A stretch of 64,000 nt of DNA from contig JAJVIF010000001.1 in NCBI GenBank assembly GCA_022072165.1, positions 461,353 to 525,352 on the forward strand, read 5' to 3'. The DNA comes from a bacterium (GTDB taxonomy: Bacteria > JAJVIF01). Every line of letters begins with the position of its first letter. The stretch's first letter is position 1. The position numbers were made by a program, and so were the translations under genes. A model generated the notes under the pieces. It was not told the origin of the DNA. It made no database searches and was given only the letters and a program-made list of their open reading frames with translations. This document shows positions 1-64,000 of this stretch, piece after piece.

Positions 1-455
1 AGGACGAGGAAGAGTCCCGCGCAGCACCCCAGCAGACCCGCCAGCGCTGCAGTACGCCAGGGGAGCCCCATGATCGTGGCGGCGTACCAGATACCTAACC
101 CTGCAATCACCCAATGCAGCAGCAGGTCGAGGTGGAAGGCCTGGACATTGCGAGCGAGCGATCCATCGCTGCTGAGCGCGTAGACCAGACGGGTCGGCGG
201 ATACAGGAGTGCTGCCTGCCCCTCAGCGAGGAGCGGGTGTCCGCAGTACATCCCTGGATGCAGGTGCGGCAAAGTCCCCTGTCGCAGTTCCTGCTGCGCG
301 AAATGCTCCCAGGGAAGATAGTGCTGCACGATGTCCCCGGCGAAGAACATGTCCCGGCCTGACATCACCGGCCAGAAGAGACTCACCAGCACCAGCGTAT
401 AGAGCACCCCCGTCAGGAGGCCCTGTCCCCAAATCCGGGCGGCGAAGGGTGGCAC
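1..455 (-). CDS. Large membrane protein, YfhO-like, N-terminal part (runs off the window)
   Basis: The minus strand reads open from a GTG at 455 to the window edge (151 codons, 3' end missing). An in-frame TAG lies four codons upstream, so GTG 455 is the only start that keeps the first hydrophobic segment (about residues 8-30). After it come an aromatic-rich loop (FFAGDIVQHYLPWEHF), a GMYCGHPLLAEGQ motif, LLYPPTRL, and further hydrophobic segments. This loop pattern resembles the N-terminus of YfhO-type and related multi-spanning proteins thought to act in cell-envelope glycosylation. The family match is from memory of the motif pattern; the reading frame is clear. It is divergent from the gene at 554. 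Confidence 0.6.
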   Translation of the reverse strand, partial: MPPFAARIWGQGLLTGVLYTLVLVSLFWPVMSGRDMFFAGDIVQHYLPWEHFAQQELRQGTLPHLHPGMYCGHPLLAEGQAALLYPPTRLVYALSSDGSLARNVQAFHLDLLLHWVIAGLGIWYAATIMGLPWRTAALAGLLGCCAGLFLV

Positions 456-485
456 AGGAAGATGCTAGCAGTCCCCCGGCCAAAC

Positions 486-514
486 CCTCTTTCCCTGCAT
501 CGGACTTCTATAAT
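486..514 (+). promoter_or_regulatory. Sigma-70-type promoter for the gene at 554
   Basis: A perfect TATAAT lies at 509-514, but the -35 region about 17 bases upstream is weak. The predicted start point is near 521, leaving a short 5' UTR with GGAGG at 540-544. Confidence 0.5.
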
Positions 515-553
515 CATCACAGCACGCTCTGTCCGCTCCGGAGGCTCTCCCAT

Positions 554-1444
554 ATGCACCGACTGATCCCTCTGTCAGGCCGCTTCCTGTGTCTGCTCGG
601 AGTTTGTTTGCTCTTCTCCGGAGCTGAAGCAAAAGCAGGAGAGGCGGAAAGCAGCGCGACCCTCCCACCCACCCCGACGCAGGTCGCCACCACCCTGCCG
701 GAGGCCATCGACCTGCTCCAGGCGGCGGACCGTCTCTTCACGGACCAAAAAATCGGACGTCTCTCCGCGCGCGTGACTGTCTTCCGGGACCCCGCGAATC
801 TGATCTCGATCAAGGCACTCCGGGAGGATCGGGTAAATGCGCCCGGATTGATCCCGCTCCAGGGGCGCTATGAGTACTGGTCACCAAATCGCTTCAACTT
901 CTATCTCTTAGGGCTGCTGCTTGCGAGCAGCGAGGCGGAGCGCGGGGCGGTTCAGGGACTTACCAGTCCGCTGCTGCCCCTACCCGGAGGCGCACTCTCA
1001 TCAGACTTCGTTCACGAGCGGTTCCGGCTCCGGGTGAGCGGGACAGAGGAGTATGACCTCGGCAACAAGGAGAGCGTCGAGTGCTACGTCCTGCGGCTCA
1101 ATCCTGTGTCTTACGACCAGGAGTTCTTCAAGTCGCTGACGTACTACATCTCAGTGGAGCAGCCACACATCATCCGTGGGGTCCGGGCCAATTTTTCGGA
1201 TGGGGGCGGCTGGACCGGGACCGGCTGGGGGACCTTTCACTACCTGAAAGACCGCAGGGGGCGGCTGTTGCCGTTCATTGGCGAGGGGCAGATCAATTTC
1301 CAGAATCCCCAGCGCAAAGTGGTCCTCAAGGGGAAGTGGAGTGACTTCAAGACCAACGAGGAAGCGGCGGTCAATCCGGATGCCATTCTCAAGGATGCTC
1401 CTGTCGCACCCCTCGATCGCGAGTCGACTGTCCAGAAGCTCTAG
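554..1444 (+). CDS. Secreted hypothetical protein, possible LolA-like fold
   Basis: The product is 296 residues. An N-terminal signal peptide (hydrophobic about residues 11-24, cleavage near AEAKA) is followed by a soluble domain. Alternating short strands, a phrase about an Arg-rich early region (RLSARVTVFRD), and a late KGKWSDFKTN segment resemble periplasmic proteins of the LolA/DUF1571 type that bind lipid, but I have no firm family. I chose ATG 554 because GGAGG sits nine bases upstream and the signal peptide begins there; the open frame extends further upstream but is antisense to the divergent membrane-protein gene. Its stop overlaps the rpoN stop by four bases in convergent orientation. 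Confidence 0.7.
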   Translation: MHRLIPLSGRFLCLLGVCLLFSGAEAKAGEAESSATLPPTPTQVATTLPEAIDLLQAADRLFTDQKIGRLSARVTVFRDPANLISIKALREDRVNAPGLIPLQGRYEYWSPNRFNFYLLGLLLASSEAERGAVQGLTSPLLPLPGGALSSDFVHERFRLRVSGTEEYDLGNKESVECYVLRLNPVSYDQEFFKSLTYYISVEQPHIIRGVRANFSDGGGWTGTGWGTFHYLKDRRGRLLPFIGEGQINFQNPQRKVVLKGKWSDFKTNEEAAVNPDAILKDAPVAPLDRESTVQKL

Positions 1445-3165
1445 TCTGTGGTGAGCGGCCGGGACTGGTCCCCTGAGCTACCCGGCGAAAGCGGTGGGGC
1501 GACGGGATTGAACTCCTGCTCCTCATCCACATCCAGGAACCGGTCCCGCGCTTGTCGCGCCACGCTTTCTGTGACTGGGGCTGGCGATCCATTGGTCTTT
1601 TGACTCCGTTTGGCCGGACCAGCGCCGCTGTTCTGCTCAGTCCGCTCCTCCCGCATGAGGGATCGCTTCCGTTGCCCCTTTGGAGGAATGCTGCCGATGT
1701 CGCGATACTTCGCCACGGTCCGCCGCGCTACTTCATATCCCCGACGGGTCAGTTCTGCTGAGATAGCCTGGTCGGAAAACATCTTCTCAGGTGTTTCATC
1801 CGCCAGGATCTGTCGAATCACTTCGATGACCACCTGCTGATAGTCGAAGAAGACCGTGAACGGCACCAGGCGGGCGTCGGGGAGTTGCACGAACTTGCCG
1901 TTCAGTGCGCGACTGATGGTGGAGGGATGGACTCCGACCACTTTCGCGAGATCTTCCTGCGTGAGCGGCTGAAGCCCCAGGACGCCCTGTGTCAGATAGG
2001 CCCCCTGAATCCCGATCAGCGCCTCAGTCACTTTTCGCAGGGTTTCAGAGCGGGTGCTCAGATTTTCGAGGAACCAGTAGGCCCGGTCGAAATAGTTCTG
2101 GATGTGCTCTTTTTCGTTAGATGAAAACTCGATGGTCCCGCCCGCCTTGATCCGGTGGTACGCGTCCTGATACCAGCGGGAGATCCGCATCCGTGGCAGC
2201 CCGGCGTCCTGGACTTCCACGAAGTACTCCAGGGCCCCCTCGGCTGTGGGCTGTGCCCGGATCACAACATCCGGCCCACCGATGCCCTGATTCCGTTCGA
2301 CTGTTCCCAGCGACCCACCCAGCAACTCGCCGGGGTAGGGGAAGAGGTTTTCTGCAATGAAATGGAGCGCATCCTCCACCTGACGTGAAGAAACGCCCAG
2401 TTCCCGGGGGAGATGGCTGACCCGCCCTTCGAGAATCAGATGGTAGTGATCCCGGAGAATCCTCTCTGGCAGGTCCAGCGGCAGCTCCGGCTGGCTGGAC
2501 CGGAGATACGACATCTGCGCCAGGAGGGCCTGCTGAGGCGCTGATGCGCCAATGCCTGGGGGATCGGTTTGTGTGAGTTGCCACTGGATGCGCTGGACCT
2601 CCCGGAGCGGAACGCTGAGATCCTCGGCCAGTTCCGGCAAGTCGACATGGATGAGGCCATCACTCTGAATCAGGTCGATGAGGGCATCCGCGACCTGCAA
2701 TTCTTCGCGGGCCGCCTGGGGATACTGCAGGCGGTAGTTCCGTTTGAGCGACTCCCGGATGTCTCCAGCTCGATTGCTGGTGTTTGTCAGCGGGTCGTAC
2801 TCTTCTTCATCACGACGGTAGTAGTTAGCATCGGGGTCCTCAAAGTGCTCCGATGAGGACGCGAGCAGATCGTTCATCTGCGCGCCCCGCTCCCGTCGCT
2901 GGAGAGAGGCCTCGTATTCCTCACGCAGTTCGCGACGTCGTTCTTCCTGCCGTTCCCGGGTCCGGTCCAGTTTCCGCTCCCGCTCGGCTTCTTCCACTAC
3001 CTCGAGGGCCGGATTCTCCCGAAGCTCCTCTTCCACCGCGACCCGGAGTTCCAGGTTCGTTTTGACCAGCAGCTTGTGCCTGATAATGGTCTGGAGCTGG
3101 ACCCACGGCTTGACCGTCTGCTTCAGCGACGTTTTCTGGCTGTGCCGGATTTGGATGCCTGCCAT
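1441..3165 (-). CDS. rpoN: RNA polymerase sigma-54 factor
   Basis: This 574-residue protein directs RNA polymerase to -24/-12 promoters that need AAA+ activators. The Gln- and Leu-rich region I is at residues 1-50, followed by an acidic/Arg-rich region II (about 60-130). The core-binding region and a helix-turn-helix (LAKVVGVHPSTISRALNGKF) precede the RpoN box ARRTVAKYRD at about 480-489. About 85 residues follow the box, where most RpoN proteins have 10-15; this tail is polar and low-complexity. The start has AGGAG nine bases upstream. A good sigma-70 promoter lies at 3186-3214. No activator gene is seen nearby. Confidence 0.97.
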   Translation of the reverse strand: MAGIQIRHSQKTSLKQTVKPWVQLQTIIRHKLLVKTNLELRVAVEEELRENPALEVVEEAERERKLDRTRERQEERRRELREEYEASLQRRERGAQMNDLLASSSEHFEDPDANYYRRDEEEYDPLTNTSNRAGDIRESLKRNYRLQYPQAAREELQVADALIDLIQSDGLIHVDLPELAEDLSVPLREVQRIQWQLTQTDPPGIGASAPQQALLAQMSYLRSSQPELPLDLPERILRDHYHLILEGRVSHLPRELGVSSRQVEDALHFIAENLFPYPGELLGGSLGTVERNQGIGGPDVVIRAQPTAEGALEYFVEVQDAGLPRMRISRWYQDAYHRIKAGGTIEFSSNEKEHIQNYFDRAYWFLENLSTRSETLRKVTEALIGIQGAYLTQGVLGLQPLTQEDLAKVVGVHPSTISRALNGKFVQLPDARLVPFTVFFDYQQVVIEVIRQILADETPEKMFSDQAISAELTRRGYEVARRTVAKYRDIGSIPPKGQRKRSLMREERTEQNSGAGPAKRSQKTNGSPAPVTESVARQARDRFLDVDEEQEFNPVAPPLSPGSSGDQSRPLTTD

Positions 3166-3185
3166 GGGGGTGGTCTCCTGCGGGG

Positions 3186-3214
3186 ATTATGGCACATTCA
3201 ATGTACAGCATCAA
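3186..3214 (-). promoter_or_regulatory. Sigma-70-type promoter for rpoN
   Basis: On the minus strand TTGATG (3209-3214) and CATAAT (3186-3191) are separated by exactly 17 bases, about 20 bases upstream of the rpoN start at 3165. Confidence 0.6.
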
Positions 3215-3257
3215 GAGTCACAGAGCTGTCAGCGAAAAATTTCATCTCACAAGACAC

Positions 3258-3287
3258 CACAACGCCCGGGTTGCCCCGGGCGTTGTG
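3258..3287 (-). terminator. Terminator after the 950-residue lipoprotein gene
   Basis: A perfect 13-bp stem (CACAACGCCCGGG and its complement) has a 4-base loop. It lies 28 bases past the stop of the minus-strand gene ending at 3315. The following minus-strand bases are only moderately T-rich. Confidence 0.7.
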
Positions 3288-3314
3288 ATGTCGTAGGCGC
3301 AGATCCGCAGCGGG

Positions 3315-6167
3315 TTAGTTCCAGCCGCCGAGGAAGTCGTAGAACTCCAGGACCTGCGTCGCATTGGTGTCCGCAGCGATAGCAACCATCTGATTGCTGC
3401 CGTCCGGCTTGATGGCCAGCGCCCGGAGCCCGACCGTAGTCGGGATCAGGATGCTGGAATCCTGGCCGAGGTCGCTGGAGAAGCGTGAGAAGGTCGACGC
3501 GATGCGGATCCCTTCACCAGCCACCAGCCCAGAGCCACCAACGATCACCTGGCAGTTCTGCTCGCCATTCAGGACTGTGCCGTAGCCTGCCCCGCTGAAG
3601 TTATCGACTTCGATATCCGCGAGGGCATCAAATCCGAGGAAGTTCATGAACGGGTAGCCAGTCGGCGGAATGATCAGCAGGTCCCGCAGGGGATTGGGAT
3701 GCCCGGCGGAAGTCGTGGTGCTGTAGGAACCATCGCACTCGAACCGCCAGACATTGGCGTAGACGCCGCCACGATAGTTCGGGTTGTTGTCGAGCGTGCC
3801 CTGCTCCATCCCGGTGGTGAGCACGAGGAAGCAACTGGCTCTAAAGTCGATGGCCATGTCGAAGACTTCGCCGATGTTGTAGACCGGGGCATACCCCGCC
3901 TTCTCGTCGAGATCCACGTTGAAGCTGGTCATCACCAGGTCATCGTTGATCTTCCGGAGCTTGTGCGCCGCCGTGATGAACCAGATGTTGTCCAGCTCAT
4001 CGGTGTCGACCGCATGAATCTGGGCGTTGACATCGATAGCCGCCACTTCGACCCACTGGTTGTTTGGCTGCTTCTCGACGACATGGATGATGCTGCCCAT
4101 GCCCGCGTGCTTGTCCTGGAGTGGGCCCACATCGAGGGTCGTGATGGTCTCATCCTGGGCATCGATGGTTTCCTGCCAGCTGACCCAGATGATGCGACCC
4201 TGGCGATCCACATCGATGGAACCAATGTGCTGTCCGGGGTACCCCGGAATGATGGGCACCGGTGTACCCGCGGAGCCGACACTCACCGGGGCGGCCACCA
4301 GAACTTTGTTGTCCTCAAACACAGCCCGACCATCTGGAAGGAAAGCGATATCGAGCTTTCCATTCTCCAGGCTCCATCCTGTGTTGACAGAGAATCCTGT
4401 GTAGGTAGGCGGGGCGGTGACAGAACAGGTCACCGGGACAGAACTCGGGCAGTTCACGGTCACCTGGACAGTCGCGAAACCGACCAGCGGCGGGGTGTTG
4501 TTATCCGTGACTGCCAGGGCAGCGGTGTAAACACCGGGGACGGGATAGGCATAGTCCACCGCAGCACCTGTGGCCATCGACTGGAAGTTCTGCGGGGTAC
4601 CGGAGTAGTTGAAGTCCCAGGCGTACGAGACGATGGTGCCATCCGTGTCGAATGACGCAGAGCCATCGAAGTTGATCGGGATCTGTGCATCAGAGATCGC
4701 CGGACTGGGAGTGGTCTGGATGATGGCAACCGGCGGGTTCGGAGCCGGAGCGACCGTCAGCAGGAAGGTCTGGTAGGTCGAGAAGTCCCGCAACTGGTAG
4801 ATAGTCGTGAGGTCTTTACCGAACGCCCGGACATTGCTTTCGATGTTGTCCAGGTCATCACGGATTGCCACGAGCCCCCAGTAGTCGCCACCAGCGGCGA
4901 GGGCGGCATTGTTGATCGTGACTGTCGCGGTCAGCGGCGTGGATTCCTGGCCGTTACCAGAGAAATCGGCCGTGGTGAGTATCTTGCTAAAGCCCAGCGA
5001 GGGGACTTCCACCTCTGCACTCCGGAGCTTGCTGGGCCGGTCGATGCGGTTGAGGTTACTGCTGCCACCGTTGAAGATGGGATCTACCTGCGCGGTCTGC
5101 TGCCAGTCCCAGACCTGGAACTGTACCTGTGCAGTGGTCGACGCGGCGGATCCGATCAGATTGTTGGAAATGACCTCAGCTTTCACTTTCCAGGGCTCTT
5201 TCAGATTAAAGAGCGGCAGGAAGTAGCGGGGATTCATTCGCTTGCCGATGTCGGTGCCCCGCCCCTGAGCGCTGATGCCATAACTGCAGGAGACGACCAT
5301 CACGAACTCGCGAACCGAGTTCGGAGCGACAAAGAACTGGAACGGCGTGGCCCGATAGCCCGCACCCATGGGCATCACGTTGTGCCCAGTGGGGTTTCGC
5401 AGGTCGGGGTAGCCATTGATCGGCGCGATCGCCGGGTTGTAGTTGCCGTTCGTGGGATCCTCGAAGAGGATCTTGTAAGGATGCACATTGCTGTTGGTGG
5501 GGTAGTAGTTATCGATGTCCGGGTCAAGCTGGCTGGTGTAGCCATCGGCATTCACCAGCAGCGAAGGATTTAGCCGGACCGCGGGGCGGAGCACGTTCTC
5601 ACCACGGACCAGCTTGGTCTTGGTGGTAAAGACATTGTTCCCCTCTGAAATCAGGATGGCCTGGACATCATGTACATGCAGGTCGAGGCGGTCCTTGGGG
5701 CCAGGCGTAGGAAGCTCCGGCGGCAGGGGAATGGGATGCCGGGCTTCGAAGATAACCTCCACCGTGTCCCCCTTGACAGGATCGTGGGTGGGACGCCCCA
5801 TCCCGGCGACGCGGACACAGTCGCCGCAGAAGCCGCCGCCCATGTACTCATCGATGTTGACGATGTACACATCCCCGAGGGCTGCACCACTGCGCCCAGC
5901 GACTGGTTCCAGGGTGGTGAAGCCATCACTGGCTACCCGTCCTTGCCAAACCCCCAGGACCCCGCTACCAGAGGAGAGCCCATCCCCATGCGGGATCAGG
6001 CCGACCGGCAGTTCCAGGGACCCGACGAGCTGCGGGGGCAGCGTGGGGGTGGGTTCGGCGGCCGTGGAGGCCGGAGTGTTAGGAGTAGAGGTATTGCAGG
6101 CGAGCGCCAGCAGTGCGGTCAGGCTGACAAGCCCGAGGGCGGGTCGCCGATTCCAAAGGGACGTCAT
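3315..6167 (-). CDS. Giant lipoprotein 1 with PKD domain
   Basis: The product is 950 residues. A signal peptide ends in lipobox LALAC with Cys at 24, so it is probably anchored in the outer membrane or exposed at the surface. The first 450 residues carry a diverged form of the domain shared with four other lipoproteins in this window: the LDLHVHDVQAIL strand, a NADGY motif, and a late YFLP segment. A PKD domain occupies about 475-570 (FDGSASFDTDGTIVSYAWDF). The rest (about 580-950) looks like a beta-propeller with GRIIWVSW and DNIWFIT blades. It lacks the Asp-box seen in paralogues 2-4. A terminator follows the gene. The function is unknown; binding of a polymer or partner cell is only a guess. 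Confidence 0.85.
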   Translation of the reverse strand: MTSLWNRRPALGLVSLTALLALACNTSTPNTPASTAAEPTPTLPPQLVGSLELPVGLIPHGDGLSSGSGVLGVWQGRVASDGFTTLEPVAGRSGAALGDVYIVNIDEYMGGGFCGDCVRVAGMGRPTHDPVKGDTVEVIFEARHPIPLPPELPTPGPKDRLDLHVHDVQAILISEGNNVFTTKTKLVRGENVLRPAVRLNPSLLVNADGYTSQLDPDIDNYYPTNSNVHPYKILFEDPTNGNYNPAIAPINGYPDLRNPTGHNVMPMGAGYRATPFQFFVAPNSVREFVMVVSCSYGISAQGRGTDIGKRMNPRYFLPLFNLKEPWKVKAEVISNNLIGSAASTTAQVQFQVWDWQQTAQVDPIFNGGSSNLNRIDRPSKLRSAEVEVPSLGFSKILTTADFSGNGQESTPLTATVTINNAALAAGGDYWGLVAIRDDLDNIESNVRAFGKDLTTIYQLRDFSTYQTFLLTVAPAPNPPVAIIQTTPSPAISDAQIPINFDGSASFDTDGTIVSYAWDFNYSGTPQNFQSMATGAAVDYAYPVPGVYTAALAVTDNNTPPLVGFATVQVTVNCPSSVPVTCSVTAPPTYTGFSVNTGWSLENGKLDIAFLPDGRAVFEDNKVLVAAPVSVGSAGTPVPIIPGYPGQHIGSIDVDRQGRIIWVSWQETIDAQDETITTLDVGPLQDKHAGMGSIIHVVEKQPNNQWVEVAAIDVNAQIHAVDTDELDNIWFITAAHKLRKINDDLVMTSFNVDLDEKAGYAPVYNIGEVFDMAIDFRASCFLVLTTGMEQGTLDNNPNYRGGVYANVWRFECDGSYSTTTSAGHPNPLRDLLIIPPTGYPFMNFLGFDALADIEVDNFSGAGYGTVLNGEQNCQVIVGGSGLVAGEGIRIASTFSRFSSDLGQDSSILIPTTVGLRALAIKPDGSNQMVAIAADTNATQVLEFYDFLGGWN

Positions 6168-6469
6168 GGGGGATGCGCCTCGTCGTCACAAGGATGCAGG
6201 ATTAACACCCAGGACGGGTGCCTGTGGATATGGATACGGTCGTGCAGGGCTTTCCTACTGCAGGACACGCGCCACATCCGGATTCGGACTGCTTGCAGGC
6301 GCAGGTCTTCACCGGGCAGGGCAGGCCGATGAATAGTTTCCAAGATACCACACGGGTTGCACACGGACGTCTGGCAGAAATTTTTAAAAAGGCCTTACGA
6401 AATTGCCGGGAATCCCCTCTATGTGAGTGTCAGCAACGACTCAACCACTCTCAGGAGGCCTCCCTCACA
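6168..6469. other. Intergenic region between divergent lipoprotein genes
   Basis: This stretch of about 300 bases separates divergent genes and should hold both promoters. I see no convincing coding frame and no clear -35/-10 pair. An AT-rich patch at 6380-6402 is the likeliest plus-strand promoter area. Confidence 0.4.
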
Positions 6470-7291
6470 ATGCGCAAAGTGACCCTCGCTCTCGCGCTGA
6501 GCATCTCTCTCGCCGGCATCGTCGGCTGCGGCGGCTCGACCACACCCCTGACTTCCACCCCCAACACCCTGGCCGATGCGGGTGCCACTGAGGTCCCCGC
6601 AGCCATCATGGCGGCGATCGATGCCCAGGGGCTGCAGGCTCCCTCCAGCACCGTGGAGATCCTCGATGCGGAGACCGGTGCGGTCGTTCTGCGCCAGGAT
6701 CTGGTCGACAACGGTGACGGCACCTACGATGTCGAGTTTCGGGAAGGCCAGGGGCTGGGCCAGAACGCCCTGCTCCACCAGGCATTCCGTGTCGGCCTGA
6801 CGATCGACACCGAAGGTCCGGCTGGCATGGTGCCCCGTGGCTACACCCCCGCCGGCAACCCCCTCTTCTACATCGGCGACACGGTCTGCTACGACACCAG
6901 CATCGAGTCCCGCGTCCCAGGGCGCGCCCGCTGGATGACCCGCCTCGGCTCCTTCGATGTCGAGTTCCGCCACCTGTTCGCCGGCGACAACTCCCTCCTG
7001 CCCGAGTGCATTCCTGGCCAGAACCCTCTGACCATCCAGGATGTGGACTTCATCGGCAAGACTCCGCAGGTCGGCCCCTATGCCTGGTCGCCAGATGGAA
7101 AGGCCTTCGGCGCGACTGGGATGCAGTTCAAGCTCTGCAGCCTGCCGGGCCTCCAGTACGGTACTGACCTGATCAATACCCGCCTGTACTGGGTCGTTCC
7201 TGGCAGCGTCTTCGGCCTCCCCTGCAACACCTGCGAAGTCCGCTGTGTCATCTTCGACCGCGTGGTCGGAATCTACGACCCGCCGGCTTAA
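6470..7291 (+). CDS. Small lipoprotein A with conserved Cys-rich C-terminus
   Basis: The product is 273 residues with a signal peptide ending at Cys20 (IVGC). The start ATG 6470 has AGGAGG 11 bases upstream. It is a paralogue of the next gene; the two share an EI.DAETGAVV strand, RGYT.AGNPL.Y.GDTV, FDVE.RHLFA.DNS, ECIPGQNPLTIQDV, KLC.LPGLQYGTD and a C-terminal block FGLPCNTCEVRC ending in GIYDPPA. Six cysteines after the lipobox could form disulfides. I recognise no known family. The gene has its own terminator at 7319. Confidence 0.85.
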   Translation: MRKVTLALALSISLAGIVGCGGSTTPLTSTPNTLADAGATEVPAAIMAAIDAQGLQAPSSTVEILDAETGAVVLRQDLVDNGDGTYDVEFREGQGLGQNALLHQAFRVGLTIDTEGPAGMVPRGYTPAGNPLFYIGDTVCYDTSIESRVPGRARWMTRLGSFDVEFRHLFAGDNSLLPECIPGQNPLTIQDVDFIGKTPQVGPYAWSPDGKAFGATGMQFKLCSLPGLQYGTDLINTRLYWVVPGSVFGLPCNTCEVRCVIFDRVVGIYDPPA

Positions 7292-7318
7292 GCCCAGGTC
7301 CCATCGCTCTTCCTGGAA

Positions 7319-7347
7319 CCACTCCCCGGAATTCTTCCGGGGAGTGG
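7319..7347 (+). terminator. Terminator after small lipoprotein A
   Basis: A perfect 13-bp stem (CCACTCCCCGGAA and complement) has a 3-base loop, 28 bases past the stop. The T tract after it is weak. Confidence 0.7.
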
Positions 7348-7821
7348 TCGCTATTCCGGGACCAACGCACAGGCCAGAAGCACGAGCAAGGAAATTCTGG
7401 AGAAAATTTTGCCGATGATGCCAGTCGTTTTGACAGAGCTGACTTTGGAGGCCGGGGCTCCCAATCTGCGGACACGAATCCTTACTATCACGGCGACGGA
7501 TGCCGTTGTGACCATAGGCAGCAGCATAGCAGTCACCTGATTTGACATCTTTGCCCGGATTTGCGACACCGGTCAGGCGCATTCAAAGGCGATTTCAGAT
7601 GGCCAATGGATTCTGGCATCGTGAAAATTGCTAAGTATCTCCTCTGAGAGCTCGAACGCAAAAGTAGCTATAAGAATGCTGTGAAATAGGTTACCGGGGG
7701 TTCTGATGGGTCGGATTCCGATGCTGTCAAATTGAGCGCAATCACTGATGGAAAGCGTGATTCGGAGTACATCTGTCCCTGGAAAAACGTGAGAATCTTC
7801 CCCTGGCAGGTGGAGGTAGGC
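7348..7821. other. AT-richer intergenic stretch, no gene seen
   Basis: This stretch is noticeably richer in A and T than its surroundings. Open frames across it have implausible protein sequence. I see no tRNA-like or repeated element. It ends at the promoter of small lipoprotein B. Confidence 0.4.
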
Positions 7822-7850
7822 TTGACCGACTTGGATCGATAGGGTACTAT
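7822..7850 (+). promoter_or_regulatory. Sigma-70-type promoter for small lipoprotein B
   Basis: TTGACC at 7822-7827 and TACTAT at 7845-7850 are 17 bases apart. The start point would be near 7857, giving a 5' UTR of about 60 bases. Confidence 0.65.
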
Positions 7851-7918
7851 CCCTCCTGTCCGCTAACCGCGTCCGTCTGTTCAACCTTACTCGTTTCGCT
7901 GCAGTGGAGGAAAAAGTC

Positions 7919-8716
7919 ATGCGCAGACTCATGCTCACGACTGCTCTGGTCATGAGCGCTGCGTTGTTCGGCTGTGGTGGGGGCTCCTCGAGCCCCGTCG
8001 CCCCGGCCAACAACAATGCGCAGGGTGACAGCGCCCTTGAGGCGCTTGCGGCCGAAGTCGACAGCTATGCTGGCGGCTCTGGCTACTTCGAAATCGTCGA
8101 TGCCGAGACCGGCGCCGTCGTCAGCACCACCGATATGGTGGCCAATGAAGATGGTTCCTACGGTCTGGATCTTCGCTCCGCCCAGGATATCGCCTACGGC
8201 CCCGTGGCCAACCAGGTGTTCCGGGTGTCGCTGATCATCGACACCGACGCTCCGTTCGCCCCCCGTGGTTATACGGGTGCTGGCAACCCTCTGTACTACG
8301 TCGGCGACACCGTTGCCTATGACGTGAACATCACCCGCTTGTTCCGGAAGCGCTCGCGCCTCTACAAGCTCGGTGCCTTCGATGTGGAAGCCCGACACCT
8401 GTTCGCGGCTGACAACTCGATGCTGCCGGAGTGCATCCCTGGCCAGAACCCCCTGACCATCCAGGATGTCAACTTCAAGACCAGCACCCCGAACGGTGGC
8501 CCGTATGCGTGGTCGCTCGACGGCAAGACCTTCGCCGCTTCTGGCCTGCAGTACAAGCTCTGCAACCTGCCTGGCCTGCAGTACGGCACCGACAAGATCT
8601 GCATCCGGATCTACTGGGTGGTTCCGGGTTCCGTCTTCGGTCTCCCCTGCAACACCTGCGAAGTCCGCTGCATCGTCTTCGACAAGTGCATCGGCATCTA
8701 CGACCCGCCGGCGTAA
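7919..8716 (+). CDS. Small lipoprotein B, paralogue of lipoprotein A
   Basis: The product is 265 residues with lipobox LFGC and Cys19. ATG 7919 has GGAGG eight bases upstream, so I prefer it to the in-frame GTG at 7904. It is collinear with lipoprotein A from the DAETGAVV strand to the terminal GIYDPPA, and DNA identity is highest in the CNTCEVRC block. It has extra Cys in its last 60 residues (KICIRIYW, FDKCIGIY) compared with A. Its own promoter and terminator suggest that the two copies are controlled separately. The function is unknown. Confidence 0.85.
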   Translation: MRRLMLTTALVMSAALFGCGGGSSSPVAPANNNAQGDSALEALAAEVDSYAGGSGYFEIVDAETGAVVSTTDMVANEDGSYGLDLRSAQDIAYGPVANQVFRVSLIIDTDAPFAPRGYTGAGNPLYYVGDTVAYDVNITRLFRKRSRLYKLGAFDVEARHLFAADNSMLPECIPGQNPLTIQDVNFKTSTPNGGPYAWSLDGKTFAASGLQYKLCNLPGLQYGTDKICIRIYWVVPGSVFGLPCNTCEVRCIVFDKCIGIYDPPA

Positions 8717-8751
8717 GCTGACGGCTCCACCTACTGCGGAAAGAGGAACAG

Positions 8752-8771
8752 CCCCCCGGTTCGCCGGGGGG
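8752..8771 (+). terminator. Terminator with UUCG loop after small lipoprotein B
   Basis: An 8-bp all-GC stem (CCCCCCGG/CCGGGGGG) closes a TTCG tetraloop, followed by TCTCCTAATTCT. Confidence 0.75.
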
Positions 8772-8809
8772 TCTCCTAATTCTGGGGGGAAGGTGATCGT
8801 TCGAAGAGG

Positions 8810-9763
8810 TTAGGAGCGCGGAAGGCGAGGAGGACGCTGCAGTTCTACGCGGAGCCCATCCTTGTAGCCGCGCCATTTCGCGATCGGCGCATCCGCGTTC
8901 GGGCCGCCAGACTCCCGCCGCATTGCTACAAATATGGACAGACGCAACCAGCACCAGGTCTGGAAGCGTTGCCAGCGAGTGGCGTGCTGACGCGCACAGA
9001 CTGCCGTGCCGTAGCCCAATAGATACCGTCCCCGGGCAGAGTACCCGCCACCCGTGGCCTGACCGGCCCGGTGGTAAACCCGAGAAGCCGGCACAACAAA
9101 GGACCCGATCCCGGCTTTTTTTGCCCGGAGCGCGAAATCCACATCCTCAACGTACGCAAAGTAGGTTTCGTCGAACAGACCTATCGCCTGAAGCACAGCC
9201 ATGGGTATGAGCAGCATGCACCCGGTGCAGAAGCCAGTCGGGACCACCGAAGCCTCCATGAGTCGCGGTGGAAGCTGCGCGACTGGTTGATTAAACCGGT
9301 CCAGCTCTCCGGGGAGTGCACGCCAGGTCACCCGGCCACCACAGGCCCAGATCCGGTCGTGCGCCGGATGCTGGAGGATTAGGGGGGTCAGGAGCCGATC
9401 CGGCTGCGCCTGCTCGCAGAGTCGACGGAGGGCTTCTGGCTTCAGAAGTGTGTCGTTGTTCAGGAGCAGGACCGCTTCCGCGCCGTCCCGGGCGGCCTGA
9501 CGGATCCCCTGATTCACGCCGCGTGAAAAGCCGACGTTCTCGGCATTGGCGAGGAAGGTGACCCATGGCAGATCGTTGACATAATTCGAGAGCCAGGTGA
9601 AATCGTCCAGCTCGCTGCCATTGTCAATGACCAGCGTCGAGAAGGGACCAAAGCCAGCAGCCTCGGCATCGGCAATGGCTGGTGCAAGGGTGGTCAGACA
9701 GGCGGCGGTATCCCGACTCCCCTGATAGTTCAGGATGATGATGGTTGTCCGGCCACACGGCAT
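8810..9763 (-). CDS. Family 2 glycosyltransferase
   Basis: The product is 317 residues from ATG 9763, which overlaps the upstream stop as TGATG; an ATG two codons earlier (9769) is nearly as good. The GT-A fold is shown by the N-terminal TIIILNYQG strand, VIDNGS, NVGFSRGVNQG, the metal-binding LLLNNDT, and the late EDVDFALRAKKAG. This order matches rhamnosyltransferase-type GT2 enzymes that transfer a sugar from a nucleotide donor to a cell-envelope glycan. It is the last gene of a four-gene, translationally coupled minus-strand operon. Confidence 0.9.
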   Translation of the reverse strand: MPCGRTTIIILNYQGSRDTAACLTTLAPAIADAEAAGFGPFSTLVIDNGSELDDFTWLSNYVNDLPWVTFLANAENVGFSRGVNQGIRQAARDGAEAVLLLNNDTLLKPEALRRLCEQAQPDRLLTPLILQHPAHDRIWACGGRVTWRALPGELDRFNQPVAQLPPRLMEASVVPTGFCTGCMLLIPMAVLQAIGLFDETYFAYVEDVDFALRAKKAGIGSFVVPASRVYHRAGQATGGGYSARGRYLLGYGTAVCARQHATRWQRFQTWCWLRLSIFVAMRRESGGPNADAPIAKWRGYKDGLRVELQRPPRLPRS

Positions 9764-10563
9764 CAGCATTGTGCTCCGGGCTTTTGTAGTCGCGCGACGA
9801 GGTACTCCACACCGTGGAGGTGGTCCGGCACGAACTTGTAAGGAGTCGGCATCTGACGCAGGTCCATCGCTGGGGTCCACTCTGCAACACGCTTCTTAAC
9901 CAACGCACCGATGCCGAGCTTCCGCTTCAGGCCGATGTACCCCTTGCGGAGGGAAGTGAGCAGGCTGCTTCCTGGATGCTGCCCGACTTGCCCCGAGAGA
10001 GTCCAAGTCCACTCCGGGAGGTGGGCTGTGAGGAGCTGGCGGAACTCATCCGGGGTGTACTCATGGTGATGGAACTCATTTTCGCCAGCGATCTGGTGTG
10101 ACTCGGGATTGGGCGTCGAGATCAGCGCGATCCCCCCAGGCGCCAGTACCCGGCTAATTTCGCGCAGAAGAGGTGCCGGGTCGGTCAGATGTTCCAAGAT
10201 CTCAAACGCAACGATGCCTGACACGCTCCCATCGTTGAGTGGGAGCTGGCTGACATCCGATTCGGTATAGCTCAGTCGGAGCCCCTGTTGCCGGGCAGGA
10301 CCAAATGTCGCTTCGGCCCAGCTGATGGCTTCTTTGGAGATATCGACGCCCTGTGCGGTGAAACCAGCCTGGGCCAGCATGTGGGTCCCGTAGCCTGCTC
10401 CGCAGGCGACATCCAGCACCGACGCCGCTGGAGGGAGCACTTCGCCCAGGATCGACAGCGCCCACTGATACCGCGCGACATGCTCAGCCAGGAGCCCCTG
10501 GTCCACCTGTCCCGGAACCAACCGCTCTCCGGTAAATGCCAAGGCAGGCGTGTCGGACATCAT
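9763..10563 (-). CDS. SAM-dependent class I methyltransferase
   Basis: The product is 266 residues. SAM motif I is DVACGAGYG (about 50-58), motif II is VDIS, and the post-motif EILEHLTDP segment and GGIALISTPNP are typical of UbiE/Methyltransf_11 proteins. A HHHEYTPDEF segment is common in methyltransferases of polysaccharide clusters. The start overlaps the stop of the upstream glycosyltransferase as TGATG, so the pair is probably translationally coupled. A role in sugar or glycan methylation is inferred from the neighbours. Confidence 0.9.
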   Translation of the reverse strand: MMSDTPALAFTGERLVPGQVDQGLLAEHVARYQWALSILGEVLPPAASVLDVACGAGYGTHMLAQAGFTAQGVDISKEAISWAEATFGPARQQGLRLSYTESDVSQLPLNDGSVSGIVAFEILEHLTDPAPLLREISRVLAPGGIALISTPNPESHQIAGENEFHHHEYTPDEFRQLLTAHLPEWTWTLSGQVGQHPGSSLLTSLRKGYIGLKRKLGIGALVKKRVAEWTPAMDLRQMPTPYKFVPDHLHGVEYLVARLQKPGAQC

Positions 10564-11459
10564 CAGGTACCTCGATCCAGTGGTGGTAGCTGCAGGCCCC
10601 GACGGAAGCCTGCGGTCCAGGCCAGCAGCGCCCGGGTGATGAGAGGCGCTTCAGTCAGCAGCAGGCGCCAGGCCCCCGGCTCATGCGACAGCGCGCGCTT
10701 CCAGAGGATACCGGCTTTGATGAAGGGACACAGTAGCCATGCGCCCGGGATGCGAGCCAGCCAGCTGCCAGGGAGGTCGTAGGCCCGACGGACTTGCGCG
10801 GTCGATTCCCCAAGCTTCCGCTGCTGATTGATGAGCGCCACGGGGTCGGTTTTCGAAAAGTGCGCGACCTGCAGTGCTGGGTCAAACCAGATCACCAGCC
10901 CAGTGCTCCGGAGTCGCTCGACGAGTTCGACATCCTCGTTTCCCCAGGTCGCCTCGAGGAATCGTCCATTGCCGAGAGCCGAGCGCTTGATCGAAAGATT
11001 ACAGGTCGGGATGACCCGGGCGAGCCGGGGTGGCCATGTCGGGGTGTAGCCGCTGAACTCCAGCAGATGCGCCACCTGAGCAACCCGGGAGTCGGCATGG
11101 GCATTCGCGATGCTTCCCCCGATGGCGGCGTATTCAGGATGCGCTGCGTGGGCAGCGGCGATCCGCGCGAGCCAGTCCGGAGCCGGGACCGCGTCAGCAT
11201 CCACGAAGGCGAGGATGTCGCCGGTGCAGCGGTCGATGCCCCGATTGCGGGCACCGCCAGGATTCGTCTGGCTGGTCAGGTGGATCACCTGGACGCTGGG
11301 AAAAGCATCCCGGACAGCTTCCGCCGTGTTGTCATCGCCCGAGTCCACGACCAGAATCTCATGGGATGGGGGATCCACCTGCTGAAGCAGCGCTTCCAGC
11401 GTCTGACGAATCAGGGGCCAGGCGCGATAGCTGGGGATGATGACCGAAATCAGTGGCAC
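10563..11459 (-). CDS. Family 2 glycosyltransferase
   Basis: The product is 298 residues. GT2 hallmarks are VIIPSYRAWP at the N-terminus, EILVVDSGDDNT, GGARNRGID, the DxD-type AFVDADA (about 90) and the later NEDVELVERLR. It begins nine bases after the preceding methyltransferase gene and overlaps the next by TGATG. The acceptor is unknown; an envelope glycan is likely from context. Confidence 0.9.
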   Translation of the reverse strand: MPLISVIIPSYRAWPLIRQTLEALLQQVDPPSHEILVVDSGDDNTAEAVRDAFPSVQVIHLTSQTNPGGARNRGIDRCTGDILAFVDADAVPAPDWLARIAAAHAAHPEYAAIGGSIANAHADSRVAQVAHLLEFSGYTPTWPPRLARVIPTCNLSIKRSALGNGRFLEATWGNEDVELVERLRSTGLVIWFDPALQVAHFSKTDPVALINQQRKLGESTAQVRRAYDLPGSWLARIPGAWLLCPFIKAGILWKRALSHEPGAWRLLLTEAPLITRALLAWTAGFRRGLQLPPLDRGT

Positions 11460-11468
11460 CAGACGCGG

Positions 11469-12344
11469 TTACCCACCTGCCGGGCTCGGAGCATGACTCT
11501 CTGCGGGCTTCTGTAGCAACAGCACAATGCGGGTCGCGTTCTGCTTTGTCGACACATCCCCGATCGCAACCGCCTGACCTACCGGATAGACAATCCAGCC
11601 CAGCAGCCCATTCCGGATGGCGGATGGCAGTTTCGGCCAGAGTGCTCCAAGGCCGACAGTTTCTTCTGAAAAATAAAAGCGTCGGAGGGGTTGCAGATCG
11701 GTGTGAGCCAGCAATCGGGTGGAGAGCGCTTCCTCGGTGTAGATTCGGAAAGGCAGACGGTCTTCCTGGCCTTCCTGCCAGCGCCGCCCATACCGAAGCG
11801 ACACGGCTGCGAGTCCACCTTTACGCACCAGACGCGCGACTTCCTGGTAGATGGCACTGTCCATCTCATCCCGGGTGCGGTCGATACAGGAAAGGGCGAT
11901 AACCAAATCGAAGGAGTGGTCGGGATACCCCGACTGGTGCATTTCCGCCTTGCGGATCACCAGGCGCTGTTTGGCAAGCAATGCGCCGAGGCCAGCTTCT
12001 TTCGCGTACCGCTCCTGTCGCTGGACCCGGGGGTCATAATCGAGCAGGTGCGTTTCGCACCCTTTGGAAGCGAGATAGAGCCCCAGGGGAGACTCAGCGG
12101 CTCCCATCAGCAGGACTTTATGGCCAGGTCCGGGCTTGCAGCCCAGGAGCGCTTCGCTGCATTCCATGAAGTGATTGAAATCGAGCGCAATCGCATGACG
12201 TCCCATCCCTAGCCGCGCATTGAAATTGCGGAGGTCCTTCCAGAGCAGCGCGCGCAGATGGAGTTCCTGCTTGCGGGGCAGGTCGAAGATACGCAGCTCT
12301 GGTGCGGTCCGGTGGGAGTGTTCAGCGTAGGTCATGGACGGCAT
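11469..12344 (-). CDS. SAM-dependent methyltransferase, first gene of the glycan operon
   Basis: The product is about 291 residues from ATG 12344, or 288 from ATG 12335, which has the better-spaced weak AGG. Residues about 70-170 form the SAM fold: KVLLMGAAESPLGLYLA replaces the usual glycine-rich motif I, followed by HLLDYDP, then FDLVIALSCIDRTRDE. The motif I change (GAAESPLG) makes this a divergent member. The next three genes follow within a few bases. The gene is divergent from the phosphoesterase at 12518. Confidence 0.75.
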   Translation of the reverse strand: MPSMTYAEHSHRTAPELRIFDLPRKQELHLRALLWKDLRNFNARLGMGRHAIALDFNHFMECSEALLGCKPGPGHKVLLMGAAESPLGLYLASKGCETHLLDYDPRVQRQERYAKEAGLGALLAKQRLVIRKAEMHQSGYPDHSFDLVIALSCIDRTRDEMDSAIYQEVARLVRKGGLAAVSLRYGRRWQEGQEDRLPFRIYTEEALSTRLLAHTDLQPLRRFYFSEETVGLGALWPKLPSAIRNGLLGWIVYPVGQAVAIGDVSTKQNATRIVLLLQKPAESHAPSPAGG

Positions 12345-12517
12345 ACCTGCGTGGGGATCGGGTCGGCCGAAAAGACTTCGGGCATGGTAACAAACGGACC
12401 CGCTTCCCGCCCGTTCCGCGTGAGGAACGTCCATCCGACCGGTATACTCGCCGGCTGGTACGGGGGCTGTCGAGTTCCCGCATTTTGCGACCCCCTTCAG
12501 GAGTCCGCTGCCCGCTC

Positions 12518-13306
12518 ATGGAAATCTCCCGCTGTCTCGCCATCGTCTCTGACATCCACTGCAACGAGGAAGCGCTGGGGCGCTGTCTGAGTCGACTGCA
12601 GCTGATGGGCTTTGAGAATCCCAAGAAGATCGTCCATTTGGGAGACGCCATCGGCTATGGCGCAAAGCCGAAAGAGGTCCTGGCCAAAGTCCGCACGTTC
12701 GGACTGGCCCTTAAGGGGAATCATGAGGACTATCTGAAGGCTTCCGATCCCAAGAAGGTCAACCCCAATGCCCTCAAGGCCATTGAGTTCAACAAGGGAC
12801 TCCTGACCGAAGAAGACATCAACTGGCTGCTGAGCCTCCCCGATGAGCAGACCATCACCACTCAGGCGGGGTACAAGCTGAAGTTCGCGCACTATGCCCC
12901 GATTGTTGACTACGGTTATGTCGAGAACAAAGCCGATGTTGAGCGCTCCTTCGTGGGCGTCGGCGACGATGTCCATGTCATGTTTGTCGGCCATACACAC
13001 AAAGCGGCTCTGATGAGCATGGACGAAAAGGGCCGGGCGCAGTACCTGCCGGGAGAAGACCTGAAAAAGACCTTTGGCTGGGATAGCCCCATCCAGCTCG
13101 ACCCCGCCCAGCGCTACATCATCAACGTGGGATCGGTCGGCCAGCCCCGGGATGGGGACCCCCGGGCCAGTTTCGTGCTGTACGACATGGGGGAGCACTC
13201 CATTCGATTCATTCGGGTGGACTACTCCATCGATAAGACCCAGGAGCAGATCCGCGAAGCCGGGCTCCCCGCGCACCTGTCGGATCGCCTGAGCAAGGGC
13301 GAGTAA
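12518..13306 (+). CDS. Metallophosphoesterase, YfcE/diadenosine-tetraphosphatase-like
   Basis: The product is 262 residues. The dinuclear-metal motifs are complete: SDIHCN (about 11-16), GDAIGYG, GNHEDY and GHTH (about 165). The fold and length fit bacterial protein-phosphatase-like or ApaH-like phosphodiesterases, whose substrates vary and cannot be read from sequence. ATG 12518 has AGGAG 14 bases upstream, a long spacing; the open frame runs further upstream but there overlaps the divergent promoter region. The RNA methyltransferase gene begins ten bases after the stop. Confidence 0.85.
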   Translation: MEISRCLAIVSDIHCNEEALGRCLSRLQLMGFENPKKIVHLGDAIGYGAKPKEVLAKVRTFGLALKGNHEDYLKASDPKKVNPNALKAIEFNKGLLTEEDINWLLSLPDEQTITTQAGYKLKFAHYAPIVDYGYVENKADVERSFVGVGDDVHVMFVGHTHKAALMSMDEKGRAQYLPGEDLKKTFGWDSPIQLDPAQRYIINVGSVGQPRDGDPRASFVLYDMGEHSIRFIRVDYSIDKTQEQIREAGLPAHLSDRLSKGE

Positions 13307-13316
13307 TCCCCGACGT

Positions 13317-13766
13317 ATGGCCCGCGTTGTCCTGCTGGTGGAATCGCTGAACAATCCCGGCAATGTCGGGGCTATTCTGCGTACGGCAGAAGTCTTCGCC
13401 ATCACCCGGGTGGTCCTGTTCGGGAACAAGAGCTTTGCGCGGGGGATCGCGAAGGGGGGCCACAAGTGGGTCGATCTGGAGTTCGCCCACGACCCCGCCG
13501 TGCTCGACCAGTACAAAGCCGAGGGGTATCGGGTCACCGGCATTGAAAATGGTGAAGGCGCTTTTTCGCTCTTCACCTACCGCTTTGCGGAAGATACGGT
13601 CCTTGTACTGGGCAATGAAGTCGGCGGGGTAGGGAAGGCGTTGCAGGAGAAACTCGATGACATGGTGATCATCCCGATGTTCGGGCTGACCGGGTCGCTG
13701 AATGTGACGCAGGCTGGGACCATTGCGGTCTATGAGTACCGCCGACAGTACCCCTACATCGGTTAA
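13317..13766 (+). CDS. SpoU/TrmH-family RNA 2'-O-methyltransferase
   Basis: The product is 149 residues, a minimal single-domain SPOUT enzyme like TrmL. Motif 1 is NNPGNVGAILRTA (about 12-24) with the catalytic Arg, motif 2 is LVLGNEVGGV, and motif 3 is IPMFGLTGSLNVTQA. The trefoil-knot SAM site is therefore intact. It has no N-terminal substrate-binding domain. A tRNA or rRNA ribose is the expected target. It is co-transcribed with the phosphoesterase and overlaps the convergent lipoprotein stop by four bases. Confidence 0.9.
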   Translation: MARVVLLVESLNNPGNVGAILRTAEVFAITRVVLFGNKSFARGIAKGGHKWVDLEFAHDPAVLDQYKAEGYRVTGIENGEGAFSLFTYRFAEDTVLVLGNEVGGVGKALQEKLDDMVIIPMFGLTGSLNVTQAGTIAVYEYRRQYPYIG

Positions 13767-14950
13767 GTCGACCGGGTCCGATCCGGGCCGGGAGGCGATG
13801 TGGGAGTCTCCATTTCGAGTTCTGCGCAGCAGCAGTCGGGCAGGATGACACCTGATCGCTCATCGACACAGACCGGACGCCCATCCTTTTCGGCCCAGAA
13901 GACGAACGTGCTGCCACACGACGCGCAATCAGGATGCGTGGCCGCCCAGTCTGCGACCCGCTGCACCTCGAGCTGCCAGGTGATGTACTCCGTGGCTACG
14001 CGCTGATTGACCTGATACTCCGTCGGCATTTCAAACGCTTCCGGACCCGCCGCCTGGAGTTGCGCCAGTTCAGCCTGAGTCTTTTTCACCAGCTGCCAGC
14101 CCGGACCGTCAGCCACCATCTGGACTCCCCAATCCTCTGGCGTGCTGGCGTAGAACCAGGTCGCGCCAGTGGCACCCCAACCGATGAGCTGGTAGTCGCT
14201 GGCCTCCCGACGTTTGTAGAAAAAGTCGCCGGGGTGGTACTCCTCTGACGGAGCCATCAGCCGCTCGGGAGCGAAGGGATTCGGATAGTCGACCCACATG
14301 TCGCCCTGACGCAGGGCCTCAAAATCGGGCGGGACATCCCCGAACCGAATCTCGTACTCCTCGATGGCACTTTTGAGATGCTCCATCCGGATCCGGACCA
14401 GGCGGTCTTCCGCGCCTGGGGTATCCCCAAAGATCACCATCCAGGTAGCGGGATCGTAGTACCGCGTAATGTCGCGACGCATCCACTTGACGTTTGCCGG
14501 CTCGTTGGGATTGAGAAAGAGACCCGCGATGCCGAGCTCGCCCCCGCCGGGATCCGGGCGAAACCAGATGTCGCCAGCCTCGATGGCCCCACTCCGTATC
14601 GCATCGCCGATGGGTTCCATGTCTCCGAAGCCCAGTGGTGCGCCTGTGTAGGGATTGGTGAGTCCCGGTGGCAAATGGCCTGAATCCAGCAGCACTTCCG
14701 GGGAGGCGGGGACCTCCCGAAACTCCAGGGTGTAGGTGTAGTAGGCCGCCTCTACCAGTCCGAGATTTCGGGCGACCTGATCAAATGCTCCCTTGAGCTC
14801 GTCTTTGGTCGCACTTTTCCACTCCGCCACTTGCGTGCGGCGATCTGCAGCTGAGGCCAGTCCTGAACACCCGGTCAAACCAGGGGACAGCAGGAATACC
14901 GCGATGATGAGCGACAGGAGGGTAGGCGAGTAACCGCCGGTGCAGCGCAT
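13763..14950 (-). CDS. Lipoprotein with repeated pseudopilin-like modules and Cys-rich tail
   Basis: The product is about 395 residues from ATG 14950, which gives a normal-length signal peptide with lipobox LTGC (Cys28); ATG 14995 has a better Shine-Dalgarno (AGGGTGA) but a long leader. Two segments have the pattern of type II secretion pseudopilins: a helix, a Tyr-rich turn, then a DxxP or EVP loop and an NP.(A/T)... block (TNPYTGAPLGFGD and YPNPFAPERL). A third region ends in CASCG...C...CCC, possibly a metal-binding or disulfide knot. It may belong to the same broad family as the lipoproteins at 16431 and 18569. The function is unknown. Confidence 0.7.
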   Translation of the reverse strand: MRCTGGYSPTLLSLIIAVFLLSPGLTGCSGLASAADRRTQVAEWKSATKDELKGAFDQVARNLGLVEAAYYTYTLEFREVPASPEVLLDSGHLPPGLTNPYTGAPLGFGDMEPIGDAIRSGAIEAGDIWFRPDPGGGELGIAGLFLNPNEPANVKWMRRDITRYYDPATWMVIFGDTPGAEDRLVRIRMEHLKSAIEEYEIRFGDVPPDFEALRQGDMWVDYPNPFAPERLMAPSEEYHPGDFFYKRREASDYQLIGWGATGATWFYASTPEDWGVQMVADGPGWQLVKKTQAELAQLQAAGPEAFEMPTEYQVNQRVATEYITWQLEVQRVADWAATHPDCASCGSTFVFWAEKDGRPVCVDERSGVILPDCCCAELEMETPTSPPGPDRTRST

Positions 14951-15191
14951 GAGCGGAGGATACCAGACCGCCCGGCCCGCCATTGTGGTTGCCATTGTCC
15001 GGTTCACCCTGATCAGGGCTGATTGCTTGCAGGTCGATTGAGGGGGATACAAATCGACGCGAGCGCTACGAGTCCGATGACATCCGGCTGAAATCTAACG
15101 GCACCGCGAGGGGTCTGGTCCTGACGTTAGCCATGTAACCCCCGCTACCCCGGAGCGTGGGGGTGGTCTGCCGCAAGGAGTCGCATCTGAC

Positions 15192-16262
15192 GTGACCCGG
15201 ACTCAAGCACCTGAGCGTCTGCTGGATGCTATCGCGAGTCAGATTGCCCAGCCCGGAGACTATCTCTCCCGGCTGCGGAACTGCCTGTCACTGCTGCAGG
15301 GGCATTTTGGTGCCCAACGCGCTGCGATTCGGCTCTACAACGGCCATCAGGCTGCTGGCATCTTTACGTTGGTCCTGCCGGAGAACCGGTTTGCCCCGGA
15401 ACTGGAAGCGCTGTTTCAGACCGCCTTCATGCGGCAGATCCCCCTCGTCCATCGCCCCGACCGGCAGACCCGCTATGGCATTCTGTCGATGCCGGATTTC
15501 CCGGCGATGGCTGCGCCGGTCATGGCGCATGGGCAGCCCATTGCGGTGGTGGTCCTCGCGAAGCACCAGGGACTCAACCTCGATCTGGCAGACCTGGCGG
15601 CCCTGGATCAGGTCCTCCCCCTGCTGTCAGCGGTCATAGAAGAAGCGGTGATGCAGCGCTCCATGATTGCCGGCTACCTCAAAACCATCGAAGCGCTGGC
15701 CCTCGCCCTGGAAGCCAAGGACCCATACACCCGGGGACACAGCAACATGGTGGCGGCTTACAGCCTGGCGATCGCCGAGCGGATCGGGCTCAATGATGAA
15801 GAACAGGAAATTCTGGCCCTCGGGGCCATCATGCACGACCTCGGCAAGATCGGGATTCCTGACCATGTGCTGACCAAGCCAGGCGCGCTGACCACCGAAG
15901 AGTTTGACCTGATGAAGAAGCACCCGGAGATCGGGGAGCAGATTCTCAAGCCACTGGACCACAACTACCTGGATCGCCCCCGCCAGATCGTCCGGAGCCA
16001 CCATGAACGACTGGATGGTCGCGGCTATCCCGATGGGCTCATCGCGGCGGAGATTCCGTTGTTGGTCCGCATTGTCTCCATCGCCGATGCCTGGGACGCC
16101 ATGACCTCGGACCGGCCGTATCGGGCAGCGCTGGCCTATGAAGTCGCGGCCCGGGAGCTGCTCCGTCGTTCCGGCGACATGTGGGATCCGGACCTGGTGC
16201 GGGAGCATCTGGCAATTGTCTTCCCGGAAGCGCTGGTGAGCCTCGATCGGGCTGCTGCCTAG
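15192..16262 (+). CDS. GAF-like plus HD-GYP cyclic-di-GMP phosphodiesterase
   Basis: The product is 356 residues from GTG 15192, with AAGGAG 11 bases upstream. Residues 1-145 look like a degenerate GAF sensor. Residues about 160-345 are an HD-GYP domain: KDPYTRGHS, the catalytic HDLGKIGIP (about 215), and the intact HHERLDGRGYP (about 270) followed by IVSIADAWDAMTSDRPYR. The family hydrolyses cyclic di-GMP to pGpG or GMP with a metal centre. The last 105 bases are duplicated at 18295-18399. Confidence 0.93.
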   Translation: MTRTQAPERLLDAIASQIAQPGDYLSRLRNCLSLLQGHFGAQRAAIRLYNGHQAAGIFTLVLPENRFAPELEALFQTAFMRQIPLVHRPDRQTRYGILSMPDFPAMAAPVMAHGQPIAVVVLAKHQGLNLDLADLAALDQVLPLLSAVIEEAVMQRSMIAGYLKTIEALALALEAKDPYTRGHSNMVAAYSLAIAERIGLNDEEQEILALGAIMHDLGKIGIPDHVLTKPGALTTEEFDLMKKHPEIGEQILKPLDHNYLDRPRQIVRSHHERLDGRGYPDGLIAAEIPLLVRIVSIADAWDAMTSDRPYRAALAYEVAARELLRRSGDMWDPDLVREHLAIVFPEALVSLDRAAA

Positions 16263-16346
16263 ACAGTTCCGGCCCCTCTGAATAACTGCAAAGGGACTGT
16301 TGGCAGCGTGATGCCGTGAAGGCGTCGCAAGCCAAAATCAGGAAGC

Positions 16347-16380
16347 CCTCCGGCGGGCAACGAATGCCGGAAGCCGGAGG
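16347..16380. other. Hairpin conserved in both duplicate copies
   Basis: CCTCCGGC pairs with GCCGGAGG around an 18-base loop that holds a nested GGC/GCC pair. In the right copy (18485-18518) one arm changes to GCTGGAGG, which pairs as G-U in the plus-strand RNA. It lies between convergent stops without a T tract, so it may be a structural or Rho-type end. Confidence 0.45.
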
Positions 16381-16430
16381 ACCGAAGTGTGTCGCACTAC
16401 GAGCCATGCCAGTGCTTGAGAAACTGGGGG

Positions 16431-17447
16431 CTAGTTGACCTGGGAGACCAGGAAGAGTTGATAGCCCTCGGTCGACAGGCGCGGGTCGCCTGGCTTCAAT
16501 ATCTCACCCTTGCTGCGCAGCGATCCGACCGCTGGGTCAAAAGTGATGGTGAAGAGGCGCTCCGGGCTCCAGCCAGACTGATCCCGCTCGCTGACCCGGA
16601 TGAGATTGTGCTCGGTGTTGATCCAGACTTCGATGCCGAACTGCGACGAAGCGAGCAGGTCTGGCTGTGGCTGCATCCGATGGGGCCGTAAGTGCAGCGC
16701 TTGCAGCATCTCTGCATGGCTCTCCGGCAGCCGGCCATACCTCCGTCCGAAATCCTTGATGCGCTCAACGATCGCGAACGTAGCCAGCTCTGTCTGCATT
16801 GAGGGAACGCCCGAGAAGATGTTGTTGATGTTCTTCCTAAAGGACTTTGAGACCGTACCCGGTTCTCCGACAGTGAACTGGATATGCAGGGTTTCATGAT
16901 CCAGTAGCAAAGCATAGGCACCAGCCGGGATGGTCCCTCCCGTAGCGCGATCAATGATCGGCCAGTCACTCTGATCTTGTCTGACAGGGTGATAGAACAG
17001 CGGCAAAGCGTCAAACAGCTCGGTCAGACTCGAGGGACGATGACCGTGTTCCGCTGTAAACGTTTCGATGCTATCCATCATTTCCATCCAGATCCCGTTG
17101 AACCGGAGTGACTGCTCGGAAGCGACATCACCATTCACAGCCCTCGCCATCTTGGGCAACTCTGGCACCCACGAGTCAGGCTTCGCGGCAGCTTCGACTG
17201 ACGTTGCTGCCTCTACTCCAGCCACAGGAGCCGGATGAGAGTTGTTGACGGGTGAGTCTGTGACATCCAGAGCGGGTGATTCCTGTGCTCCGACATTCGG
17301 AACCGAAGATGATGTGTTTGCCAGATCTGAAGTGGCAACAGGAATGGAACTGGCTGTACTGGCGTATTGCCTGCCTTCCTTCTCCAGACACCCACAAAAG
17401 AGTGCCATTCCGATGATCGTGCAGAGAAGCAGTTTGATGCTGTTCAT
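16431..17447 (-). CDS. Lipoprotein (left duplicate copy)
   Basis: The product is 338 residues from ATG 17447, with AAGGAG eight bases upstream. The signal peptide ends at Cys20 in an atypical lipobox (LFCGC). A Ser/Ala/Val-rich linker occupies about 21-110. The body (about 115-338) has two helix-plus-loop modules of pseudopilin type: DSIETFTAEHGHRPSSLTEL and VERIKDFGRRYGRLPESHAE. The last 110 residues are nearly identical to the chimeric protein at 18569. It begins 30 bases after the Cys-rich gene, so the two form an operon. The function is unknown. Confidence 0.85.
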   Translation of the reverse strand: MNSIKLLLCTIIGMALFCGCLEKEGRQYASTASSIPVATSDLANTSSSVPNVGAQESPALDVTDSPVNNSHPAPVAGVEAATSVEAAAKPDSWVPELPKMARAVNGDVASEQSLRFNGIWMEMMDSIETFTAEHGHRPSSLTELFDALPLFYHPVRQDQSDWPIIDRATGGTIPAGAYALLLDHETLHIQFTVGEPGTVSKSFRKNINNIFSGVPSMQTELATFAIVERIKDFGRRYGRLPESHAEMLQALHLRPHRMQPQPDLLASSQFGIEVWINTEHNLIRVSERDQSGWSPERLFTITFDPAVGSLRSKGEILKPGDPRLSTEGYQLFLVSQVN

Positions 17448-17476
17448 GCTTTCGCTCCTTGTCTTGAGATAACAGT

Positions 17477-17950
17477 CTACGGGCAAGTCGGGCAAATTGA
17501 GGTGTTGCAGTAAACGACAGTCGGAACAGTGCCTTCTGTGCAAGGTGTGCCGAGGCAGTCTGGCCCATCCGGGTCAAAGCAGAGATGGATTTGATTTTCA
17601 AAGTCCTCTCCACATTCCTCTGGCTCCGGAGGATCTTCGATGCACCGAACGGGCAGGTAGGAAATGAAGCCACCGCACTGTGTGCCTGGGCTTCCATTTG
17701 GACACGTTTGGGCAACGAGCTCACAACTCGAGAAGAGCGTAAACTGTCGCGTGGTGGTGGTGATGCTGTATTGGCAGTCTGGATAGCCCTCCTGAGGGCA
17801 TTCGTAGATGCACGTTTCGCTGGCGACATCTTGCTTCAAAAGCTTCCAACAGCAGAAGGGAGGACTGGCCTCTGCCGACGAGATCGGACCAGGAATGCCG
17901 CTAAAGATGCTCAGCATCAGCACACTGAGCAGCAACCAGAGTCTGGACAT
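17477..17950 (-). CDS. Secreted cysteine-rich protein
   Basis: The product is 157 residues. ATG 17950 has GGAGG seven bases upstream. A signal peptide (hydrophobic residues 4-20) cleaves near SSAEA, with no lipobox. The mature protein has about 16 cysteines in 130 residues, in spacings such as PFCCW, ETCIYECP, DCLGTPC and SICPTCP, which suggests many disulfides. I recognise no family. Its first 57 codons, including the signal peptide, are duplicated as the N-terminus of the gene at 18569. It is the first gene of a two-gene operon. Confidence 0.8.
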   Translation of the reverse strand: MSRLWLLLSVLMLSIFSGIPGPISSAEASPPFCCWKLLKQDVASETCIYECPQEGYPDCQYSITTTTRQFTLFSSCELVAQTCPNGSPGTQCGGFISYLPVRCIEDPPEPEECGEDFENQIHLCFDPDGPDCLGTPCTEGTVPTVVYCNTSICPTCP

Positions 17951-17992
17951 GAATCGTCCTCCAACTGGGACATGCTCCGCAACTCAACGAAC

Positions 17993-18037
17993 TACGCGAA
18001 GTACGCGAGGTACGCGAGGTACGCGAGGTACGCACGA
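17993..18037. repeat. 9-bp tandem repeat upstream of the Cys-rich gene
   Basis: Four units of TACGCGA(A/G)G at 17993-18028 are followed by a degenerate TACGCACGA. The array lies 43-87 bases upstream of the minus-strand start at 17950, in the promoter or 5' UTR. The matching array before the right copy has only two full units. Confidence 0.85.
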
Positions 18038-18091
18038 GACAATATCACAGCATTGGGCTGCGGTGCAAATGCATCCCTTAGTCCTCAAAAA

Positions 18092-18286
18092 TTAGCTGAC
18101 TGGACTCCCCGCCGGGGCATCCTGCTCCGGGGTCAGCACTATTACACGCCCATCTGCAGTCGTAGTAGCGAGCAGCATCCCCTGCGATTCCACGCCCCGC
18201 AGTTTCTGCGGTGCCAGATTCGTCAGCACCACAATCTTGCGCCCGACCATCGACTCCGGCGTGTAATGCTCTGCGATGCCAGAGAT
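18092..18286 (-). pseudogene. Remnant of the metG 3' end
   Basis: These 195 bases match the last 65 codons of metG (19616-19810), including the TAA stop, with scattered substitutions. Homology ends abruptly near 18286. There is no start or upstream coding sequence, so it is a dead fragment left by the tandem duplication. Confidence 0.85.
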
Positions 18287-18294
18287 GCTAGTTC

Positions 18295-18399
18295 ACTCTG
18301 TTGTTCTCAGCTGTTGTACGGCATCCAGAACTGGTGCGGGAGCATCTGGCTATTGTCTACTTGGAAGCGCTCGTGAGCCTCGACCGGGCCGCCGCCTAG
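18295..18399 (+). pseudogene. Remnant of the HD-GYP gene 3' end
   Basis: These bases match the last 35 codons of the HD-GYP gene (16158-16262), including the TAG stop; identity is clear from about 18323 on. It abuts the metG remnant, marking the junction between the two duplicate copies. Confidence 0.8.
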
Positions 18400-18568
18400 C
18401 TAGTTCCGGTCTCTCCGAATAACTGGCAATGAGACTGTTGGCAACGTGATGCCGTGAAGGCGTCGCAAGCCAAAATCAGGAAGCCCTCCGGCGGGCAATG
18501 AATGCCGGAAGCTGGAGGGCAGAAGTGTGTAGCACTGCGAGTCAGGCCAGTGCTGAAGAAACTGGAGG

Positions 18569-19492
18569 CTAGTTGACCTGGGAGACCAGAAAGAGTTGAT
18601 AGCCCTCGGTCGACAGGCGCGGGTCGCCTGGCTTCAATATCTCGCCCGTGCTGCGCAGAGATCCGACCGCTGGGTCAAAGGTGATGGTGAAGAGGCGCTC
18701 TGGGCTCCAGCCGGACTGATCACGCTCGCTGACCCGGATGAGATTGTGCTCAGTGTTGATCCAGACTTCGATCCCGAACTGCGATGGGGCGAGCAGGCCC
18801 GGTTGCGGCTGCATTCGATTCGCGCGGAGGTGCAACTGTTGCAGCAGCTCTGCGTGGCTCTCGGGTAGTCGGCCCATCAACTGTCCGAAATCCTTGATTC
18901 GTTGCACGACGGCAAAAGTGGCCATCTCAGTGCTCAGCGACGGCACTCCCGTGAGTTGCTTCTCAAGCTTCTGTCTGTATGACTTCGAGACCGTTCCCGG
19001 TTCACCCACCGTGAACTGAATCCCTAATGCTTCCTGATCCAGAACCAGGATGAAAGAGCCGGGAGGAGCGGACTCTCCAGTGGCCCCGTCGATGATCGGC
19101 CAGTCGGTCTGATCGCTCCGTATGGGATGATAAAACAGTGGGTAGGAATCGAACAGCACAGTCAAACTTCGGGGGCGATGTCCACGATCCGCCGTGAATG
19201 TGTCGATGCTGTCCAGTATCTCGTGGAAAAAAATCCCGTCGAAGAGGATTTGCTGTCGGCTAGGGATGTCGCCGTTGACAGCTCGAGCCATCAGCTTGAT
19301 TTCGGGAATCCAGAGATTTTCTGGATAGCCCTCTTGAGGGCAATCATAGATGCAGAGTTGGCTGGCAACATCCTCTTTCAGAAGCTTCCAGCAGCAGAAG
19401 GGGGGACTGGCCTCCGCCGACGAGATCGGACCAGGAATGCCGCTAAAGATGCTCAACATCAGCACACTGAGCAGCAACCAGAGTTTGGACAC
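18569..19492 (-). CDS. Chimeric exported protein (Cys-rich signal peptide fused to lipoprotein body)
   Basis: The product is 307 residues from GTG 19492, with GGAGG seven bases upstream; the left copy uses ATG at the same place. Residues 1-57 match the N-terminus of the Cys-rich protein at 17477, with an SPI-type signal peptide. From about residue 61 (WIPEIKLMARAVNGD) it matches the body of the lipoprotein at 16431, so the lipobox and linker are lost and the mature protein should be soluble. The junction falls near 19310-19322. The frame is open throughout and the pseudopilin-like modules are intact, which suggests it is expressed and maintained. Confidence 0.87.
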   Translation of the reverse strand: MSKLWLLLSVLMLSIFSGIPGPISSAEASPPFCCWKLLKEDVASQLCIYDCPQEGYPENLWIPEIKLMARAVNGDIPSRQQILFDGIFFHEILDSIDTFTADRGHRPRSLTVLFDSYPLFYHPIRSDQTDWPIIDGATGESAPPGSFILVLDQEALGIQFTVGEPGTVSKSYRQKLEKQLTGVPSLSTEMATFAVVQRIKDFGQLMGRLPESHAELLQQLHLRANRMQPQPGLLAPSQFGIEVWINTEHNLIRVSERDQSGWSPERLFTITFDPAVGSLRSTGEILKPGDPRLSTEGYQLFLVSQVN

Positions 19493-19534
19493 GAATCGAC
19501 CTCCAACTGGGACATGCTCCGCAACTCAACGAAC

Positions 19535-19561
19535 TACGCGAAGTACGCGAAGTACGCACGA
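19535..19561. repeat. 9-bp tandem repeat upstream of the chimeric gene
   Basis: Two full TACGCGAAG units (19535-19552) and a degenerate TACGCACGA unit correspond to the longer array at 17993-18037. Confidence 0.8.
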
Positions 19562-19615
19562 GACAATATCACAGCATTGGACTGCGGTGCAAATGCATCC
19601 CTTGATCCGCAAAAA

Positions 19616-21589
19616 TTAGCTGACTGGACTCCCCGCTGCGGCATCCTGCTCCGGGCTCAGGACAATGACGCGCCCGTCTGCCGTCGTGGCAGCGAGCAGC
19701 ATCCCCTGCGATTCCACGCCCCGCAGTTTCCGCGGTGCCAGATTCACCAGCACCACAATCTTGCGCCCAACCATCGACTCCGGCGTGTAATGCTCTGCGA
19801 TGCCCGACACAATGGTCCGCTCTTCGGTTCCCAGCGAAACGGTCAGTTTCAGGAGCTTGTCCGCACCTTCCACCCGTTCTGCCGCCGTCACTTCCGCGAC
19901 CCGCAGGTCGAGCTTTCCAAAATCGTCGTACTGAATCTCGCCCTTGTCGCCACCCTTTTTCTTGACCGGCGGCGCGGGAGTCGCGATGGCGTTCGCCGGT
20001 GGCGCTGCCGGGGCGCTCCCGGCAGCAAGCCGCTCGAAGTAGGCCGCTTCATCGATGCGCGGCACGATCGGCTCTCCCAGGCGGGTAAGAGTCCCGGCTG
20101 GCAACAGGCCCAGCGTATGCGCCGCCTGTCGCGGCTGTTCTGCCGCCAGTCCATCAAGGCCCAGCTGGCTCCAGATGGCCTGTGCCAGATTGGGGATGTA
20201 GGGGCTCAGGGCGATGGCGATCAGTCGCAGGGCATCGAGCATGTCATAGAGCGTTTGGTCAAGGGCAGCATCATTCCCCTGCTTCGACAGCGCCCAGGGG
20301 GCCCGGGAGTCGATGAATTTGTTGATGCCCCGTACAACTTCCCAGACCTGCTCCAGCGCCGACTGCAGGCGAAACTCCTCCAGCTCGGCATCAGACGACG
20401 GCAGGACCCGGGCGATGAGCTCCTGCAGGTCGCTATAGGCCGGGTCCGGCGGAGTCTCTGGACGTGCTGGGACAGTTCCCTGTCGGTAGCGTCCGAGCAT
20501 GGAGAGTGAGCGATGGAGCGCATTCCCCAGATCATTGGCGAGGTCGCTGTTCACCCGGTGGATGAACGCTTCGTCGCTGAAGGTGCCATCGCTGCCGAGG
20601 GACGCCTCCCGTAGCAGGTAATAGCGGAAGGGGTCGGGCCCGAACTCTTCGATGAACGGCTCAGGCTGGATGAGATTTCCTCGGGACTTGGAGATTTTCT
20701 GGTCGTCTTTGACCCAGAAACCGTGTGCCACGACTCCCCGGGTCAGGGGCAACTCCGCGGCGAGTAACACGGCGGGCATGATCACCGTGTGGAACCAGAG
20801 AATGTCTTTCCCGATCAGATGCACGATGTTGGGCCACAGATGTCCGAAGCGGGCCGGATCGACCCGATAGCTGCTGGCGGTGGCATAGCCCAGCAGCGCA
20901 TCGACCCAGACATAGCAGACATGTCCTGGAGCCAGGGAGTCGAGGGGCACGCCCCACTCGATGCTGGTTCGAGTGATCGAGAGGTCCTTGAGTTCCTCGC
21001 CCTGGAGTCGCGAGAGAATCTCGTTCCGCCGACTCTCGGGGCGAATCCGCTCGGGCTCCTTCGCATACAGGTCCAGGAGCGCCTGCCGGTAGGCTGACAT
21101 CCGGAAGTAAAAGGTCTCTTCACTGGTCCAGACCAGGTCAGCGGTGCCGTTATCTGCCTCGACCTGCTCCTTTTCGCTTTCGGGAACAAAGCGCTCTTCT
21201 GAGACGCTGTACCAGCCCTCGTAGGAACCCGAATAAATCGCTCCTCGCTCCTGGAGGCGATCCACCACTTCCTGCACGTCCAGATAATGCGCTGGCTCTG
21301 TGGTCCGGACATAGCGGTCGTAGCTCATCCCGAATATGTCCCAGAGCTCTTTGGTGTAGGTGACGATGTCGTCGCACCAGGCCTGGGGAGTCTTGTCGTG
21401 TTTCTTCGCCGTGTTCGCGATTTTCTGACCGTGCTCATCCGCCCCGGTGATAAACCAGACTTCCGATCCGCACTGACGGTAATACCTCGCCAGGGTGTCG
21501 GCGATGCAGGTGGAATAGGTATGGCCGATGTGCGGGCGACCATTGGTGTAGTACAGGGGGGTAGTGATGCCGAAGACCGGAGGGGTCAT
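19616..21589 (-). CDS. metG: Methionine--tRNA ligase
   Basis: The product is 657 residues and charges initiator and elongator tRNA(Met). The class I HIGH motif is PHIGH (19-23). The KMSKS loop is KISKSRGN (about 300). The connective peptide has GWYSVSEERF and lacks the Cys knuckles of the E. coli type. The anticodon-binding domain follows. A Pro/Ala-rich linker joins a C-terminal Trbp111-like tRNA-binding domain (about 550-657; [27 protein letters not shown]). The last 65 codons are duplicated as a remnant at 18092. Confidence 0.97.
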   Translation of the reverse strand: MTPPVFGITTPLYYTNGRPHIGHTYSTCIADTLARYYRQCGSEVWFITGADEHGQKIANTAKKHDKTPQAWCDDIVTYTKELWDIFGMSYDRYVRTTEPAHYLDVQEVVDRLQERGAIYSGSYEGWYSVSEERFVPESEKEQVEADNGTADLVWTSEETFYFRMSAYRQALLDLYAKEPERIRPESRRNEILSRLQGEELKDLSITRTSIEWGVPLDSLAPGHVCYVWVDALLGYATASSYRVDPARFGHLWPNIVHLIGKDILWFHTVIMPAVLLAAELPLTRGVVAHGFWVKDDQKISKSRGNLIQPEPFIEEFGPDPFRYYLLREASLGSDGTFSDEAFIHRVNSDLANDLGNALHRSLSMLGRYRQGTVPARPETPPDPAYSDLQELIARVLPSSDAELEEFRLQSALEQVWEVVRGINKFIDSRAPWALSKQGNDAALDQTLYDMLDALRLIAIALSPYIPNLAQAIWSQLGLDGLAAEQPRQAAHTLGLLPAGTLTRLGEPIVPRIDEAAYFERLAAGSAPAAPPANAIATPAPPVKKKGGDKGEIQYDDFGKLDLRVAEVTAAERVEGADKLLKLTVSLGTEERTIVSGIAEHYTPESMVGRKIVVLVNLAPRKLRGVESQGMLLAATTADGRVIVLSPEQDAAAGSPVS

Positions 21590-21670
21590 AGCTACGCGAG
21601 CACTCCTTGGACAGGACGGATGGGTCCAGTAGTGGCCTTTTGAGGGCCGACCGGGGATGGTAACACCCCG

Positions 21671-21940
21671 TCAGGAGGCACTCAGGTCGTCATCGTGGAC
21701 TTGCAGCACATCGGTGAGGGTGACATCGAGCAGTTCCAGACGTTCCAGCAAGTCATGGACTGCCTGGTGACTCGTGAAGCCGGTCCCTGTGGGCCACGAT
21801 GGCTGATCAGGCACCATCACTTGCCAGCGATAGTCCGTCTCCGGGTCGTCCTCATCGGGAGGTGTCGCGACAAGCCGGATGTCCTGCACTCCGAGGCGTG
21901 CCCGAAAGTGCGTGATGGTGACAGGACGCCGGCTCCGCAT
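21671..21940 (-). CDS. Small hypothetical protein
   Basis: The product is 89 residues from ATG 21940, 28 bases after the stop of giant lipoprotein 2 on the same strand. The Shine-Dalgarno is weak. The sequence is natural-looking: a Thr/Arg N-terminus, an acidic EDDPETDYRWQVMVPD middle, and an amphipathic helix ending in an acidic tail (VHDDDLSAS). I recognise no family. It may be co-transcribed with the lipoprotein. Confidence 0.55.
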   Translation of the reverse strand: MRSRRPVTITHFRARLGVQDIRLVATPPDEDDPETDYRWQVMVPDQPSWPTGTGFTSHQAVHDLLERLELLDVTLTDVLQVHDDDLSAS

Positions 21941-21968
21941 CGTCCCGTGATTGTACAGATCGGCGGGG

Positions 21969-24575
21969 CTACGGCGGGGTGACAGCGTAGGTCTGGTAGC
22001 GCGCCCGGCCGGTCGCGATGGCGGTGGAGTTGAGTCCGGCCACGATGACCCGGTTGCCGGCATTGGAGTACCCCACACGTCCCTGTGTGTGGGTTTCTCC
22101 GGCGATGGAGGGGATGATGGCGAAGTCTTCGACCAGTTTGAACTGTCCGCTGGGTGTAAGGAGCGCTCCCCAGATTTCCTGTCGACCGTTCACCATGCGG
22201 TCATCATCCCAGACCGCATGAATGCGATTGCTGGTATCGATGGCGAGCTGTGTCCTGGCCGGGTTGTTCGTGCCCGGAGCAGCCCCGCTGGTGTTGCTGA
22301 TGCGGATTGGGAGACTCCAGCCATCACCAGTCGTGAACTTTGTCAGGAAAACGGCGGTTTGGGTCGCGCTGCCGTTCATGTCATCAATCCAGGCCACGAC
22401 CGGCTCGTTGTTGCTGTTGATCGAGATCGCGACTTCTGTGAGTCCGCCATCAGCATACGGTGCACCGGTGAGCAGGACCGGAGCACCGTCCCAGCTTCCC
22501 GGAGTCCCATGAAGCCACTTGCGGTAGTAGATCTCATCGACCGATGCGGCACCCTGGATTTCCCAGACGATGTGGAGGTTGTTGGCTCCATCGATAGCGG
22601 CCGCGACATTTGCAGACGGAAGCGCAGTGATTCCGGTGTCGACCGGCCCCGGCAGCTGGGTGAAGACAGCAGGATGGATGAAGGCGTTTGTGGTCTGGTA
22701 CAGCGTCAGACGCGAGGGGTTGTGTCCCAGGGTCGTGGAGGTATTCCGGACCAGGACATACGCCGTGTTGGCGATGGTGCGGCTGGGAAGCACGATCGGC
22801 TGGCGATAGGTGCCGGCGGTTTCGATTTCGACGCCGTTACTCACAGCGCCATAGTTCACAAGTCCGCCACTCTCACTCTGGCAGGCGAGGTAGGTCAGAT
22901 CGTTGCCCGTATCTATCGCCGCAAGGGAGGGGAGCCCATTGGCCATCACGCCGATGCTGAAGCCATTCGCGCTTGGAGCGGCAGCTCCACCGGCGTAGCT
23001 GGTGAGGGTCGCAGCCGGATTCAGCCAGGTGCGGCCATCGTCCGTGCTCCGGTAGATGCGGATGGTGTTCGGTGAAGCCGAGTGGACGCCGCAATAGACA
23101 TCACCATTGCCCTGCACGGCAATCACCCGGGTTTGCGCTGGACTGCCAATGTTGATGGCAGTACTGCCCATGTCCGCGTTGATGCCCACGCCCGGGACCG
23201 GATCCGGGGTGATATTCCCCAACACGGCCGTGGGGACTACCGGAATGCGGACCACCTGATAGCGGGTCGAAGAAAGCCGGGTCACAGGCTGGAGGGACTC
23301 GTTCAGGACGATCGGCAGAGTGGTGTCCGTGGCATCGTCCTGATCCTGGGTGTCCTGCACCCGCAGGAGCCCCAGGACATCGACCGTGGTGGTCGGATTG
23401 AAGAGGTCTTCGTTGTTCAGCGAGACACTACTCGTAATCAGCGGGGCAGTCCCCAGGGGAGCGGTGCCGGGGAATGGGGCAATGGTGGCCAGCTGAGGAG
23501 CGGAGAGCGAGACATTTAGCACGTTTGAATTCTCGGAGATCAGCGACGGATTGGACGGATCCGGAAAAGCGGGTGCGACCGAAGCTCCATGATCCCAGTC
23601 GAGCACCGTCAGATCGATCAGCACGATGTCGCTGCTGATGCCGGACCGGAGGAAGCCTGAGACTGTCGCGTTGATATGCTGGACATCACCCGCGGCCTCT
23701 GGCAGCAGATAGCGCAGACTGGCAGGATTCCCAGGCTCGGGGAGCCGCTTCGCCTTGGGGTTCGGGGTTGCCCGGGGGTCCATGTACTTGGCGACCGGCA
23801 CGAGCACAAAGTCGATGGCACCGCTGGTGGCATCCAGATCAAAGGTTACATCGACCGAACTCCCCTGTGGAAACACGTCGAATCCTGTCGGACTCAGCAG
23901 CGCACTGCCGGTCCAGCCATGCGCGCCCGGCTGGTAGTTCCCCAGGGGATTCAGCGGGTCGATTCCCTTGGCCACGAGGCGGTATGGGAAGAGATTGGTG
24001 CTCGCTGCACCCAGAGTACTGCGGTTAAAAGTCGACCCGGGATCGCGATAGCCATCGGCGTTTCGGAGCAGACTCCCATTGGTTGCCAGTGGGCCTTCGC
24101 CGAAGTTAAACGTATCAGTTCCAGGTGTCACGACGAGGGCCGTGACATCGAACAGATGCAGGTCGATGCGCTTGGTCGACGAAGCCGGTGGCACCAGGTC
24201 GGCGGGCGCAGCAAACGGATGGGAGAAGCGAACAGTCACCATGACTCGCCCGGCTTCAGGGCCTGGTCCGATCTGCACCAGCTGCACATCACGGGGACCG
24301 AAGAACGGGCGCGGCGACAGCAAGTAGAGGTCGCCCTGCCTTGCGGCAGATCGCAGGGGAGTCACCGATCCGGTCAGCGACTCCAGGTCTGCGCTAACCG
24401 CATACGCGCCCATCGCCGCCTCCGCCATTCCACCAGGAGCAGCATAGACCTGACTGGCAGTCAGTGGGTCAGGTGTCGACTCCAGACCAGCAACCGAAGG
24501 TGCTTCGCTGGAAGCGGAGCAGGCAGCGAGCAGCAGGCTGAGCAGCGAGAGCTGAGGGAACAGGGGATGGCGCAT
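21969..24575 (-). CDS. Giant lipoprotein 2 with Asp-box beta-propeller
   Basis: The product is 868 residues from ATG 24575, with GGAGG six bases upstream. Lipobox LLAAC gives Cys19. Residues about 75-480 are the shared family domain: GDLYLLSPRPFF, FSHPFAAP.DLVPP, KRIDLHLFDVTALVV, NADGYRDPG, FPYRLVAKGIDPLNPLGNY, LAPTGFDVFPQG-like, KYMDPRATPNPKAKRLP, LRYLLPEAAGDVQ and LDWDHGASVA, then LNESLQPVTRLSSTRYQVVR. Residues about 490-868 carry Asp-box STDDGRTW (about 510) and repeated IHAVWDDDR-type strands, as in BNR/sialidase-fold propellers. The sialidase catalytic Arg triad is not evident, so binding is more likely than hydrolysis. Confidence 0.87.
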   Translation of the reverse strand: MRHPLFPQLSLLSLLLAACSASSEAPSVAGLESTPDPLTASQVYAAPGGMAEAAMGAYAVSADLESLTGSVTPLRSAARQGDLYLLSPRPFFGPRDVQLVQIGPGPEAGRVMVTVRFSHPFAAPADLVPPASSTKRIDLHLFDVTALVVTPGTDTFNFGEGPLATNGSLLRNADGYRDPGSTFNRSTLGAASTNLFPYRLVAKGIDPLNPLGNYQPGAHGWTGSALLSPTGFDVFPQGSSVDVTFDLDATSGAIDFVLVPVAKYMDPRATPNPKAKRLPEPGNPASLRYLLPEAAGDVQHINATVSGFLRSGISSDIVLIDLTVLDWDHGASVAPAFPDPSNPSLISENSNVLNVSLSAPQLATIAPFPGTAPLGTAPLITSSVSLNNEDLFNPTTTVDVLGLLRVQDTQDQDDATDTTLPIVLNESLQPVTRLSSTRYQVVRIPVVPTAVLGNITPDPVPGVGINADMGSTAINIGSPAQTRVIAVQGNGDVYCGVHSASPNTIRIYRSTDDGRTWLNPAATLTSYAGGAAAPSANGFSIGVMANGLPSLAAIDTGNDLTYLACQSESGGLVNYGAVSNGVEIETAGTYRQPIVLPSRTIANTAYVLVRNTSTTLGHNPSRLTLYQTTNAFIHPAVFTQLPGPVDTGITALPSANVAAAIDGANNLHIVWEIQGAASVDEIYYRKWLHGTPGSWDGAPVLLTGAPYADGGLTEVAISINSNNEPVVAWIDDMNGSATQTAVFLTKFTTGDGWSLPIRISNTSGAAPGTNNPARTQLAIDTSNRIHAVWDDDRMVNGRQEIWGALLTPSGQFKLVEDFAIIPSIAGETHTQGRVGYSNAGNRVIVAGLNSTAIATGRARYQTYAVTPP

Positions 24576-24670
24576 GGACGTCCTCCGGCGCAGGGCGAGC
24601 GAACGAGTCAGTTGTGATGCGGGAACGGCAGGCAGTCCGTTGCGTCGCCAGGCAATCCGTGGCCCTGGCA

Positions 24671-24700
24671 AGTATAGAGGGGCAGCCATGGTCGAAGCAA
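24671..24700 (-). promoter_or_regulatory. Sigma-70-type promoter for giant lipoprotein 2
   Basis: On the minus strand TTGCTT (24695-24700) and TATACT (24671-24676) are 18 bases apart. The -35 box directly overlaps the T tract of the terminator for the upstream lipoprotein gene. Confidence 0.6.
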
Positions 24701-24731
24701 AAAGCCGGACCTCAATTCGCTTTGAAGTCCG
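24699..24731 (-). terminator. Terminator after giant lipoprotein 3
   Basis: On the minus strand a 10-bp stem (24706-24715 with 24722-24731) contains one G-U pair and has a 6-base loop. It is followed by GC and a run of five T. Confidence 0.8.
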
Positions 24732-24775
24732 ACGGTTCATCTTCAGCCTCGTGCAGGGCGATTAAGCCGAAGGGC

Positions 24776-27400
24776 TCAGGGCGCGACAGTGTACTGCCGA
24801 TACCGCACCCGTCCGGTAGCGTTAGCCGTGCTGATCCGCCCAATGACCGTCATGCGCTGTGATACCGGGTCCCATTCGATGGCTGGAATGGTCGTGATGA
24901 ACTCATAGGTGCCATCCACCCCCGGGATGATCTCGAAGTCACCGGGAGTGAGTTTCTGCTGGCCATCACTGCTCAGTACTGCGCCCCAAAGTTCATACAC
25001 AGGAGTCGAGGTGTTTTCCCTGGAGTCACGCCAGACCAGGTGAATCCGGCCAGCGCTGTCGAGGGCCATGTCGGGAAAGAGGATGATGTTGGCGGCAAGT
25101 GCGCCATTTGGGGGGTCATTCACCGTGAGAAGGGGCGACCAGCCCGTGCCACTACTGAAGCGCGTAAGCCTGACACTATTGTCGTTCGGAAAGGTGGGAT
25201 CCGGATCACTGTCTTTCATCGCCACGATCGGCTCGTTCGCGCTGGTCACCAGAATGCTGGGATCGCTCAGACTGGTCCCTGTACCGATCACGACTTCCGT
25301 CGCTGCCCAGGAGCCGCCGCTCGGAGTGCCATCATCGTCGAATCGCCGATAAAAGAGCTGATGGTTGCCGGAGATGCGGTTTATCCAGACCAGGTGGAAG
25401 CGTGCCTGAGCATCCATGACGCCGCGCAGCGCTTCATCCCGCTGTACTCCGGTGTCGAGGGAATCCGCTGTGCCGGGTAGAAGCGTAAACGTGGGATTCG
25501 CGCTGGCGGCATTCTGGGAGAAGAAGACACTGATTCCCCGGTAATTCGGGCCCGCTGGCGTGCCGCTGATGAAGTAGTTCTCTGCGACAACATAGACGCG
25601 GTTCGGATTGGTCGGATGGGGCAGCACTACCGGATCCTTCCAGGACCCGTCGCCATCAATTTCGACGCCACTGGTTAGTGGATTGAGCGTCACCGTGCCC
25701 CCAGACTCCGACTGCGCTGCGATGTACCCCAGGTCATACCCCGTGTCGATAACCGCCAGGGCGGGGAGTCCATTCGCCAGAAGCCCCAAGCCAAGCCCGT
25801 TGCGTACAGCCGTGAGTGCGGTAGGAGTTCCGAATGTCGCAAACTCGTTGCGATTGCCCCAGGTGGCTCCACCATCGGTGGATCGGTAGAGTACCCAGGC
25901 GATGGGCGCTTCATCACGGAGGAAGAACGTGTACAAATCGCCGTTCCCCTCGCTGACAAGCCCCCTGGTGACGTAGTCACTTAGGAAGGCGTAGCTCACG
26001 GCTTCCCCCCCCATGTCGGCATTCAGGCCAACAGCTGGTTCCGGTAGCAACGTAATGGTGACCGGCCCTGAAACCACGCCGGGCGTCACGGGGATCCGCA
26101 CGACCTGATAGCGCGTGCTGCTCAGGGAAGAGACCGGCTGGAGACCCTCGTTGAGCCCCAGCGGGGCGGGGGAGTGGGCATCCTGCTGGTCCGTCACCCG
26201 GACCAATCCCAGTGCCTGTGTAGTGGTGGGGGGATCTAACAGGTCCGTGTTCGACACACTCGCCGTGGTACTGAGGAGTGGTGCAGCACCGGTGACTGCG
26301 GAGACCGGGAAGGGGCCCGCTGCCTGCAATAGCGGGACACTGATGTCAATGGTTCCCACCTGCGATGGCCGGGCGACTTGCGAGAGATCTGCGTTATTGG
26401 GGAACGGCGCAGCGACACTCGCATCGTGATCCCAGTCGAGCACCTCCAGGTCAATGGTCACCTGCTCAGCAGATGAATTACCAGCGAGCGAGCCGTTGAC
26501 GCTTGCCTGGATGCGCTGCACATCACCGGCGGCTTCAGGTAAAAAGTACCGCAGACTGGTGGGGTCCCCCGGCAGCGGCAGACGCTTTGTTTTTGGGTCG
26601 GGCGTGGCGCGGGGATCCATGTACTTCGCCAGTGTGACCAGTGGCAGACTGACAGATGTCTGACCTGTCAGTTCCAGATCAAATGTCACTTCTGCGCTGC
26701 CGCCCTGAGGGAACACATCGAATCCCGTCGGGACCAGGAGCGACAAATCGGTCCAGCCGTTGTTGAACGGGGAGTAGTTCCCCAGGGGATTTAGGGGATT
26801 GATGTCCTGTGCCACAAGTCGGTACGGAAAGATGTTGGCACCGGCGATACCGAGGGTTGTCCGGTCGAAAGTTTGCCCCGGATCCCGATAGCCATCAGCA
26901 TTGCGCAGCAGCGCGGCATTGGTCGTGATCGTTCCGCTGAAAAACGTATCGGTCCCTTCAACCGCGAGGAGGGCCGTGACATCAAAGATGTGCAGATCAA
27001 TCCGTTTCGATGCTGTCGCCGGAGGGTTCAGATCATCTGGTGCAGCGAACGGATGGTAAAAGGCGACCGTGACCCGGAGCGTCTGCCCGGCACCAGACCG
27101 CTCGACTTTCCGGACACGGATATCCTTTGGTTTGAAGAAGGGACGAACGCTCAGTTCATACACATCGCCCTGCGTTGAAAGAGCCCGCGTGGGGAGGACT
27201 TCAGCACTCATCGCCAGGCTGTCGACATGCAGCTCGACAGCTCCAATGACGCCAGTCACGAGGCCTGGGGAGGTCGCGACTGGCGGCTGCAAAAAGGCAT
27301 TAAACGCGGAGGTGGAAGTGTCAGTACCGCTCGTCGGTCGAGCGGCGCAACTGAGCAGCAGGATCGAGGCTGGAATCAGGCAGAGAGGTGAAGGGCGCAC
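24776..27400 (-). CDS. Giant lipoprotein 3 with Asp-box beta-propeller
   Basis: The product is 874 residues. I chose GTG 27400 because GGAGG lies eight bases upstream and a short signal peptide with lipobox LLSC (Cys18) begins there; the frame runs further upstream through an AT-rich promoter region. The shared domain is complete: FYHPFAAPDDLNPP, KRIDLHIFDVTALLA, NADGYRDPG, NPLGNY, PTGFDVFPQG, KYMDPRATPDPKTKRLP, FLPEAAGDVQ, LDWDHDASVA. An Asp-box STDGGATW lies near residue 507 and IHLVWRDSR near the end. It is the closest relative of giant lipoprotein 2. Confidence 0.85.
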   Translation of the reverse strand: MRPSPLCLIPASILLLSCAARPTSGTDTSTSAFNAFLQPPVATSPGLVTGVIGAVELHVDSLAMSAEVLPTRALSTQGDVYELSVRPFFKPKDIRVRKVERSGAGQTLRVTVAFYHPFAAPDDLNPPATASKRIDLHIFDVTALLAVEGTDTFFSGTITTNAALLRNADGYRDPGQTFDRTTLGIAGANIFPYRLVAQDINPLNPLGNYSPFNNGWTDLSLLVPTGFDVFPQGGSAEVTFDLELTGQTSVSLPLVTLAKYMDPRATPDPKTKRLPLPGDPTSLRYFLPEAAGDVQRIQASVNGSLAGNSSAEQVTIDLEVLDWDHDASVAAPFPNNADLSQVARPSQVGTIDISVPLLQAAGPFPVSAVTGAAPLLSTTASVSNTDLLDPPTTTQALGLVRVTDQQDAHSPAPLGLNEGLQPVSSLSSTRYQVVRIPVTPGVVSGPVTITLLPEPAVGLNADMGGEAVSYAFLSDYVTRGLVSEGNGDLYTFFLRDEAPIAWVLYRSTDGGATWGNRNEFATFGTPTALTAVRNGLGLGLLANGLPALAVIDTGYDLGYIAAQSESGGTVTLNPLTSGVEIDGDGSWKDPVVLPHPTNPNRVYVVAENYFISGTPAGPNYRGISVFFSQNAASANPTFTLLPGTADSLDTGVQRDEALRGVMDAQARFHLVWINRISGNHQLFYRRFDDDGTPSGGSWAATEVVIGTGTSLSDPSILVTSANEPIVAMKDSDPDPTFPNDNSVRLTRFSSGTGWSPLLTVNDPPNGALAANIILFPDMALDSAGRIHLVWRDSRENTSTPVYELWGAVLSSDGQQKLTPGDFEIIPGVDGTYEFITTIPAIEWDPVSQRMTVIGRISTANATGRVRYRQYTVAP

Positions 27401-27487
27401 GAGGGAAGCCTCCGGCGAGGTTTGGAGAGTGACAATAATGAGCTTACTCGACATCACAACAATGAGCACGCTGCTCGGAAACAGACG

Positions 27488-27510
27488 CGGGCTCCCGGTG
27501 AGGGAGCCCG
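27488..27510 (-). terminator. Terminator after giant lipoprotein 4
   Basis: A perfect 9-bp stem (CGGGCTCCC and complement) with a 5-base loop lies 27 bases past the minus-strand stop at 27537. On the minus strand it is followed by GTCTGTTTCC. Confidence 0.75.
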
Positions 27511-27536
27511 CATATACGGCTTGGTTTTGCTGACGT

Positions 27537-30446
27537 CTAGAAGCTGTACCGTCGGTAGCGCACCTTGCCGTCAGTGACGGTGCCGTTGGCATAGGCGGTC
27601 ACCAGCATCTTGTTCACGCCCGGCAGATACTGAATGCGGGAGTTGGTGAAGTCATCGGTGATGGTGGTGGCCGTAAAGACGTTGGTATCAGGTGTCAGCT
27701 TCCGACGTCCATCGGCGCTAAAGATAGTGATGGGTGTGTCATCCCACGCGTCCGTGGTCCCATCCTCGCGCCAGACGATGTGGATGCGGTTGTTGGAGTC
27801 GATGGCGACGCCGCAGTACTTCCGGAGGCTGTTGAGGTTCGGGTAATTCGTGTTGTTCACGGTCCGGGGTTTCGTCCAGCCAGAGCCCGTGTTGAATTTG
27901 GTGACGACCAGGTTCCCCCGGAGGGCTGTCTCATAATTGAGGAATGCCACCACCGGTTCGTTGGCGAAGTTCACTGCGATGTTGGTGTCATCTGCACCCG
28001 TCACATCAACCCCGACCTGTCCGATGACGACTTCCGGGCCATCCCACGCCTGCGCCGTGTCATTCCACTTGCGGTACTTGGCGCTGCCGGTGTTGCTCTG
28101 TGAGCACCAGGCGACATGGATGTTGCCGACAGAATCGATCGTGGCGATCGGGTCGAACTCGTTGGTCGTCGATCCATCGACATCCATGATGCCCGCCTGG
28201 ACGAACGTCGGATTCGGTGAGGTCGCGTCATTGGTGATCCAGAGGGTGCTGCTCCACGGATTGACGCCCAGCGTGGAACTGTTGTTTTTCGCCAGAATGT
28301 AAAGGCGATTGAGATCGATGGGATGCGGCATCACCGAGGGTGTGTACCAGTCCGACGCAATCTCGATCTCCGAGCCCTCCGATGTCGGACCCCAGTTGAT
28401 GGATGTACCAGTTTCAGAAGCCGAGCGCTTGAAGAGGAGGTCAAAGCCGGAGTCCATGCCAGCAAAACAGGGCCGGCCGTCATTCATGATGCCGAGAGAG
28501 ATACCGCGCACAGCCGAGTTCTGGGCATTAACAGGGCTCGGGAACGGAGTCGTGATAGTGTTCGGCGCACCCCAGGTCGTCGCACTGTCAGTGCTCTTGT
28601 ATACGACCCAGTCAAGAGGCGTGGACCCACGTCGCAGGAGGAAATAGACCTCTCCAGAAGGCTTGGCGACCAGGATATCCGGGTTATCGGTCACCGTGGT
28701 TGTCGCAGACTGATTGACCATGTCCGCATTGATGCCACCCGGAACGGGGAGCGGATCGAGCGTGACGCTGAGTGGCGCAGAAATGTTGACCGTGAGAGTG
28801 CACTCTGTCGAGAAGGGAGTCACGTTGCCATCAGTGATGCGGAGTTTGATCGTCTGCGTGCCAGGGACTGGGTAGGTGAAGGACCCTGGAAAATCCGGGA
28901 GATCCGACCCATTCGTTGCTGTCACCGTGCTGTCATAAGTACCATCGTTGTCGTAGTCGATCTCGTACAGGATGATGCCATCGACATCACTGGCGGGTGT
29001 GGAGGCCGCATCCAGATCGAGGTTGTATGGGATGCCAGCGACCGCTTCCAGCGCCCAGGAACCACCGGAGTAAACCGGGCAGGAAGGACCGGCATTGGAG
29101 GCGAGCACCTCAAAGCGGACCACCTGGTACCGGGTACTGCTCAGGGTCGTCACCGGAGCCAGCGACTCGTTCAGGGCGATCGGCTTGGTGGAGTCGGTGG
29201 TGTCATCGTCATCCTGCGAGTCCGCTACTTTTACCATCGCCAGCACCTGAGTAGGGGTGGGGGATGAGAAGAGGTCCTGATTGTTCACCGGTACCGAAAC
29301 AGTCCAGAGGGGGCCGGAACCGCTGACCGCGCCACCGGCGAACACCCCTCCGGCGTAGAGCTGCGGTGCACTCAGTTCGACACCGGTGATCGTGGAAGCC
29401 TCTGAGATCTCGTTGAGGTTACTGTTGTTGGGGAAAGTCCCCGCGACCGCAGCATCGTGATCCCAGTCCAGAATCGTGAGATTCAACGTGGCGATCTCGC
29501 TGCTGCTGCCGGAGTTGAGGGTCCCGACAACTGCCCCTTCGAGGCGCTGCACATCCCCAGCAGCCTCCGGCAGGATGTACTGGAGGGCGGTCGGATCCCC
29601 CGCCACTGGGAGGCGCTTGCTCTTGGGATTGGGGGTGGAACGCGGGTCCATGTACTTGGCCAGCGTCACCAGATTGAGACTGATGGGATTCGTGGCATCC
29701 AGGCGGAACGTGACCGTGGAGGTCCCCCCCTGCGGAAAGACGTCGTATCCCGTCGGGGCGATCAGCGATGCCCCGGTCCACCCGTTGGCGGTCGGGTTGT
29801 AGTTGCCCGCCGGATTGCCGGTGTCGATGTTGCCGACCAGCTTGTAAGGAAAGACGTTGGCGTTGGTCACGCCGAGAGATGACAGGTTGACAGTCTCTCC
29901 CGGCTTCCGGTAGCCATCAGCGTTGACCAGCAAATTGGCATTGGTGGTAACAGCGTCTGGTCCGCTGAAAAAGGTGTGGCTCCCCTCTGCGACCACCATG
30001 GCGGTGACATCGAAGATGTGCAGGTCGATGCGCTTGGTGGCAGATGCCGGCGGATTCAGATCAGACGGTGCGGCGAAGGGATGGCTAAAGGTGATGTCGA
30101 CATCGATGGTGCTCCCCGGTCCGCGGGTGACACCAGCCACCTTGACGTTGCCAGAGCGCAGGAACGGGCGGATGGACAGGTGATACAGATCGCCCTGAGT
30201 TTGGGCCAGATGTGGAGTGGTGACTTCGGCATGGAGCGTTTCTGGATTGATGTCGAGCTGGGAGAGCCCCAGCATCCCGGCCACCATTCCCGGTGACACA
30301 TCTGCCAGCGGACCTGCGACCTCGCTGGTCAGCTGGACCGGCTCGGAACCAGGGGAATCTGACGTGGTGTTCGTTGGGGCTGAACTATTGCAGCCCACCG
30401 CGAGAGCGGCACCCAGAAGTGGGAGCCAGAGAGAGCAGTGTCGCAT
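27537..30446 (-). CDS. Giant lipoprotein 4 with PKD-like insert and Asp-box propeller
   Basis: The product is 969 residues from ATG 30446, with GAGG seven bases upstream. Lipobox LAVGC gives Cys19. The shared domain (about 70-450) has GDLYHLSIRPFLRSG, FSHPFAAPSDLNPP, KRIDLHIFDVTAMVV, NADGYRKPG, PTGYDVFPQG, KYMDPRSTPNPKSKRLP, LPEAAGDVQ and LDWDHDAAVA. A PKD-like domain of about 100 residues (452-562; IDYDNDGTYDS, FTYPVPGTQTIKLRI) is inserted before the propeller and explains its greater length. The Asp-box is STDSATTW (about 619), with IHIVWRED near the end. Confidence 0.87.
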   Translation of the reverse strand: MRHCSLWLPLLGAALAVGCNSSAPTNTTSDSPGSEPVQLTSEVAGPLADVSPGMVAGMLGLSQLDINPETLHAEVTTPHLAQTQGDLYHLSIRPFLRSGNVKVAGVTRGPGSTIDVDITFSHPFAAPSDLNPPASATKRIDLHIFDVTAMVVAEGSHTFFSGPDAVTTNANLLVNADGYRKPGETVNLSSLGVTNANVFPYKLVGNIDTGNPAGNYNPTANGWTGASLIAPTGYDVFPQGGTSTVTFRLDATNPISLNLVTLAKYMDPRSTPNPKSKRLPVAGDPTALQYILPEAAGDVQRLEGAVVGTLNSGSSSEIATLNLTILDWDHDAAVAGTFPNNSNLNEISEASTITGVELSAPQLYAGGVFAGGAVSGSGPLWTVSVPVNNQDLFSSPTPTQVLAMVKVADSQDDDDTTDSTKPIALNESLAPVTTLSSTRYQVVRFEVLASNAGPSCPVYSGGSWALEAVAGIPYNLDLDAASTPASDVDGIILYEIDYDNDGTYDSTVTATNGSDLPDFPGSFTYPVPGTQTIKLRITDGNVTPFSTECTLTVNISAPLSVTLDPLPVPGGINADMVNQSATTTVTDNPDILVAKPSGEVYFLLRRGSTPLDWVVYKSTDSATTWGAPNTITTPFPSPVNAQNSAVRGISLGIMNDGRPCFAGMDSGFDLLFKRSASETGTSINWGPTSEGSEIEIASDWYTPSVMPHPIDLNRLYILAKNNSSTLGVNPWSSTLWITNDATSPNPTFVQAGIMDVDGSTTNEFDPIATIDSVGNIHVAWCSQSNTGSAKYRKWNDTAQAWDGPEVVIGQVGVDVTGADDTNIAVNFANEPVVAFLNYETALRGNLVVTKFNTGSGWTKPRTVNNTNYPNLNSLRKYCGVAIDSNNRIHIVWREDGTTDAWDDTPITIFSADGRRKLTPDTNVFTATTITDDFTNSRIQYLPGVNKMLVTAYANGTVTDGKVRYRRYSF

Positions 30447-30496
30447 GAACAAACCTCGGGGCGTAGCAGGTTGGGCGAGAGTGAAACAGCGTCGGT

Positions 30497-30526
30497 ATTC
30501 TACGCCCGAAACACTACAGCGCCCAA
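30497..30526 (-). promoter_or_regulatory. Probable promoter for giant lipoprotein 4
   Basis: On the minus strand TTGGGC (30521-30526) and TAGAAT (30497-30502) are 18 bases apart, about 50 bases upstream of the start. Confidence 0.45.
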
Positions 30527-30558
30527 TCCCTTTTCTCAGCCTTACGTGTACGTTACCG

Positions 30559-30771
30559 CTACCGCTGCCAGGCACGCTCTACGAGGGCCAGCTGGGCCAG
30601 TCCCAGAATCTGACAGGGGAAGTAGCCACAGAAAAACATACTGGGGTCCTGATGCAGCCAGCCCAGATTGCCCAGGATCGCTCCGGAAAGGCAGGTCAGA
30701 AATGCGGAAGTGAGGAGCAGTTGACGAGGTGAAAACATCAGGGAGGGAGGCACCGCTGTCTGGGATGTCAA
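30559..30771 (-). CDS. Possible small membrane protein
   Basis: The frame encodes 70 residues with a hydrophobic segment (LLLTSAFLTCLSGAILG) and an aromatic second half. The first ATG lies directly after the terminator of the thioredoxin gene, with AGGAG 12 bases upstream inside the hairpin. ATG 30738 is an alternative start. It overlaps the upstream region of giant lipoprotein 4. The composition is plausible but I cannot confirm that it is a gene. Confidence 0.35.
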   Translation of the reverse strand: MTSQTAVPPSLMFSPRQLLLTSAFLTCLSGAILGNLGWLHQDPSMFFCGYFPCQILGLAQLALVERAWQR

Positions 30772-30775
30772 GAAA

Positions 30776-30798
30776 GCGCTCCTGAACCTCAGGAGCGC
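30776..30798 (-). terminator. Terminator after the thioredoxin-like gene
   Basis: A perfect 10-bp stem (GCGCTCCTGA and complement) with a 3-base loop is followed on the minus strand by TTTCTTGAC. Confidence 0.8.
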
Positions 30799-30851
30799 GG
30801 GTAGCCTACCAGATGCCCGCGGATGTCGCGAGCCGCTTTTGCACGAATTCG

Positions 30852-31295
30852 CTACAGACTGGCGAACTCGGACACCAGTGCATCCTTGGGACGAAGTCCG
30901 ACAATCCGCTTCACTTCGGTGCCATTCTTGTAGACGATCAGGGTTGGGATGCTTCCCACTCCTAATGACTTGCCCTTAGAACTGTCATCCGTGTTGATTT
31001 TCACGAACTTGACCCGCTTGTTTTCGTGGCTGATCTCCTCCAGGATGGGAGAAAGCTTCCGGCAGGGGCCGCACCAGTCCGCGTACATGTCCACCACAAC
31101 CGGGAATGTGTTGGACGCCTGAATGACCTCGACATCCCACTTGTCATCTGTGATAAGGGTGACCCCGCCCGCCAGTTCCTTCACTTTTGCAGGTGCATCG
31201 GACGGCGCAGACTTGATCTTGACTGGCAGCGATGCCAGACATCCGGAAGTGAAGCAGAGGGCCGCAATTGCGGTGCAGATCATCATGAGTCGCAT
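30852..31295 (-). CDS. Thioredoxin-like lipoprotein
   Basis: The product is 147 residues. The signal peptide ends in FTSGC with Cys19 lipidated. The thioredoxin fold follows, with active site WCGPC (74-78), the cis-Pro segment GSIPTLIVYKNG and a terminal helix. The CGPC dipeptide is that of cytoplasmic thioredoxin, but the lipid anchor places this enzyme outside the inner membrane, where it could reduce or shuffle disulfides of exported Cys-rich proteins. AGGAG lies 11 bases before ATG 31295. It has its own terminator. Confidence 0.92.
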   Translation of the reverse strand: MRLMMICTAIAALCFTSGCLASLPVKIKSAPSDAPAKVKELAGGVTLITDDKWDVEVIQASNTFPVVVDMYADWCGPCRKLSPILEEISHENKRVKFVKINTDDSSKGKSLGVGSIPTLIVYKNGTEVKRIVGLRPKDALVSEFASL

Positions 31296-31390
31296 GGTTG
31301 GTGCGCTCCTGTCAGCCGAAAGATAGGAGACTCGCTAAGGAACACGATAAGGATACCAGTGATGTCGACATATAGCCAGTGGTTCCGACA

Positions 31391-34300
31391 CTACATGTTC
31401 CGCCGATACTCGCCGCCGACCTGGTAAAGCGCGTGGGTGATCTGGCCCAGCGAGGCGACTTTGACCGTCTCCATGAGCTCGGCGAAGAGATTGCCGCCGG
31501 AGAGCGCGACTTCCTGTAGCCGCCGTAACGCTGCTGGCGCCGCGTCTTTGTGCCGCTCCTGAAACGCCCGGGTATTGCGGATGCACTGCTCTTTTTCTTC
31601 GGTGCTGGAGCGACGCAACTCCGTTTTAGGGGGCTCGTAGTCAGGTGCGAGCGTGGCTGGGTCGATGAATGTGTTAACCCCAACCAGCGGTAGTTCTCCG
31701 GAATGCTTGAGATGCTCGTAGTAAAGCGACTCTTCCTGAATCCGGAAACGCTGGTACTGCAGCTCCATGGCTCCCAGGACTCCGCCGCGCTCTGTGAGCC
31801 GGTCGAACTCTGCCAGAACAGCCTCCTCGACCAGTTCCGTCAGCTCCTCGATGATGAACGCCCCCTGCAGGGGATTCTCGTTCTTGGCGAGGCCTAATTC
31901 CCGGTTGATCACGAGCTGGATGGCCATTGCCCGACGCACCGAATCCTCGGTGGGTGTCGTCACGGCTTCGTCGTAAGCGTTGGTGTGCAGTGAGTTGCAG
32001 TTGTCGTAGATCGCCATCAGCGCCTGGAGGGTCGTGCGAATGTCGTTGAACGCCATCTCCTGAGCATGAAGCGACCGGCCAGAGGTCTGGATGTGGTACT
32101 TCAGCATCTGACTCCTGGCTCCAGCACCGTACCGGTCCCGCATGGCAATGGACCAGATGCGACGGGCGACCCGTCCAATGACGGCGTACTCCGGGTCCAG
32201 CCCATTCGAAAAGAAGAAGCTCAGGTTCGGGGCGAAGTCATCGATGTGCATTCCCCGGCTCAGGTAGTACTCCACATAGGTAAAGCCGTTCGCCAGGGTA
32301 AAGGCCAGCTGCGAGATCGGATTTGCGCCCGCTTCAGCGATGTGGTACCCCGAAATGGAGACCGAGTAGTGGTTTCTGACGCCGTTCTGGATGTAGAACT
32401 GCTGGACATCGCCCATGAGCTTCAGGCTGAACTCCGTGGAGAAGATGCAGGTGTTTTGGGCCTGATCTTCCTTGAGGATGTCCGCCTGGACCGTGCCCCG
32501 GACCTGCGTCAGAGTCCAGGCTCTGAGCTCGGCATACTCGGTTTCGGTCAGCGTCCGGCCAAGCTCGGCTTCCTGCTTGCGGACCTGCTGATGAATCGCG
32601 GTGTTGAAGAAGAACGCCAGGATGATCGCCGCCGGACCGTTGATCGTCATCGAAACGGACGTGTTCGGAGCACAGAGATCGAAGCCGTCATAGAGCTTCT
32701 CCATGTCCTCGAGCGTGGCAATGGAGACCCCGGAGACGCCAACCTTGCCGTAGATGTCAGGACGGTAGTCGGGGTCTTCGCCGTAGAGCGTCACGGAATC
32801 GAAAGCGGTGGACAGACGCTTCGCCGGCATGTCCTTGGCGAGGAAATGGAAGCGGGCATTGGTGCGCTCCGGTGGACCCTCGCCGGCAAACATGCGGGTG
32901 GGATCTTCCTGCGTCCGCTTGAAGGGGTAGACACCGGCGGTGTAAGGGAACTCGCCGGGAACATTTTCCAGCAACTGCCATTGCAGGATGAGCCCGTGAT
33001 CGGAATAGTCCGGCAGGATGACTTTCGGGATGAAGAGGTGCGACAGCGACTCTGTGACCTGTTCGACACGCACTTCCTTGTCGCGAACCTGATAGACAAA
33101 CTCGCGACCCTGATACTGCGCCCGTTTGGCTGCCCACTGATCAATCAGTGATTTGTTCGCAGGCGTGAGGGCAGCACTGAAGTCATGCGCTGCCGCACGG
33201 AGCGGTTCGATGTCGGCCTGCGGGTCCCGTTGTCGCAGTATGGCCGCAGCAGCTTCGAGTTGCTGGACCTGTCGTGCCACCTGGGCTTGTGCCCGCGCCT
33301 GGGCTTTGTAGCTCCGGACCGTTTCAGCAATCTCACTCAGGTAGCGCTCACGACGTGGCGGGATGATCCGGGTGGCGACCTCGGTCATCTGTGCGACTGG
33401 GGCATTCGACGCCAGCGATGACTGCCAGGGTTTGCCGGTCTTCTCTTGCAGTCTGCTCAGCAGCGCCAGGTAGAGGGCATTGACGCCGGGGTCATTGAAG
33501 TGCGACGCCATCGTGCCGAAGACCGGCATGGCTTCCAGCGGTTCTGCGAAAGCCTGGCGATTTCGCTGCACCTGTTTCGCGACCGCATGGAAGGCATCCT
33601 CAGAGCCCCGGCGATCGAACTTGTTGACAATCACCAAGTCCGCGAAGTCGAGCATCTCGATCTTTTCCAGCTGTGTCGGCGCGCCATACTCGGCCGTCAT
33701 CACGTAGAGCGTGATGTCTGAGAGCGAAGTGATGGCGCTCGAAGCCTGCCCAATGCCTGAGGTCTCACAAAAGATCAATCCAAAACCAGCGGACCTTGCG
33801 ACCGCCACCGCTTCATCAAGGGCCTGCGAAATCTCTGACCCGGACTCCCGTGTCGCCAGCGATCGCATGTAGATGCGATCCCCCTCGATGGCATTCATCC
33901 GGATCCGGTCGCCCAGCAGGGCACCGCCGGTCTTCTTGCGGGTGGGGTCCACCGACAAAATACAGATGGAGAGCTCGGGAAAGTCGCGGGCGAATCGCAG
34001 GACCAGTTCATCGGTCACGGAGGACTTCCCGGCCCCTCCTGTGCCCGTCAGCCCGATGACCGGGGCTGGAGTAGCTTTGGCCCGGTCTTCAAGTGCAGCC
34101 AGTGCAGCGCGCATCGCTTCGGGAATGTCCGTACCACCAGACGCGACCGTTTCCGCCAGCGTAATGGCTCGGGCGAGGTGTTGCCAGGCGGTCGGTGCCA
34201 ATTGCTTCAGTTCGCCATTGAGCGTTGCCGGGAGGGTCGGAAAGTCACACTCCCGCAGAATCTGGTTGATCATCCCCTGGAGTCCCAGGCGCCGACCGTC

Positions 34301-34672
34301 ATCAGGCGAGAAAATCTTGGCGATGCCGTAGGATTCCAGCTCAGCGATTTCCTCAGGGACAATCACCCCACCGCCACCGCCATAAATCCGGATCTGTGTT
34401 GCGCCCTTTTGCTGGAGAAGATCATGCATGTATTTGAAGAACTCAACGTGCCCACCCTGATAGCTCGAGACGGCTATTCCCTGGGCATCTTCCTGAATCG
34501 CCGCATCCACAATTTCTTCGGCGGAGCGGTTGTGCCCCAGATGGATGACCTCGGCGCCAGAGGCCTGGAGGATCCGGCGCATCACGTTGATCGCGGCGTC
34601 GTGCCCATCGAACAGGGCGGCGGCTGTGACGATGCGAATCTTGTGGGTCGGCTGGTAGACCGTAGTCTCCAT
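31391..34672 (-). CDS. icmF: Fused isobutyryl-CoA mutase
   Basis: The product is 1093 residues and interconverts isobutyryl-CoA and n-butyryl-CoA with adenosylcobalamin. The order is diagnostic of IcmF. The N-terminal B12-binding domain (about 10-140) has [12 protein letters not shown] and GHNRSAEE. The central MeaB-type G-protein chaperone has P-loop [12 protein letters not shown] (about 207) and NKFD. The C-terminal mutase barrel (about 540-1093) has [11 protein letters not shown] and [16 protein letters not shown]. Ordinary methylmalonyl-CoA mutase lacks the inserted GTPase. It lies about 75 bases downstream of sdhB on the same strand and could share transcripts with sdhCAB. Confidence 0.95.
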
Positions 34673-34747
34673 GGCAGGGCAGTCCCCCCCGTCAGAATGG
34701 CGTGGCTGACATGGAGTGTAGCAGGGGACCCGGCAGCCAGGAGAGTC

Positions 34748-35503
34748 CTATCGGAGCGAGAAAAGCTGCCGGAAAGCGTGGCGGGTCGCTTCCTTGTTCA
34801 TCTCCGCGATGCTGTCGACCAGGGGGATCTCTTTGGGACAGACTTCCACGCAGTTCTGGGCGTTGCCGCAGTCTTCCAGGCCCCCAGGGCCCATGAGGGC
34901 TTCCACCCGTTCAGCAGACTGACCGGCTCCGGTGGGGTGCATGTTGAACAGACGTGCCTGCGAGATAGGTGCGGCGCCGATAAAGGGTGACTTCTCGTTC
35001 ACCTGCGGACAGGCTTCCAGACAGCAGCCACAGGTCATGCAGGTCGAGAGGGCGTACCGTTCCTCTGCGATCTGCGGAGGCTGCCGTGGACCCTCACCCA
35101 GGGGGTAGTACCCATCGACTGGCACCCAGGCCTGCACCCGCTTGAGCGACTCGAACATGCTGGAGCGATCGACCTGCAGGTCCCGGACCAGTGGGAACTT
35201 CTTCATCGGCTCCAGCGTGAAATTGTCAGGGAGCGTGTCGATGAGGGCGGTACAGCTCTGCCGCACCCGGCCGTTGATGTTCATGGTGCAGGAGCCGCAG
35301 ACTTCTTCGAGACAGGCAGCATCCCAGGTGGGGGGAGTGGTCGCTTTCCCCTCAGCGGTGACCGGATTCCGCTGGACTTCCATGAGCACCGAGATCACAT
35401 TCATGTTGGGCCGGTAGGGAATCCGGAAAGACTCCCAGTAGGACGGCTTTCCGGGACCTTCCTGGCGCAGGACACGAAAGTTGATGTGCTGTCGCGTGCT
35501 CAT
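34748..35503 (-). CDS. sdhB: Succinate dehydrogenase iron-sulfur subunit
   Basis: The product is 251 residues and carries electrons from SdhA to the membrane quinone. The [2Fe-2S] ligands lie in CLEEVCGSC and RQSC. The second half has CMTCGCCLEACP and NAQNCVEVCP for the [4Fe-4S] and [3Fe-4S] clusters. It is the last gene of sdhC-sdhA-sdhB. The length is typical of the Bacillus-type enzyme with one membrane subunit. Confidence 0.96.
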   Translation of the reverse strand: MSTRQHINFRVLRQEGPGKPSYWESFRIPYRPNMNVISVLMEVQRNPVTAEGKATTPPTWDAACLEEVCGSCTMNINGRVRQSCTALIDTLPDNFTLEPMKKFPLVRDLQVDRSSMFESLKRVQAWVPVDGYYPLGEGPRQPPQIAEERYALSTCMTCGCCLEACPQVNEKSPFIGAAPISQARLFNMHPTGAGQSAERVEALMGPGGLEDCGNAQNCVEVCPKEIPLVDSIAEMNKEATRHAFRQLFSLR

Positions 35504-35559
35504 GGCTCGGCCTCTTTCCTCTGGCTCTCTTACAGATGACGCAGTCTGCTGTCTGCTAA

Positions 35560-37368
35560 CTAGCTGCCGGTGGCCACCGGCTCATTGGCGGGCGTAGCAG
35601 CAGTCGCCTTGCCCTTCGTGTAGTCGCGTTTGCGGGGCGGCACCAGGCTGACGTCTACCGGGCGATAGGTCAGGGCTGGTCCATCGGCGGTCCAGCTGGC
35701 GATGGTGGTTTTCATCCACTCGTCGTCGTTGCGATCCGGGAAGTCAGGCTTGTAATGCGCTCCCCGGGATTCATTTCGCGCCAGGGCTCCCAGCGTGATG
35801 ACCCGCCCCAGTTCCAGCATATTCCAGAGTTGGCGGGTGAAGCTCACGACCTGGTTCGACCAGCGTCCGGTGTCGCTGGTGCTGACATTGCGATAGCGCT
35901 CCATCAGTTCCAGCAGCTTCTCGTCGGTCTTCTGCAGCCGGTCGTTGTACCGGACCACAGTGACGTTATCGGTCATCCACTTGCCGAGCTCGTCGGCCAG
36001 CTGATAGGGATTTTCCGTGCCGCTGGTCTGCTTGTAGATCCACTGCTGGTCGGTCTCGGCTTCGGACATCGCGTGGTCATAGACGGACTGCGCCCGGTCT
36101 TTGGCGAGAGTCTCCACGCCACCGAGGTACTCCACCACGGCCTCTGCGGCCGTGAAACCGCCGTAGATGCAGGAGACCAGGGAGTTGGCACCCAGTCGAT
36201 TCGCGCCATGGATCGAGAAATCGACCTCGCCGGCTGCCAGGAGTCCGGGGAGATTGGTCCGTTGCTGGAAATCCACCCAGAGCCCGCCCATGGAGTAGTG
36301 CATGGCCGGGAAGACCTTCATCGGTTTCTCACGCGGGTCATCGCCAGTGAATTTCTCGTAGATGTCGAGGATCGCCTTGAGCTTCTTATCGAGCATCTCC
36401 CGGGAAATATGGGTGAGGTCGAGATACACCATGTTCTTGCCATCGACCCCGAGGCCGAGGTCGACACAGACATGGAAAATCTCCCGGGTCGCGATGTCGC
36501 GGGGGACCAGGTTGCCGTAGGCGGGGTACTTCTCTTCGAGGAAGTACCAGGGCTTCCCGTCCCTGGGGACCCAGACCCGTCCCCCTTCCCCGCGGGCACT
36601 TTCCGACATCAGGCGCAGCTTGTCCTCACCGGGAATCGCTGTCGGGTGCACCTGAATAAATTCGCCGTTGGCGTACCACGCCCCCTGGCGATAGCAGATC
36701 GCTGCGGCTGAGCCGGTGTTGATCACGGAGTTCGTGCTCTTGCCAAAGACGATGCCTGGACCACCGGTGCACATGATGACGGCATCCGCAGGGAACGCCC
36801 TGAGCTCCATGGTCGCGAGATTCATCGCCACCAGACCCGTGACCGTCTCGCCATCCTTGACCAGCGAGACAAACTCATACCCCTCGTACTTGGTGACTTT
36901 GCCGTCCACTTCCCAACGACGGACCTGCTCATCCAGGGCATAGAGCAATTGCTGTCCGGTGGAAGCGCCGGCAAAAGCGGTCCGGTGATGCTGTGTGCCA
37001 CCAAAGCGACGGAAATCGAGGAGCCCCTCCGGGGTCCGGTTGAACGGCACGCCCATTCGGTCGAAGAGGTCGATGATCGACGGGGCCATGTCGCACATGG
37101 CCTTGACCGGCGGCTGGTCGGCAAGAAAATCGCCGCCATAGACTGTGTCGTCGAGGTGGATGGCGGTGGAGTCGCCTTCGCCTTTGGTGTTCTTGGCGGC
37201 ATTGATGCCACCCTGGGCACAGACTGAGTGGCTGCGTTTCACCGGGACCAGCGAAAAGAGACAGACCTGCAGGCCGCGCTCCGCACACTTCATCGCCGCG
37301 CTGAGTCCCGCCAGTCCGCCCCCGACGATGGCGACGACGGCTCCCTTAGGCAGAGTTGCTGTTGCCAT
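35560..37368 (-). CDS. sdhA: Succinate dehydrogenase flavoprotein subunit
   Basis: The product is 602 residues from ATG 37368, which follows AAGG at acceptable spacing and begins just before the FAD-binding VAIVGGGLAGLSAA; the frame is open further upstream but there covers the end of sdhC. HSVCAQGGINAA holds the His for covalent FAD attachment. HPTAIPG, RGEGGRVWVPRDG and the HGANRLGANSL segment are active-site and FAD-contact motifs. It oxidises succinate to fumarate. Confidence 0.96.
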   Translation of the reverse strand: MATATLPKGAVVAIVGGGLAGLSAAMKCAERGLQVCLFSLVPVKRSHSVCAQGGINAAKNTKGEGDSTAIHLDDTVYGGDFLADQPPVKAMCDMAPSIIDLFDRMGVPFNRTPEGLLDFRRFGGTQHHRTAFAGASTGQQLLYALDEQVRRWEVDGKVTKYEGYEFVSLVKDGETVTGLVAMNLATMELRAFPADAVIMCTGGPGIVFGKSTNSVINTGSAAAICYRQGAWYANGEFIQVHPTAIPGEDKLRLMSESARGEGGRVWVPRDGKPWYFLEEKYPAYGNLVPRDIATREIFHVCVDLGLGVDGKNMVYLDLTHISREMLDKKLKAILDIYEKFTGDDPREKPMKVFPAMHYSMGGLWVDFQQRTNLPGLLAAGEVDFSIHGANRLGANSLVSCIYGGFTAAEAVVEYLGGVETLAKDRAQSVYDHAMSEAETDQQWIYKQTSGTENPYQLADELGKWMTDNVTVVRYNDRLQKTDEKLLELMERYRNVSTSDTGRWSNQVVSFTRQLWNMLELGRVITLGALARNESRGAHYKPDFPDRNDDEWMKTTIASWTADGPALTYRPVDVSLVPPRKRDYTKGKATAATPANEPVATGS

Positions 37369-37385
37369 GACTTGAATGACCTTCC

Positions 37386-38081
37386 TTATTCCGGCGACGT
37401 CGCAAGAGTCGGTGTGGCGGTACTGTGCAGGGACGCGGTGTGATCCGAGGGCTGGAACCAGCTGATGCCGCCGCCCCGGAATCCAAGCAGCGAATTGATG
37501 GCAAAGGCCAGGAGGATGGCGCCGATGCCGAAACAGGCGTACATGCTGAGTTCCTGGGCTTTGCGGCTGGTGGTGATGCCCCAGCTGATCAGGAAATTCC
37601 ACAGACCATTCGCAAAGTGGAAAGTCACAGCGACCGTTCCCAGGATGTAGACCCCCAGAACCACAGGGTTCGCCAGGGTGCGTGCCACCCAGTCGAAGTC
37701 CAGCTCAGTCCCCGTGATCATGAAGTAGATCCGGGTGGAGCCGACGTGATAGATGACGTAGATGAACGCGATGATGCCGGTGGTCCGCTGCCACTGATAC
37801 AGGGCGTTGCGCAGATAGCCATAAGAAGCCGGCTGACTGCGGGCGGTGATCATGAGCCCGTAGACCGCATGAAAGACCAGCGGCAGAAAAATGCCGAAGA
37901 CCTCAATAAAGATGAGGAGGGGAAGGCCCTGAATGTCAGCGACCGCCTTGTCGTAGGCCGCTGGCCCCAACGCCGCCTTGGCGTTGGTGAAAAAGTGCTC
38001 CGCCAGGAATGCCCCGAGGGGCACCACTCCGGTCAGGGAGTGGAGGCGTCGCAGCAGAAAGTGTTTCCGGCTCTCGTCCAT
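37386..38081 (-). CDS. sdhC: Succinate dehydrogenase cytochrome b subunit
   Basis: The product is 231 residues with five predicted membrane helices, the single-subunit diheme type (SdhC of Bacillus, class B). RRLHSLTGVVPLG and AEHFFTNA near the N-terminus, FHAVYGLM, IYHVGSTRIYF and VTFHFANGLWNF supply heme-ligand His residues. It anchors SdhAB and passes electrons to quinone. It is the first gene of sdhCAB. A near-perfect CRP/FNR-type palindrome lies at 38132-38153 upstream. Confidence 0.94.
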   Translation of the reverse strand: MDESRKHFLLRRLHSLTGVVPLGAFLAEHFFTNAKAALGPAAYDKAVADIQGLPLLIFIEVFGIFLPLVFHAVYGLMITARSQPASYGYLRNALYQWQRTTGIIAFIYVIYHVGSTRIYFMITGTELDFDWVARTLANPVVLGVYILGTVAVTFHFANGLWNFLISWGITTSRKAQELSMYACFGIGAILLAFAINSLLGFRGGGISWFQPSDHTASLHSTATPTLATSPE

Positions 38082-38131
38082 GTTGCGAGCGATCCTTCGT
38101 TAATGGAGTCGCTCCGGTTCCTGCAGAGGCC

Positions 38132-38153
38132 GCTTGTGAAGTATTTCACAAGC
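38132..38153. promoter_or_regulatory. CRP/FNR-type palindrome upstream of sdhCAB
   Basis: The site is a perfect inverted repeat with 9-base arms (GCTTGTGAA and TTCACAAGC) and 4 bases between. It contains TGTGA-N6-TCACA, the consensus of Crp-family regulators. It is 51 bases upstream of the sdhC start and 118 bases before the divergent gene at 38271, so it could serve either. Confidence 0.6.
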
Positions 38154-38270
38154 CAACCCCTGGCGGAAGGGGGGCGCATCACGCTGGGATGCTACACCAT
38201 CCCTCAAGGCCAGGACACCGAGCCGCAGTTTCGCGTCAATTGGTCGAGGGTGGGGTAGACTCACCATCCT

Positions 38271-40430
38271 ATGTCCGCTGCTCTGCTGGCCAGTCGCCGA
38301 ACCGCTCAACTCATCACCCTCTGCTGCTTCGGCGGATTGATGCTGCTGGTCGCCCATGTCGCGACCCGGGAACTGGTGATCCCTCCGAAGCGGATAAAGG
38401 CCCCGTTTCGGGTCATCGTGATTGGCTTCGATGGCATGGACGCCGATCTGACTGAACGCTGGATGGCTGAGGGCAAACTGCCGAACCTGCAGCGACTCGC
38501 CCTGGATAACGACCGGGCAGGGCTGGTGGGCTACAGTGCGCTTCATTCCAGCAATCCATCGGAATCACCTGTCTCCTGGTCCAGCATGATCACGGGGATG
38601 AATCCAGGAAAGACCAACCTGTTTGACTTCCTGCGACGTCATCCGGAGACTTATGACATCGACAACGCGATGGTCGATACCTCCGCGCCAGCCAAGTTTG
38701 ATCCCGTCTTTAAGGCAGTTCCCATTAAGCCTCCGGACTTCCGGAACTACCGGCAGGGCGACCCCATCTGGCGGATCACGACCAGGGCAGGTATCCGGAC
38801 TGTCGTACTCCACGCCCCAGTGAGCTTCCCTCCTGATGAAATCCCGGGCGGTTACATGATCTGCGGCCTGGGCGTGGGGGATGTGCGGGGGACCCAGGGG
38901 ACCTACACGTTCTACACGACAGATCCGCGTCGGGTGACCGCGAAGGGCTTTACGGAGTTCGGTGGCCGGGTTAAGCAGGTCTACTATGAAGCCCGCAGCG
39001 GCGGGATTCGACTGGACATCATCGGTCCGCCGAATCGTGTGAAGAATCCCGGTGGCACCAACACCGCGCTGCCGGTGGACATCACCCTGCCCGCCCTGCT
39101 GAAGCCCGGTGAGGCTCCGGACGAAGCAGTCCTGGAGATTACGCAGACGGATGGCTCAGTCACGGTCGTCCCCATGAAGCTCCGGACCTGGAGTGACTTT
39201 GTGGAAGTCTCTTTTCCCGTCACGGAAGTCATCCAGGTACATGGCACGTTCAAGGCATTCCTGACCAGCCTGGACTTCAGCGACCCACAGTTGCCGGTGG
39301 CGGAGCTCTACATCACCCCGATTGGGTTTGACCCGACCAAGCCGCCGCTCCCGATCTCCTATCCGTCGAAGTGGAGCAAGCAGCTGGCGGAGGACCACGG
39401 GCACTACAAGACTGTCGGCTGGCCCTCTGAGACGTGGGGGCTGAATGAGCACGTGCTGGACGAGGATGCGTTTCTCGACGACATCGAACAGACCCAAACC
39501 AAATGGGAGGAGATGCTCTTCGCCCAGTTGGGCCGGGACGATTGGGACTTCCTCTTTGCCGTCACACAGCAGACCGATCATGTCGCGCACATGTTCTGGC
39601 GCTTCTTCGACCCGACGCATCCCGCCTATGACGCGGTCAAAGCCGAGGACCCAAGATACCGCGATGCCATCCTCCATGCATACCAGCGGGCGGATGCCCT
39701 GGTAGCGCGCATCATGTCGGAAGTGGCGAACGATGACCGGACCATCCTCCTGGTGGTGTCTGACCACGGGTTCAATCTCTTCCGGCGTTCTGTCAACCTC
39801 AATCGCTGGCTCATCAACAACGGATTCATGACCCTCAAGACGGCGAATCAGGGCGCAACTGAAGAACTCTCAACTGCGCAGTTGTTCGCTGGGGACCAGT
39901 TCTTTACCGATGTCGACTGGTCCAAAACGAAGGCGTACGCCATGGGCCTGGGGCAGATCTACCTGAACCAGGCGGGCCGTGAGGGTGAGGGGATTGTCCA
40001 GCCCGGGGAGGAAGCTGAGCGGGTGAAGCAGGAGATCATCGCCGGCCTGCTGCAACTCCGGGATCCCGAGAATGGGGCCCAGGTGCTGCGTCAGGTGTTC
40101 GATGGCGCGAAGATTTATCACGGTCCGGCGATGGATCAGGCACCGGACCTGGTGATGGGATTCGCCGATGGGTACCGTGTCTCCTGGCAAACATCGTTGG
40201 GTGGTGCACCGCTGGAAGTCATCGAGGACAACAATCAGCCCTGGTCCGGGGATCACTGCTCCTTTGATCCCGACATCACCATGGGCATCTGTTTCACCAA
40301 CTGGACCATCGAAAAGCAGCATCCGTCTGTGCTGGATATCGCGCCGACTGTCCTGCGTGTCTTTGACCGTCCGATGCCGGCGGACATGGATGGGTCGCCC
40401 CTCTTCACGCAACTGCCCCCACGGGAGTAA
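38271..40430 (+). CDS. Membrane-anchored alkaline-phosphatase-superfamily phosphodiesterase
   Basis: The product is 719 residues. A signal-anchor helix is at about 13-30. Metal-binding motifs of the type I phosphodiesterase/nucleotide pyrophosphatase family are present: IGFDGMD (Asp54), an SWSSMITGMNPGKTN segment with the likely nucleophile Ser or Thr, QQTDHVAHMFW, VSDHGFNLFRRSVNLNRWL and SGDHCSFDPD. The family cleaves phosphate esters, often outside the cell. A roughly 200-residue insertion lies between the first and second motif groups. The true substrate is unknown. It is divergent from sdhCAB. Confidence 0.9.
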   Translation: MSAALLASRRTAQLITLCCFGGLMLLVAHVATRELVIPPKRIKAPFRVIVIGFDGMDADLTERWMAEGKLPNLQRLALDNDRAGLVGYSALHSSNPSESPVSWSSMITGMNPGKTNLFDFLRRHPETYDIDNAMVDTSAPAKFDPVFKAVPIKPPDFRNYRQGDPIWRITTRAGIRTVVLHAPVSFPPDEIPGGYMICGLGVGDVRGTQGTYTFYTTDPRRVTAKGFTEFGGRVKQVYYEARSGGIRLDIIGPPNRVKNPGGTNTALPVDITLPALLKPGEAPDEAVLEITQTDGSVTVVPMKLRTWSDFVEVSFPVTEVIQVHGTFKAFLTSLDFSDPQLPVAELYITPIGFDPTKPPLPISYPSKWSKQLAEDHGHYKTVGWPSETWGLNEHVLDEDAFLDDIEQTQTKWEEMLFAQLGRDDWDFLFAVTQQTDHVAHMFWRFFDPTHPAYDAVKAEDPRYRDAILHAYQRADALVARIMSEVANDDRTILLVVSDHGFNLFRRSVNLNRWLINNGFMTLKTANQGATEELSTAQLFAGDQFFTDVDWSKTKAYAMGLGQIYLNQAGREGEGIVQPGEEAERVKQEIIAGLLQLRDPENGAQVLRQVFDGAKIYHGPAMDQAPDLVMGFADGYRVSWQTSLGGAPLEVIEDNNQPWSGDHCSFDPDITMGICFTNWTIEKQHPSVLDIAPTVLRVFDRPMPADMDGSPLFTQLPPRE

Positions 40431-40452
40431 GCATGCGCAGCCATGCGAGCAG

Positions 40453-41604
40453 CTATCCCAATCGCTGCTTTATGCGTCGCTGCCACAGGACCTGCTTCAG
40501 GCGTTGCACGGTGGCTATCCCCAACTCCGCTTCAGGCACACCGGCAAGTGCGGCATCTTCAGGGCTTAACACAAACACTACCCCATGGCGGGTGTAGATC
40601 TCGGTGCCCTGCGCGGTTTGTCGAGAAGCAAAGTCGTAATCCAGTGCGCCAGCCTCCAGGACGGCCTGCAGTCGGATTACTGCGCGGTCGGCGCGGGGCT
40701 GACTCTCTTCCGGGGTCCCGGCGAATCGAAAGACTTCCGTCCCCCCGACATGAAGGCACAGATGGGCGACCGGACCCTCCGGCGTTTCACTCCAGGGTTC
40801 AATCGTGACCGGGGCACGCATTTTCTGAATCTGGACCGGCACGGGATAGTTGCGGGCAGCCATCCAGGCGCTGATGGCCTGACGGCGCTCCACCGGATAG
40901 GGATGGGTGAGGAAGTAGCCCTCTTCCAGGAGCGGATTTGATGCGGATGCCCACTCGAGCCGAGACATAAACTCCAGCATCCCGACTGGCTCGTAGCCAG
41001 CTTTGGTCATCAGCAGCAGGCCTGTTTCATCGGCATCCGTCTCGGCTTTCCTTGAGTAACTCATGGCCGAGTTATGCCCCAGAACCTGCCCTGCCGTATA
41101 GAGCCCCGGCTCTTTGGCGATAATCGCGGCCAGGAGCCCTCCAAGCTGGAACTTCCAGGCATCGCGACCGATTTCCTGGCCATGCTTATGGAGAATATGA
41201 GTCATCTCATGTGCGAGGACCGCTGCGCACTGATCATCGGTTTCCAGCTCATTCATCAGCCCCGTAAAAAAGTAGATGTAGCCTGAAGGTGTAGCGAAGG
41301 CGTTCAGGGTCTCGTCATCGAGGATCCGAATCGCTTTGATGCGCGGACGCCAGTCCTCATGCAACGACGCGAGCAGGCGTTCGGAGACCCGCTGCAATCT
41401 GTCGAAGCCCGGTCCGCTGGTGACCAATCCAAAGTGCTCTTCCAGCCGTACCAGCTCCGGAGGGGTGCCATCGGGAGTTCTGGCAGATGGGGGAGGCGTA
41501 CTGGCGGAAGTGGGCGCTGCGTAGCTCCCCAGCGGAAGCAGCAGGAGCCCACACAGGACCAGCAGCAGTCGGGGTGCGAGCAGGATGAGAACGCCTCCTT
41601 GCAC
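40453..41604 (-). CDS. M48-family metalloprotease (BepA/Oma1-like), secreted
   Basis: The product is up to 383 residues. A signal peptide (LLLVLCGLLLLPLGSYA) is followed by the zinc protease domain with HEMTH (about 130) and the third-ligand region KAETDADETGLLLM. This is the order of periplasmic BepA or Loi-type M48 proteases, which handle misfolded outer-membrane proteins. The frame can start at GTG 41604, but a perfect AAGGAGG lies just inside it, seven bases before an in-frame ATC at 41584-41586. The start is therefore uncertain. Confidence 0.88.
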   Translation of the reverse strand: MQGGVLILLAPRLLLVLCGLLLLPLGSYAAPTSASTPPPSARTPDGTPPELVRLEEHFGLVTSGPGFDRLQRVSERLLASLHEDWRPRIKAIRILDDETLNAFATPSGYIYFFTGLMNELETDDQCAAVLAHEMTHILHKHGQEIGRDAWKFQLGGLLAAIIAKEPGLYTAGQVLGHNSAMSYSRKAETDADETGLLLMTKAGYEPVGMLEFMSRLEWASASNPLLEEGYFLTHPYPVERRQAISAWMAARNYPVPVQIQKMRAPVTIEPWSETPEGPVAHLCLHVGGTEVFRFAGTPEESQPRADRAVIRLQAVLEAGALDYDFASRQTAQGTEIYTRHGVVFVLSPEDAALAGVPEAELGIATVQRLKQVLWQRRIKQRLG

Positions 41605-41613
41605 GGAGTCAGG

Positions 41614-42369
41614 ATGCTTCGTAGTGTACCGATCGTGACGTCGCCCGCGACAGGCTCCGGACTAGCGTTCCCCGCACCTCTGCAGGCGGCCCACTTTCTG
41701 GCTCGACCGAACCGGTTTGTGATCCTGGCAGAGCATGAAGGGCGGACGATCAGTGTCCGGTGCCCATCGCCGGGCAGCCTCCGGGAGTTATTGACACCCG
41801 GAGCAGAACTGCTGGTTCATGTGCCGCCGGATTCCAGGACCCGCAGAACCGACGCAACACTGGTGCTTATCCGGCATCAGCGCCGATGGGTGAGCGTCGA
41901 TACCCAGTTGCCAAATCGACTGATGGCGGAACACTTGATAAATGGGGTGTTTGCTCCATTCCAGGACGCTGTCACCATCGAAAGGGAAGTCGGTTTTGGG
42001 AGGAGCAGACTCGATTTTCGACTTACGCAGCCTGATGGACGTCGGCAACTGCTTGAAGTCAAGTGCTGCAATCTTGTGATCAGGCAACGGGCCTTTTTTC
42101 CTGATGCCGTCTCTGATCGGGCCACACGTCATGTGCGGGAACTCATCGAAGCGATTAAAAACGGGTATGAGCCCTGGATCGTGTTTCTGGTGACACGTGC
42201 TGATGCGATCTCAGTCAGTCCTTTCGGGGAGGCAGACCCCCGATTCGCAGCAGCGATGACCGATGCTGTGGCTGCCGGGGTCGGTGTCCTGGCCGCGACA
42301 CATCGCGTGACCCGGTCGGGCATCACACTCCTCGGTGAAGTTCCCTTTTTGCCGAACCCAACTGGGTAG
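41614..42369 (+). CDS. sfsA: SfsA family protein
   Basis: The product is 251 residues. Family features in order are ARPNRFVI near the N-terminus, CPSPGSLRELLTPGAELL, LPNRLMAEHLINGVF, GRSRLDFRL, LLEVKCCNLV, AFFPDAVSDRATRHVRELI and DPRFAAAMTDAVAAGVGVLA. SfsA proteins have an OB-fold and a nuclease-like domain; the acidic EVK core is intact, but their cellular role is unsettled. ATG 41614 has GGAG five bases upstream. The start lies only ten bases from the divergent protease start. Confidence 0.9.
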   Translation: MLRSVPIVTSPATGSGLAFPAPLQAAHFLARPNRFVILAEHEGRTISVRCPSPGSLRELLTPGAELLVHVPPDSRTRRTDATLVLIRHQRRWVSVDTQLPNRLMAEHLINGVFAPFQDAVTIEREVGFGRSRLDFRLTQPDGRRQLLEVKCCNLVIRQRAFFPDAVSDRATRHVRELIEAIKNGYEPWIVFLVTRADAISVSPFGEADPRFAAAMTDAVAAGVGVLAATHRVTRSGITLLGEVPFLPNPTG

Positions 42370-42377
42370 AAAACAAA

Positions 42378-42401
42378 ACGGAGCGGCCGAAGCCGCTCCG
42401 T
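42378..42401 (-). terminator. Terminator after giant lipoprotein 5
   Basis: A perfect 10-bp stem (ACGGAGCGGC and complement) with a CGAA loop is followed on the minus strand by TTTGTTTTC. Confidence 0.85.
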
Positions 42402-42427
42402 GAAGGATCGCTTCCGATTTGCGAAGC

Positions 42428-45400
42428 CTAGGGGCAACGCGGCTCGGAAATCGAGAAGTTGTCGAAGCCCATATCACCGACGCTGACGACTGTCAGCGCT
42501 GCGCCGAAGTCGTTGCAGGTGTCGGGGGTCGCGTTGAAGTCCGTGGTGACACGGATGCGGACCCGGACGTTGTTTTGTCCCAGATACGCGCCAGGAATCG
42601 CGATTGCGCGCTCCTGCGATCCTGAGGGCTCACCCAGGGTATGAGTGAAGGTCGCAATCGGCGCTCCCCAGGCGGGGATATCACCAGAAGCGGGGTTAAT
42701 CGCCATGTAGACCTGGGTGTTTAGGGTCCCGGAAGTCAGCCCCATGATCTCATCGAATCGGATCACGGCCGTCGCAGGAATAGCAGTGAGGTCCAGCAAG
42801 GGTGAGACGATGTTGAAGTCCGACGAATGCGCCAGGTCGCCAGGAAAGGTGGTGCAGGAACCCAGGTCGCCACCGACAGTCATGGCGTTGCCAGTGACGA
42901 AGCCAGCGGAAGCCGGGCAGATGTTCCAGCCGCCCCAGGGGCCTGGATCGAGGACACAGCCGATAGCCGCATCAGTCTGCGGCAACCCGAAGGTGCTCCA
43001 GTTGTTGGCACCTTCAAAGTTGTCGGAGAAGTAGGTGGTGGGCGGCGGGTTGGGAGTGCCGCCAGTCCAGGTGCCCGCAGAAGTAGCGCGGATGCGGACG
43101 TTGTCGATCCAGGCACCAGCATAGCCCGCAGCACCGTTGAAGTAGCCGAAGGCTGATGGGTCGCGGTACTGGAACCGGACGAGGATCTCCTGCCCGGCGG
43201 AAATGCCTGTGAAGGTCACGGTTGCATTCGGGACGGTGACGGGTACGTCGGTCGTGGTGACGTTGATCGGTGACCCCTGAGCGACCCAGGAGCAGCCTTC
43301 ATCAGTGGAGGTGTAAATCTGGAACGATGCGCCGGCGTTACCGAGCATGTGCAGGTCCCAGACTACGCTGACTTCCGTGGCACCGCAGAGTGTTGGTACC
43401 ACCAGTAGGGGGCTCACGAGGTTGTAGTCGCCATTGGCGCCGTAGTCAGTCACGAAGGCACAGGTGCCCCAGATCGATTCCACGTCCCAGGAGCTACCCC
43501 AATAGTTGCCGTTCATCAGCCCGCCGGAAGCAGCTTCCACGGCCGCGTTGGTACAGGTCACCTGCGAAAAGTTGCCGTAGGTGTCCTCGTCGCCATTCGG
43601 CAGGCCATACACCTCTCCACCCACGAAACCCTCTGCAGAGCCCGCGAAGAGATAGGTGTTGGTGACCAGCCCACAGCCGGGATCGGCCAGGGTGTAGTTC
43701 AGGTCAACCACGATCGGAGTGGCAGCACGCAGCGGATCGTAGTACCGAATCCGGGTCGTCCGGGCTGATGGGCCAGGACCGGGGTTGGTCTGGGCAGTCG
43801 AGGTGTGCAGCACGATCGGCGGGGCCCCCGCAGGATCGAAAGCCGCGACATCCGCAGTAAAGACGCCAGTGTAGTTGTACATGATCTCGTAGAAGACGGG
43901 ATCGCCATCGACGTCGTTCTCGGCATCGAGGTTGTACTGAATGGTGCCACCTGAAGGAATGGTCGGATTAGGACCACCCTGCAGGGTGATAGTGGCAGTC
44001 GGCGGGGTGTTGGCGCTCGCCGGCGCGACTTCATACGGCAGGATGATTTCGATCGGGCTGGCGGCGCGGGCGGGGTCGTAGTACCGCACGCGGGCTTCAC
44101 CAACTAGGTTTGATGCACCCGGGTTGTTCGGAGCCTGACCAGTGAAGAGGACGCTTGGCGGATCCGCCGGATCGACGCCAGTCGCATCGGGAATGAAGCT
44201 GCCGTTGTAGAACGTGTCGATGTCGTAGAGGACGGTGTCGCTCTCCGGATCGCTCTCTGTTACCAGGTTAAAGACGACATTGCCGAGGGCGGGAATGACG
44301 GGATTCGTCCCGGCAGCCAGCTCGACGACTGCGGTGGGGGGATCGTTCGAAATCCCACCAACATTGACGCTGAACGCCTGGAAGGTCTCCAGCGCTGGCT
44401 TCTGTGCCGCGTTGGTGATCAGATTCAGGTCCGGATCCAGCACGAACTCATAGGCCGAGCGGTCCTGGCTGTTGCTGATGTCGGTTGTGCGGAGCATCCC
44501 GCGAACTTCGCCAGCCGACTGTCCGCCGGTGCCGGCGGTGTTCAGGACACTGGCAGTGAAGTAGAGCGCATCGCCAGCCTCGCCGGAGTCCGGCGCGACA
44601 TCGCCACCGATGGCAGTGTCGTCATCGTTGAGATTCAGGGTGACTGCGGAAGTGGTCACCGAGGGAATGTCGACTGTGACAGTCGGCATCCCGGGGCCAC
44701 CGGGCTCCACTGTGGTCGGATCGGAGTCATCGCTGACATCCGGCCGGGTCGTAACATTCGCCCGGGCATCCCAGTCGCGGACTGTGAAGCGGACTTCCGT
44801 TGAAGACAGCGGCACATTTGGCTGCAGCCCGCCGGTCTCGCCACGGTAGGTCACCTTACCAACGTCCAGTGCGCCATAGGGCATGCGATACACGAAGTTC
44901 GCAACGCTCGCTGGCGTGGAGGGGAGGCGATTCGCCCGCTTCTGGGTGGCATTGGTGCCGCCGCGCGGGTCGTTATACTTGGCGAGAATGACCAGATCAA
45001 AGTTCAGGCTGCCACTCAGCTCCGACTTGCGGATCGTGATGCTGCTGGCGGCGGACTGGCCCTGATGCAGGTAGTCAAACCCGGTCCACTGGTCTCGGGT
45101 CGCGCCGATATTGCTGGCTTGCCAGCCATCCTGCGAGCGGTAGTTCCCTTTCGCAAGTCCCAGGTTGCTGATGCCGACGCGGTTGCCATTGGCGCCCAGC
45201 GTTTCATCGACGATCAACTTATAGGGGAAGGCATTGGCGGTCTTGGTAGCCGCCTGGGGGATGGTCCCCTTGGGCTGGACATAACCATCCACGTTGCGCA
45301 GCAGGCGGGCGTTAGCTACCACATCGCCGAAGAACGTGTTGCCGGTAGCTGTCGGGACATCCACCAGGAAGACTGCGCGTCCGGTGATCCCCAGGTCAGC

Positions 45401-45826
45401 GCGATTCGTGGATCCGTTCGGCGGAGCCGAAAGATCGGCCGGAGCCGGGAAGGGGTGGCTGATGACGTAATCGACGATCAGATCGTCTGCAGTCGCGCTG
45501 ATGCCAGTGATGCGAATGTTGCGGGCTGAGAAGAAGTTCTGCAGCGACAGCATGTAGCTGTCATCGGTGGCGGTCACGCCACGGAGGGGCAGGACCTCAC
45601 CGGTGCCAGTGTCCGGATTGATCGCCAGCGTAGCGCCACCCAGGGCACTCATACCGGAGACGCTGCCAGCCAGGGAAGCGTGGTCGTTAAAGATGGGGTT
45701 ATCGAGCAGGTCCAGGGGCGCAGAACCGGAGTGTCCGGGAGTCGCCGGAGTACGGCTTCCCCCAGAACACCCGATTAGCCCCAGCGCCAGCGCAGCCACA
45801 ATGGCCGCACGGGGAGAGCAGAGCAT
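42428..45826 (-). CDS. Giant lipoprotein 5 with Ig-like repeats and jelly-roll domains
   Basis: The product is 1132 residues from ATG 45826, with AGGAGG 11 bases upstream. Lipobox LIGC gives Cys20. The N-terminal 480 residues are a diverged form of the family domain: ISHPFPAPADLSAPP, ADLGITGRAVFLV, FPYKLIVDE, LAKYNDPRGG with RANRLP, and FRVRDWDARA-like. Two repeats at about 494-605 and 605-715 begin DPPTAVV or TPPTATI and contain a D/N-E-x-D segment (cadherin or Ig-like). Two jelly-roll regions (about 715-920 and 930-1132) follow, each with a WD.E.I-type or F.DEIMG strand. It ends with Cys-Pro. Confidence 0.85.
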   Translation of the reverse strand: MLCSPRAAIVAALALGLIGCSGGSRTPATPGHSGSAPLDLLDNPIFNDHASLAGSVSGMSALGGATLAINPDTGTGEVLPLRGVTATDDSYMLSLQNFFSARNIRITGISATADDLIVDYVISHPFPAPADLSAPPNGSTNRADLGITGRAVFLVDVPTATGNTFFGDVVANARLLRNVDGYVQPKGTIPQAATKTANAFPYKLIVDETLGANGNRVGISNLGLAKGNYRSQDGWQASNIGATRDQWTGFDYLHQGQSAASSITIRKSELSGSLNFDLVILAKYNDPRGGTNATQKRANRLPSTPASVANFVYRMPYGALDVGKVTYRGETGGLQPNVPLSSTEVRFTVRDWDARANVTTRPDVSDDSDPTTVEPGGPGMPTVTVDIPSVTTSAVTLNLNDDDTAIGGDVAPDSGEAGDALYFTASVLNTAGTGGQSAGEVRGMLRTTDISNSQDRSAYEFVLDPDLNLITNAAQKPALETFQAFSVNVGGISNDPPTAVVELAAGTNPVIPALGNVVFNLVTESDPESDTVLYDIDTFYNGSFIPDATGVDPADPPSVLFTGQAPNNPGASNLVGEARVRYYDPARAASPIEIILPYEVAPASANTPPTATITLQGGPNPTIPSGGTIQYNLDAENDVDGDPVFYEIMYNYTGVFTADVAAFDPAGAPPIVLHTSTAQTNPGPGPSARTTRIRYYDPLRAATPIVVDLNYTLADPGCGLVTNTYLFAGSAEGFVGGEVYGLPNGDEDTYGNFSQVTCTNAAVEAASGGLMNGNYWGSSWDVESIWGTCAFVTDYGANGDYNLVSPLLVVPTLCGATEVSVVWDLHMLGNAGASFQIYTSTDEGCSWVAQGSPINVTTTDVPVTVPNATVTFTGISAGQEILVRFQYRDPSAFGYFNGAAGYAGAWIDNVRIRATSAGTWTGGTPNPPPTTYFSDNFEGANNWSTFGLPQTDAAIGCVLDPGPWGGWNICPASAGFVTGNAMTVGGDLGSCTTFPGDLAHSSDFNIVSPLLDLTAIPATAVIRFDEIMGLTSGTLNTQVYMAINPASGDIPAWGAPIATFTHTLGEPSGSQERAIAIPGAYLGQNNVRVRIRVTTDFNATPDTCNDFGAALTVVSVGDMGFDNFSISEPRCP

Positions 45827-45968
45827 GGTGATGGAATCCTCCTGTGAGTTCAGCGTCGACACATACACCCACAATTTGGGTGCGTCAGAGCAGACGTGAC
45901 GAAAGGTACAGCCAGTCAGAAGACGGTTGCCAGACTCAGGAGTGTAGCAAAATTATGTCTCCAACCCG

Positions 45969-46349
45969 CTAATCCAGCAGCTCCATCAGCGACTCGAGGA
46001 CCCCGTCCGCGTCGGCCGGAGCCTCCAGGACCGCGTATTCAAGCTCGCCATCAATCCACTCTTCCAGCTTGTTTTCTGCCGCCCGGACCTTGGGGCAGTC
46101 ATAGATCACCAGCGGCCCTTCAAACTCCCCCCGGGTCAGGATCCGTTTCAGGAGCTTCATGCAATGCCCTTCGGGCAGCTCCCAGGCGACCACCAGCGCG
46201 TCAGGCATTGCATCGCCCACCGCGTTCAGTGCTTCGTCTGTATCGGAGGCCACACGCGTCTGGAAGCCCGCTTCTTTGAGCAGGGGTTCCAGTGCCTCCC
46301 GAAAGAGGTGATCGGGTTCGATGAGCAGGACGGTCGGTGTTTTCGCCAT
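45969..46349 (-). CDS. Stand-alone receiver-like protein without phosphoacceptor
   Basis: The product is 126 residues with the CheY alpha/beta pattern: TVLLIEPDHLF (the acidic pair is E11 and D13), a central VVAWELPEG strand-turn, and a C-terminal YAVLEAPADADG. In true receivers the phosphorylated Asp sits four residues before the Pro of LPEG; here it is Ala55. The conserved Lys of the KP motif is also replaced, by Ala110. It cannot be phosphorylated in the normal way and is probably a pseudo-receiver that works by protein contact. A helix-rich Glu patch (AENKLEEWIDGELEY) occupies the alpha4-beta5 area. Confidence 0.8.
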   Translation of the reverse strand: MAKTPTVLLIEPDHLFREALEPLLKEAGFQTRVASDTDEALNAVGDAMPDALVVAWELPEGHCMKLLKRILTRGEFEGPLVIYDCPKVRAAENKLEEWIDGELEYAVLEAPADADGVLESLMELLD

Positions 46350-46408
46350 AGGTTGCAGGGCAGCATTCTAGCGAGGTGTGCGACCTCGTGCAGGGTTTGT
46401 TGACACAG

Positions 46409-47227
46409 CTAGCGCTGGCAGGTTGGGCAGTAAAAGGTCGATCGCTGCCCCTGGACCAGCCGGACGATTGGTTTGCGACAGCGTGGGCAGGGCCCTCCAG
46501 CCTTCTGATAGACCTGCAGAAAGTGCTGATAGCCCCCCTCCTGATTCCGCGCACCGCGATAGTCATACACCGTCGTCCCCCGCTGCTCAATGGCCAGTTG
46601 CAGGATGCTGACCATGGCCTGATGGATGCGCCGGGCTTCGGGCAGGGTGAGACTGTCGCTGCGTCGCAAGGGCGAAATCCGGGCACGAAAGAGGATTTCG
46701 CTGGCGTAGATGTTCCCGAGTCCGGCGATGCACTGCTGGTCGAGCAATAGCGTTTTGAGCTCCCGTCGACGACCAATGAGGCGGCTGTGCAACGCCCGGG
46801 CATCGAAAGCAGGATCGAGCGGCTCGGGTCCGAGGAGCCGCTCTTCATTCGGCAGAATCTGCGGTGGATACCAGTGCGCTCGTCCAAATTTCCGGACATC
46901 CACAAAGGCCAGGTGCCGTCCCGAGACGAAGCGCATCAGCGCGGAGCAATGCGACTCGTACTGTTCGGGCTCGGGATCCACCAGCCAGCGACCGGTCATT
47001 CGCAGATGCGACCAGACCTGGCTCTGGTCGTCGAGCCAGAAGCGCAGGTACTTCCCGCGTCGCGCCACGGCTGTGATGGCCTTCCCCCGGATCCCCCGTC
47101 CGAAAGCAGCTGGGGTCTGATCGCCGGTCCATTTGGGCCACCGCACGGTGACTTTCTCGATGATCTCACCGGGCAAATCCTCCCGCAGGACCGCTGCCAC
47201 CGCTTCTACTTCCGGGAGTTCTGGCAT
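46409..47227 (-). CDS. mutM: Formamidopyrimidine-DNA glycosylase
   Basis: The product is 272 residues and removes oxidised purines from DNA with an AP-lyase step. It begins PELPEVE, with catalytic Pro2 and Glu3. A Lys in RRGKYLRFWL, the SHLRMTGRW segment, VDVRKFGR and the helix-two-turn-helix QQCIAGLGNIYASEIL follow. The C-terminal zinc finger is CPRCRKPI...CPTCQ. Its length and motifs are ordinary. Confidence 0.96.
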   Translation of the reverse strand: MPELPEVEAVAAVLREDLPGEIIEKVTVRWPKWTGDQTPAAFGRGIRGKAITAVARRGKYLRFWLDDQSQVWSHLRMTGRWLVDPEPEQYESHCSALMRFVSGRHLAFVDVRKFGRAHWYPPQILPNEERLLGPEPLDPAFDARALHSRLIGRRRELKTLLLDQQCIAGLGNIYASEILFRARISPLRRSDSLTLPEARRIHQAMVSILQLAIEQRGTTVYDYRGARNQEGGYQHFLQVYQKAGGPCPRCRKPIVRLVQGQRSTFYCPTCQR

Positions 47228-47332
47228 ACCGGCGTTGTATCACAGCCCCCGCTATTCACGGCTCCACAAATGGCGGTATCGTGCAGTTCCCCGGACAGCG
47301 GGGATATCGCGGACTCAGGTCAGGGACAGGCC

Positions 47333-47986
47333 ATGGCGAACCTCGCAATCCTCGACTTCGGCTTTGGCGGCGCCCTGGCGCTGGAAAATGCGCTGCTGGC
47401 CACCGGAGCCGAGGTGGCACGTCTGGAGCATGGTCTGACCGCCCACGCATACGACGCTCTCGTGCTCACGGGATATGGGCGCTTCGGCGAAGCCATGCGC
47501 ACCCTGGAGGGAGTCGGCATGTTCAGCGCCCTCTGGAACTTTTACGAAGAGGTGCGCAAACCTATTCTGGGCATCAGCCTCGGGATGCACATGCTGGCCA
47601 GCGGCTCTGAAGAATCCCCGGGACAGCCGGGCCTGAATATTCTTCCCGGCACAGCGCGATCAATGCCCAGCCGTATTGGCAAGCCCTACACCGGCTGGCA
47701 CCGGATGGAGCTCGATCTGGACGATCCCCTGTTCGAGGGCATCGATCCTCTGGTCGAGTGGCACTTTACACAGGACTACATGATCCTCAGTTCCAATCTG
47801 CAAAAGAGCCTGGCGGGCGAGTACACCCTGGGGGGCTTGCCGACTGCCGGAGCGCTGCGACGCGGGTCGGTCTGGGGGTTGCAATGTGACCCGGTGAAGT
47901 CTGGCGAAGCGGGCCAGCAGCTGCTGAACAACTTTGTTGCCCTCGTGGACTCTCTGATACCGGCAACTTCCTCCGGCGAGGGGTAG
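47333..47986 (+). CDS. HisH-like protein with lost glutaminase triad
   Basis: The product is 217 residues. It aligns end to end with HisH, the glutaminase subunit of imidazole-glycerol-phosphate synthase: LAILDFGFGG, PILGISLGMHMLASGSEES, TGWHRM, LFEGIDPLVEWHFTQDY and WGLQCDPVKSGEAGQQLLNNF. The nucleophile Cys is Ser82, the catalytic His is Asp186 and the Glu is Val188, so glutamine hydrolysis is not expected. The fold-stabilising residues around these sites remain. Upstream AGGGAC serves as a weak ribosome site. An MFS carrier and a HisA-like protein follow. It is not a normal hisH and I give no symbol. Confidence 0.85.
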   Translation: MANLAILDFGFGGALALENALLATGAEVARLEHGLTAHAYDALVLTGYGRFGEAMRTLEGVGMFSALWNFYEEVRKPILGISLGMHMLASGSEESPGQPGLNILPGTARSMPSRIGKPYTGWHRMELDLDDPLFEGIDPLVEWHFTQDYMILSSNLQKSLAGEYTLGGLPTAGALRRGSVWGLQCDPVKSGEAGQQLLNNFVALVDSLIPATSSGEG

Positions 47987-48042
47987 ATCCCATCGCCCCC
48001 CAGCCGCCGCCACCGATACCAGAGCGTATCGGGTATCTGGCA

Positions 48043-49296
48043 TTGCTCCGGTCGGACCGGCGCTACCGGGATCTGTGTCTCGCGAACATCATCAGTCTGC
48101 TCGGCGACTGGCTGGATCTGATTGCGCTCACGGAACTGCTCGTCAATCTGGCCAAGCTGCCAGAATCGCGCATCACCAGTGCGGCAGCGCTGGCCGGGAT
48201 CATGATCGCGCGCTTCCTGCCGAACGTGATCTTCGGCCCTACGGCAGGCAACATTGCTGATCGCTATCCCCGCCATCAGGTCATGCGCTGGGCCAATCTC
48301 GTGGCAGCGGTCCTGGTGCTGTTGATGTTGCCGTTTCTGACCCCGGAGGGGATCCCGGTCATCATCGGGCTGACCTTCCTCAAGATGGGGACGCAGGCGT
48401 TCTATCTCCCTGCAAATCAGGCTGCGGTACCGATGATCATCCCGCCGGAGCATCTGACAGTGGCGAATGCGCTGGGTGCGACGATCTGGAGCGTGATGCT
48501 GGCCGTGGGAGCAGTCGCAGGGGCAGTCCTGGTGCAATGGCTCGGACCGCAACTGGCGCTGGTGCTGGATGCTCTGACTTTTGTCATCGCGAACTTCTTC
48601 CTGCTGCGACTCAATCTGCCTGCAGCGAACCAGGATGCGCCACGTCGCGGAGGCTGGGCGGACTTTCTGTCGGGGCTGCGGTTCCTCCGGCAGAATCCGC
48701 ATCTCGGGAAACCGCTCCTGGTGAAGACGATATTGGGGATGTCCGGAGGAGCCATCCTCTATCCACTACTCGCGGAATACGCCTGGCCCCGACAAAAGCC
48801 CGATGGGACACTCGATATCTCGTATGTCACGGGCGTGCTCTACTTTGCCTTCGGGCTCGGAACACTCATTGGTCCACTGTTGATGCGACGTCTTGGGACC
48901 GCCGGGCCAGTCGAGATGTTCCGGCGTCTGGGACTCTGCTTCCTCGTCACAGGAGGCTTTGGCATCCTCTTCCCGCTGTCCAGCTCGATCGAACTGGCGT
49001 TCGTGCTGGTGGTGTTGTCATCCATGGGACGCTCGGTCCTGTGGGTGTATTCCGCCACGCTGTTGCAGTTGCTGACGCCCGACAGCTTCCGGGGACGAGT
49101 GTTCGCAGTCGAGTTTGCGCTGATGACCCTCGGCAGTTCCATCGCGATTCTGATCAGCCAACGGGCGATCGATCAGGGGCTCCTCGACACCCGGGGACTC
49201 GGCGTTGCACTTGGCATTTTCGCAGTGCTCGGCGGTCTGCCGTACTTCGCCTATCTGAAGAAGTCCGCCAATACCGGAACCGGTGTCCGAGATTAG
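48043..49296 (+). CDS. MFS transporter
   Basis: The product is 417 residues with about 12 membrane helices. The first helix begins DLCLANIISLLGDWLD, and the GPTAGNIADRYPRHQVM loop is the MFS signature between helices 2 and 3. This resembles the MFS_3/enterobactin-exporter subfamily. No ATG opens the frame; TTG 48043 is my choice and CTG 48037 is close by. It lies between the HisH-like and HisA-like genes with gaps of 56 and 35 bases, so the three are probably one transcript. The substrate is unknown. Confidence 0.88.
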   Translation: MLRSDRRYRDLCLANIISLLGDWLDLIALTELLVNLAKLPESRITSAAALAGIMIARFLPNVIFGPTAGNIADRYPRHQVMRWANLVAAVLVLLMLPFLTPEGIPVIIGLTFLKMGTQAFYLPANQAAVPMIIPPEHLTVANALGATIWSVMLAVGAVAGAVLVQWLGPQLALVLDALTFVIANFFLLRLNLPAANQDAPRRGGWADFLSGLRFLRQNPHLGKPLLVKTILGMSGGAILYPLLAEYAWPRQKPDGTLDISYVTGVLYFAFGLGTLIGPLLMRRLGTAGPVEMFRRLGLCFLVTGGFGILFPLSSSIELAFVLVVLSSMGRSVLWVYSATLLQLLTPDSFRGRVFAVEFALMTLGSSIAILISQRAIDQGLLDTRGLGVALGIFAVLGGLPYFAYLKKSANTGTGVRD

Positions 49297-49331
49297 CCAG
49301 CCCGTAAGGAGAGGCGGTTACACTCCGGTCC

Positions 49332-50033
49332 GTGACTCTCCTGGTCCCGATGATTCCGGTCATGGATGCGGTCGCGGCGGAGCCCGATAGCCGTCAGCCG
49401 CACGGGATACGCTATTGGTCCACCGACCTCAGGGCACTGATTGCCGATTACGCCGCTGCTGGAGTCCAATGGGTCCATTTGCAGGATGTCGAGGGGCGAC
49501 GCCTCGGACGGCTCGTGGAGTCCTGTGCAGTCACGGAAATCGCCGTGGTCAAGGAAATCATCGTCTCGGTCGAAGGGGGCATCCGGACCTGGCAGGATGC
49601 CCGTCTCTATCTGGGACAGGCGGTGGATCTGGTCTACCTCGGAGCGGCTGATGGCTGGCCACCGGTCTTCCATACATTGGGGCAGCAGGAAGTCGAGCGC
49701 CGACTTCTCTATGAAGTGCCTGTCCAGGCGGAATGGGCCGCTCGGGAAGCCGTGATAGAAACCGAACTCGCGCATCTCACCAGTCGTGGAGTGATCCCGG
49801 TGCTGACCTCGACCCTCCCGCTTCCCGAGCTGGTCCGGGCTGGCAATCTCGCGGGGGTTGCCACCAGACATCGCCTGGTGCTGCGTCCGGCAGCTGTCGG
49901 ATCGCTGGAAGAGTGGGAAGCAGGACTGCTCCTGACCGGAGGGTTTGTCCAGGGCATTATGGTGGCGCAGAGATGCATCGATCGCCTGGGACTGGCCAAT
50001 ATGCTGGCAGTCCTGCGTCAGATACCCCGCTGA
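49332..50033 (+). CDS. HisA-like TIM-barrel protein, diverged
   Basis: The product is 233 residues from GTG 49332 (ATG 49350 is an alternative). The N-terminal half follows HisA/HisF: VPMIPVMDAVA with the first catalytic-position Asp kept, AAGVQWVHLQDVEG, and VEGGIRTWQDARLYL. Near the end LTGGFVQGIMVAQRCIDRLG matches the last phosphate-binding region. The second catalytic Asp region (SLDTRGG in Thermotoga HisA) is replaced by AEWAAREAV. It is therefore unlikely to be a working HisA. It is paired with a degenerate HisH-like protein two genes upstream. Confidence 0.75.
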   Translation: MTLLVPMIPVMDAVAAEPDSRQPHGIRYWSTDLRALIADYAAAGVQWVHLQDVEGRRLGRLVESCAVTEIAVVKEIIVSVEGGIRTWQDARLYLGQAVDLVYLGAADGWPPVFHTLGQQEVERRLLYEVPVQAEWAAREAVIETELAHLTSRGVIPVLTSTLPLPELVRAGNLAGVATRHRLVLRPAAVGSLEEWEAGLLLTGGFVQGIMVAQRCIDRLGLANMLAVLRQIPR

Positions 50034-50046
50034 AACAGCGCTGTTG

Positions 50047-52398
50047 TCAGAAAGAAGCGGCGGCCTTGTCGCCAGGCGCTCCCTCATCTGCCAGTGCAGG
50101 AGCCTGTGACCCCACCTGCCATGTCGTCGTGCGGGTCGCCATGAGCGGAATGGGACCGCTTCCCAGATTCACTCGCTGACGCAGCAACTCTGCCCGAAGC
50201 AGGCGGTAAGGAAGGGCCCTCGGCGGGACACCCTCCTGGAGACTCACCGCAGCCGCAACTCCGGCGGCCTGTCCAGTGGCGGCAGCAACAGGCTGGATAC
50301 GAGCAGAGCCCAGCGCGATGTGCGTCACGCTGATGCAGCGACCCCCCATGAGGAGGTTGTCAATGACCTTCGGTACCAGGCTGCGATAAGGGATGTCGTA
50401 GGACAAGCCATCTTCCAGGTCGAGCCCGCTAATGCCACAGCCCGTGTAGTCCGCGCAGTGAATATCGATGCCGAAGCTCCCGCGGGCGATGACATCCGGG
50501 AACTTGGTCGCGTGGATCACATCTTCGCCGGTGAGGATGTACTCCCCGATGATGCGCCGGGACTCCCGGACGCCGATCTGTGTGGCTGTTTCCTGCAGGA
50601 AGGAGTCCTTGAACCCAGGGACATACTTCTTCAGGAAAGTCGCCAGCTGCTGGACCTGCCGCCGGGACTCCACTTCGGCGAATGTCAGGTCCAGGGCACT
50701 CGTTGTGTCGACCTCAAAGACTCTGGTCGCGTTGATGCTCACGACTCCCGGGTTCGTGGTTTTCTCGAAGTAAATGGTGGAAATCGGCAAATCCGGATGG
50801 AGATCGCCTTTGGCTTTGCCCTGCTTGAAGAGATCCGCGAACAGATACTCCGCCGGAATCTGCTGGTCATAGCGCACCAGTCGCCGGTTCTGCTCCCGGA
50901 ACGCAGTCTGATAATCCACGTTGCCCATGCGGAAAAAGAGGGTGACAGCCTGACCATAGATGTCGAAACCGCGTCCCATCTCGAACGGCGCGTTGGCGTA
51001 CTTGGCGATGTCGCCATCGCCGGTGCAGTCCACCACACGCTTCGCTTCGATGGCGATCGTGCCGGACTTGTTGTAGGTCACGACGCCTTCAATGGCGTTG
51101 CCGTTCATCAGTGCGCCGCCCACCCAGGAGTGGAGCAACAATTGTGAGCCAGATTCGATCACCATCTCCTGGAGGACCATCTTCAGGGCTTCTTTGTCGA
51201 AATTGATCACCGAGGGGTTACCAGGAGCCCGACTCGCTTCGCTCCGGGAAGCCAGCCGGGTGTAGTAGTCCATGAAGACCCCTTCGATGATCTGCTCGCC
51301 ACCGGCCATGCTCGGCATCCAGGGATAGACCATCGCGGCAGTCCCCATGCCTCCCAAAAAGCCATTGGCCTCCACCAGCAATGTTTTCGCCTTTGCCCTG
51401 GCCGATCCGATTGCGGCGCTGCAGCCTGCCATGCCGCCCCCGGCAACCACGACATCTGTCGTGATGACACCGTCGACGTCATACCCGTACTTCGCCTTAA
51501 TGCGGGCTTTGGCAGCTTCAGAGTCGTCGATGCGAGGGATGTACTTCGCCTTCGGTTCCGCCGAAATCGGCAGGCGGGTGGTCCAGGCTCCACTGTCCCG
51601 TTCCAGCATGCTGATAATGCCGGCCGCATCAGGACCCCGTAGTTGCAGACGGTCGATGAGGATGGTGTTAATGTCGACCATCGAGTTGTCGATCTGTTTG
51701 AAGGAGAGTCGCTCGACTTTGGAAATATCCACGCCCTGACTGATCGCTCGTTGCAGGGGCCAGCGCCAGGCGAACCACTGTCCGGGAGTCAGAGTCAGCA
51801 TCTGGACGGCACGGTTTTTGTTGACATCCGCCAGGACGACCTGCAGGGTGACCGGAAACTGCTCGGTGTTGTAGAGGAGCGCCCCGATGCTCCTGAAGCT
51901 TGACCAGTCACGGACGCGTCCGCGATCATCGGAAAAGAGCACGTGAAAGTACGCTGCTTTCCCCGAAGGCACCGCATTGCGGTAGAAGGTCACGCTCGAG
52001 GCACCTGCCCCATCGTGGGCATTCGTGGTGTGCTCGACCAGCACATTGACCTCGCCAAAGACAAATCGCGCCAGTTCACCTGCCTCTTCAAAGTCAAAGA
52101 GGCTCAGTACATATTCATCGCCATCCGGCTCGAGGCCGTAGGGCATGTGGGTCTCGGCATGATGCAGCGGAGCGCCCTGGGCGGAGAGGTGCGGCTCGAC
52201 CACATCCAGTCCGGCGGAGTGGTCTGCATCGCCCACCCTGGAGGACCCCGCATCCGGTGCTGATTCAGCGACGGCTGGAGTTTGCGAGAATGCCGGGAGC
52301 ATGAGCCAGCAGAGCAGTGTCAGTATCAGTGACCAGCCACGCCAGGGCGTCGCCCCTGAGACGGCGAGGCTGGCCGAGGAAATAGCGTTTGTCCGCAT
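50047..52398 (-). CDS. Secreted FAD-dependent oxidoreductase with N-terminal beta-sandwich domain
   Basis: The product is 783 residues from ATG 52398. A signal peptide (WSLILTLLCWLMLPAFSQT) leads to a beta-rich region (about 75-260; LFDFEEAGELARF, FHVLFSDDRGRVRDW, WFAWRWPL) that looks like a carbohydrate-binding jelly-roll. The FAD domain starts at TTDVVVAGGGMAGCSAAIG (about 300), then LVEANGFLGGMGTAAMV, VVDCTGDGDIAKYANAPFEMG and the late LLMGGRCIS.T.IALGSARIQP. This matches the FAD_oxidored family found in polysaccharide-degrading bacteria. Its ATG overlaps the divergent ATG at 52397 in the tetramer CATG. Confidence 0.85.
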   Translation of the reverse strand: MRTNAISSASLAVSGATPWRGWSLILTLLCWLMLPAFSQTPAVAESAPDAGSSRVGDADHSAGLDVVEPHLSAQGAPLHHAETHMPYGLEPDGDEYVLSLFDFEEAGELARFVFGEVNVLVEHTTNAHDGAGASSVTFYRNAVPSGKAAYFHVLFSDDRGRVRDWSSFRSIGALLYNTEQFPVTLQVVLADVNKNRAVQMLTLTPGQWFAWRWPLQRAISQGVDISKVERLSFKQIDNSMVDINTILIDRLQLRGPDAAGIISMLERDSGAWTTRLPISAEPKAKYIPRIDDSEAAKARIKAKYGYDVDGVITTDVVVAGGGMAGCSAAIGSARAKAKTLLVEANGFLGGMGTAAMVYPWMPSMAGGEQIIEGVFMDYYTRLASRSEASRAPGNPSVINFDKEALKMVLQEMVIESGSQLLLHSWVGGALMNGNAIEGVVTYNKSGTIAIEAKRVVDCTGDGDIAKYANAPFEMGRGFDIYGQAVTLFFRMGNVDYQTAFREQNRRLVRYDQQIPAEYLFADLFKQGKAKGDLHPDLPISTIYFEKTTNPGVVSINATRVFEVDTTSALDLTFAEVESRRQVQQLATFLKKYVPGFKDSFLQETATQIGVRESRRIIGEYILTGEDVIHATKFPDVIARGSFGIDIHCADYTGCGISGLDLEDGLSYDIPYRSLVPKVIDNLLMGGRCISVTHIALGSARIQPVAAATGQAAGVAAAVSLQEGVPPRALPYRLLRAELLRQRVNLGSGPIPLMATRTTTWQVGSQAPALADEGAPGDKAAASF

Positions 52399-52972
52399 GA
52401 AGCGCTTCAACAAATGGCGACTTCGCTTTGGCTGGGTGCTGACTGCGGCGATCTTTGGGCTCGCGCCCGCTCCGTCCTTGGCATGGCTCATTGCCGGGTG
52501 CCTCCTTGTGTCGGTCGGCGTGGTCGTACGCATCCTGGCAGCCGGTACCCTGACGAAGATCGATACCCTCACCACTCACGGGGTGTACGCGGCTACCCGG
52601 AATCCGCTCTACCTTGGGAGTCTGCTGGTCGGGCTCGGTTTTGGCTGCCTGGGGGGCCATTGGCTGTGGCCCCTGAGCGGTCTGCTCTTCTTCAGTCTGA
52701 TTTACCGGGAGATCATCCTAGCAGAGGAGCGGTTTCTGAGCTGCCGTTATGGGGAGAACTTCCACACTTACTGTCAGCAAACCCCCCGGCTGTTGCCGAA
52801 TCCTGCGAAATTTCTGAGAGAAGGACTGCGTGGGTTTGCCTGGGACCGGGTCTACCAGAACAACGAAATGCGGAACATCAGGGCGACCGGGGCTTTTTTG
52901 GCCTGCATGGCACTGAAAGTCTGGTGGCTCCCTGCCGGGACCTGGTGGACCACCGCTAGAATCGTCCCATGA
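52397..52972 (+). CDS. Isoprenylcysteine-carboxyl-methyltransferase-like membrane protein
   Basis: The product is 191 residues with four to five membrane helices. The ICMT/PEMT signature is present: THGVYAATRNPLYLGSLL, then REIILAEERFLSCRYGENF, and a YCQQTPRLLP end. Bacterial members methylate small membrane-associated substrates; the true one is unknown. The start is uncertain because no good ribosome site precedes ATG 52397 and an earlier ATG (52301) overlaps the divergent gene. Its stop overlaps the next start as ATGA. Confidence 0.82.
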   Translation: MKRFNKWRLRFGWVLTAAIFGLAPAPSLAWLIAGCLLVSVGVVVRILAAGTLTKIDTLTTHGVYAATRNPLYLGSLLVGLGFGCLGGHWLWPLSGLLFFSLIYREIILAEERFLSCRYGENFHTYCQQTPRLLPNPAKFLREGLRGFAWDRVYQNNEMRNIRATGAFLACMALKVWWLPAGTWWTTARIVP

Positions 52973-54066
52973 CCCTCATCGACCGCCGCATTCTCATCGC
53001 CGACCTGGCTTACCTGGGCGACACGCTGATGAGCACGCCGGTCATCACCAATCTGCGTCGTAATCATCCCAGGGCCATCATCGACTTCCTGGTCTCCAGC
53101 CAGGCGGCGACTGTGGTGGAGCATCACCCGGATATCAATGAGGTATTGATTGTTGAAAAGGCGAAATGGCTACGACCCTCCTGGCAGACTCTGCGGGAAA
53201 CTGCAGATCGACTGCGGGAAAAGAAGTATGACACCGTCTTTGTCGTCCATCGGGCTTTCAGCACCGCGCTGGTGATGGTGATGGCCGGGATTCCACGACG
53301 CCTGGGACTCGGCACCGATGGCCGGAGCTTGTTACTCACCGATGCTGTCCCACTGGACATCGTGCGTCACCGGACCGATAACGCCCTGGCGCTTCTCATC
53401 GCTGCCGGCGAGCCGGTCACGCATCGCATGCTGTCGTACTTTCCCGGTCCCGGCGCGGATCGCCGCGCGGAAGGCCTCCTCCTTTCCAGAAACTGGGATC
53501 CGTCTCGACCACTGATTTGCATTGCACCGGGAGGCTCATGGAAGACCAAGTGCTGGCCGTCGGAGCGCTTTAGCCGCACCGCGGAGGCACTGTTACAGGG
53601 CGGATATCAAGTCGCGCTGGTCGGCGGTCCCGCTGAACTGGAGCTGAGTCGCGAGATCGCCGCACAGGCCAGCAACGGAGTCATTAATCTCACCAATGCC
53701 ACGACCTTCGATGTGCTGTACGAGATTTTCCGGCTGGCGCAGGGGGTGATCGCGACCGACGCCGGACCCATGCATCTGGCGGCCGCTTCAGGCGTCCCAC
53801 TGGTAGGACTTTTTGGTCCGACCAGCCCGCAACGCTGCGGACCGGTCAGTGACCACGCGGTCACTATCGCCGGGGATGTCCCCTGTCTGGGCTGTTACCT
53901 GAAGGAGTGTGATCACCACTCCTGCATGGCCTACCTGGGGGTCCGGACCGTCCTCTCCGCCCTGGAGAGCGTCATGGTCCGCGCGGGAACCGTCGCCCTG
54001 GCAACAGCACAGGCCGAAGATCCCGCAGAGGAAGCAGTCGCGACAGAATCAGCAGTAGAGGAGTAA
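52969..54066 (+). CDS. Family 9 glycosyltransferase (ADP-heptose:LPS heptosyltransferase-like)
   Basis: The product is 365 residues. Features in order are RILIADLAYLGDTLMSTPVITNLR, IPRRLGLGTDGRS, ICIAPGGSWKTKCWPSERF, VALVGGPAELEL and VIATDAGPMHLAAASGVPLVGLFGPT. This is the GT-B fold of heptosyltransferases that build LPS inner core, which supports a diderm envelope. The C-terminal 30 residues are an acidic, Ala-rich tail. Translation is coupled to the upstream methyltransferase by ATGA. Confidence 0.93.
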   Translation: MTLIDRRILIADLAYLGDTLMSTPVITNLRRNHPRAIIDFLVSSQAATVVEHHPDINEVLIVEKAKWLRPSWQTLRETADRLREKKYDTVFVVHRAFSTALVMVMAGIPRRLGLGTDGRSLLLTDAVPLDIVRHRTDNALALLIAAGEPVTHRMLSYFPGPGADRRAEGLLLSRNWDPSRPLICIAPGGSWKTKCWPSERFSRTAEALLQGGYQVALVGGPAELELSREIAAQASNGVINLTNATTFDVLYEIFRLAQGVIATDAGPMHLAAASGVPLVGLFGPTSPQRCGPVSDHAVTIAGDVPCLGCYLKECDHHSCMAYLGVRTVLSALESVMVRAGTVALATAQAEDPAEEAVATESAVEE

Positions 54067-54072
54067 TGCGGG

Positions 54073-54795
54073 ATGCTGCCGCTCAAAGACAACGTCGCTA
54101 ATTTCGCCACGCCGGTCATGATGTGGCTGCTGCTGCTGGCAAATGCTTTCGTATTTCTTGGATACGCCTTTAGCGGTCAGGAGAGCTTTCGGGCGACCGT
54201 CTATGACTACGGCGCGGTGCCGCGATTTGTCCTGTCGCCCGGACCGGATCCCCAACCCGTGGCGGCCTGGCTGACGCTCATAACATCCATGTTCCTGCAT
54301 GGGGGCTGGAGTCATCTTTTCGGGAATATGTACTTCCTCTATCTCTTCGGGGATAACGTGCAGGAGCGGATGGGGAACTTCTCGTTTCTGGTCTTCTACC
54401 TGGTCTGTGGGCTGATCGCCGGACTCGCGCACATCCTGACCAATCCCTTTTCGGAGATCCCCGCAGTGGGGGCGTCCGGTGCAATCTCGGGGGTCCTGGG
54501 AGCATACCTGGTGATGTTCCCCCGGGCGATGATCCGGACGCTGCTGCTGACTTTCGTCATTACGGTCATCGACATCCCCGCGTTGTTCTTTTTGGGCTTC
54601 TGGTTCATCGGGCAGTTAGTCGGTGGAGTGCGAGCGTTCATTTCGCCTGAGTCTGTCGGCATCGCCTTCCTGGCGCACATCGGAGGGTTTGTCGCCGGTA
54701 TGGTCCTCGCGCCGCTCTGGCCGAAGGATCAGCGAGTCCCGGTGGCCTACAGCGATCTGGATCACGGCATGATTACCCATGTCGAACAGCCCTGA
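54073..54795 (+). CDS. Rhomboid intramembrane serine protease
   Basis: The product is 240 residues with six or seven membrane helices. The long first loop ends in the GGWSHLFGNMYFLYLFGDNVQ block, whose His and Asn stabilise the transition state. The catalytic Ser is in GASGAISG (about 135) and the catalytic His in AHIGGFVAG (about 200). It cleaves membrane proteins within the bilayer. It starts six bases after the heptosyltransferase stop and belongs to that operon. Confidence 0.93.
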   Translation: MLPLKDNVANFATPVMMWLLLLANAFVFLGYAFSGQESFRATVYDYGAVPRFVLSPGPDPQPVAAWLTLITSMFLHGGWSHLFGNMYFLYLFGDNVQERMGNFSFLVFYLVCGLIAGLAHILTNPFSEIPAVGASGAISGVLGAYLVMFPRAMIRTLLLTFVITVIDIPALFFLGFWFIGQLVGGVRAFISPESVGIAFLAHIGGFVAGMVLAPLWPKDQRVPVAYSDLDHGMITHVEQP

Positions 54796-54798
54796 ACC

Positions 54799-55092
54799 AT
54801 GTTGTTGTCCCTTGCACTGGACCCGGCAGGTCAACGTGTGCTTGTTGTAGGTACAGGCGCTGAAGCTGTACGGCTTGCATCCAGCTTGCAGGTGAGTGGG
54901 GCGCAAGTCACGGTGCTGGAAGAGCCCTACGCCCGTCGCTTTCTGACCCCGCGCCCCTGGCTGATCATTCTGGGGATCACGAACAGTGCCGAAAGCCAGC
55001 TGGTCGAGCAGGAGGCCCGCGACCGGGGCATTCTGCTGGTACGCTGCGATGGCGCAGACCCCCGGCCGGGGCAAGCGCGCCTGTCCCTATAA
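54799..55092 (+). CDS. Mini siroheme-synthase-N-like Rossmann protein
   Basis: The product is 97 residues. It resembles the N-terminal NAD-binding part of CysG/Met8 (precorrin-2 dehydrogenase): RVLVVGTGAEAVRLASSLQVSGAQVTVLE, a PWLIILGITNSAESQLVEQEARDRGI strand-helix, and LVRCDG. It lacks the dimerisation and active-site region that normally follows and the catalytic Asp context is unclear. It could be a shortened relic or an NAD-binding adaptor. It lies four bases after the rhomboid stop. Confidence 0.65.
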   Translation: MLLSLALDPAGQRVLVVGTGAEAVRLASSLQVSGAQVTVLEEPYARRFLTPRPWLIILGITNSAESQLVEQEARDRGILLVRCDGADPRPGQARLSL

Positions 55093-55127
55093 TCCGCACG
55101 CCTTGTAAAGGAGGGCCGCGACCGCTC

Positions 55128-56588
55128 ATGCTGCAGTTCTTCAACACGCTGACCCGGCGTAAAGAGCCCTTCACCCCCCTGGTCCCGGGGGTTGTGAGCA
55201 TCTACAACTGCGGCCCCACCGTCTATGACTTTGTGCACATCGGGAACTGGCGCACATTCCTGTTCGCCGATCTTCTGGTGCGCTACCTCGAGTACCGGGG
55301 CTTTGAAGTCCGGCAGGTGATGAACATCACCGATGTCGGACACATGCTGAATGACGACGAACAAGGCACCGATCGGATGGCGCTGGCCAGCGAGCGGGAA
55401 CAGTTGCATCCGCTGCAGGTCGCCGCTCGCTATACGGAGGCGTTTCTTGCGGATGCCGCCCTGCTGGATATCCACGAGCCACTGGCCCGTCCGAAAGCAA
55501 CCGACTATGTCCCGCAGATGATCGCAATGGTGGAGTCGCTGCTGGAGAAGGGCTTCGCGTACGAGGTCAACAACTCGGTCTACTTCGATGTCTCAAAGTT
55601 CGCGGCCTATGGCCAGCTCTCAAATCAGCAGTTGGATGATCTGCAGGCAGGTGCACGCATCGAACCCCATCCGGACAAGCGGCATCCCTTCGACTTCGCC
55701 CTCTGGATCCACAATCCGCAGCATGTCCTGCAGTGGGAGACCCCCTGGGGTTCCGGCTATCCGGGCTGGCACATCGAATGCTCCAGCATGATCGAAGCGA
55801 TCCTCGGCCCAACGATCGACATCCACACCGGCGGCGAGGACAACATCTTTCCGCATCATGAGTGCGAAATCGCGCAGTCCACCTCGGCGCATGACGGGGC
55901 GCCGCTGGCGCACATCTGGATGCACGCCCGCTTCCTGCTGGTGGATGGCGAAAAAATGTCGAAGTCCAAGGGGAACTTCTACCGGCTGGTCGACCTGATG
56001 GAGAAGGGCTTCGAGGCGAAAGACGTGCGCTACGCCCTCCTCGCGGCGCACTATCGCTCAACCTACAACTTCACCCTCGAGGGACTCGAAGCGGCCCGCG
56101 CGACTCGTCGCGGACTTAACGACTATATCCGTCGCCTGGAAACGGCAGTCGCGGCAGGGGAGGGGACCCGGGAGTGCGAACGGGCCATCCAGGATGCCAA
56201 GGACAAGTTCGAAGCCGCACTGGATGACGACCTCAACATCACGGAAGCGCTCGAAGCGATCTTCGGGCTCCGGGATGCCATGTACAAGCGGCTCGCGAAG
56301 GGGCAGCTCCAGCGCTCTGATGCCCAGGCGCTGATCCGGACGTTTCGGGAATTCGATGACGTCCTTCGCATCATGCAGTTCACCCCGCTGGCAGTGATGG
56401 ACGATTCCACCCGTACGGAACTTCAGGCAGACATCGCAGCCCGGCAAACCGCCCGGCTCAACAAGGAGTGGGGAGCAGCCGACCTCCTCCGCGACAAGTG
56501 GGCAGCACAGGGGGTGGTCATGGAGGACATCCAGGGGGGAACCCGCTGGATCAGCGATGGAGGCGAAGCTGGGATCGTCGAAGGCTAA
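55128..56588 (+). CDS. cysS: Cysteine--tRNA ligase
   Basis: The product is 486 residues. Class I motifs are complete: zinc-binding Cys in YNCGPTVYDF, the HIGH variant HIGNWRT, SGYPGWHIECSSM, HTGGEDNIFPHHECEIAQ and KMSKSKGNF (about 272). The C-terminal helical anticodon-binding region follows. AAGGAGG lies 13 bases upstream of ATG 55128. It is the last gene of the 52397-56588 run. Confidence 0.97.
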   Translation: MLQFFNTLTRRKEPFTPLVPGVVSIYNCGPTVYDFVHIGNWRTFLFADLLVRYLEYRGFEVRQVMNITDVGHMLNDDEQGTDRMALASEREQLHPLQVAARYTEAFLADAALLDIHEPLARPKATDYVPQMIAMVESLLEKGFAYEVNNSVYFDVSKFAAYGQLSNQQLDDLQAGARIEPHPDKRHPFDFALWIHNPQHVLQWETPWGSGYPGWHIECSSMIEAILGPTIDIHTGGEDNIFPHHECEIAQSTSAHDGAPLAHIWMHARFLLVDGEKMSKSKGNFYRLVDLMEKGFEAKDVRYALLAAHYRSTYNFTLEGLEAARATRRGLNDYIRRLETAVAAGEGTRECERAIQDAKDKFEAALDDDLNITEALEAIFGLRDAMYKRLAKGQLQRSDAQALIRTFREFDDVLRIMQFTPLAVMDDSTRTELQADIAARQTARLNKEWGAADLLRDKWAAQGVVMEDIQGGTRWISDGGEAGIVEG

Positions 56589-56597
56589 CGCTACAGA

Positions 56598-58466
56598 TCA
56601 AAGTGACGTCTCATCCGGGAGCGCTAAGCTCTGGATAACCTCCAGTTGCTCCCGGGCAGCGCGATGGTGCGGATCCAGGCGGAGTGCCGCCTCCAGCTCC
56701 CGGGTTGCTCCGGCGACATCTCCGTAACTCAGCACCTGTAATGCCCGGCCATAGTGTGCCTGGGGATCATTGGGCACCGCTAGATGCAGCCCCTGTGCCC
56801 GCTCGATGAACTCCGCTTCAACACGGGAGCGGCGAACAAACAGGGTCGCGACCGGGTCTTCGTAAATCACTGCCCAGTCCGGGAGCAGCTTCCATTTCTC
56901 GGTGACATCCACCGGTTGTCCGCGCAGGAGGGTCGGGAGCATGGCGATTACTGCAGGCTCGGCGATCAGCGGCCAGCCTTCCCGCGATGGCAGCGGTTCC
57001 GGTGCGCTGGTGATGACGCTGCCGTAGGCTGCAATCACCGGGTCGCTGTAGACCGTGTTGAGCCGACCATCGATCGCGATCTGATGCCGCGGTGGCGACT
57101 CCTGGGCGATCTGCCAGGTGAGCCAGCCCCCCCAGTCATAGAAGTTGAAGACTTTTCCCTCGAGGTCGTACTGCTGCAGGAACGCCCAGGCTCCGGTCGG
57201 GAACTGATCCACCGGATGCAGATGATCCGTGAGTCGGCGGGGCCACTGCTCACCAATCTGTCCCCAGCGTCCCAGGGGAATGCTCACCACCAGCAGCAGG
57301 AGCGCCAGGCACTCTGCCCAGAGTCGGAGTCCTGGACGCAAGACGGGTGTGGGGGAATCCGCAGTTGTCTCCTCCAGCCTCAGCCAGCTCGTATGCCCTG
57401 CGATCTGCAGCATCCACCACGCAGCAAAAGCAACGTGCGCGAGGGGGAGATGTCGGGACGCCTGCACCGGCATCAGGTAGATCGCCAGCAGCAGTCCGAG
57501 TGGCAAGGTCAGCTGACGCGCCACTTTTCCTGCCGGGCGCAGCAACAGGACCAGCATCACGAGCGGCCAGAGCACCCAGGTCAGTTCGGCAGTCGAAAGA
57601 CGTCCGCCTTCGGCCACTGGTCGCCACTCCTGGATAACTCCCCGTAGCGGATTCGGCTCCAGCCAGCTAAGGGGATAGAGATACACCTCCATGCCATACG
57701 GATTCAGCAACGGCACCAACACGACCAGCAGGAGCGCGATGATGGCATCACGCCAGGGCAGGTAACTGCCGAGGGCATGAGCCAAGAGGAATGCTGCCAG
57801 TAAAAGGACACCCAGAATCACCGCGCTGTGGCAGTTTGCCCAGAAGATCAGGATTCCGAGCCAGATGCCAGTCGCCAGCCAGAAGCGCTGCGGCAGCCGG
57901 ATCCAGGTCGCCAGTAGCAGGGTTGTACAGCAATAGGTGATCAGCTGCGGACGCAAGTCGCAGAATTCAGCCAGCATCGGAATAGTCACCAGGGCAGTCA
58001 GGAGCCCCAGGACCCAGTCCTTCGCAAGTCGCTGGCCCATCCAGATCAGAGCGCCACCCCAGCTCAGCAGCAACAGGTACTTCAGCCCCACGAGACCCGC
58101 AAAATCCGCGAGCCGCCAAACCTGGTAGATCAGCCAGGTGAAAAGCCATTCATGGTTGAGCCAGTGGCGGGAGTCATAAGGGGCTTGAGTGGAGTAAGCG
58201 AAGGGGTCTGTGAGGGGACGGCCAGTCAGTCCTTGTTGGGCGATGAGGTGTCCGCTGGAGAGATACCAGTAAAGGTCCTGTCCTCCGGTCGCCGGAAAAA
58301 AGAGTGCGAGGCACCCCCAGCCGACCAGCAAGGTCGCGAGAATGACTACAAGTGCTCCCCACCCCGGCTGTTGCCAGAGCCAACAGAGAAAAGTCCAGGT
58401 TGACAGCGGCTGTCCAGCTTGTGTCAATGCGTCCGGAGTCGTTTGGGATGGAGTGGTTGCTGACAT
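56598..58466 (-). CDS. Multi-spanning membrane protein with C-terminal TPR
   Basis: The product is 622 residues with about ten hydrophobic helices between 25 and 410. The first extracytoplasmic loop (QDLYWYLSSGHLIAQQG then PYDSRHWLNHEWLF) resembles glycosyltransferase family 39-like or O-antigen-related enzymes with the donor site at the helix 1-2 loop. A soluble region (about 420-570) follows, then a single TPR (HYGRALQVLSYGDVAGATRELEAALRLDP). It is convergent with cysS, nine bases apart. A specific reaction cannot be assigned. Confidence 0.75.
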   Translation of the reverse strand: MSATTPSQTTPDALTQAGQPLSTWTFLCWLWQQPGWGALVVILATLLVGWGCLALFFPATGGQDLYWYLSSGHLIAQQGLTGRPLTDPFAYSTQAPYDSRHWLNHEWLFTWLIYQVWRLADFAGLVGLKYLLLLSWGGALIWMGQRLAKDWVLGLLTALVTIPMLAEFCDLRPQLITYCCTTLLLATWIRLPQRFWLATGIWLGILIFWANCHSAVILGVLLLAAFLLAHALGSYLPWRDAIIALLLVVLVPLLNPYGMEVYLYPLSWLEPNPLRGVIQEWRPVAEGGRLSTAELTWVLWPLVMLVLLLRPAGKVARQLTLPLGLLLAIYLMPVQASRHLPLAHVAFAAWWMLQIAGHTSWLRLEETTADSPTPVLRPGLRLWAECLALLLLVVSIPLGRWGQIGEQWPRRLTDHLHPVDQFPTGAWAFLQQYDLEGKVFNFYDWGGWLTWQIAQESPPRHQIAIDGRLNTVYSDPVIAAYGSVITSAPEPLPSREGWPLIAEPAVIAMLPTLLRGQPVDVTEKWKLLPDWAVIYEDPVATLFVRRSRVEAEFIERAQGLHLAVPNDPQAHYGRALQVLSYGDVAGATRELEAALRLDPHHRAAREQLEVIQSLALPDETSL

Positions 58467-58495
58467 GGCAGCAGGATTCTAGCTGTCATGCAAAA

Positions 58496-58519
58496 CCGGA
58501 CCGGCAGCTGCCGGTCCGG
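58496..58519 (-). terminator. Terminator after the first VOC gene
   Basis: A perfect 11-bp stem (CCGGACCGGCA and complement) with a 2-base centre is followed on the minus strand by TTTTGCATGAC. It lies 35 bases past the stop at 58555. Confidence 0.8.
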
Positions 58520-58554
58520 GAGGGGAGTTTTCACTGTCACGATCCTGTCAGTGG

Positions 58555-59019
58555 CTAATTCGTCGCCATCATAGCTGCGAAGCGCTCCCTGACTTGCTCC
58601 GGGGTCACATCTTCCACATGGGTCGCGATACCCCACTGATGACCGAAGGGGTCTGCCAGTTTCCCGTGGCGATCCCCCCAGAACATGTCAGCGGGAGGAG
58701 TCATCGCCGTCGCGCCAGCGACCAGCGCCTGCTGGTACACGGCATCGCAGTCGTCGACATAAAGCATGATCGAGGACGAGACATCGCCCACGAGCAGGGG
58801 CGACTTGGCCCCCATCTCCGGCGATTCTTCGCCCAGCATGATGATGGAGTTTCCGATACGGATCTCCCCATGCACCGGTTTGCCATCAGGACCAGGCAGG
58901 GCGTAAAAGAGCTCGGCACCGAAGGCCTGCTGGTAAAACGTCAGCGCGGCTTCCAGATTGCGGACATGAAGGTAGGGGGTCGCGGTGGCGAATCCCTCCG
59001 GGGGGTTCTGTACGGTCAT
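58555..59019 (-). CDS. VOC-superfamily protein, PhnB-like
   Basis: The product is 154 residues from ATG 59019, with AGAGG nine bases upstream. It has two beta-alpha-beta-beta-beta modules: TPYLHVRNLEAALTFYQQAFGAE, then IMLGEESPE, VDDCDAVYQQALVAGAT and FWGDRHGKLADPFGHQWGIATH. This is the glyoxalase/bleomycin-resistance fold of the PhnB (YdcE) subgroup, usually metal-dependent or ligand-binding. The function is unassigned. Confidence 0.88.
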   Translation of the reverse strand: MTVQNPPEGFATATPYLHVRNLEAALTFYQQAFGAELFYALPGPDGKPVHGEIRIGNSIIMLGEESPEMGAKSPLLVGDVSSSIMLYVDDCDAVYQQALVAGATAMTPPADMFWGDRHGKLADPFGHQWGIATHVEDVTPEQVRERFAAMMATN

Positions 59020-59149
59020 GGAATCAACCTCTGCAGGACGCAAGTTCCGGCAAATCGCCGGGTACCAGGGGAGCCTTGGCGCTCCACTGGCGACGACCAT
59101 AGCACTAAACGTTTGTCACCGTCAAGTGCTCTCACCAGGATGCAGACTA

Positions 59150-59605
59150 CTAGCGCAGGTCCCGCATCCGCTCAAGGATCTCAGCCTCAGAGAGAGTCGC
59201 GAGCTGCGTAGAGAGAGTCCAGGCGTGTCCAAAGGGATCTGCAATCACAGCGATCCGGTCGCCCCAGAACATGGTCGTTGGGGCCATCACCTGGGTCGCA
59301 CCTTCGGCCAGCACCGCAGCATTGGTGGCATCGACGTCCTCGACAAAAAGAAAGCAGCGAAAGCCGCCAGGTTCTGGCAAGCCCACGATCTGGCGCGAGG
59401 GGCTGAAGTCGGAAAGGTAGAGCCGTGAGATGCCAAAACTGAGCGATGCATGAGCAATGGTGCCGTCATCTGACGGGATCCGCATCTCCTGCGCTGCCCC
59501 AAAATGACGGCAGTACCAGTCGATCGCTTCAGCGCATCGACCATCGCGGATTGGCAGATTCGGGATGAGTGGCGCATGATGGGTCGGGATTGGTGGGACG
59601 CTCAT
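59150..59605 (-). CDS. VOC-superfamily protein, PhnB-like paralogue
   Basis: The product is 151 residues. ATG 59605 has GAGG seven bases upstream. It follows the same plan as its downstream neighbour: IPNLPIRDGRCAEAIDWYCRHFGA, FVEDVDATNAAVLAEGAT and MFWGDRIAVIADPFGHAWTL. The two differ in the metal-site region, so they may have different ligands. The gap of 130 bases suggests separate or loosely coupled transcription. Confidence 0.87.
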   Translation of the reverse strand: MSVPPIPTHHAPLIPNLPIRDGRCAEAIDWYCRHFGAAQEMRIPSDDGTIAHASLSFGISRLYLSDFSPSRQIVGLPEPGGFRCFLFVEDVDATNAAVLAEGATQVMAPTTMFWGDRIAVIADPFGHAWTLSTQLATLSEAEILERMRDLR

Positions 59606-60037
59606 GGTGCACCTCGCGTGGCGTTGGGGTATCTCCGGTGGTCAATCCGGACTTCCGGGATTGTAGCGAGCCCCTGCAGCAACGTCGCACAATCTCTATT
59701 ATGTAAAACAGCAGAGTAGGACGGCGAGTCTCTCAAAATTCGGTGACCGCCAGGCTGCCTCGGGCTGGTGCACTCACCTGCTGTCACCTTGCGATCCTGA
59801 TACAATGAGTGCAAGCCCCGGAGCGGTGCGCCGACCGGGAGCGGATACAGGCAGGTTCTGCAACACAGACCGCTTGGATCTCATCCTTGAGACCGAGACG
59901 GACCAGACGGCTTCGCGACCAGCGCTTCGCAGCGCAGGGTCAAGTTGACGAAGCGTTGGAGTCCGCCCCGGTGGCGGATTTCTTGTTGTCCGGGGGTCGG
60001 CTGCAAGTCGACCGTCAGGACAAGCCGGAGGGCACGG
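59606..60037 (+). promoter_or_regulatory. Leader region of the panBCD operon with possible attenuator
   Basis: There is no plausible gene in this 432-base gap. A weak promoter (CTGCTG, 17 bases, TACAAT at 59801-59806) could start an RNA near 59812. The segment 59818-59826 (CCGGAGCGG) can pair with 59963-59971 (CCGCCCCGG, one mismatch), which would compete with the terminator-like hairpin at 59962-59978. Further stems include CGCTTCG with CGAAGCG. The arrangement fits a riboswitch, attenuator or small RNA; I recognise no known class. Confidence 0.4.
59962..59988 (+). terminator. Terminator-like hairpin in the panB leader
   Basis: TCCGCC pairs with GGCGGA across a CCGGT loop, followed by TTTCTTGTTG. 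It lies 50 bases before the panB start, so read-through must be possible or a later promoter must exist. Confidence 0.55.
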
Positions 60038-60931
60038 ATGGCTCTACCGCACACGATCCACACACTGGCGCGCAAAGTCGCTGCTGGCGAAAAACTGGTC
60101 ATGGTGACCGCCTATGACGCCCCTTCAGCTCGACTGGCCGAGGCGGGCGGCGCAGACCTCCTGCTCGTTGGCGATTCTCTGGGCATGGTGGTGTTGGGGT
60201 ATCGGGACACCCTGTCGGTCACCCTCGATGACATGCTGCATCACACCCGGGCAGTCACCCGGGTCCGTGAGAATGCTTTCGTGGTGGCAGATCTGCCATT
60301 CATGAGCTACCAGGTCTCTCCTGAGCGGGCCCTGATCAGTGCGGGACGGCTGGTGCAGGAAGCTGGCGCTCAGGCGGTAAAGCTTGAAGGCGGTGCTCCA
60401 GTCCTGGAGTCAGTGCGACGAATCGTGCAGGCTGGCATCCCGGTGATGGCACATCTGGGTCTCACCCCGCAAAGCATTCATCAGCTGGGGGGCTATCGGG
60501 TCCAGGGGCGGACACCCAACGCCGCAGCACAGATGCTGGCCGATGCCCGGGCACTGGAAGCAGCAGGAGCCTTCAGCCTCGTGCTCGAGTGTGTCCCCAC
60601 CGATCTGGCGAGCCTGATCGCGGCGGAGCTGACCATCCCGGTCATCGGCATCGGTGCGGGTGCCGGAGTCGATGGCCAGGTGCTGGTGTTCCATGATCTC
60701 CTCCGCTTTGGTACGGCCTACGCTCCCAGGTTCGTCCGGGCTTACGCGGATCTCAATCAGCTGATCCCGGAAGCGATTCAGCGCTTTGCGGATGATGTCA
60801 GGAGCGGTCAGTTCCCAACCGAAGACGAAACCTATGCCCCTTCCCCCGAGGTCATGGCGGCCCTGCAGGACGTTGCGCGACGGATGAGCGATGACGACGA
60901 CCATGCGGGCGGCTACGGAGGTGCCTGCTGA
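60038..60931 (+). CDS. panB: 3-methyl-2-oxobutanoate hydroxymethyltransferase
   Basis: The product is 297 residues and makes ketopantoate, the first committed step to pantothenate. ATG 60038 has GGAGGG five bases upstream. Motifs are MVTAYDAPSARLAEAGG, LLVGDSLGMVVLGY, VRENAFVVADLPFMSY, AVKLEGG, VMAHLGLTPQS and IGIGAGAGVDGQVLVFHDLL. It overlaps panC as TGATG. Confidence 0.97.
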   Translation: MALPHTIHTLARKVAAGEKLVMVTAYDAPSARLAEAGGADLLLVGDSLGMVVLGYRDTLSVTLDDMLHHTRAVTRVRENAFVVADLPFMSYQVSPERALISAGRLVQEAGAQAVKLEGGAPVLESVRRIVQAGIPVMAHLGLTPQSIHQLGGYRVQGRTPNAAAQMLADARALEAAGAFSLVLECVPTDLASLIAAELTIPVIGIGAGAGVDGQVLVFHDLLRFGTAYAPRFVRAYADLNQLIPEAIQRFADDVRSGQFPTEDETYAPSPEVMAALQDVARRMSDDDDHAGGYGGAC

Positions 60932-61836
60932 TGCAGACCCTCACCACCATCGCTGCAATCCGAGAGGCCTTGGTCAGCTCCCGGATGGCCGGACGGAGCA
61001 TCGGGCTGGTCCCGACCATGGGCGCGCTCCATGCCGGGCATCGCTCGCTGGTGGAGGCCTCAGTGGCGGCCTGTGAGATCACGGTCGCAACACTGTTCGT
61101 CAATCCGACCCAGTTCGGACCCACCGAAGATTTCTCGCGCTACCCGCGGACTTTCGAGGCGGATCAGGCGCTGCTGGCCGAGGCAGGCTGTGACTTCCTC
61201 TTCGCCCCAGCGGTGACTGAGCTCTATCCGGACGAGCAATCGATCTGGCTCCAGGCGGACGCTGCGCTGGCGGACAACATCCTCTGCGGAGCCAGCCGAC
61301 CAGGACATTTCCGGGGGGTCCTGACCATCGTGGCGAAACTGTTCAACATCATCCAGCCGACTCACGCTTTCTTCGGGCAGAAGGATTTTCAGCAGGCGAC
61401 CCTGGTCCAGCGCTTGATTGAAGACCTCAACTTTCCGATAACACTGGTTCGCTGCCCGACGGTCCGCGAAGCTGATGGGCTCGCGATGTCGAGTCGGAAT
61501 CGCTACTTGTCGCCTACTGATCGTGAGGCAGCGACGGTCCTGTCCCGAGCGCTCCGCGCCGCCAGAAAAGTGATCATGGAAGGCGAAACTATGCCAGAGG
61601 CTGTCCAGACAGTCATGGCGCGGTCTCTTGCCGAGGAACCGGAGTTCACGCTGGAGTACGCCGAATTGCGGCAAGCTGCAACGCTTGCGGAAGCAGCTGC
61701 GCCACTGGCTGGCGAGATTGTGCTGGCCATCGCCGGGAAGATTGGCACCACCCGGCTGATCGACAACGAGGTAGTCGGGGTGCCGCAAGTCCGCGCCACA
61801 GCGAACGTGGCAGAAGGAATCGCGCATGTTTCGTGA
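60931..61836 (+). CDS. panC: Pantothenate synthetase
   Basis: The product is 301 residues and joins pantoate to beta-alanine with ATP. LVPTMGALHAGH carries the HxGH ATP-binding motif. TLFVNPTQFGP, FFGQKDFQQ and READGLAMSSRN (KMSKS equivalent) are intact. It overlaps panD by 11 bases, so the whole pathway unit is translated in close coupling. Confidence 0.97.
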   Translation: MQTLTTIAAIREALVSSRMAGRSIGLVPTMGALHAGHRSLVEASVAACEITVATLFVNPTQFGPTEDFSRYPRTFEADQALLAEAGCDFLFAPAVTELYPDEQSIWLQADAALADNILCGASRPGHFRGVLTIVAKLFNIIQPTHAFFGQKDFQQATLVQRLIEDLNFPITLVRCPTVREADGLAMSSRNRYLSPTDREAATVLSRALRAARKVIMEGETMPEAVQTVMARSLAEEPEFTLEYAELRQAATLAEAAAPLAGEIVLAIAGKIGTTRLIDNEVVGVPQVRATANVAEGIAHVS

Positions 61837-62236
61837 ACTGATGCGGGCCAAGATTCACCGGGCGGTGGTCACCGACGCCAATCTGGCGTACGTCGGCAGC
61901 TTGTCGGTGGACAGCGATCTGCTGGCGGCGGCGGACATCCACGAGTACGAAAAGATCAGCGTCGTGAACATTAACACCGGCGGACGCTTCGAGACGTACG
62001 CCATCGCCGCGCCGGCCGGGTCTGGCACCATCGCGCTGAATGGTGGGGCCGCTCGCCTGGGGCAGCCAGGCGATCTGGTCATCATCATCGCCTACGGCTA
62101 CTATCAGGATCAGGACGAGCATCAGGCCCGGGTCGTGTTCGTGGATGAGCTAAACGCCATCGTGAGCGTCGATACCCAGAGTCGCGGGGAGACGGACCAG
62201 CTTCGGCTGGCTGGCATCCCGGCGCAGCTGTACTAG
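61826..62236 (+). CDS. panD: Aspartate 1-decarboxylase
   Basis: The product is 136 residues, a self-processed pyruvoyl enzyme making beta-alanine. The cleavage site is YVGSLSVD, with the Gly-Ser bond at about 24-25. FRELMRAKIHRAVVT at the N-terminus, YEKISVVNINTGGRFETY and GSGTIALNGGAARLGQPGD are conserved. With panB and panC it gives the complete route to pantothenate apart from ketopantoate reductase. Confidence 0.97.
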   Translation: MFRELMRAKIHRAVVTDANLAYVGSLSVDSDLLAAADIHEYEKISVVNINTGGRFETYAIAAPAGSGTIALNGGAARLGQPGDLVIIIAYGYYQDQDEHQARVVFVDELNAIVSVDTQSRGETDQLRLAGIPAQLY

Positions 62237-62379
62237 TCCGCCGTCCGCTGGCAGATCCCCTGCCGGTCGCCCATTGCCCGGAGGCCCCGACGGCCGCCTC
62301 CATGCGCAGCGAAAACTCCCCGGAGTTTGCTGACGCCCCCCGGTCTCTCTGCCTAGAGCGACCGTAAGTGAGTCCCACC

Positions 62380-63360
62380 ATGACCGGACGCATCCAGGAC
62401 GAGATCCGCCAGCTAGCACGGGAACAGGACGCCCTGATCCTGGCGCATAACTACCAGCATCCCGAGGTCCAGGAGATTGCCGACTTCATCGGTGACTCCT
62501 TCGAACTGGCCAAAGCGGGTCGTGAAGCCCCCCATTCCCGGATCATCTTCTGCGGGGTCCACTTCATGGCGGAAACGGCCAAGATTCTCTCCCCCGAGAA
62601 GTCGGTGCACATGCCGGACACCCACGCCGGTTGCCCGATGGCGAATATGATCTCCGACCGGGTCCTCCAGAAGCTGAAGGACAAATACCCCGGCGCGGGA
62701 GTCATGGCCTATGTCAATACCTCCGCTAAGGTCAAGGCGATGAGCGATGTCTGCTGCACCTCCGCCAATGCGGTGCAGGTGGCAGAGATGTACTTCCCTG
62801 AAGAACAGCCGATCATTTTCGTCCCGGATGTCTCTTTGGGAACCACTGTCAAAGAGCGGGCGAACCGGAACATCATTCTCTACGAAGGCTTCTGTCCCAC
62901 GCACCACCGGATTCTTGCGGAGGATGTCCGTCGCGCCAGAGCCCGTTACCCGCTGGCAAAAGTCATCGCGCACCCCGAGTGCACTGAGGAAGTGAAGGCG
63001 GAGGCGGACTATGTGGAGTCCACGAGCGGCATGCTCCGCAAAGCCGCGACCGATCCAGCCCTCGAGTTCATCGTCTGTACCGAGCAAGGGCTGATCCACC
63101 GCCTCCAGCGGGAGATGCCGGACAAGACGTTCTACTCCCCGAGCGAACTGAATGTCTGCCCCAACATGAAGAAAACGACGCTCGACAAGATCCGCGTCAC
63201 CCTGGAGACGCACAACAACGAGATCTTCGTGGATGAAGAGGTCCGGGAACTGGCCTATCAGGCGCTGGATCGCATGATGGCCTGTTCCGCCCTCGCTGCG
63301 CCGTTGTTGGAGGGCCGGGAGCGGCAGCGGGAACAACGCTATGTAGCCGTCCCGGCATAA
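62380..63360 (+). CDS. nadA: Quinolinate synthase
   Basis: The product is 326 residues from ATG 62380 (an in-frame GTG at 62368 is possible). It condenses iminoaspartate and dihydroxyacetone phosphate to quinolinate. The three [4Fe-4S] Cys are present in FCGVHFMAETAK, CCTSANAV and NVCPNMKKTTL. LAHNYQHPEVQEIADFIGDS and VIAHPECTEEV are substrate-site motifs. A strong terminator follows. Confidence 0.96.
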   Translation: MTGRIQDEIRQLAREQDALILAHNYQHPEVQEIADFIGDSFELAKAGREAPHSRIIFCGVHFMAETAKILSPEKSVHMPDTHAGCPMANMISDRVLQKLKDKYPGAGVMAYVNTSAKVKAMSDVCCTSANAVQVAEMYFPEEQPIIFVPDVSLGTTVKERANRNIILYEGFCPTHHRILAEDVRRARARYPLAKVIAHPECTEEVKAEADYVESTSGMLRKAATDPALEFIVCTEQGLIHRLQREMPDKTFYSPSELNVCPNMKKTTLDKIRVTLETHNNEIFVDEEVRELAYQALDRMMACSALAAPLLEGRERQREQRYVAVPA

Positions 63361-63412
63361 CCACAGCGCTCCTGATCGCCACTTAAAGAGAGTCAGCGAA
63401 ACTGACTCCCCT

Positions 63413-63440
63413 GCCCCCGGAAATGTTGCCGGGGGCTTTT
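63413..63440 (+). terminator. Intrinsic terminator after nadA
   Basis: A perfect 8-bp stem (GCCCCCGG/CCGGGGGC) with an 8-base loop is followed by TTTTGATTGATTTT. Confidence 0.92.
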
Positions 63441-63567
63441 GATTGATTTTCAGTCGATTGCATCGCCAGAACTCGCTCAAAGGAGATTACAATCAGGAAC
63501 CGCAGGGCTACCAACGGGTGAGCCCTGAAAGGATGCACCGGTCATCGACGACGAACGGACCCCGGTC

Positions 63568-63762
63568 ATGCTGATTCCGGTCCGCCCACACGGCGGGAGT
63601 TCGCCGCGGCCGCCGGGCGAAGTGACCTACATGGGTCCGTGTGTCAGTGTCGGGGGAGATCGTTTCGCCTGGGAGTCGATTCCGCGTACGCCCCGCAGCA
63701 TTGGCGAGATGACCTACATGGGTCCATCCCTTCGTCCTGAAGATTTGCGCGGTCGTTATTAG
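63568..63762 (+). CDS. Small protein with two copies of a TYMGP motif
   Basis: The product is 64 residues. The motif GE(V/M)TYMGP occurs at about 17-24 and 46-53, and the DNA is repeated exactly for 16 bases (63623-63638 and 63710-63725). No good Shine-Dalgarno precedes ATG 63568; the in-frame sequence is open for 13 codons before it. The composition (Pro, Gly, Arg) is odd but the codon pattern resembles neighbouring genes. I know no family. Confidence 0.45.
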   Translation: MLIPVRPHGGSSPRPPGEVTYMGPCVSVGGDRFAWESIPRTPRSIGEMTYMGPSLRPEDLRGRY

Positions 63763-63842
63763 AGTTTTCCGTCCTTTCTTCCCTGCAGTCGTTCCTGTGC
63801 TGCAGCAAACCCTGACCTTGGTATTTCCCGTACCATCGACGC

Positions 63843-64000
63843 ATGTCTTCCGCACTTCAGATCGGGCTGCTGGGTGTCGGCGCTATCGGCGGCTACCTCG
63901 CTGCGACTATCACTGAACACGAGGATTGGGAGCTTACCGCCTGGTGGGACCCGGACCCGTCCGCCAGAGCCCGTTTTCATGAGCGATTCCCCCACTTCGC
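63843..64000 (+). CDS. NAD(P)-binding dehydrogenase, aspartate-dehydrogenase-like (cut by the window end)
   Basis: The first 52 codons are present. The Rossmann motif GLLGVGAIGGYLAA is followed by ELTAWWDPDPSARARF, the pattern seen in NadX-type L-aspartate dehydrogenases and oxidoreductases of similar fold. NadX supplies iminoaspartate to NadA in species without NadB, and nadA lies just upstream, which supports the guess. Ketopantoate reductase (PanE) is an alternative, also sensible next to panBCD. Confidence 0.6.
   Translation, partial: MSSALQIGLLGVGAIGGYLAATITEHEDWELTAWWDPDPSARARFHERFPHF

Follow-up and report, generated by a model that had tools for sequence, protein, structure and literature searches.

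Tandem duplication and gene fusion in a bacterial operon family of exported proteins with simple sequence repeats in its promoters

Phase variation through simple sequence repeats in promoters is known mainly from pathogens with small genomes, in which one or a few loci use each type of repeat. A change in repeat length is known to alter promoter output at hmw1A (PMC8262952), hifA/B (PMC2651432), nadA (PMC11475388) and vlhA (PMC6258824). The repeats are heptamers after the P2 -10 box in hmw1A (PMC8262952), a (TA)n spacer in hifA/B (PMC2651432) and GAA tracts in vlhA (PMC6258824). We analysed a 64,000-nucleotide stretch of bacterial DNA, called the window below, which contains a tandem duplication of a block of genes. 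In one copy, the gene for a small Cys-rich exported protein, designated X, is followed by that for a lipoprotein, designated Y; the other copy encodes a single fused protein, F. The block is probably one member of a repertoire of lineage-specific exported proteins encoded at multiple contingency (phase-variation) loci, whose expression would switch through repeats in the promoters.

The hmw1A and hmw2A loci of Haemophilus influenzae (PMC8262952) resemble the present ones in that a repeat, a heptanucleotide in hmw, runs from the -10 box of the active promoter into the 5' leader of a surface-protein gene, and in that paralogous loci have different unit numbers. They differ in being two loci with one shared unit, whereas about ten leaders with longer units occur here and mostly have different units; no protein relationship to hmw was found. 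The hifA/hifB promoters of H. influenzae (PMC2651432) likewise hold a dinucleotide repeat proposed to fix the -35/-10 spacing, but hif (TA)n lies between divergent pilin genes, while (AG/CT)n here occupies six dispersed loci with Cys-rich/lipoprotein pairs. The vlhA genes of Mycoplasma gallisepticum (PMC6258824) also form a large lipoprotein family with a variable repeat at each promoter; their GAA trinucleotide, however, lies about 40 nt upstream of the start site, is one unit throughout, and serves single genes. Comparison of Y members with the VlhA haemagglutinins gave no vlhA-type Pfam or NCBIfam match, with one chance-level hit overall. The present loci match the hmw and hif designs in repeat position; they would work like the hmwA, hifA/B and vlhA promoters but are unrelated to them in sequence.

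All results on the family come from one genome, 3.26 Mb in 4 contigs and 99.1% complete. A blastn comparison of the window with itself aligned 16183-17151 with 18320-19292 (79% identity, E=0) and 17778-18311 with 19320-19835 (87%, E=0), confirming the duplication: 16183-18286 recurs at 18320-19810. A preliminary description of this locus had placed the start of the block at 16158/18295; the repeat is real, but homology begins at about 16183/18320. Its account of the gene content holds, with a full HD-GYP gene and only a tail of metG in the left copy and the reverse in the right (HD-GYP tail 86% identical, metG tail 91%), as does its explanation by a tandem duplication with breakpoints inside both convergent neighbours, the truncated tails of which sit between the copies. 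Read on the minus strand, the left copy runs from the metG tail through X and Y to the convergent HD-GYP gene, and the right copy from the full metG through F to the dead HD-GYP tail (Table 1). Offsets between the aligned copies are 2137, 2138, 1542 and 1524 along the block. The net change from 2137 to 1524 stands, but the 613-base loss previously read from it is not one event: it comprises a 599-base deletion at the fusion junction, a separate 18-base loss in the leader, and two small insertions (2137+1+3-599-18=1524). The leader loss equals two units of a 9-bp tandem repeat exactly. This repeat had gone without mention, and the promoter-repeat family had been overlooked. Further tandem paralogues occur in the same window at 6656-7293 / 8090-8718 and at 23575-24228 / 26427-27066 / 29443-30094, with 66-73% identity.

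Table 1. The duplicated block and its flanking genes, in window positions.
Feature	Position	Strand	Evidence
HD-GYP gene, intact, left neighbour	15192..16262	+	Pfam HD_5 E=2e-33
Y: lipoprotein, 338 aa, lipobox-like LFCGC	16431..17447	-	ORF; genome family of at least 12
X: Cys-rich exported protein, 157 aa, 16 Cys, ordinary signal peptide, without lipobox	17477..17950	-	ORF; in 13-sequence family with six invariant Cys
Left-copy leader tandem repeat, 9-bp unit x5.1	17988..18033	-	Tandem Repeats Finder scores 64 and 75
Left-copy promoter-like site TTTGCA-17-GATATT, directly before repeat	18041..18069	-	Consensus match; weak -35
metG dead tail from duplication	18091..18286	-	91% identical to 19616-19810
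HD-GYP dead tail from duplication	18320..18399	+	86% identical to 16183-16262
F: X residues 1-58 + Y body, 307 aa, GTG start	18569..19492	-	blastp 88% to X, 75% to Y
F fusion junction, residues 58-60	19313..19321	-	Sequence: X TATCCAGAC / Y AAGCCTGAC / F TATCCAGAAAATCTCTGG
Right-copy leader tandem repeat, 9-bp unit of left copy x3.1	19530..19557	-	Tandem Repeats Finder score 49
Right-copy promoter-like site TTTGCA-17-GATATT	19565..19593	-	Consensus match
metG, intact, right neighbour	19616..21589	-	Pfam tRNA-synt_1g E=1e-96

By blastp, F matches X over residues 1-58 and Y from its residue 93 onward, which bears out the earlier proposal that a deletion fused X to Y and exchanged a lipoprotein signal for an ordinary one. 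F retains the first four invariant Cys residues of X. The joined points have a short match in common (X ...TATCCAGACTGC, Y ...AAGCCTGACTCG; where X and Y join, CCAGACTG / CCTGACTC). A match of this kind would fit a microhomology-type deletion of the 599 bases. A fusion that came first is ruled out by the separate X-Y pairs at many other loci of the genome, and because these pairs recur, the two-gene form is, on this comparison, the ancestral one.

The two copies are mosaic. Identity is 85-98% at their ends and 52-78% in the middle; for the dead gene tails and the spacers it is 86-95%. Of the third codon positions, 90 of 160 differ in the first part of the Y/F overlap versus 18 of 86 in the last part (p=1e-7). 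Synonymous divergence is about 0.36-0.37 both in those last 86 codons and in the X part; in the first 160 codons synonymous sites are saturated, which rules out positive selection as the source of the divergent middle. Because the copies are mosaic, a single duplication followed by even divergence, as first supposed, is too simple, and the contrast in codon positions contradicts it. The ends may have been homogenised by gene conversion, or else the middle may derive from an older copy. NG86 estimates between the copies are dN 0.174 and dS 1.03, and 0.056 and 0.37 for the X part; the chance of zero stops after 93 random substitutions is 0.03. The F frame had been thought to be maintained by selection. 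Purifying selection on the duplicated coding sequence is plausible from these values, but a comparison of two sequences does not single out F as the constrained member.

Genome-wide profile searches recovered at least 12 genes for Y and 13 full-length ones for X. The X proteins (13 sequences) have six invariant Cys residues in common, two of which form a CC pair close to the start of the mature protein. X directly precedes Y in the window and at loci L024, L025, L026, L050, L053 and L057, and does so in two modules each at L051, L073 and L097; Y occurs without X at L054, L056 and L058, and the X gene of L052 is frameshifted. The broken X and Y frames at L052 (3517-4065) and L054 (2679-3498) have the appearance of genes in decay, suggesting members being lost from the repertoire. 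Two further loci, L095 and L096, carry a second family, in which a small Cys-rich protein is paired with a lipoprotein of about 420-450 aa behind an (AG)n spacer promoter; the two lipoproteins are 34% identical (E=6e-80). Locus L024 (C1:643000-658000) has a tandem pair, at 7269-8303 and 8579-10304, with the dead tail of a convergent tldD-like gene between the copies, which are mosaic like the window block, with near-identical 3' ends and divergent bodies. Its single-gene copy is a Y gene without a lipobox, behind a leader related to that of the neighbouring X (Smith-Waterman score 29 vs a shuffle maximum of 19.5), and may represent a second X-to-Y fusion.

The signal peptides of X and the lipoboxes of Y, recognised by inspection, mark the products as exported; from these signals we infer a surface location for both and anchoring for Y. 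Exported-type Cys-rich ORFs are scarce, 5 of 725 by a crude filter that several known X genes escaped. Pfam and NCBIfam gave no match above chance level for either X or Y. The X profile found no relative in 384 other genomes, including three class relatives, at the sensitivity of the search, and the F query none in 39 other genomes; the Y profile found nothing in the class relatives beyond one match at E=0.03. Queries of the genome contigs with Y and metG (metG by pattern scan) returned no relative. AlphaFold models were poor (pLDDT 49 for Y, 41 for X), and Foldseek found nothing below E=0.5. Judged by these searches, the X-Y proteins appear to be specific to their lineage, which belongs to a poorly sampled bacterial class.

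An array was scored where Tandem Repeats Finder gave a value of 40 or more no farther than 100 bp from the start codon. With F included, arrays are present at 10 of the 13 leading X promoters, and a repeat was found inside the promoter or leader in 17 leaders at 15 loci. Two designs occur: the array lies directly after the -10 box, with units of 8-12 bp, or (AG/CT)n makes up the whole -35/-10 spacer. In the longer-unit class the array starts close behind a sigma-70-like -10 box, as in the promoters of L026, TTGACA-17-TAGGTT-(ACCCGCTGTT)4, and L050, TTGACA-17-TATTTT-(CTCCCTAT)5. The unit is 9 bp in the window (both copies), 17 bp in L025, 10 bp in L026 and L057, and 8 bp in L050, and is AG/CT in L051b, L053, L073 and L097; over all loci the lengths are 2, 8, 9, 10, 12 and 17 bp, and unit sequences are mostly locus-specific. 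Among the (AG/CT)n promoters, L053 reads TTGACT-(CT)n-TATAAT, with a perfect TATAAT and a predicted spacer of 17; predicted spacers elsewhere are 16 (L095), 17 (L096, with a weak -10), 19 (L097), about 19-21 (L051b) and 21 (L073). Matches to the -10 box are poor in part of this class (L096, L097, L051b). No array above threshold was found at L051a, L052, L024X or the internal modules L073b and L097b. A possible spacer at L052 contains A8, and 1.7 units are present at L024X.

The change in repeat number is the only sizeable indel in a window leader that is otherwise 95% identical between the copies. Unit numbers differ within tandem pairs, 5.1/3.1 in the window and 6.1/2.1 at L066. With the same unit in different counts, these tandem copies demonstrate changes of unit number within the lineage. 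Arrays are short, with 8-11.5 units in the dinucleotide class and between 2.6 and about 6 in the class of longer units, and slippage may be slow because of this shortness.

Some leaders have further peculiarities. At L025 (6373-6442) the 17-bp unit holds a ribosome-binding site and an ATG, and translation could thus start in a different frame at each unit. The decamer ACCCGCTGTT is found in the leaders of both L026 (8356-8393) and L152 (19461-19509), which are diverged operons on different contigs. L059 (4218-4364) and L073 (9816 onward) have in common an intergenic element with a C run, GCTTGCGGGGGTGGTCGC and CAGCGACCGGG; in L059 this element has a 20-bp unit repeated 5.9 times.

Repeats were sampled in 800 kb of stretches and the window, 864 kb in all or about a quarter of the genome, and any total for the operons is therefore an estimate. 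The background, at the same threshold, is 12 arrays in 400 kb of dispersed stretches (0.03 per kb). Among leading X promoters found by homology alone, 8 of 11 have an array, versus 2 of 154 ordinary control leaders (p=1e-10). The two control positives are F itself, without which the count is 1/154, and L066. The latter was rejected as a control and reassigned to the family by its downstream genes, a CC-type Cys-rich exported protein and then a lipoprotein, as at X-Y loci; none of the control leaders outside the family (154 leaders) has an array. Over the full 3.26 Mb there are six (CT)8+ runs, and every one forms the spacer of a TTGAC-(AG/CT)n promoter in front of a Cys-rich/lipoprotein operon; four of these operons, including L095 and L096, were discovered from the repeat first. 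CT runs are absent in the three class-relative genomes. The sole dinucleotide run of at least 6 units in the first 464 kb sampled is such a promoter. A new 400 kb sample, looked at after the prediction, contained three non-coding arrays: the strong ones, at L139 and L152, each precede a Cys-rich exported gene and a lipoprotein, and the third is weak (2.0 copies) with no gene behind it. Throughout the 864 kb, all strong non-coding leader arrays precede Cys-rich/lipoprotein operons, a near-exclusive association.

The explanation we favor is that of dispersed two-gene operons, each encoding a small Cys-rich exported X and a lipoprotein Y, most of which would be transcribed from a promoter containing a simple sequence repeat, in the spacer or in the leader after the -10 box. 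Slipped-strand mispairing in living cells would add or remove units and so change the length of spacer or leader, and each operon could be turned up, down or off independently of the others; we infer that unit number changes often enough to switch expression within a population. In the window, one member was duplicated in tandem, and one copy then lost two repeat units and 599 bases. The larger loss joined the signal of X, along with its first four Cys residues, to the Y body, and the copies have probably exchanged sequence afterwards.

The repeats might instead be fixed regulatory elements (operator arrays, or elements for RNA stability or ribosome standby) that hold expression at a constant level without switching. 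Their one set position relative to the promoter is in keeping with this, as is the decamer used by both L026 and L152, but units that mostly differ among loci are unlike the target of one regulator, the repeat replaces the promoter spacer at six loci, and tandem copies differ in unit number; we consider such elements rather unlikely. It is quite improbable that the window records nothing more than a tandem duplication and a deletion of the ordinary kind, outside any wider system, with F neofunctionalised or decaying and the leader repeats neutral noise. That reading accounts for the clear duplication footprints and the other tandem paralogues in the window, yet arrays are rare in the background and concentrated in family leaders far above chance, and they predict new family members. 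As tandem repeats are prone to misassembly, the second copy could even be an artefact, a suggestion that can be practically dismissed for copies that differ at hundreds of sites, in a genome assembled to the completeness given above, with similar tandem pairs of different content at L024 and L066.

Another possibility concerns the role of the proteins and is compatible with a switchable repertoire: X and Y could be pairs of secreted toxin and membrane immunity protein or receptor, used in competition and diversified by duplication and recombination, to which promoter repeats add variable expression. A small Cys-rich exported protein adjoining a lipoprotein would suit such pairs, as would the strong divergence of the members, and sub-threshold Pfam matches named immunity protein were obtained for one X member (E=0.079) and one Y member (E=0.025). 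These matches are single and at chance level, however, no toxin domain was found, and F would join both partners; on balance, this role is unlikely.

F illustrates how fused genes emerge from tandem copies. Returning to the contingency repertoire, promoter-repeat logic apparently arose no fewer than 15 times within a single genome, in two designs with mostly different units, for one kind of lineage-specific gene pair. We tentatively propose, as a serious possibility, combinatorial surface variation: at least 20 two-gene operons would switch independently through locus-specific promoter repeats, each with its own origin and turnover. Every cell would then differ in which of the Cys-rich proteins and lipoproteins it displays, perhaps as a defence against phages, predators or competing strains and not against the immune system of an animal. 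The repertoire predicts which genes should vary between sister cells.

Follow-up and report, generated by a model that had tools for sequence, protein, structure and literature searches.

Why would a bacterium carry homologues of two enzymes of histidine biosynthesis that lack the catalytic residues of their families, with a transporter gene between them? The question is raised by a directon at 47333-50033 of a 64,000-nt window (the whole stretch of DNA that was analysed), in which three genes follow one another on the + strand in the order psH-MFS-psA. The first, psH (47333..47986, + strand, 217 aa), encodes a HisH-like pseudo-glutaminase, and the last, psA (49332..50033, + strand, 233 aa), a (beta-alpha)8 barrel of the HisA family. 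We lean, with little more than even confidence, towards a reading drawn from sequence comparison: psH and psA may be remnants of a his operon that were kept as non-catalytic proteins after the pathway was lost.

Organization of the Locus

A preliminary description had placed three ORFs here, closely spaced on one strand and with nothing but a transporter between the outer two, and this layout holds. A single MFS gene (48043..49296, + strand, 417 aa, with a likely TTG start) separates psH from psA, the intergenic gaps being 56 bp (psH/MFS gene) and 35 bp (MFS gene/psA). The three genes are presumably co-transcribed; a search covering promoters of the sigma-70 types recognised none for the directon. 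Upstream, the directon is bounded by the divergent mutM gene (46409..47227, - strand) for formamidopyrimidine-DNA glycosylase (Pfam Fapy_DNA_glyco and H2TH), and downstream by a convergent gene for a FAD-dependent oxidoreductase (50047..52575, - strand; PF12831, 401 bits). The MFS protein matches PF07690 (105 bits), TIGR00900 (148.7 bits) and also the MefB and EntS models, the matches to the last three all lying under the cut-offs of those models; by sequence it resembles exporters of the drug/siderophore type. A homologue of the MFS gene is present in one relative of the same class, but is not syntenic there.

Two other genes of the window may be mentioned. A large lipoprotein-like ORF at 42428-45874 (- strand) has no Pfam match and shares motifs (PLRG ... 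HPFP) with an ORF of the same-class genome G001 (L053:1-510, - strand); the two perhaps represent a class-specific surface protein family. The gene at 31391-34672 (- strand) encodes a methylmalonyl-CoA mutase fused to a MeaB-like GTPase and a B12-binding domain (IcmF-like).

A HisH Homologue without the Glutaminase Triad

Homology of psH to HisH (E = 3e-27) extends over the full length of the protein. The match to TIGR01855 covers model positions 2-197 of 198 and scores 95.7 bits, under the curated cut-off of 105.4. As first described, Ser82, Asp186 and Val188 occupy the columns of the catalytic triad, which hold Cys, His and Glu in 89/89 HisH sequences of the alignment. Other residues invariant in all 89 are altered as well (N13 to G, P46 to T, H147 to Q and S148 to D), as is Y144, now His in a column where 88/89 HisH sequences have Tyr, and the oxyanion strand reads TGYG in place of PGVG. 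In the active state of HisH, hN12 touches hE180 and fD98, and hV51 belongs to the oxyanion switch (PMC8115485). Since residues are altered at these very places, the glutaminase machinery of psH is, to judge from its sequence, dismantled.

The losses thus extend across the active site as a whole and leave many residues of the fold in place. These include the family residues G47, G49, G84, W122, P187, K189 and S190, and 31 of the 52 near-invariant HisH columns are kept. Positions linked to HisF contact or coupling give a mixed picture: W122 and K189 are kept, and the N12 and Y138 positions are altered. The nucleophile turn also has a recognizable counterpart, GISLG, which is GxSxG-like with Ser82 for Cys.

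A HisA-Type Barrel

psA scores 34.2 bits against PF00977 (cut-off 23.6, E = 2.4e-8), in a match that spans only residues 32-106, the N-terminal half. Against TIGR00007 (HisA) it reaches 31.1 bits (cut-off 228.95) and against the HisF model TIGR00735 only 11 bits, so that by these scores it prefers HisA to HisF. With the E value of psH at 3e-27 and that of psA over the Pfam cut-off, the resemblance of the two sequences to their families is not due to chance.

The barrel was said to have kept the GGIRT loop and the first catalytic Asp and to have lost the second. The loop is indeed there and the beta5 Asp is gone: Pro130 stands where all 67 HisA/HisF-family sequences have Asp. The first Asp is not confirmed. 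In a gapless alignment Pro9 occupies the beta1 catalytic column (Asp in 60 of the 67), a register with which the predicted secondary structure agrees, and Asp12 (IPxxD) reaches the column only via a shift of three residues; the beta1 Asp is therefore probably lost too. The beta6 TD/RDG, beta7 ASGG and beta8 GKA motifs are missing, and 19 of 26 near-invariant HisA columns are not retained. As for phosphate binding, the N-terminal site of PriA is formed by Arg85 and Thr105 (PMC13055916). psA keeps the GGIRT/GGIR loop of beta3 and Arg85; the Thr of this site is replaced by Ala105, and SGG and GKA are gone.

AF2 models give psH (pLDDT 91.2) a class I amidotransferase fold, with solved HisH structures as best PDB matches in Foldseek (TM 0.82-0.85), and psA (pLDDT 90.4) eight barrel strands, with HisA as best PDB folds (TM about 0.75); these folds are favoured by the input alignments, which were built from homologues of HisH and HisA, and the models are not independent of the assignment. 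Sequences and models together, both proteins appear to have kept their folds and lost catalysis.

Histidine and Tryptophan Pathways in the Genome and the Class

The genome (3.26 Mb, 99.1% complete, 4 contigs) was surveyed by family searches, on which statements of gene absence rest. These gave no match for hisG, hisD, hisI or hisF, nor for a second hisA or hisH; PF00977 finds psA only, its other match being PyrD (L002), which was considered as a second HisA/HisF and rejected. Separate intact copies of hisH, hisA and hisF, which the preliminary description had looked to, were thus not found. Each search gave matches in 13 or 14 of 14 control genomes. One control, Bacillus subtilis, was without a match for hisD, hisG and hisI, genes that the species is known to possess, and the control genome or the search may miss them there. 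A single negative is accordingly not absolute, but the five families agree. From these searches the histidine pathway is most likely absent from the genome, and the organism is probably auxotrophic for histidine. Lack of any other hisH or hisA in a histidine prototroph would have spoken against proteins kept for another task; no other copies were found, yet the pathway's remaining genes are missing as well, so that this combination does not apply.

Three genomes of the same class (G001-G003, 82-92% complete) have no HisA/HisF, HisH or HisI match, so that there, too, the histidine pathway is largely or wholly lacking. The matches obtained in class relatives belong elsewhere: those to the HisH profile are PdxT (L058, L059) and GuaA (L060), and those to PF00977 are PyrD (L054), ThiG (L055) and a flavin oxidoreductase (L056), all named from sequence. 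In G001, with otherwise no detected his genes, 45 residues match the HisG catalytic domain (positions 111-155, 35.5 bits) within an open frame of 95 codons (contig C301:18507-18647; L053:1501-1641); this would seem to be either what remains of a hisG gene or a stray piece. trpC and trpF are likewise without a match in the family searches of the genome under study, and the same is true of G001-G003; the class may therefore be auxotrophic for several amino acids.

The state of the pathway bears on what the pair could bind. With hisG, hisD, hisI and hisF missing, the cell should produce neither ProFAR nor PRFAR. Neither should be on hand as a ligand, and for this reason the sensing of a histidine-pathway intermediate, as first proposed, is unlikely. 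What stands of the proposal that the folds serve another task is that they appear to persist without catalysis, in what look like normal coding genes of one directon.

Origin of the Pair

Of 80 reference loci, 65 have hisA downstream of hisH and on its strand, 54 of them within 200 bp. Given this order, psH-MFS-psA has the look of what is left of a his operon, into which the MFS gene was probably inserted between the hisH- and hisA-derived genes. We infer that the pair descends from such an operon and was not acquired by transfer. A mobile-element origin was rejected, as plasmid matches are all <60% identical and the named ones are ordinary hisH or hisA; psH and psA have no relatives in the viral collection IMG/VR, and a role in anti-phage defence was dismissed for want of a PADLOC match.

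psA has no orthologue in 385 genomes, where only psA itself exceeds 34 bits and the next three best matches inspected are ordinary HisA. psH alone gave no match in the genome collection; when it was aligned with real HisH as the query, the sequences returned from the collection were all <=38% identical, and none is an orthologue. Conserved synteny of the trio, to which the preliminary description had pointed as a check, did not emerge, no homologue in the genomes searched keeping the order psH-MFS-psA.

In the scenario that we favour, an ancestor would have had HisH and HisA encoded in a his operon in the order hisH-hisA. The lineage would then have lost histidine biosynthesis, and the two genes would have been retained as non-catalytic proteins, with an MFS exporter now between them. 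Their present role may be one of binding or scaffolding in aid or control of the exporter, and the HisH-like protein and the barrel may perhaps pair in the way that HisH pairs with HisF. There is good support for the inactivity of both proteins and for loss of the pathway; a new non-catalytic role, possibly involving the exporter, is our conjecture.

Relics, Changed Enzymes or Retained Proteins

psH and psA could instead be recent relics, functionless and drifting since the loss of the pathway, with frames that happen to be still unbroken. The missing pathway, the mere 7 of 26 near-invariant HisA columns left in psA, the lack of orthologues in relatives and the 45-aa hisG fragment in a same-class genome would all suit such relics. 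Both frames are, however, open over their whole length, and codon use is like that of live genes: psH scores 0.21 and psA 0.18, neighbours score 0.15-0.32, and off-frame scores are mostly near or below zero, although the antisense frame of psA reaches 0.145. When neutral change of 20% of bases was simulated, frames were still open in 2.7% of cases for psH and 0.3% for psA. Because so few frames stay open and codon scores are neighbour-like, the sequences argue against long neutral drift. Nor would drift readily account for losses in psH that comprise its entire active site and spare much of its fold. We consider relics unlikely, if far from negligible.

Catalysis of some other reaction by the pair, for instance within a small-molecule pathway that ends in export of its product by the MFS protein, is an idea that we rate as rather improbable. 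Ser82 in GISLG, where the nucleophile turn persists with Ser for Cys, could serve as nucleophile. In the barrel, a phosphorylated ligand might bind at the GGIR loop, Arg85 of the N-terminal phosphate site being kept. The exporter-like MFS protein would fit such a pathway, and there is a parallel in the PriA and HisG homologues recruited into nucleoside antibiotic clusters (PMC13055916). Yet the remaining triad positions offer neither His nor Glu, of the two phosphate sites the second is missing and the first has Ala105 for Thr, and the directon holds no other biosynthetic genes. A pseudo-IGPS, in which an inactive HisH and an inactive HisA-type barrel form a heterodimer resembling HisH-HisF that binds a phosphorylated ligand and controls the MFS exporter, so that a dead biosynthetic complex would have become a sensor, is a long shot. 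That psA fills a gap in tryptophan synthesis as a TrpF (PRA isomerase), like PriA, would suit a genome with no detected trpF, but was rejected as most improbable because trpC is missing as well and psA no longer has the catalytic Asp of beta5.

The reading as retained non-catalytic proteins has consequences beyond this locus. If psH and psA are expressed and selected, they would be a rare instance of two neighbouring enzymes outliving their pathway, and doing so without catalysis. Whether an ammonia-channelling complex lends itself to reuse for binding or regulation could then be tested directly. As relics, they would instead mark the pathway's loss in this class.

Comparison with Known Systems

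No pair of this kind was found described in the literature, and the comparison is best made for each protein. psH resembles HisH (TIGR01855; 1GPW, 7AC8, 4GUD) in its full-length homology, its predicted fold and the equivalents of hW123 and hK181. Unlike HisH, it has no Cys-His-Glu triad, its PGVG strand is altered, hN12 is lost and the genome has no detected HisF. psA shares with HisA/PriA (PF00977, TIGR00007) a predicted (beta-alpha)8 barrel, similarity in the N-terminal half and the GGIR loop, but differs in the loss of the beta5 Asp, the probable loss of the beta1 Asp and the loss of the C-terminal phosphate site.

By analogy, the closest precedent for psA would be PriA of Actinomycetaceae, a HisA-type barrel that was kept and diverged during the loss of the his and trp pathways (PMC5404923). 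The study makes no mention of HisH, and its proteins stayed catalytic: SubHisA2 and SubTrpF retain their catalytic residues, and their isomerase activity is measurable (PMC5404923), whereas psA lacks the beta5 Asp. AdeK, the PriA homologue of adechlorin clusters, is like psA a HisA-family barrel outside primary metabolism but, unlike psA, is active as HisA and lies inside a biosynthetic cluster (PMC13055916).
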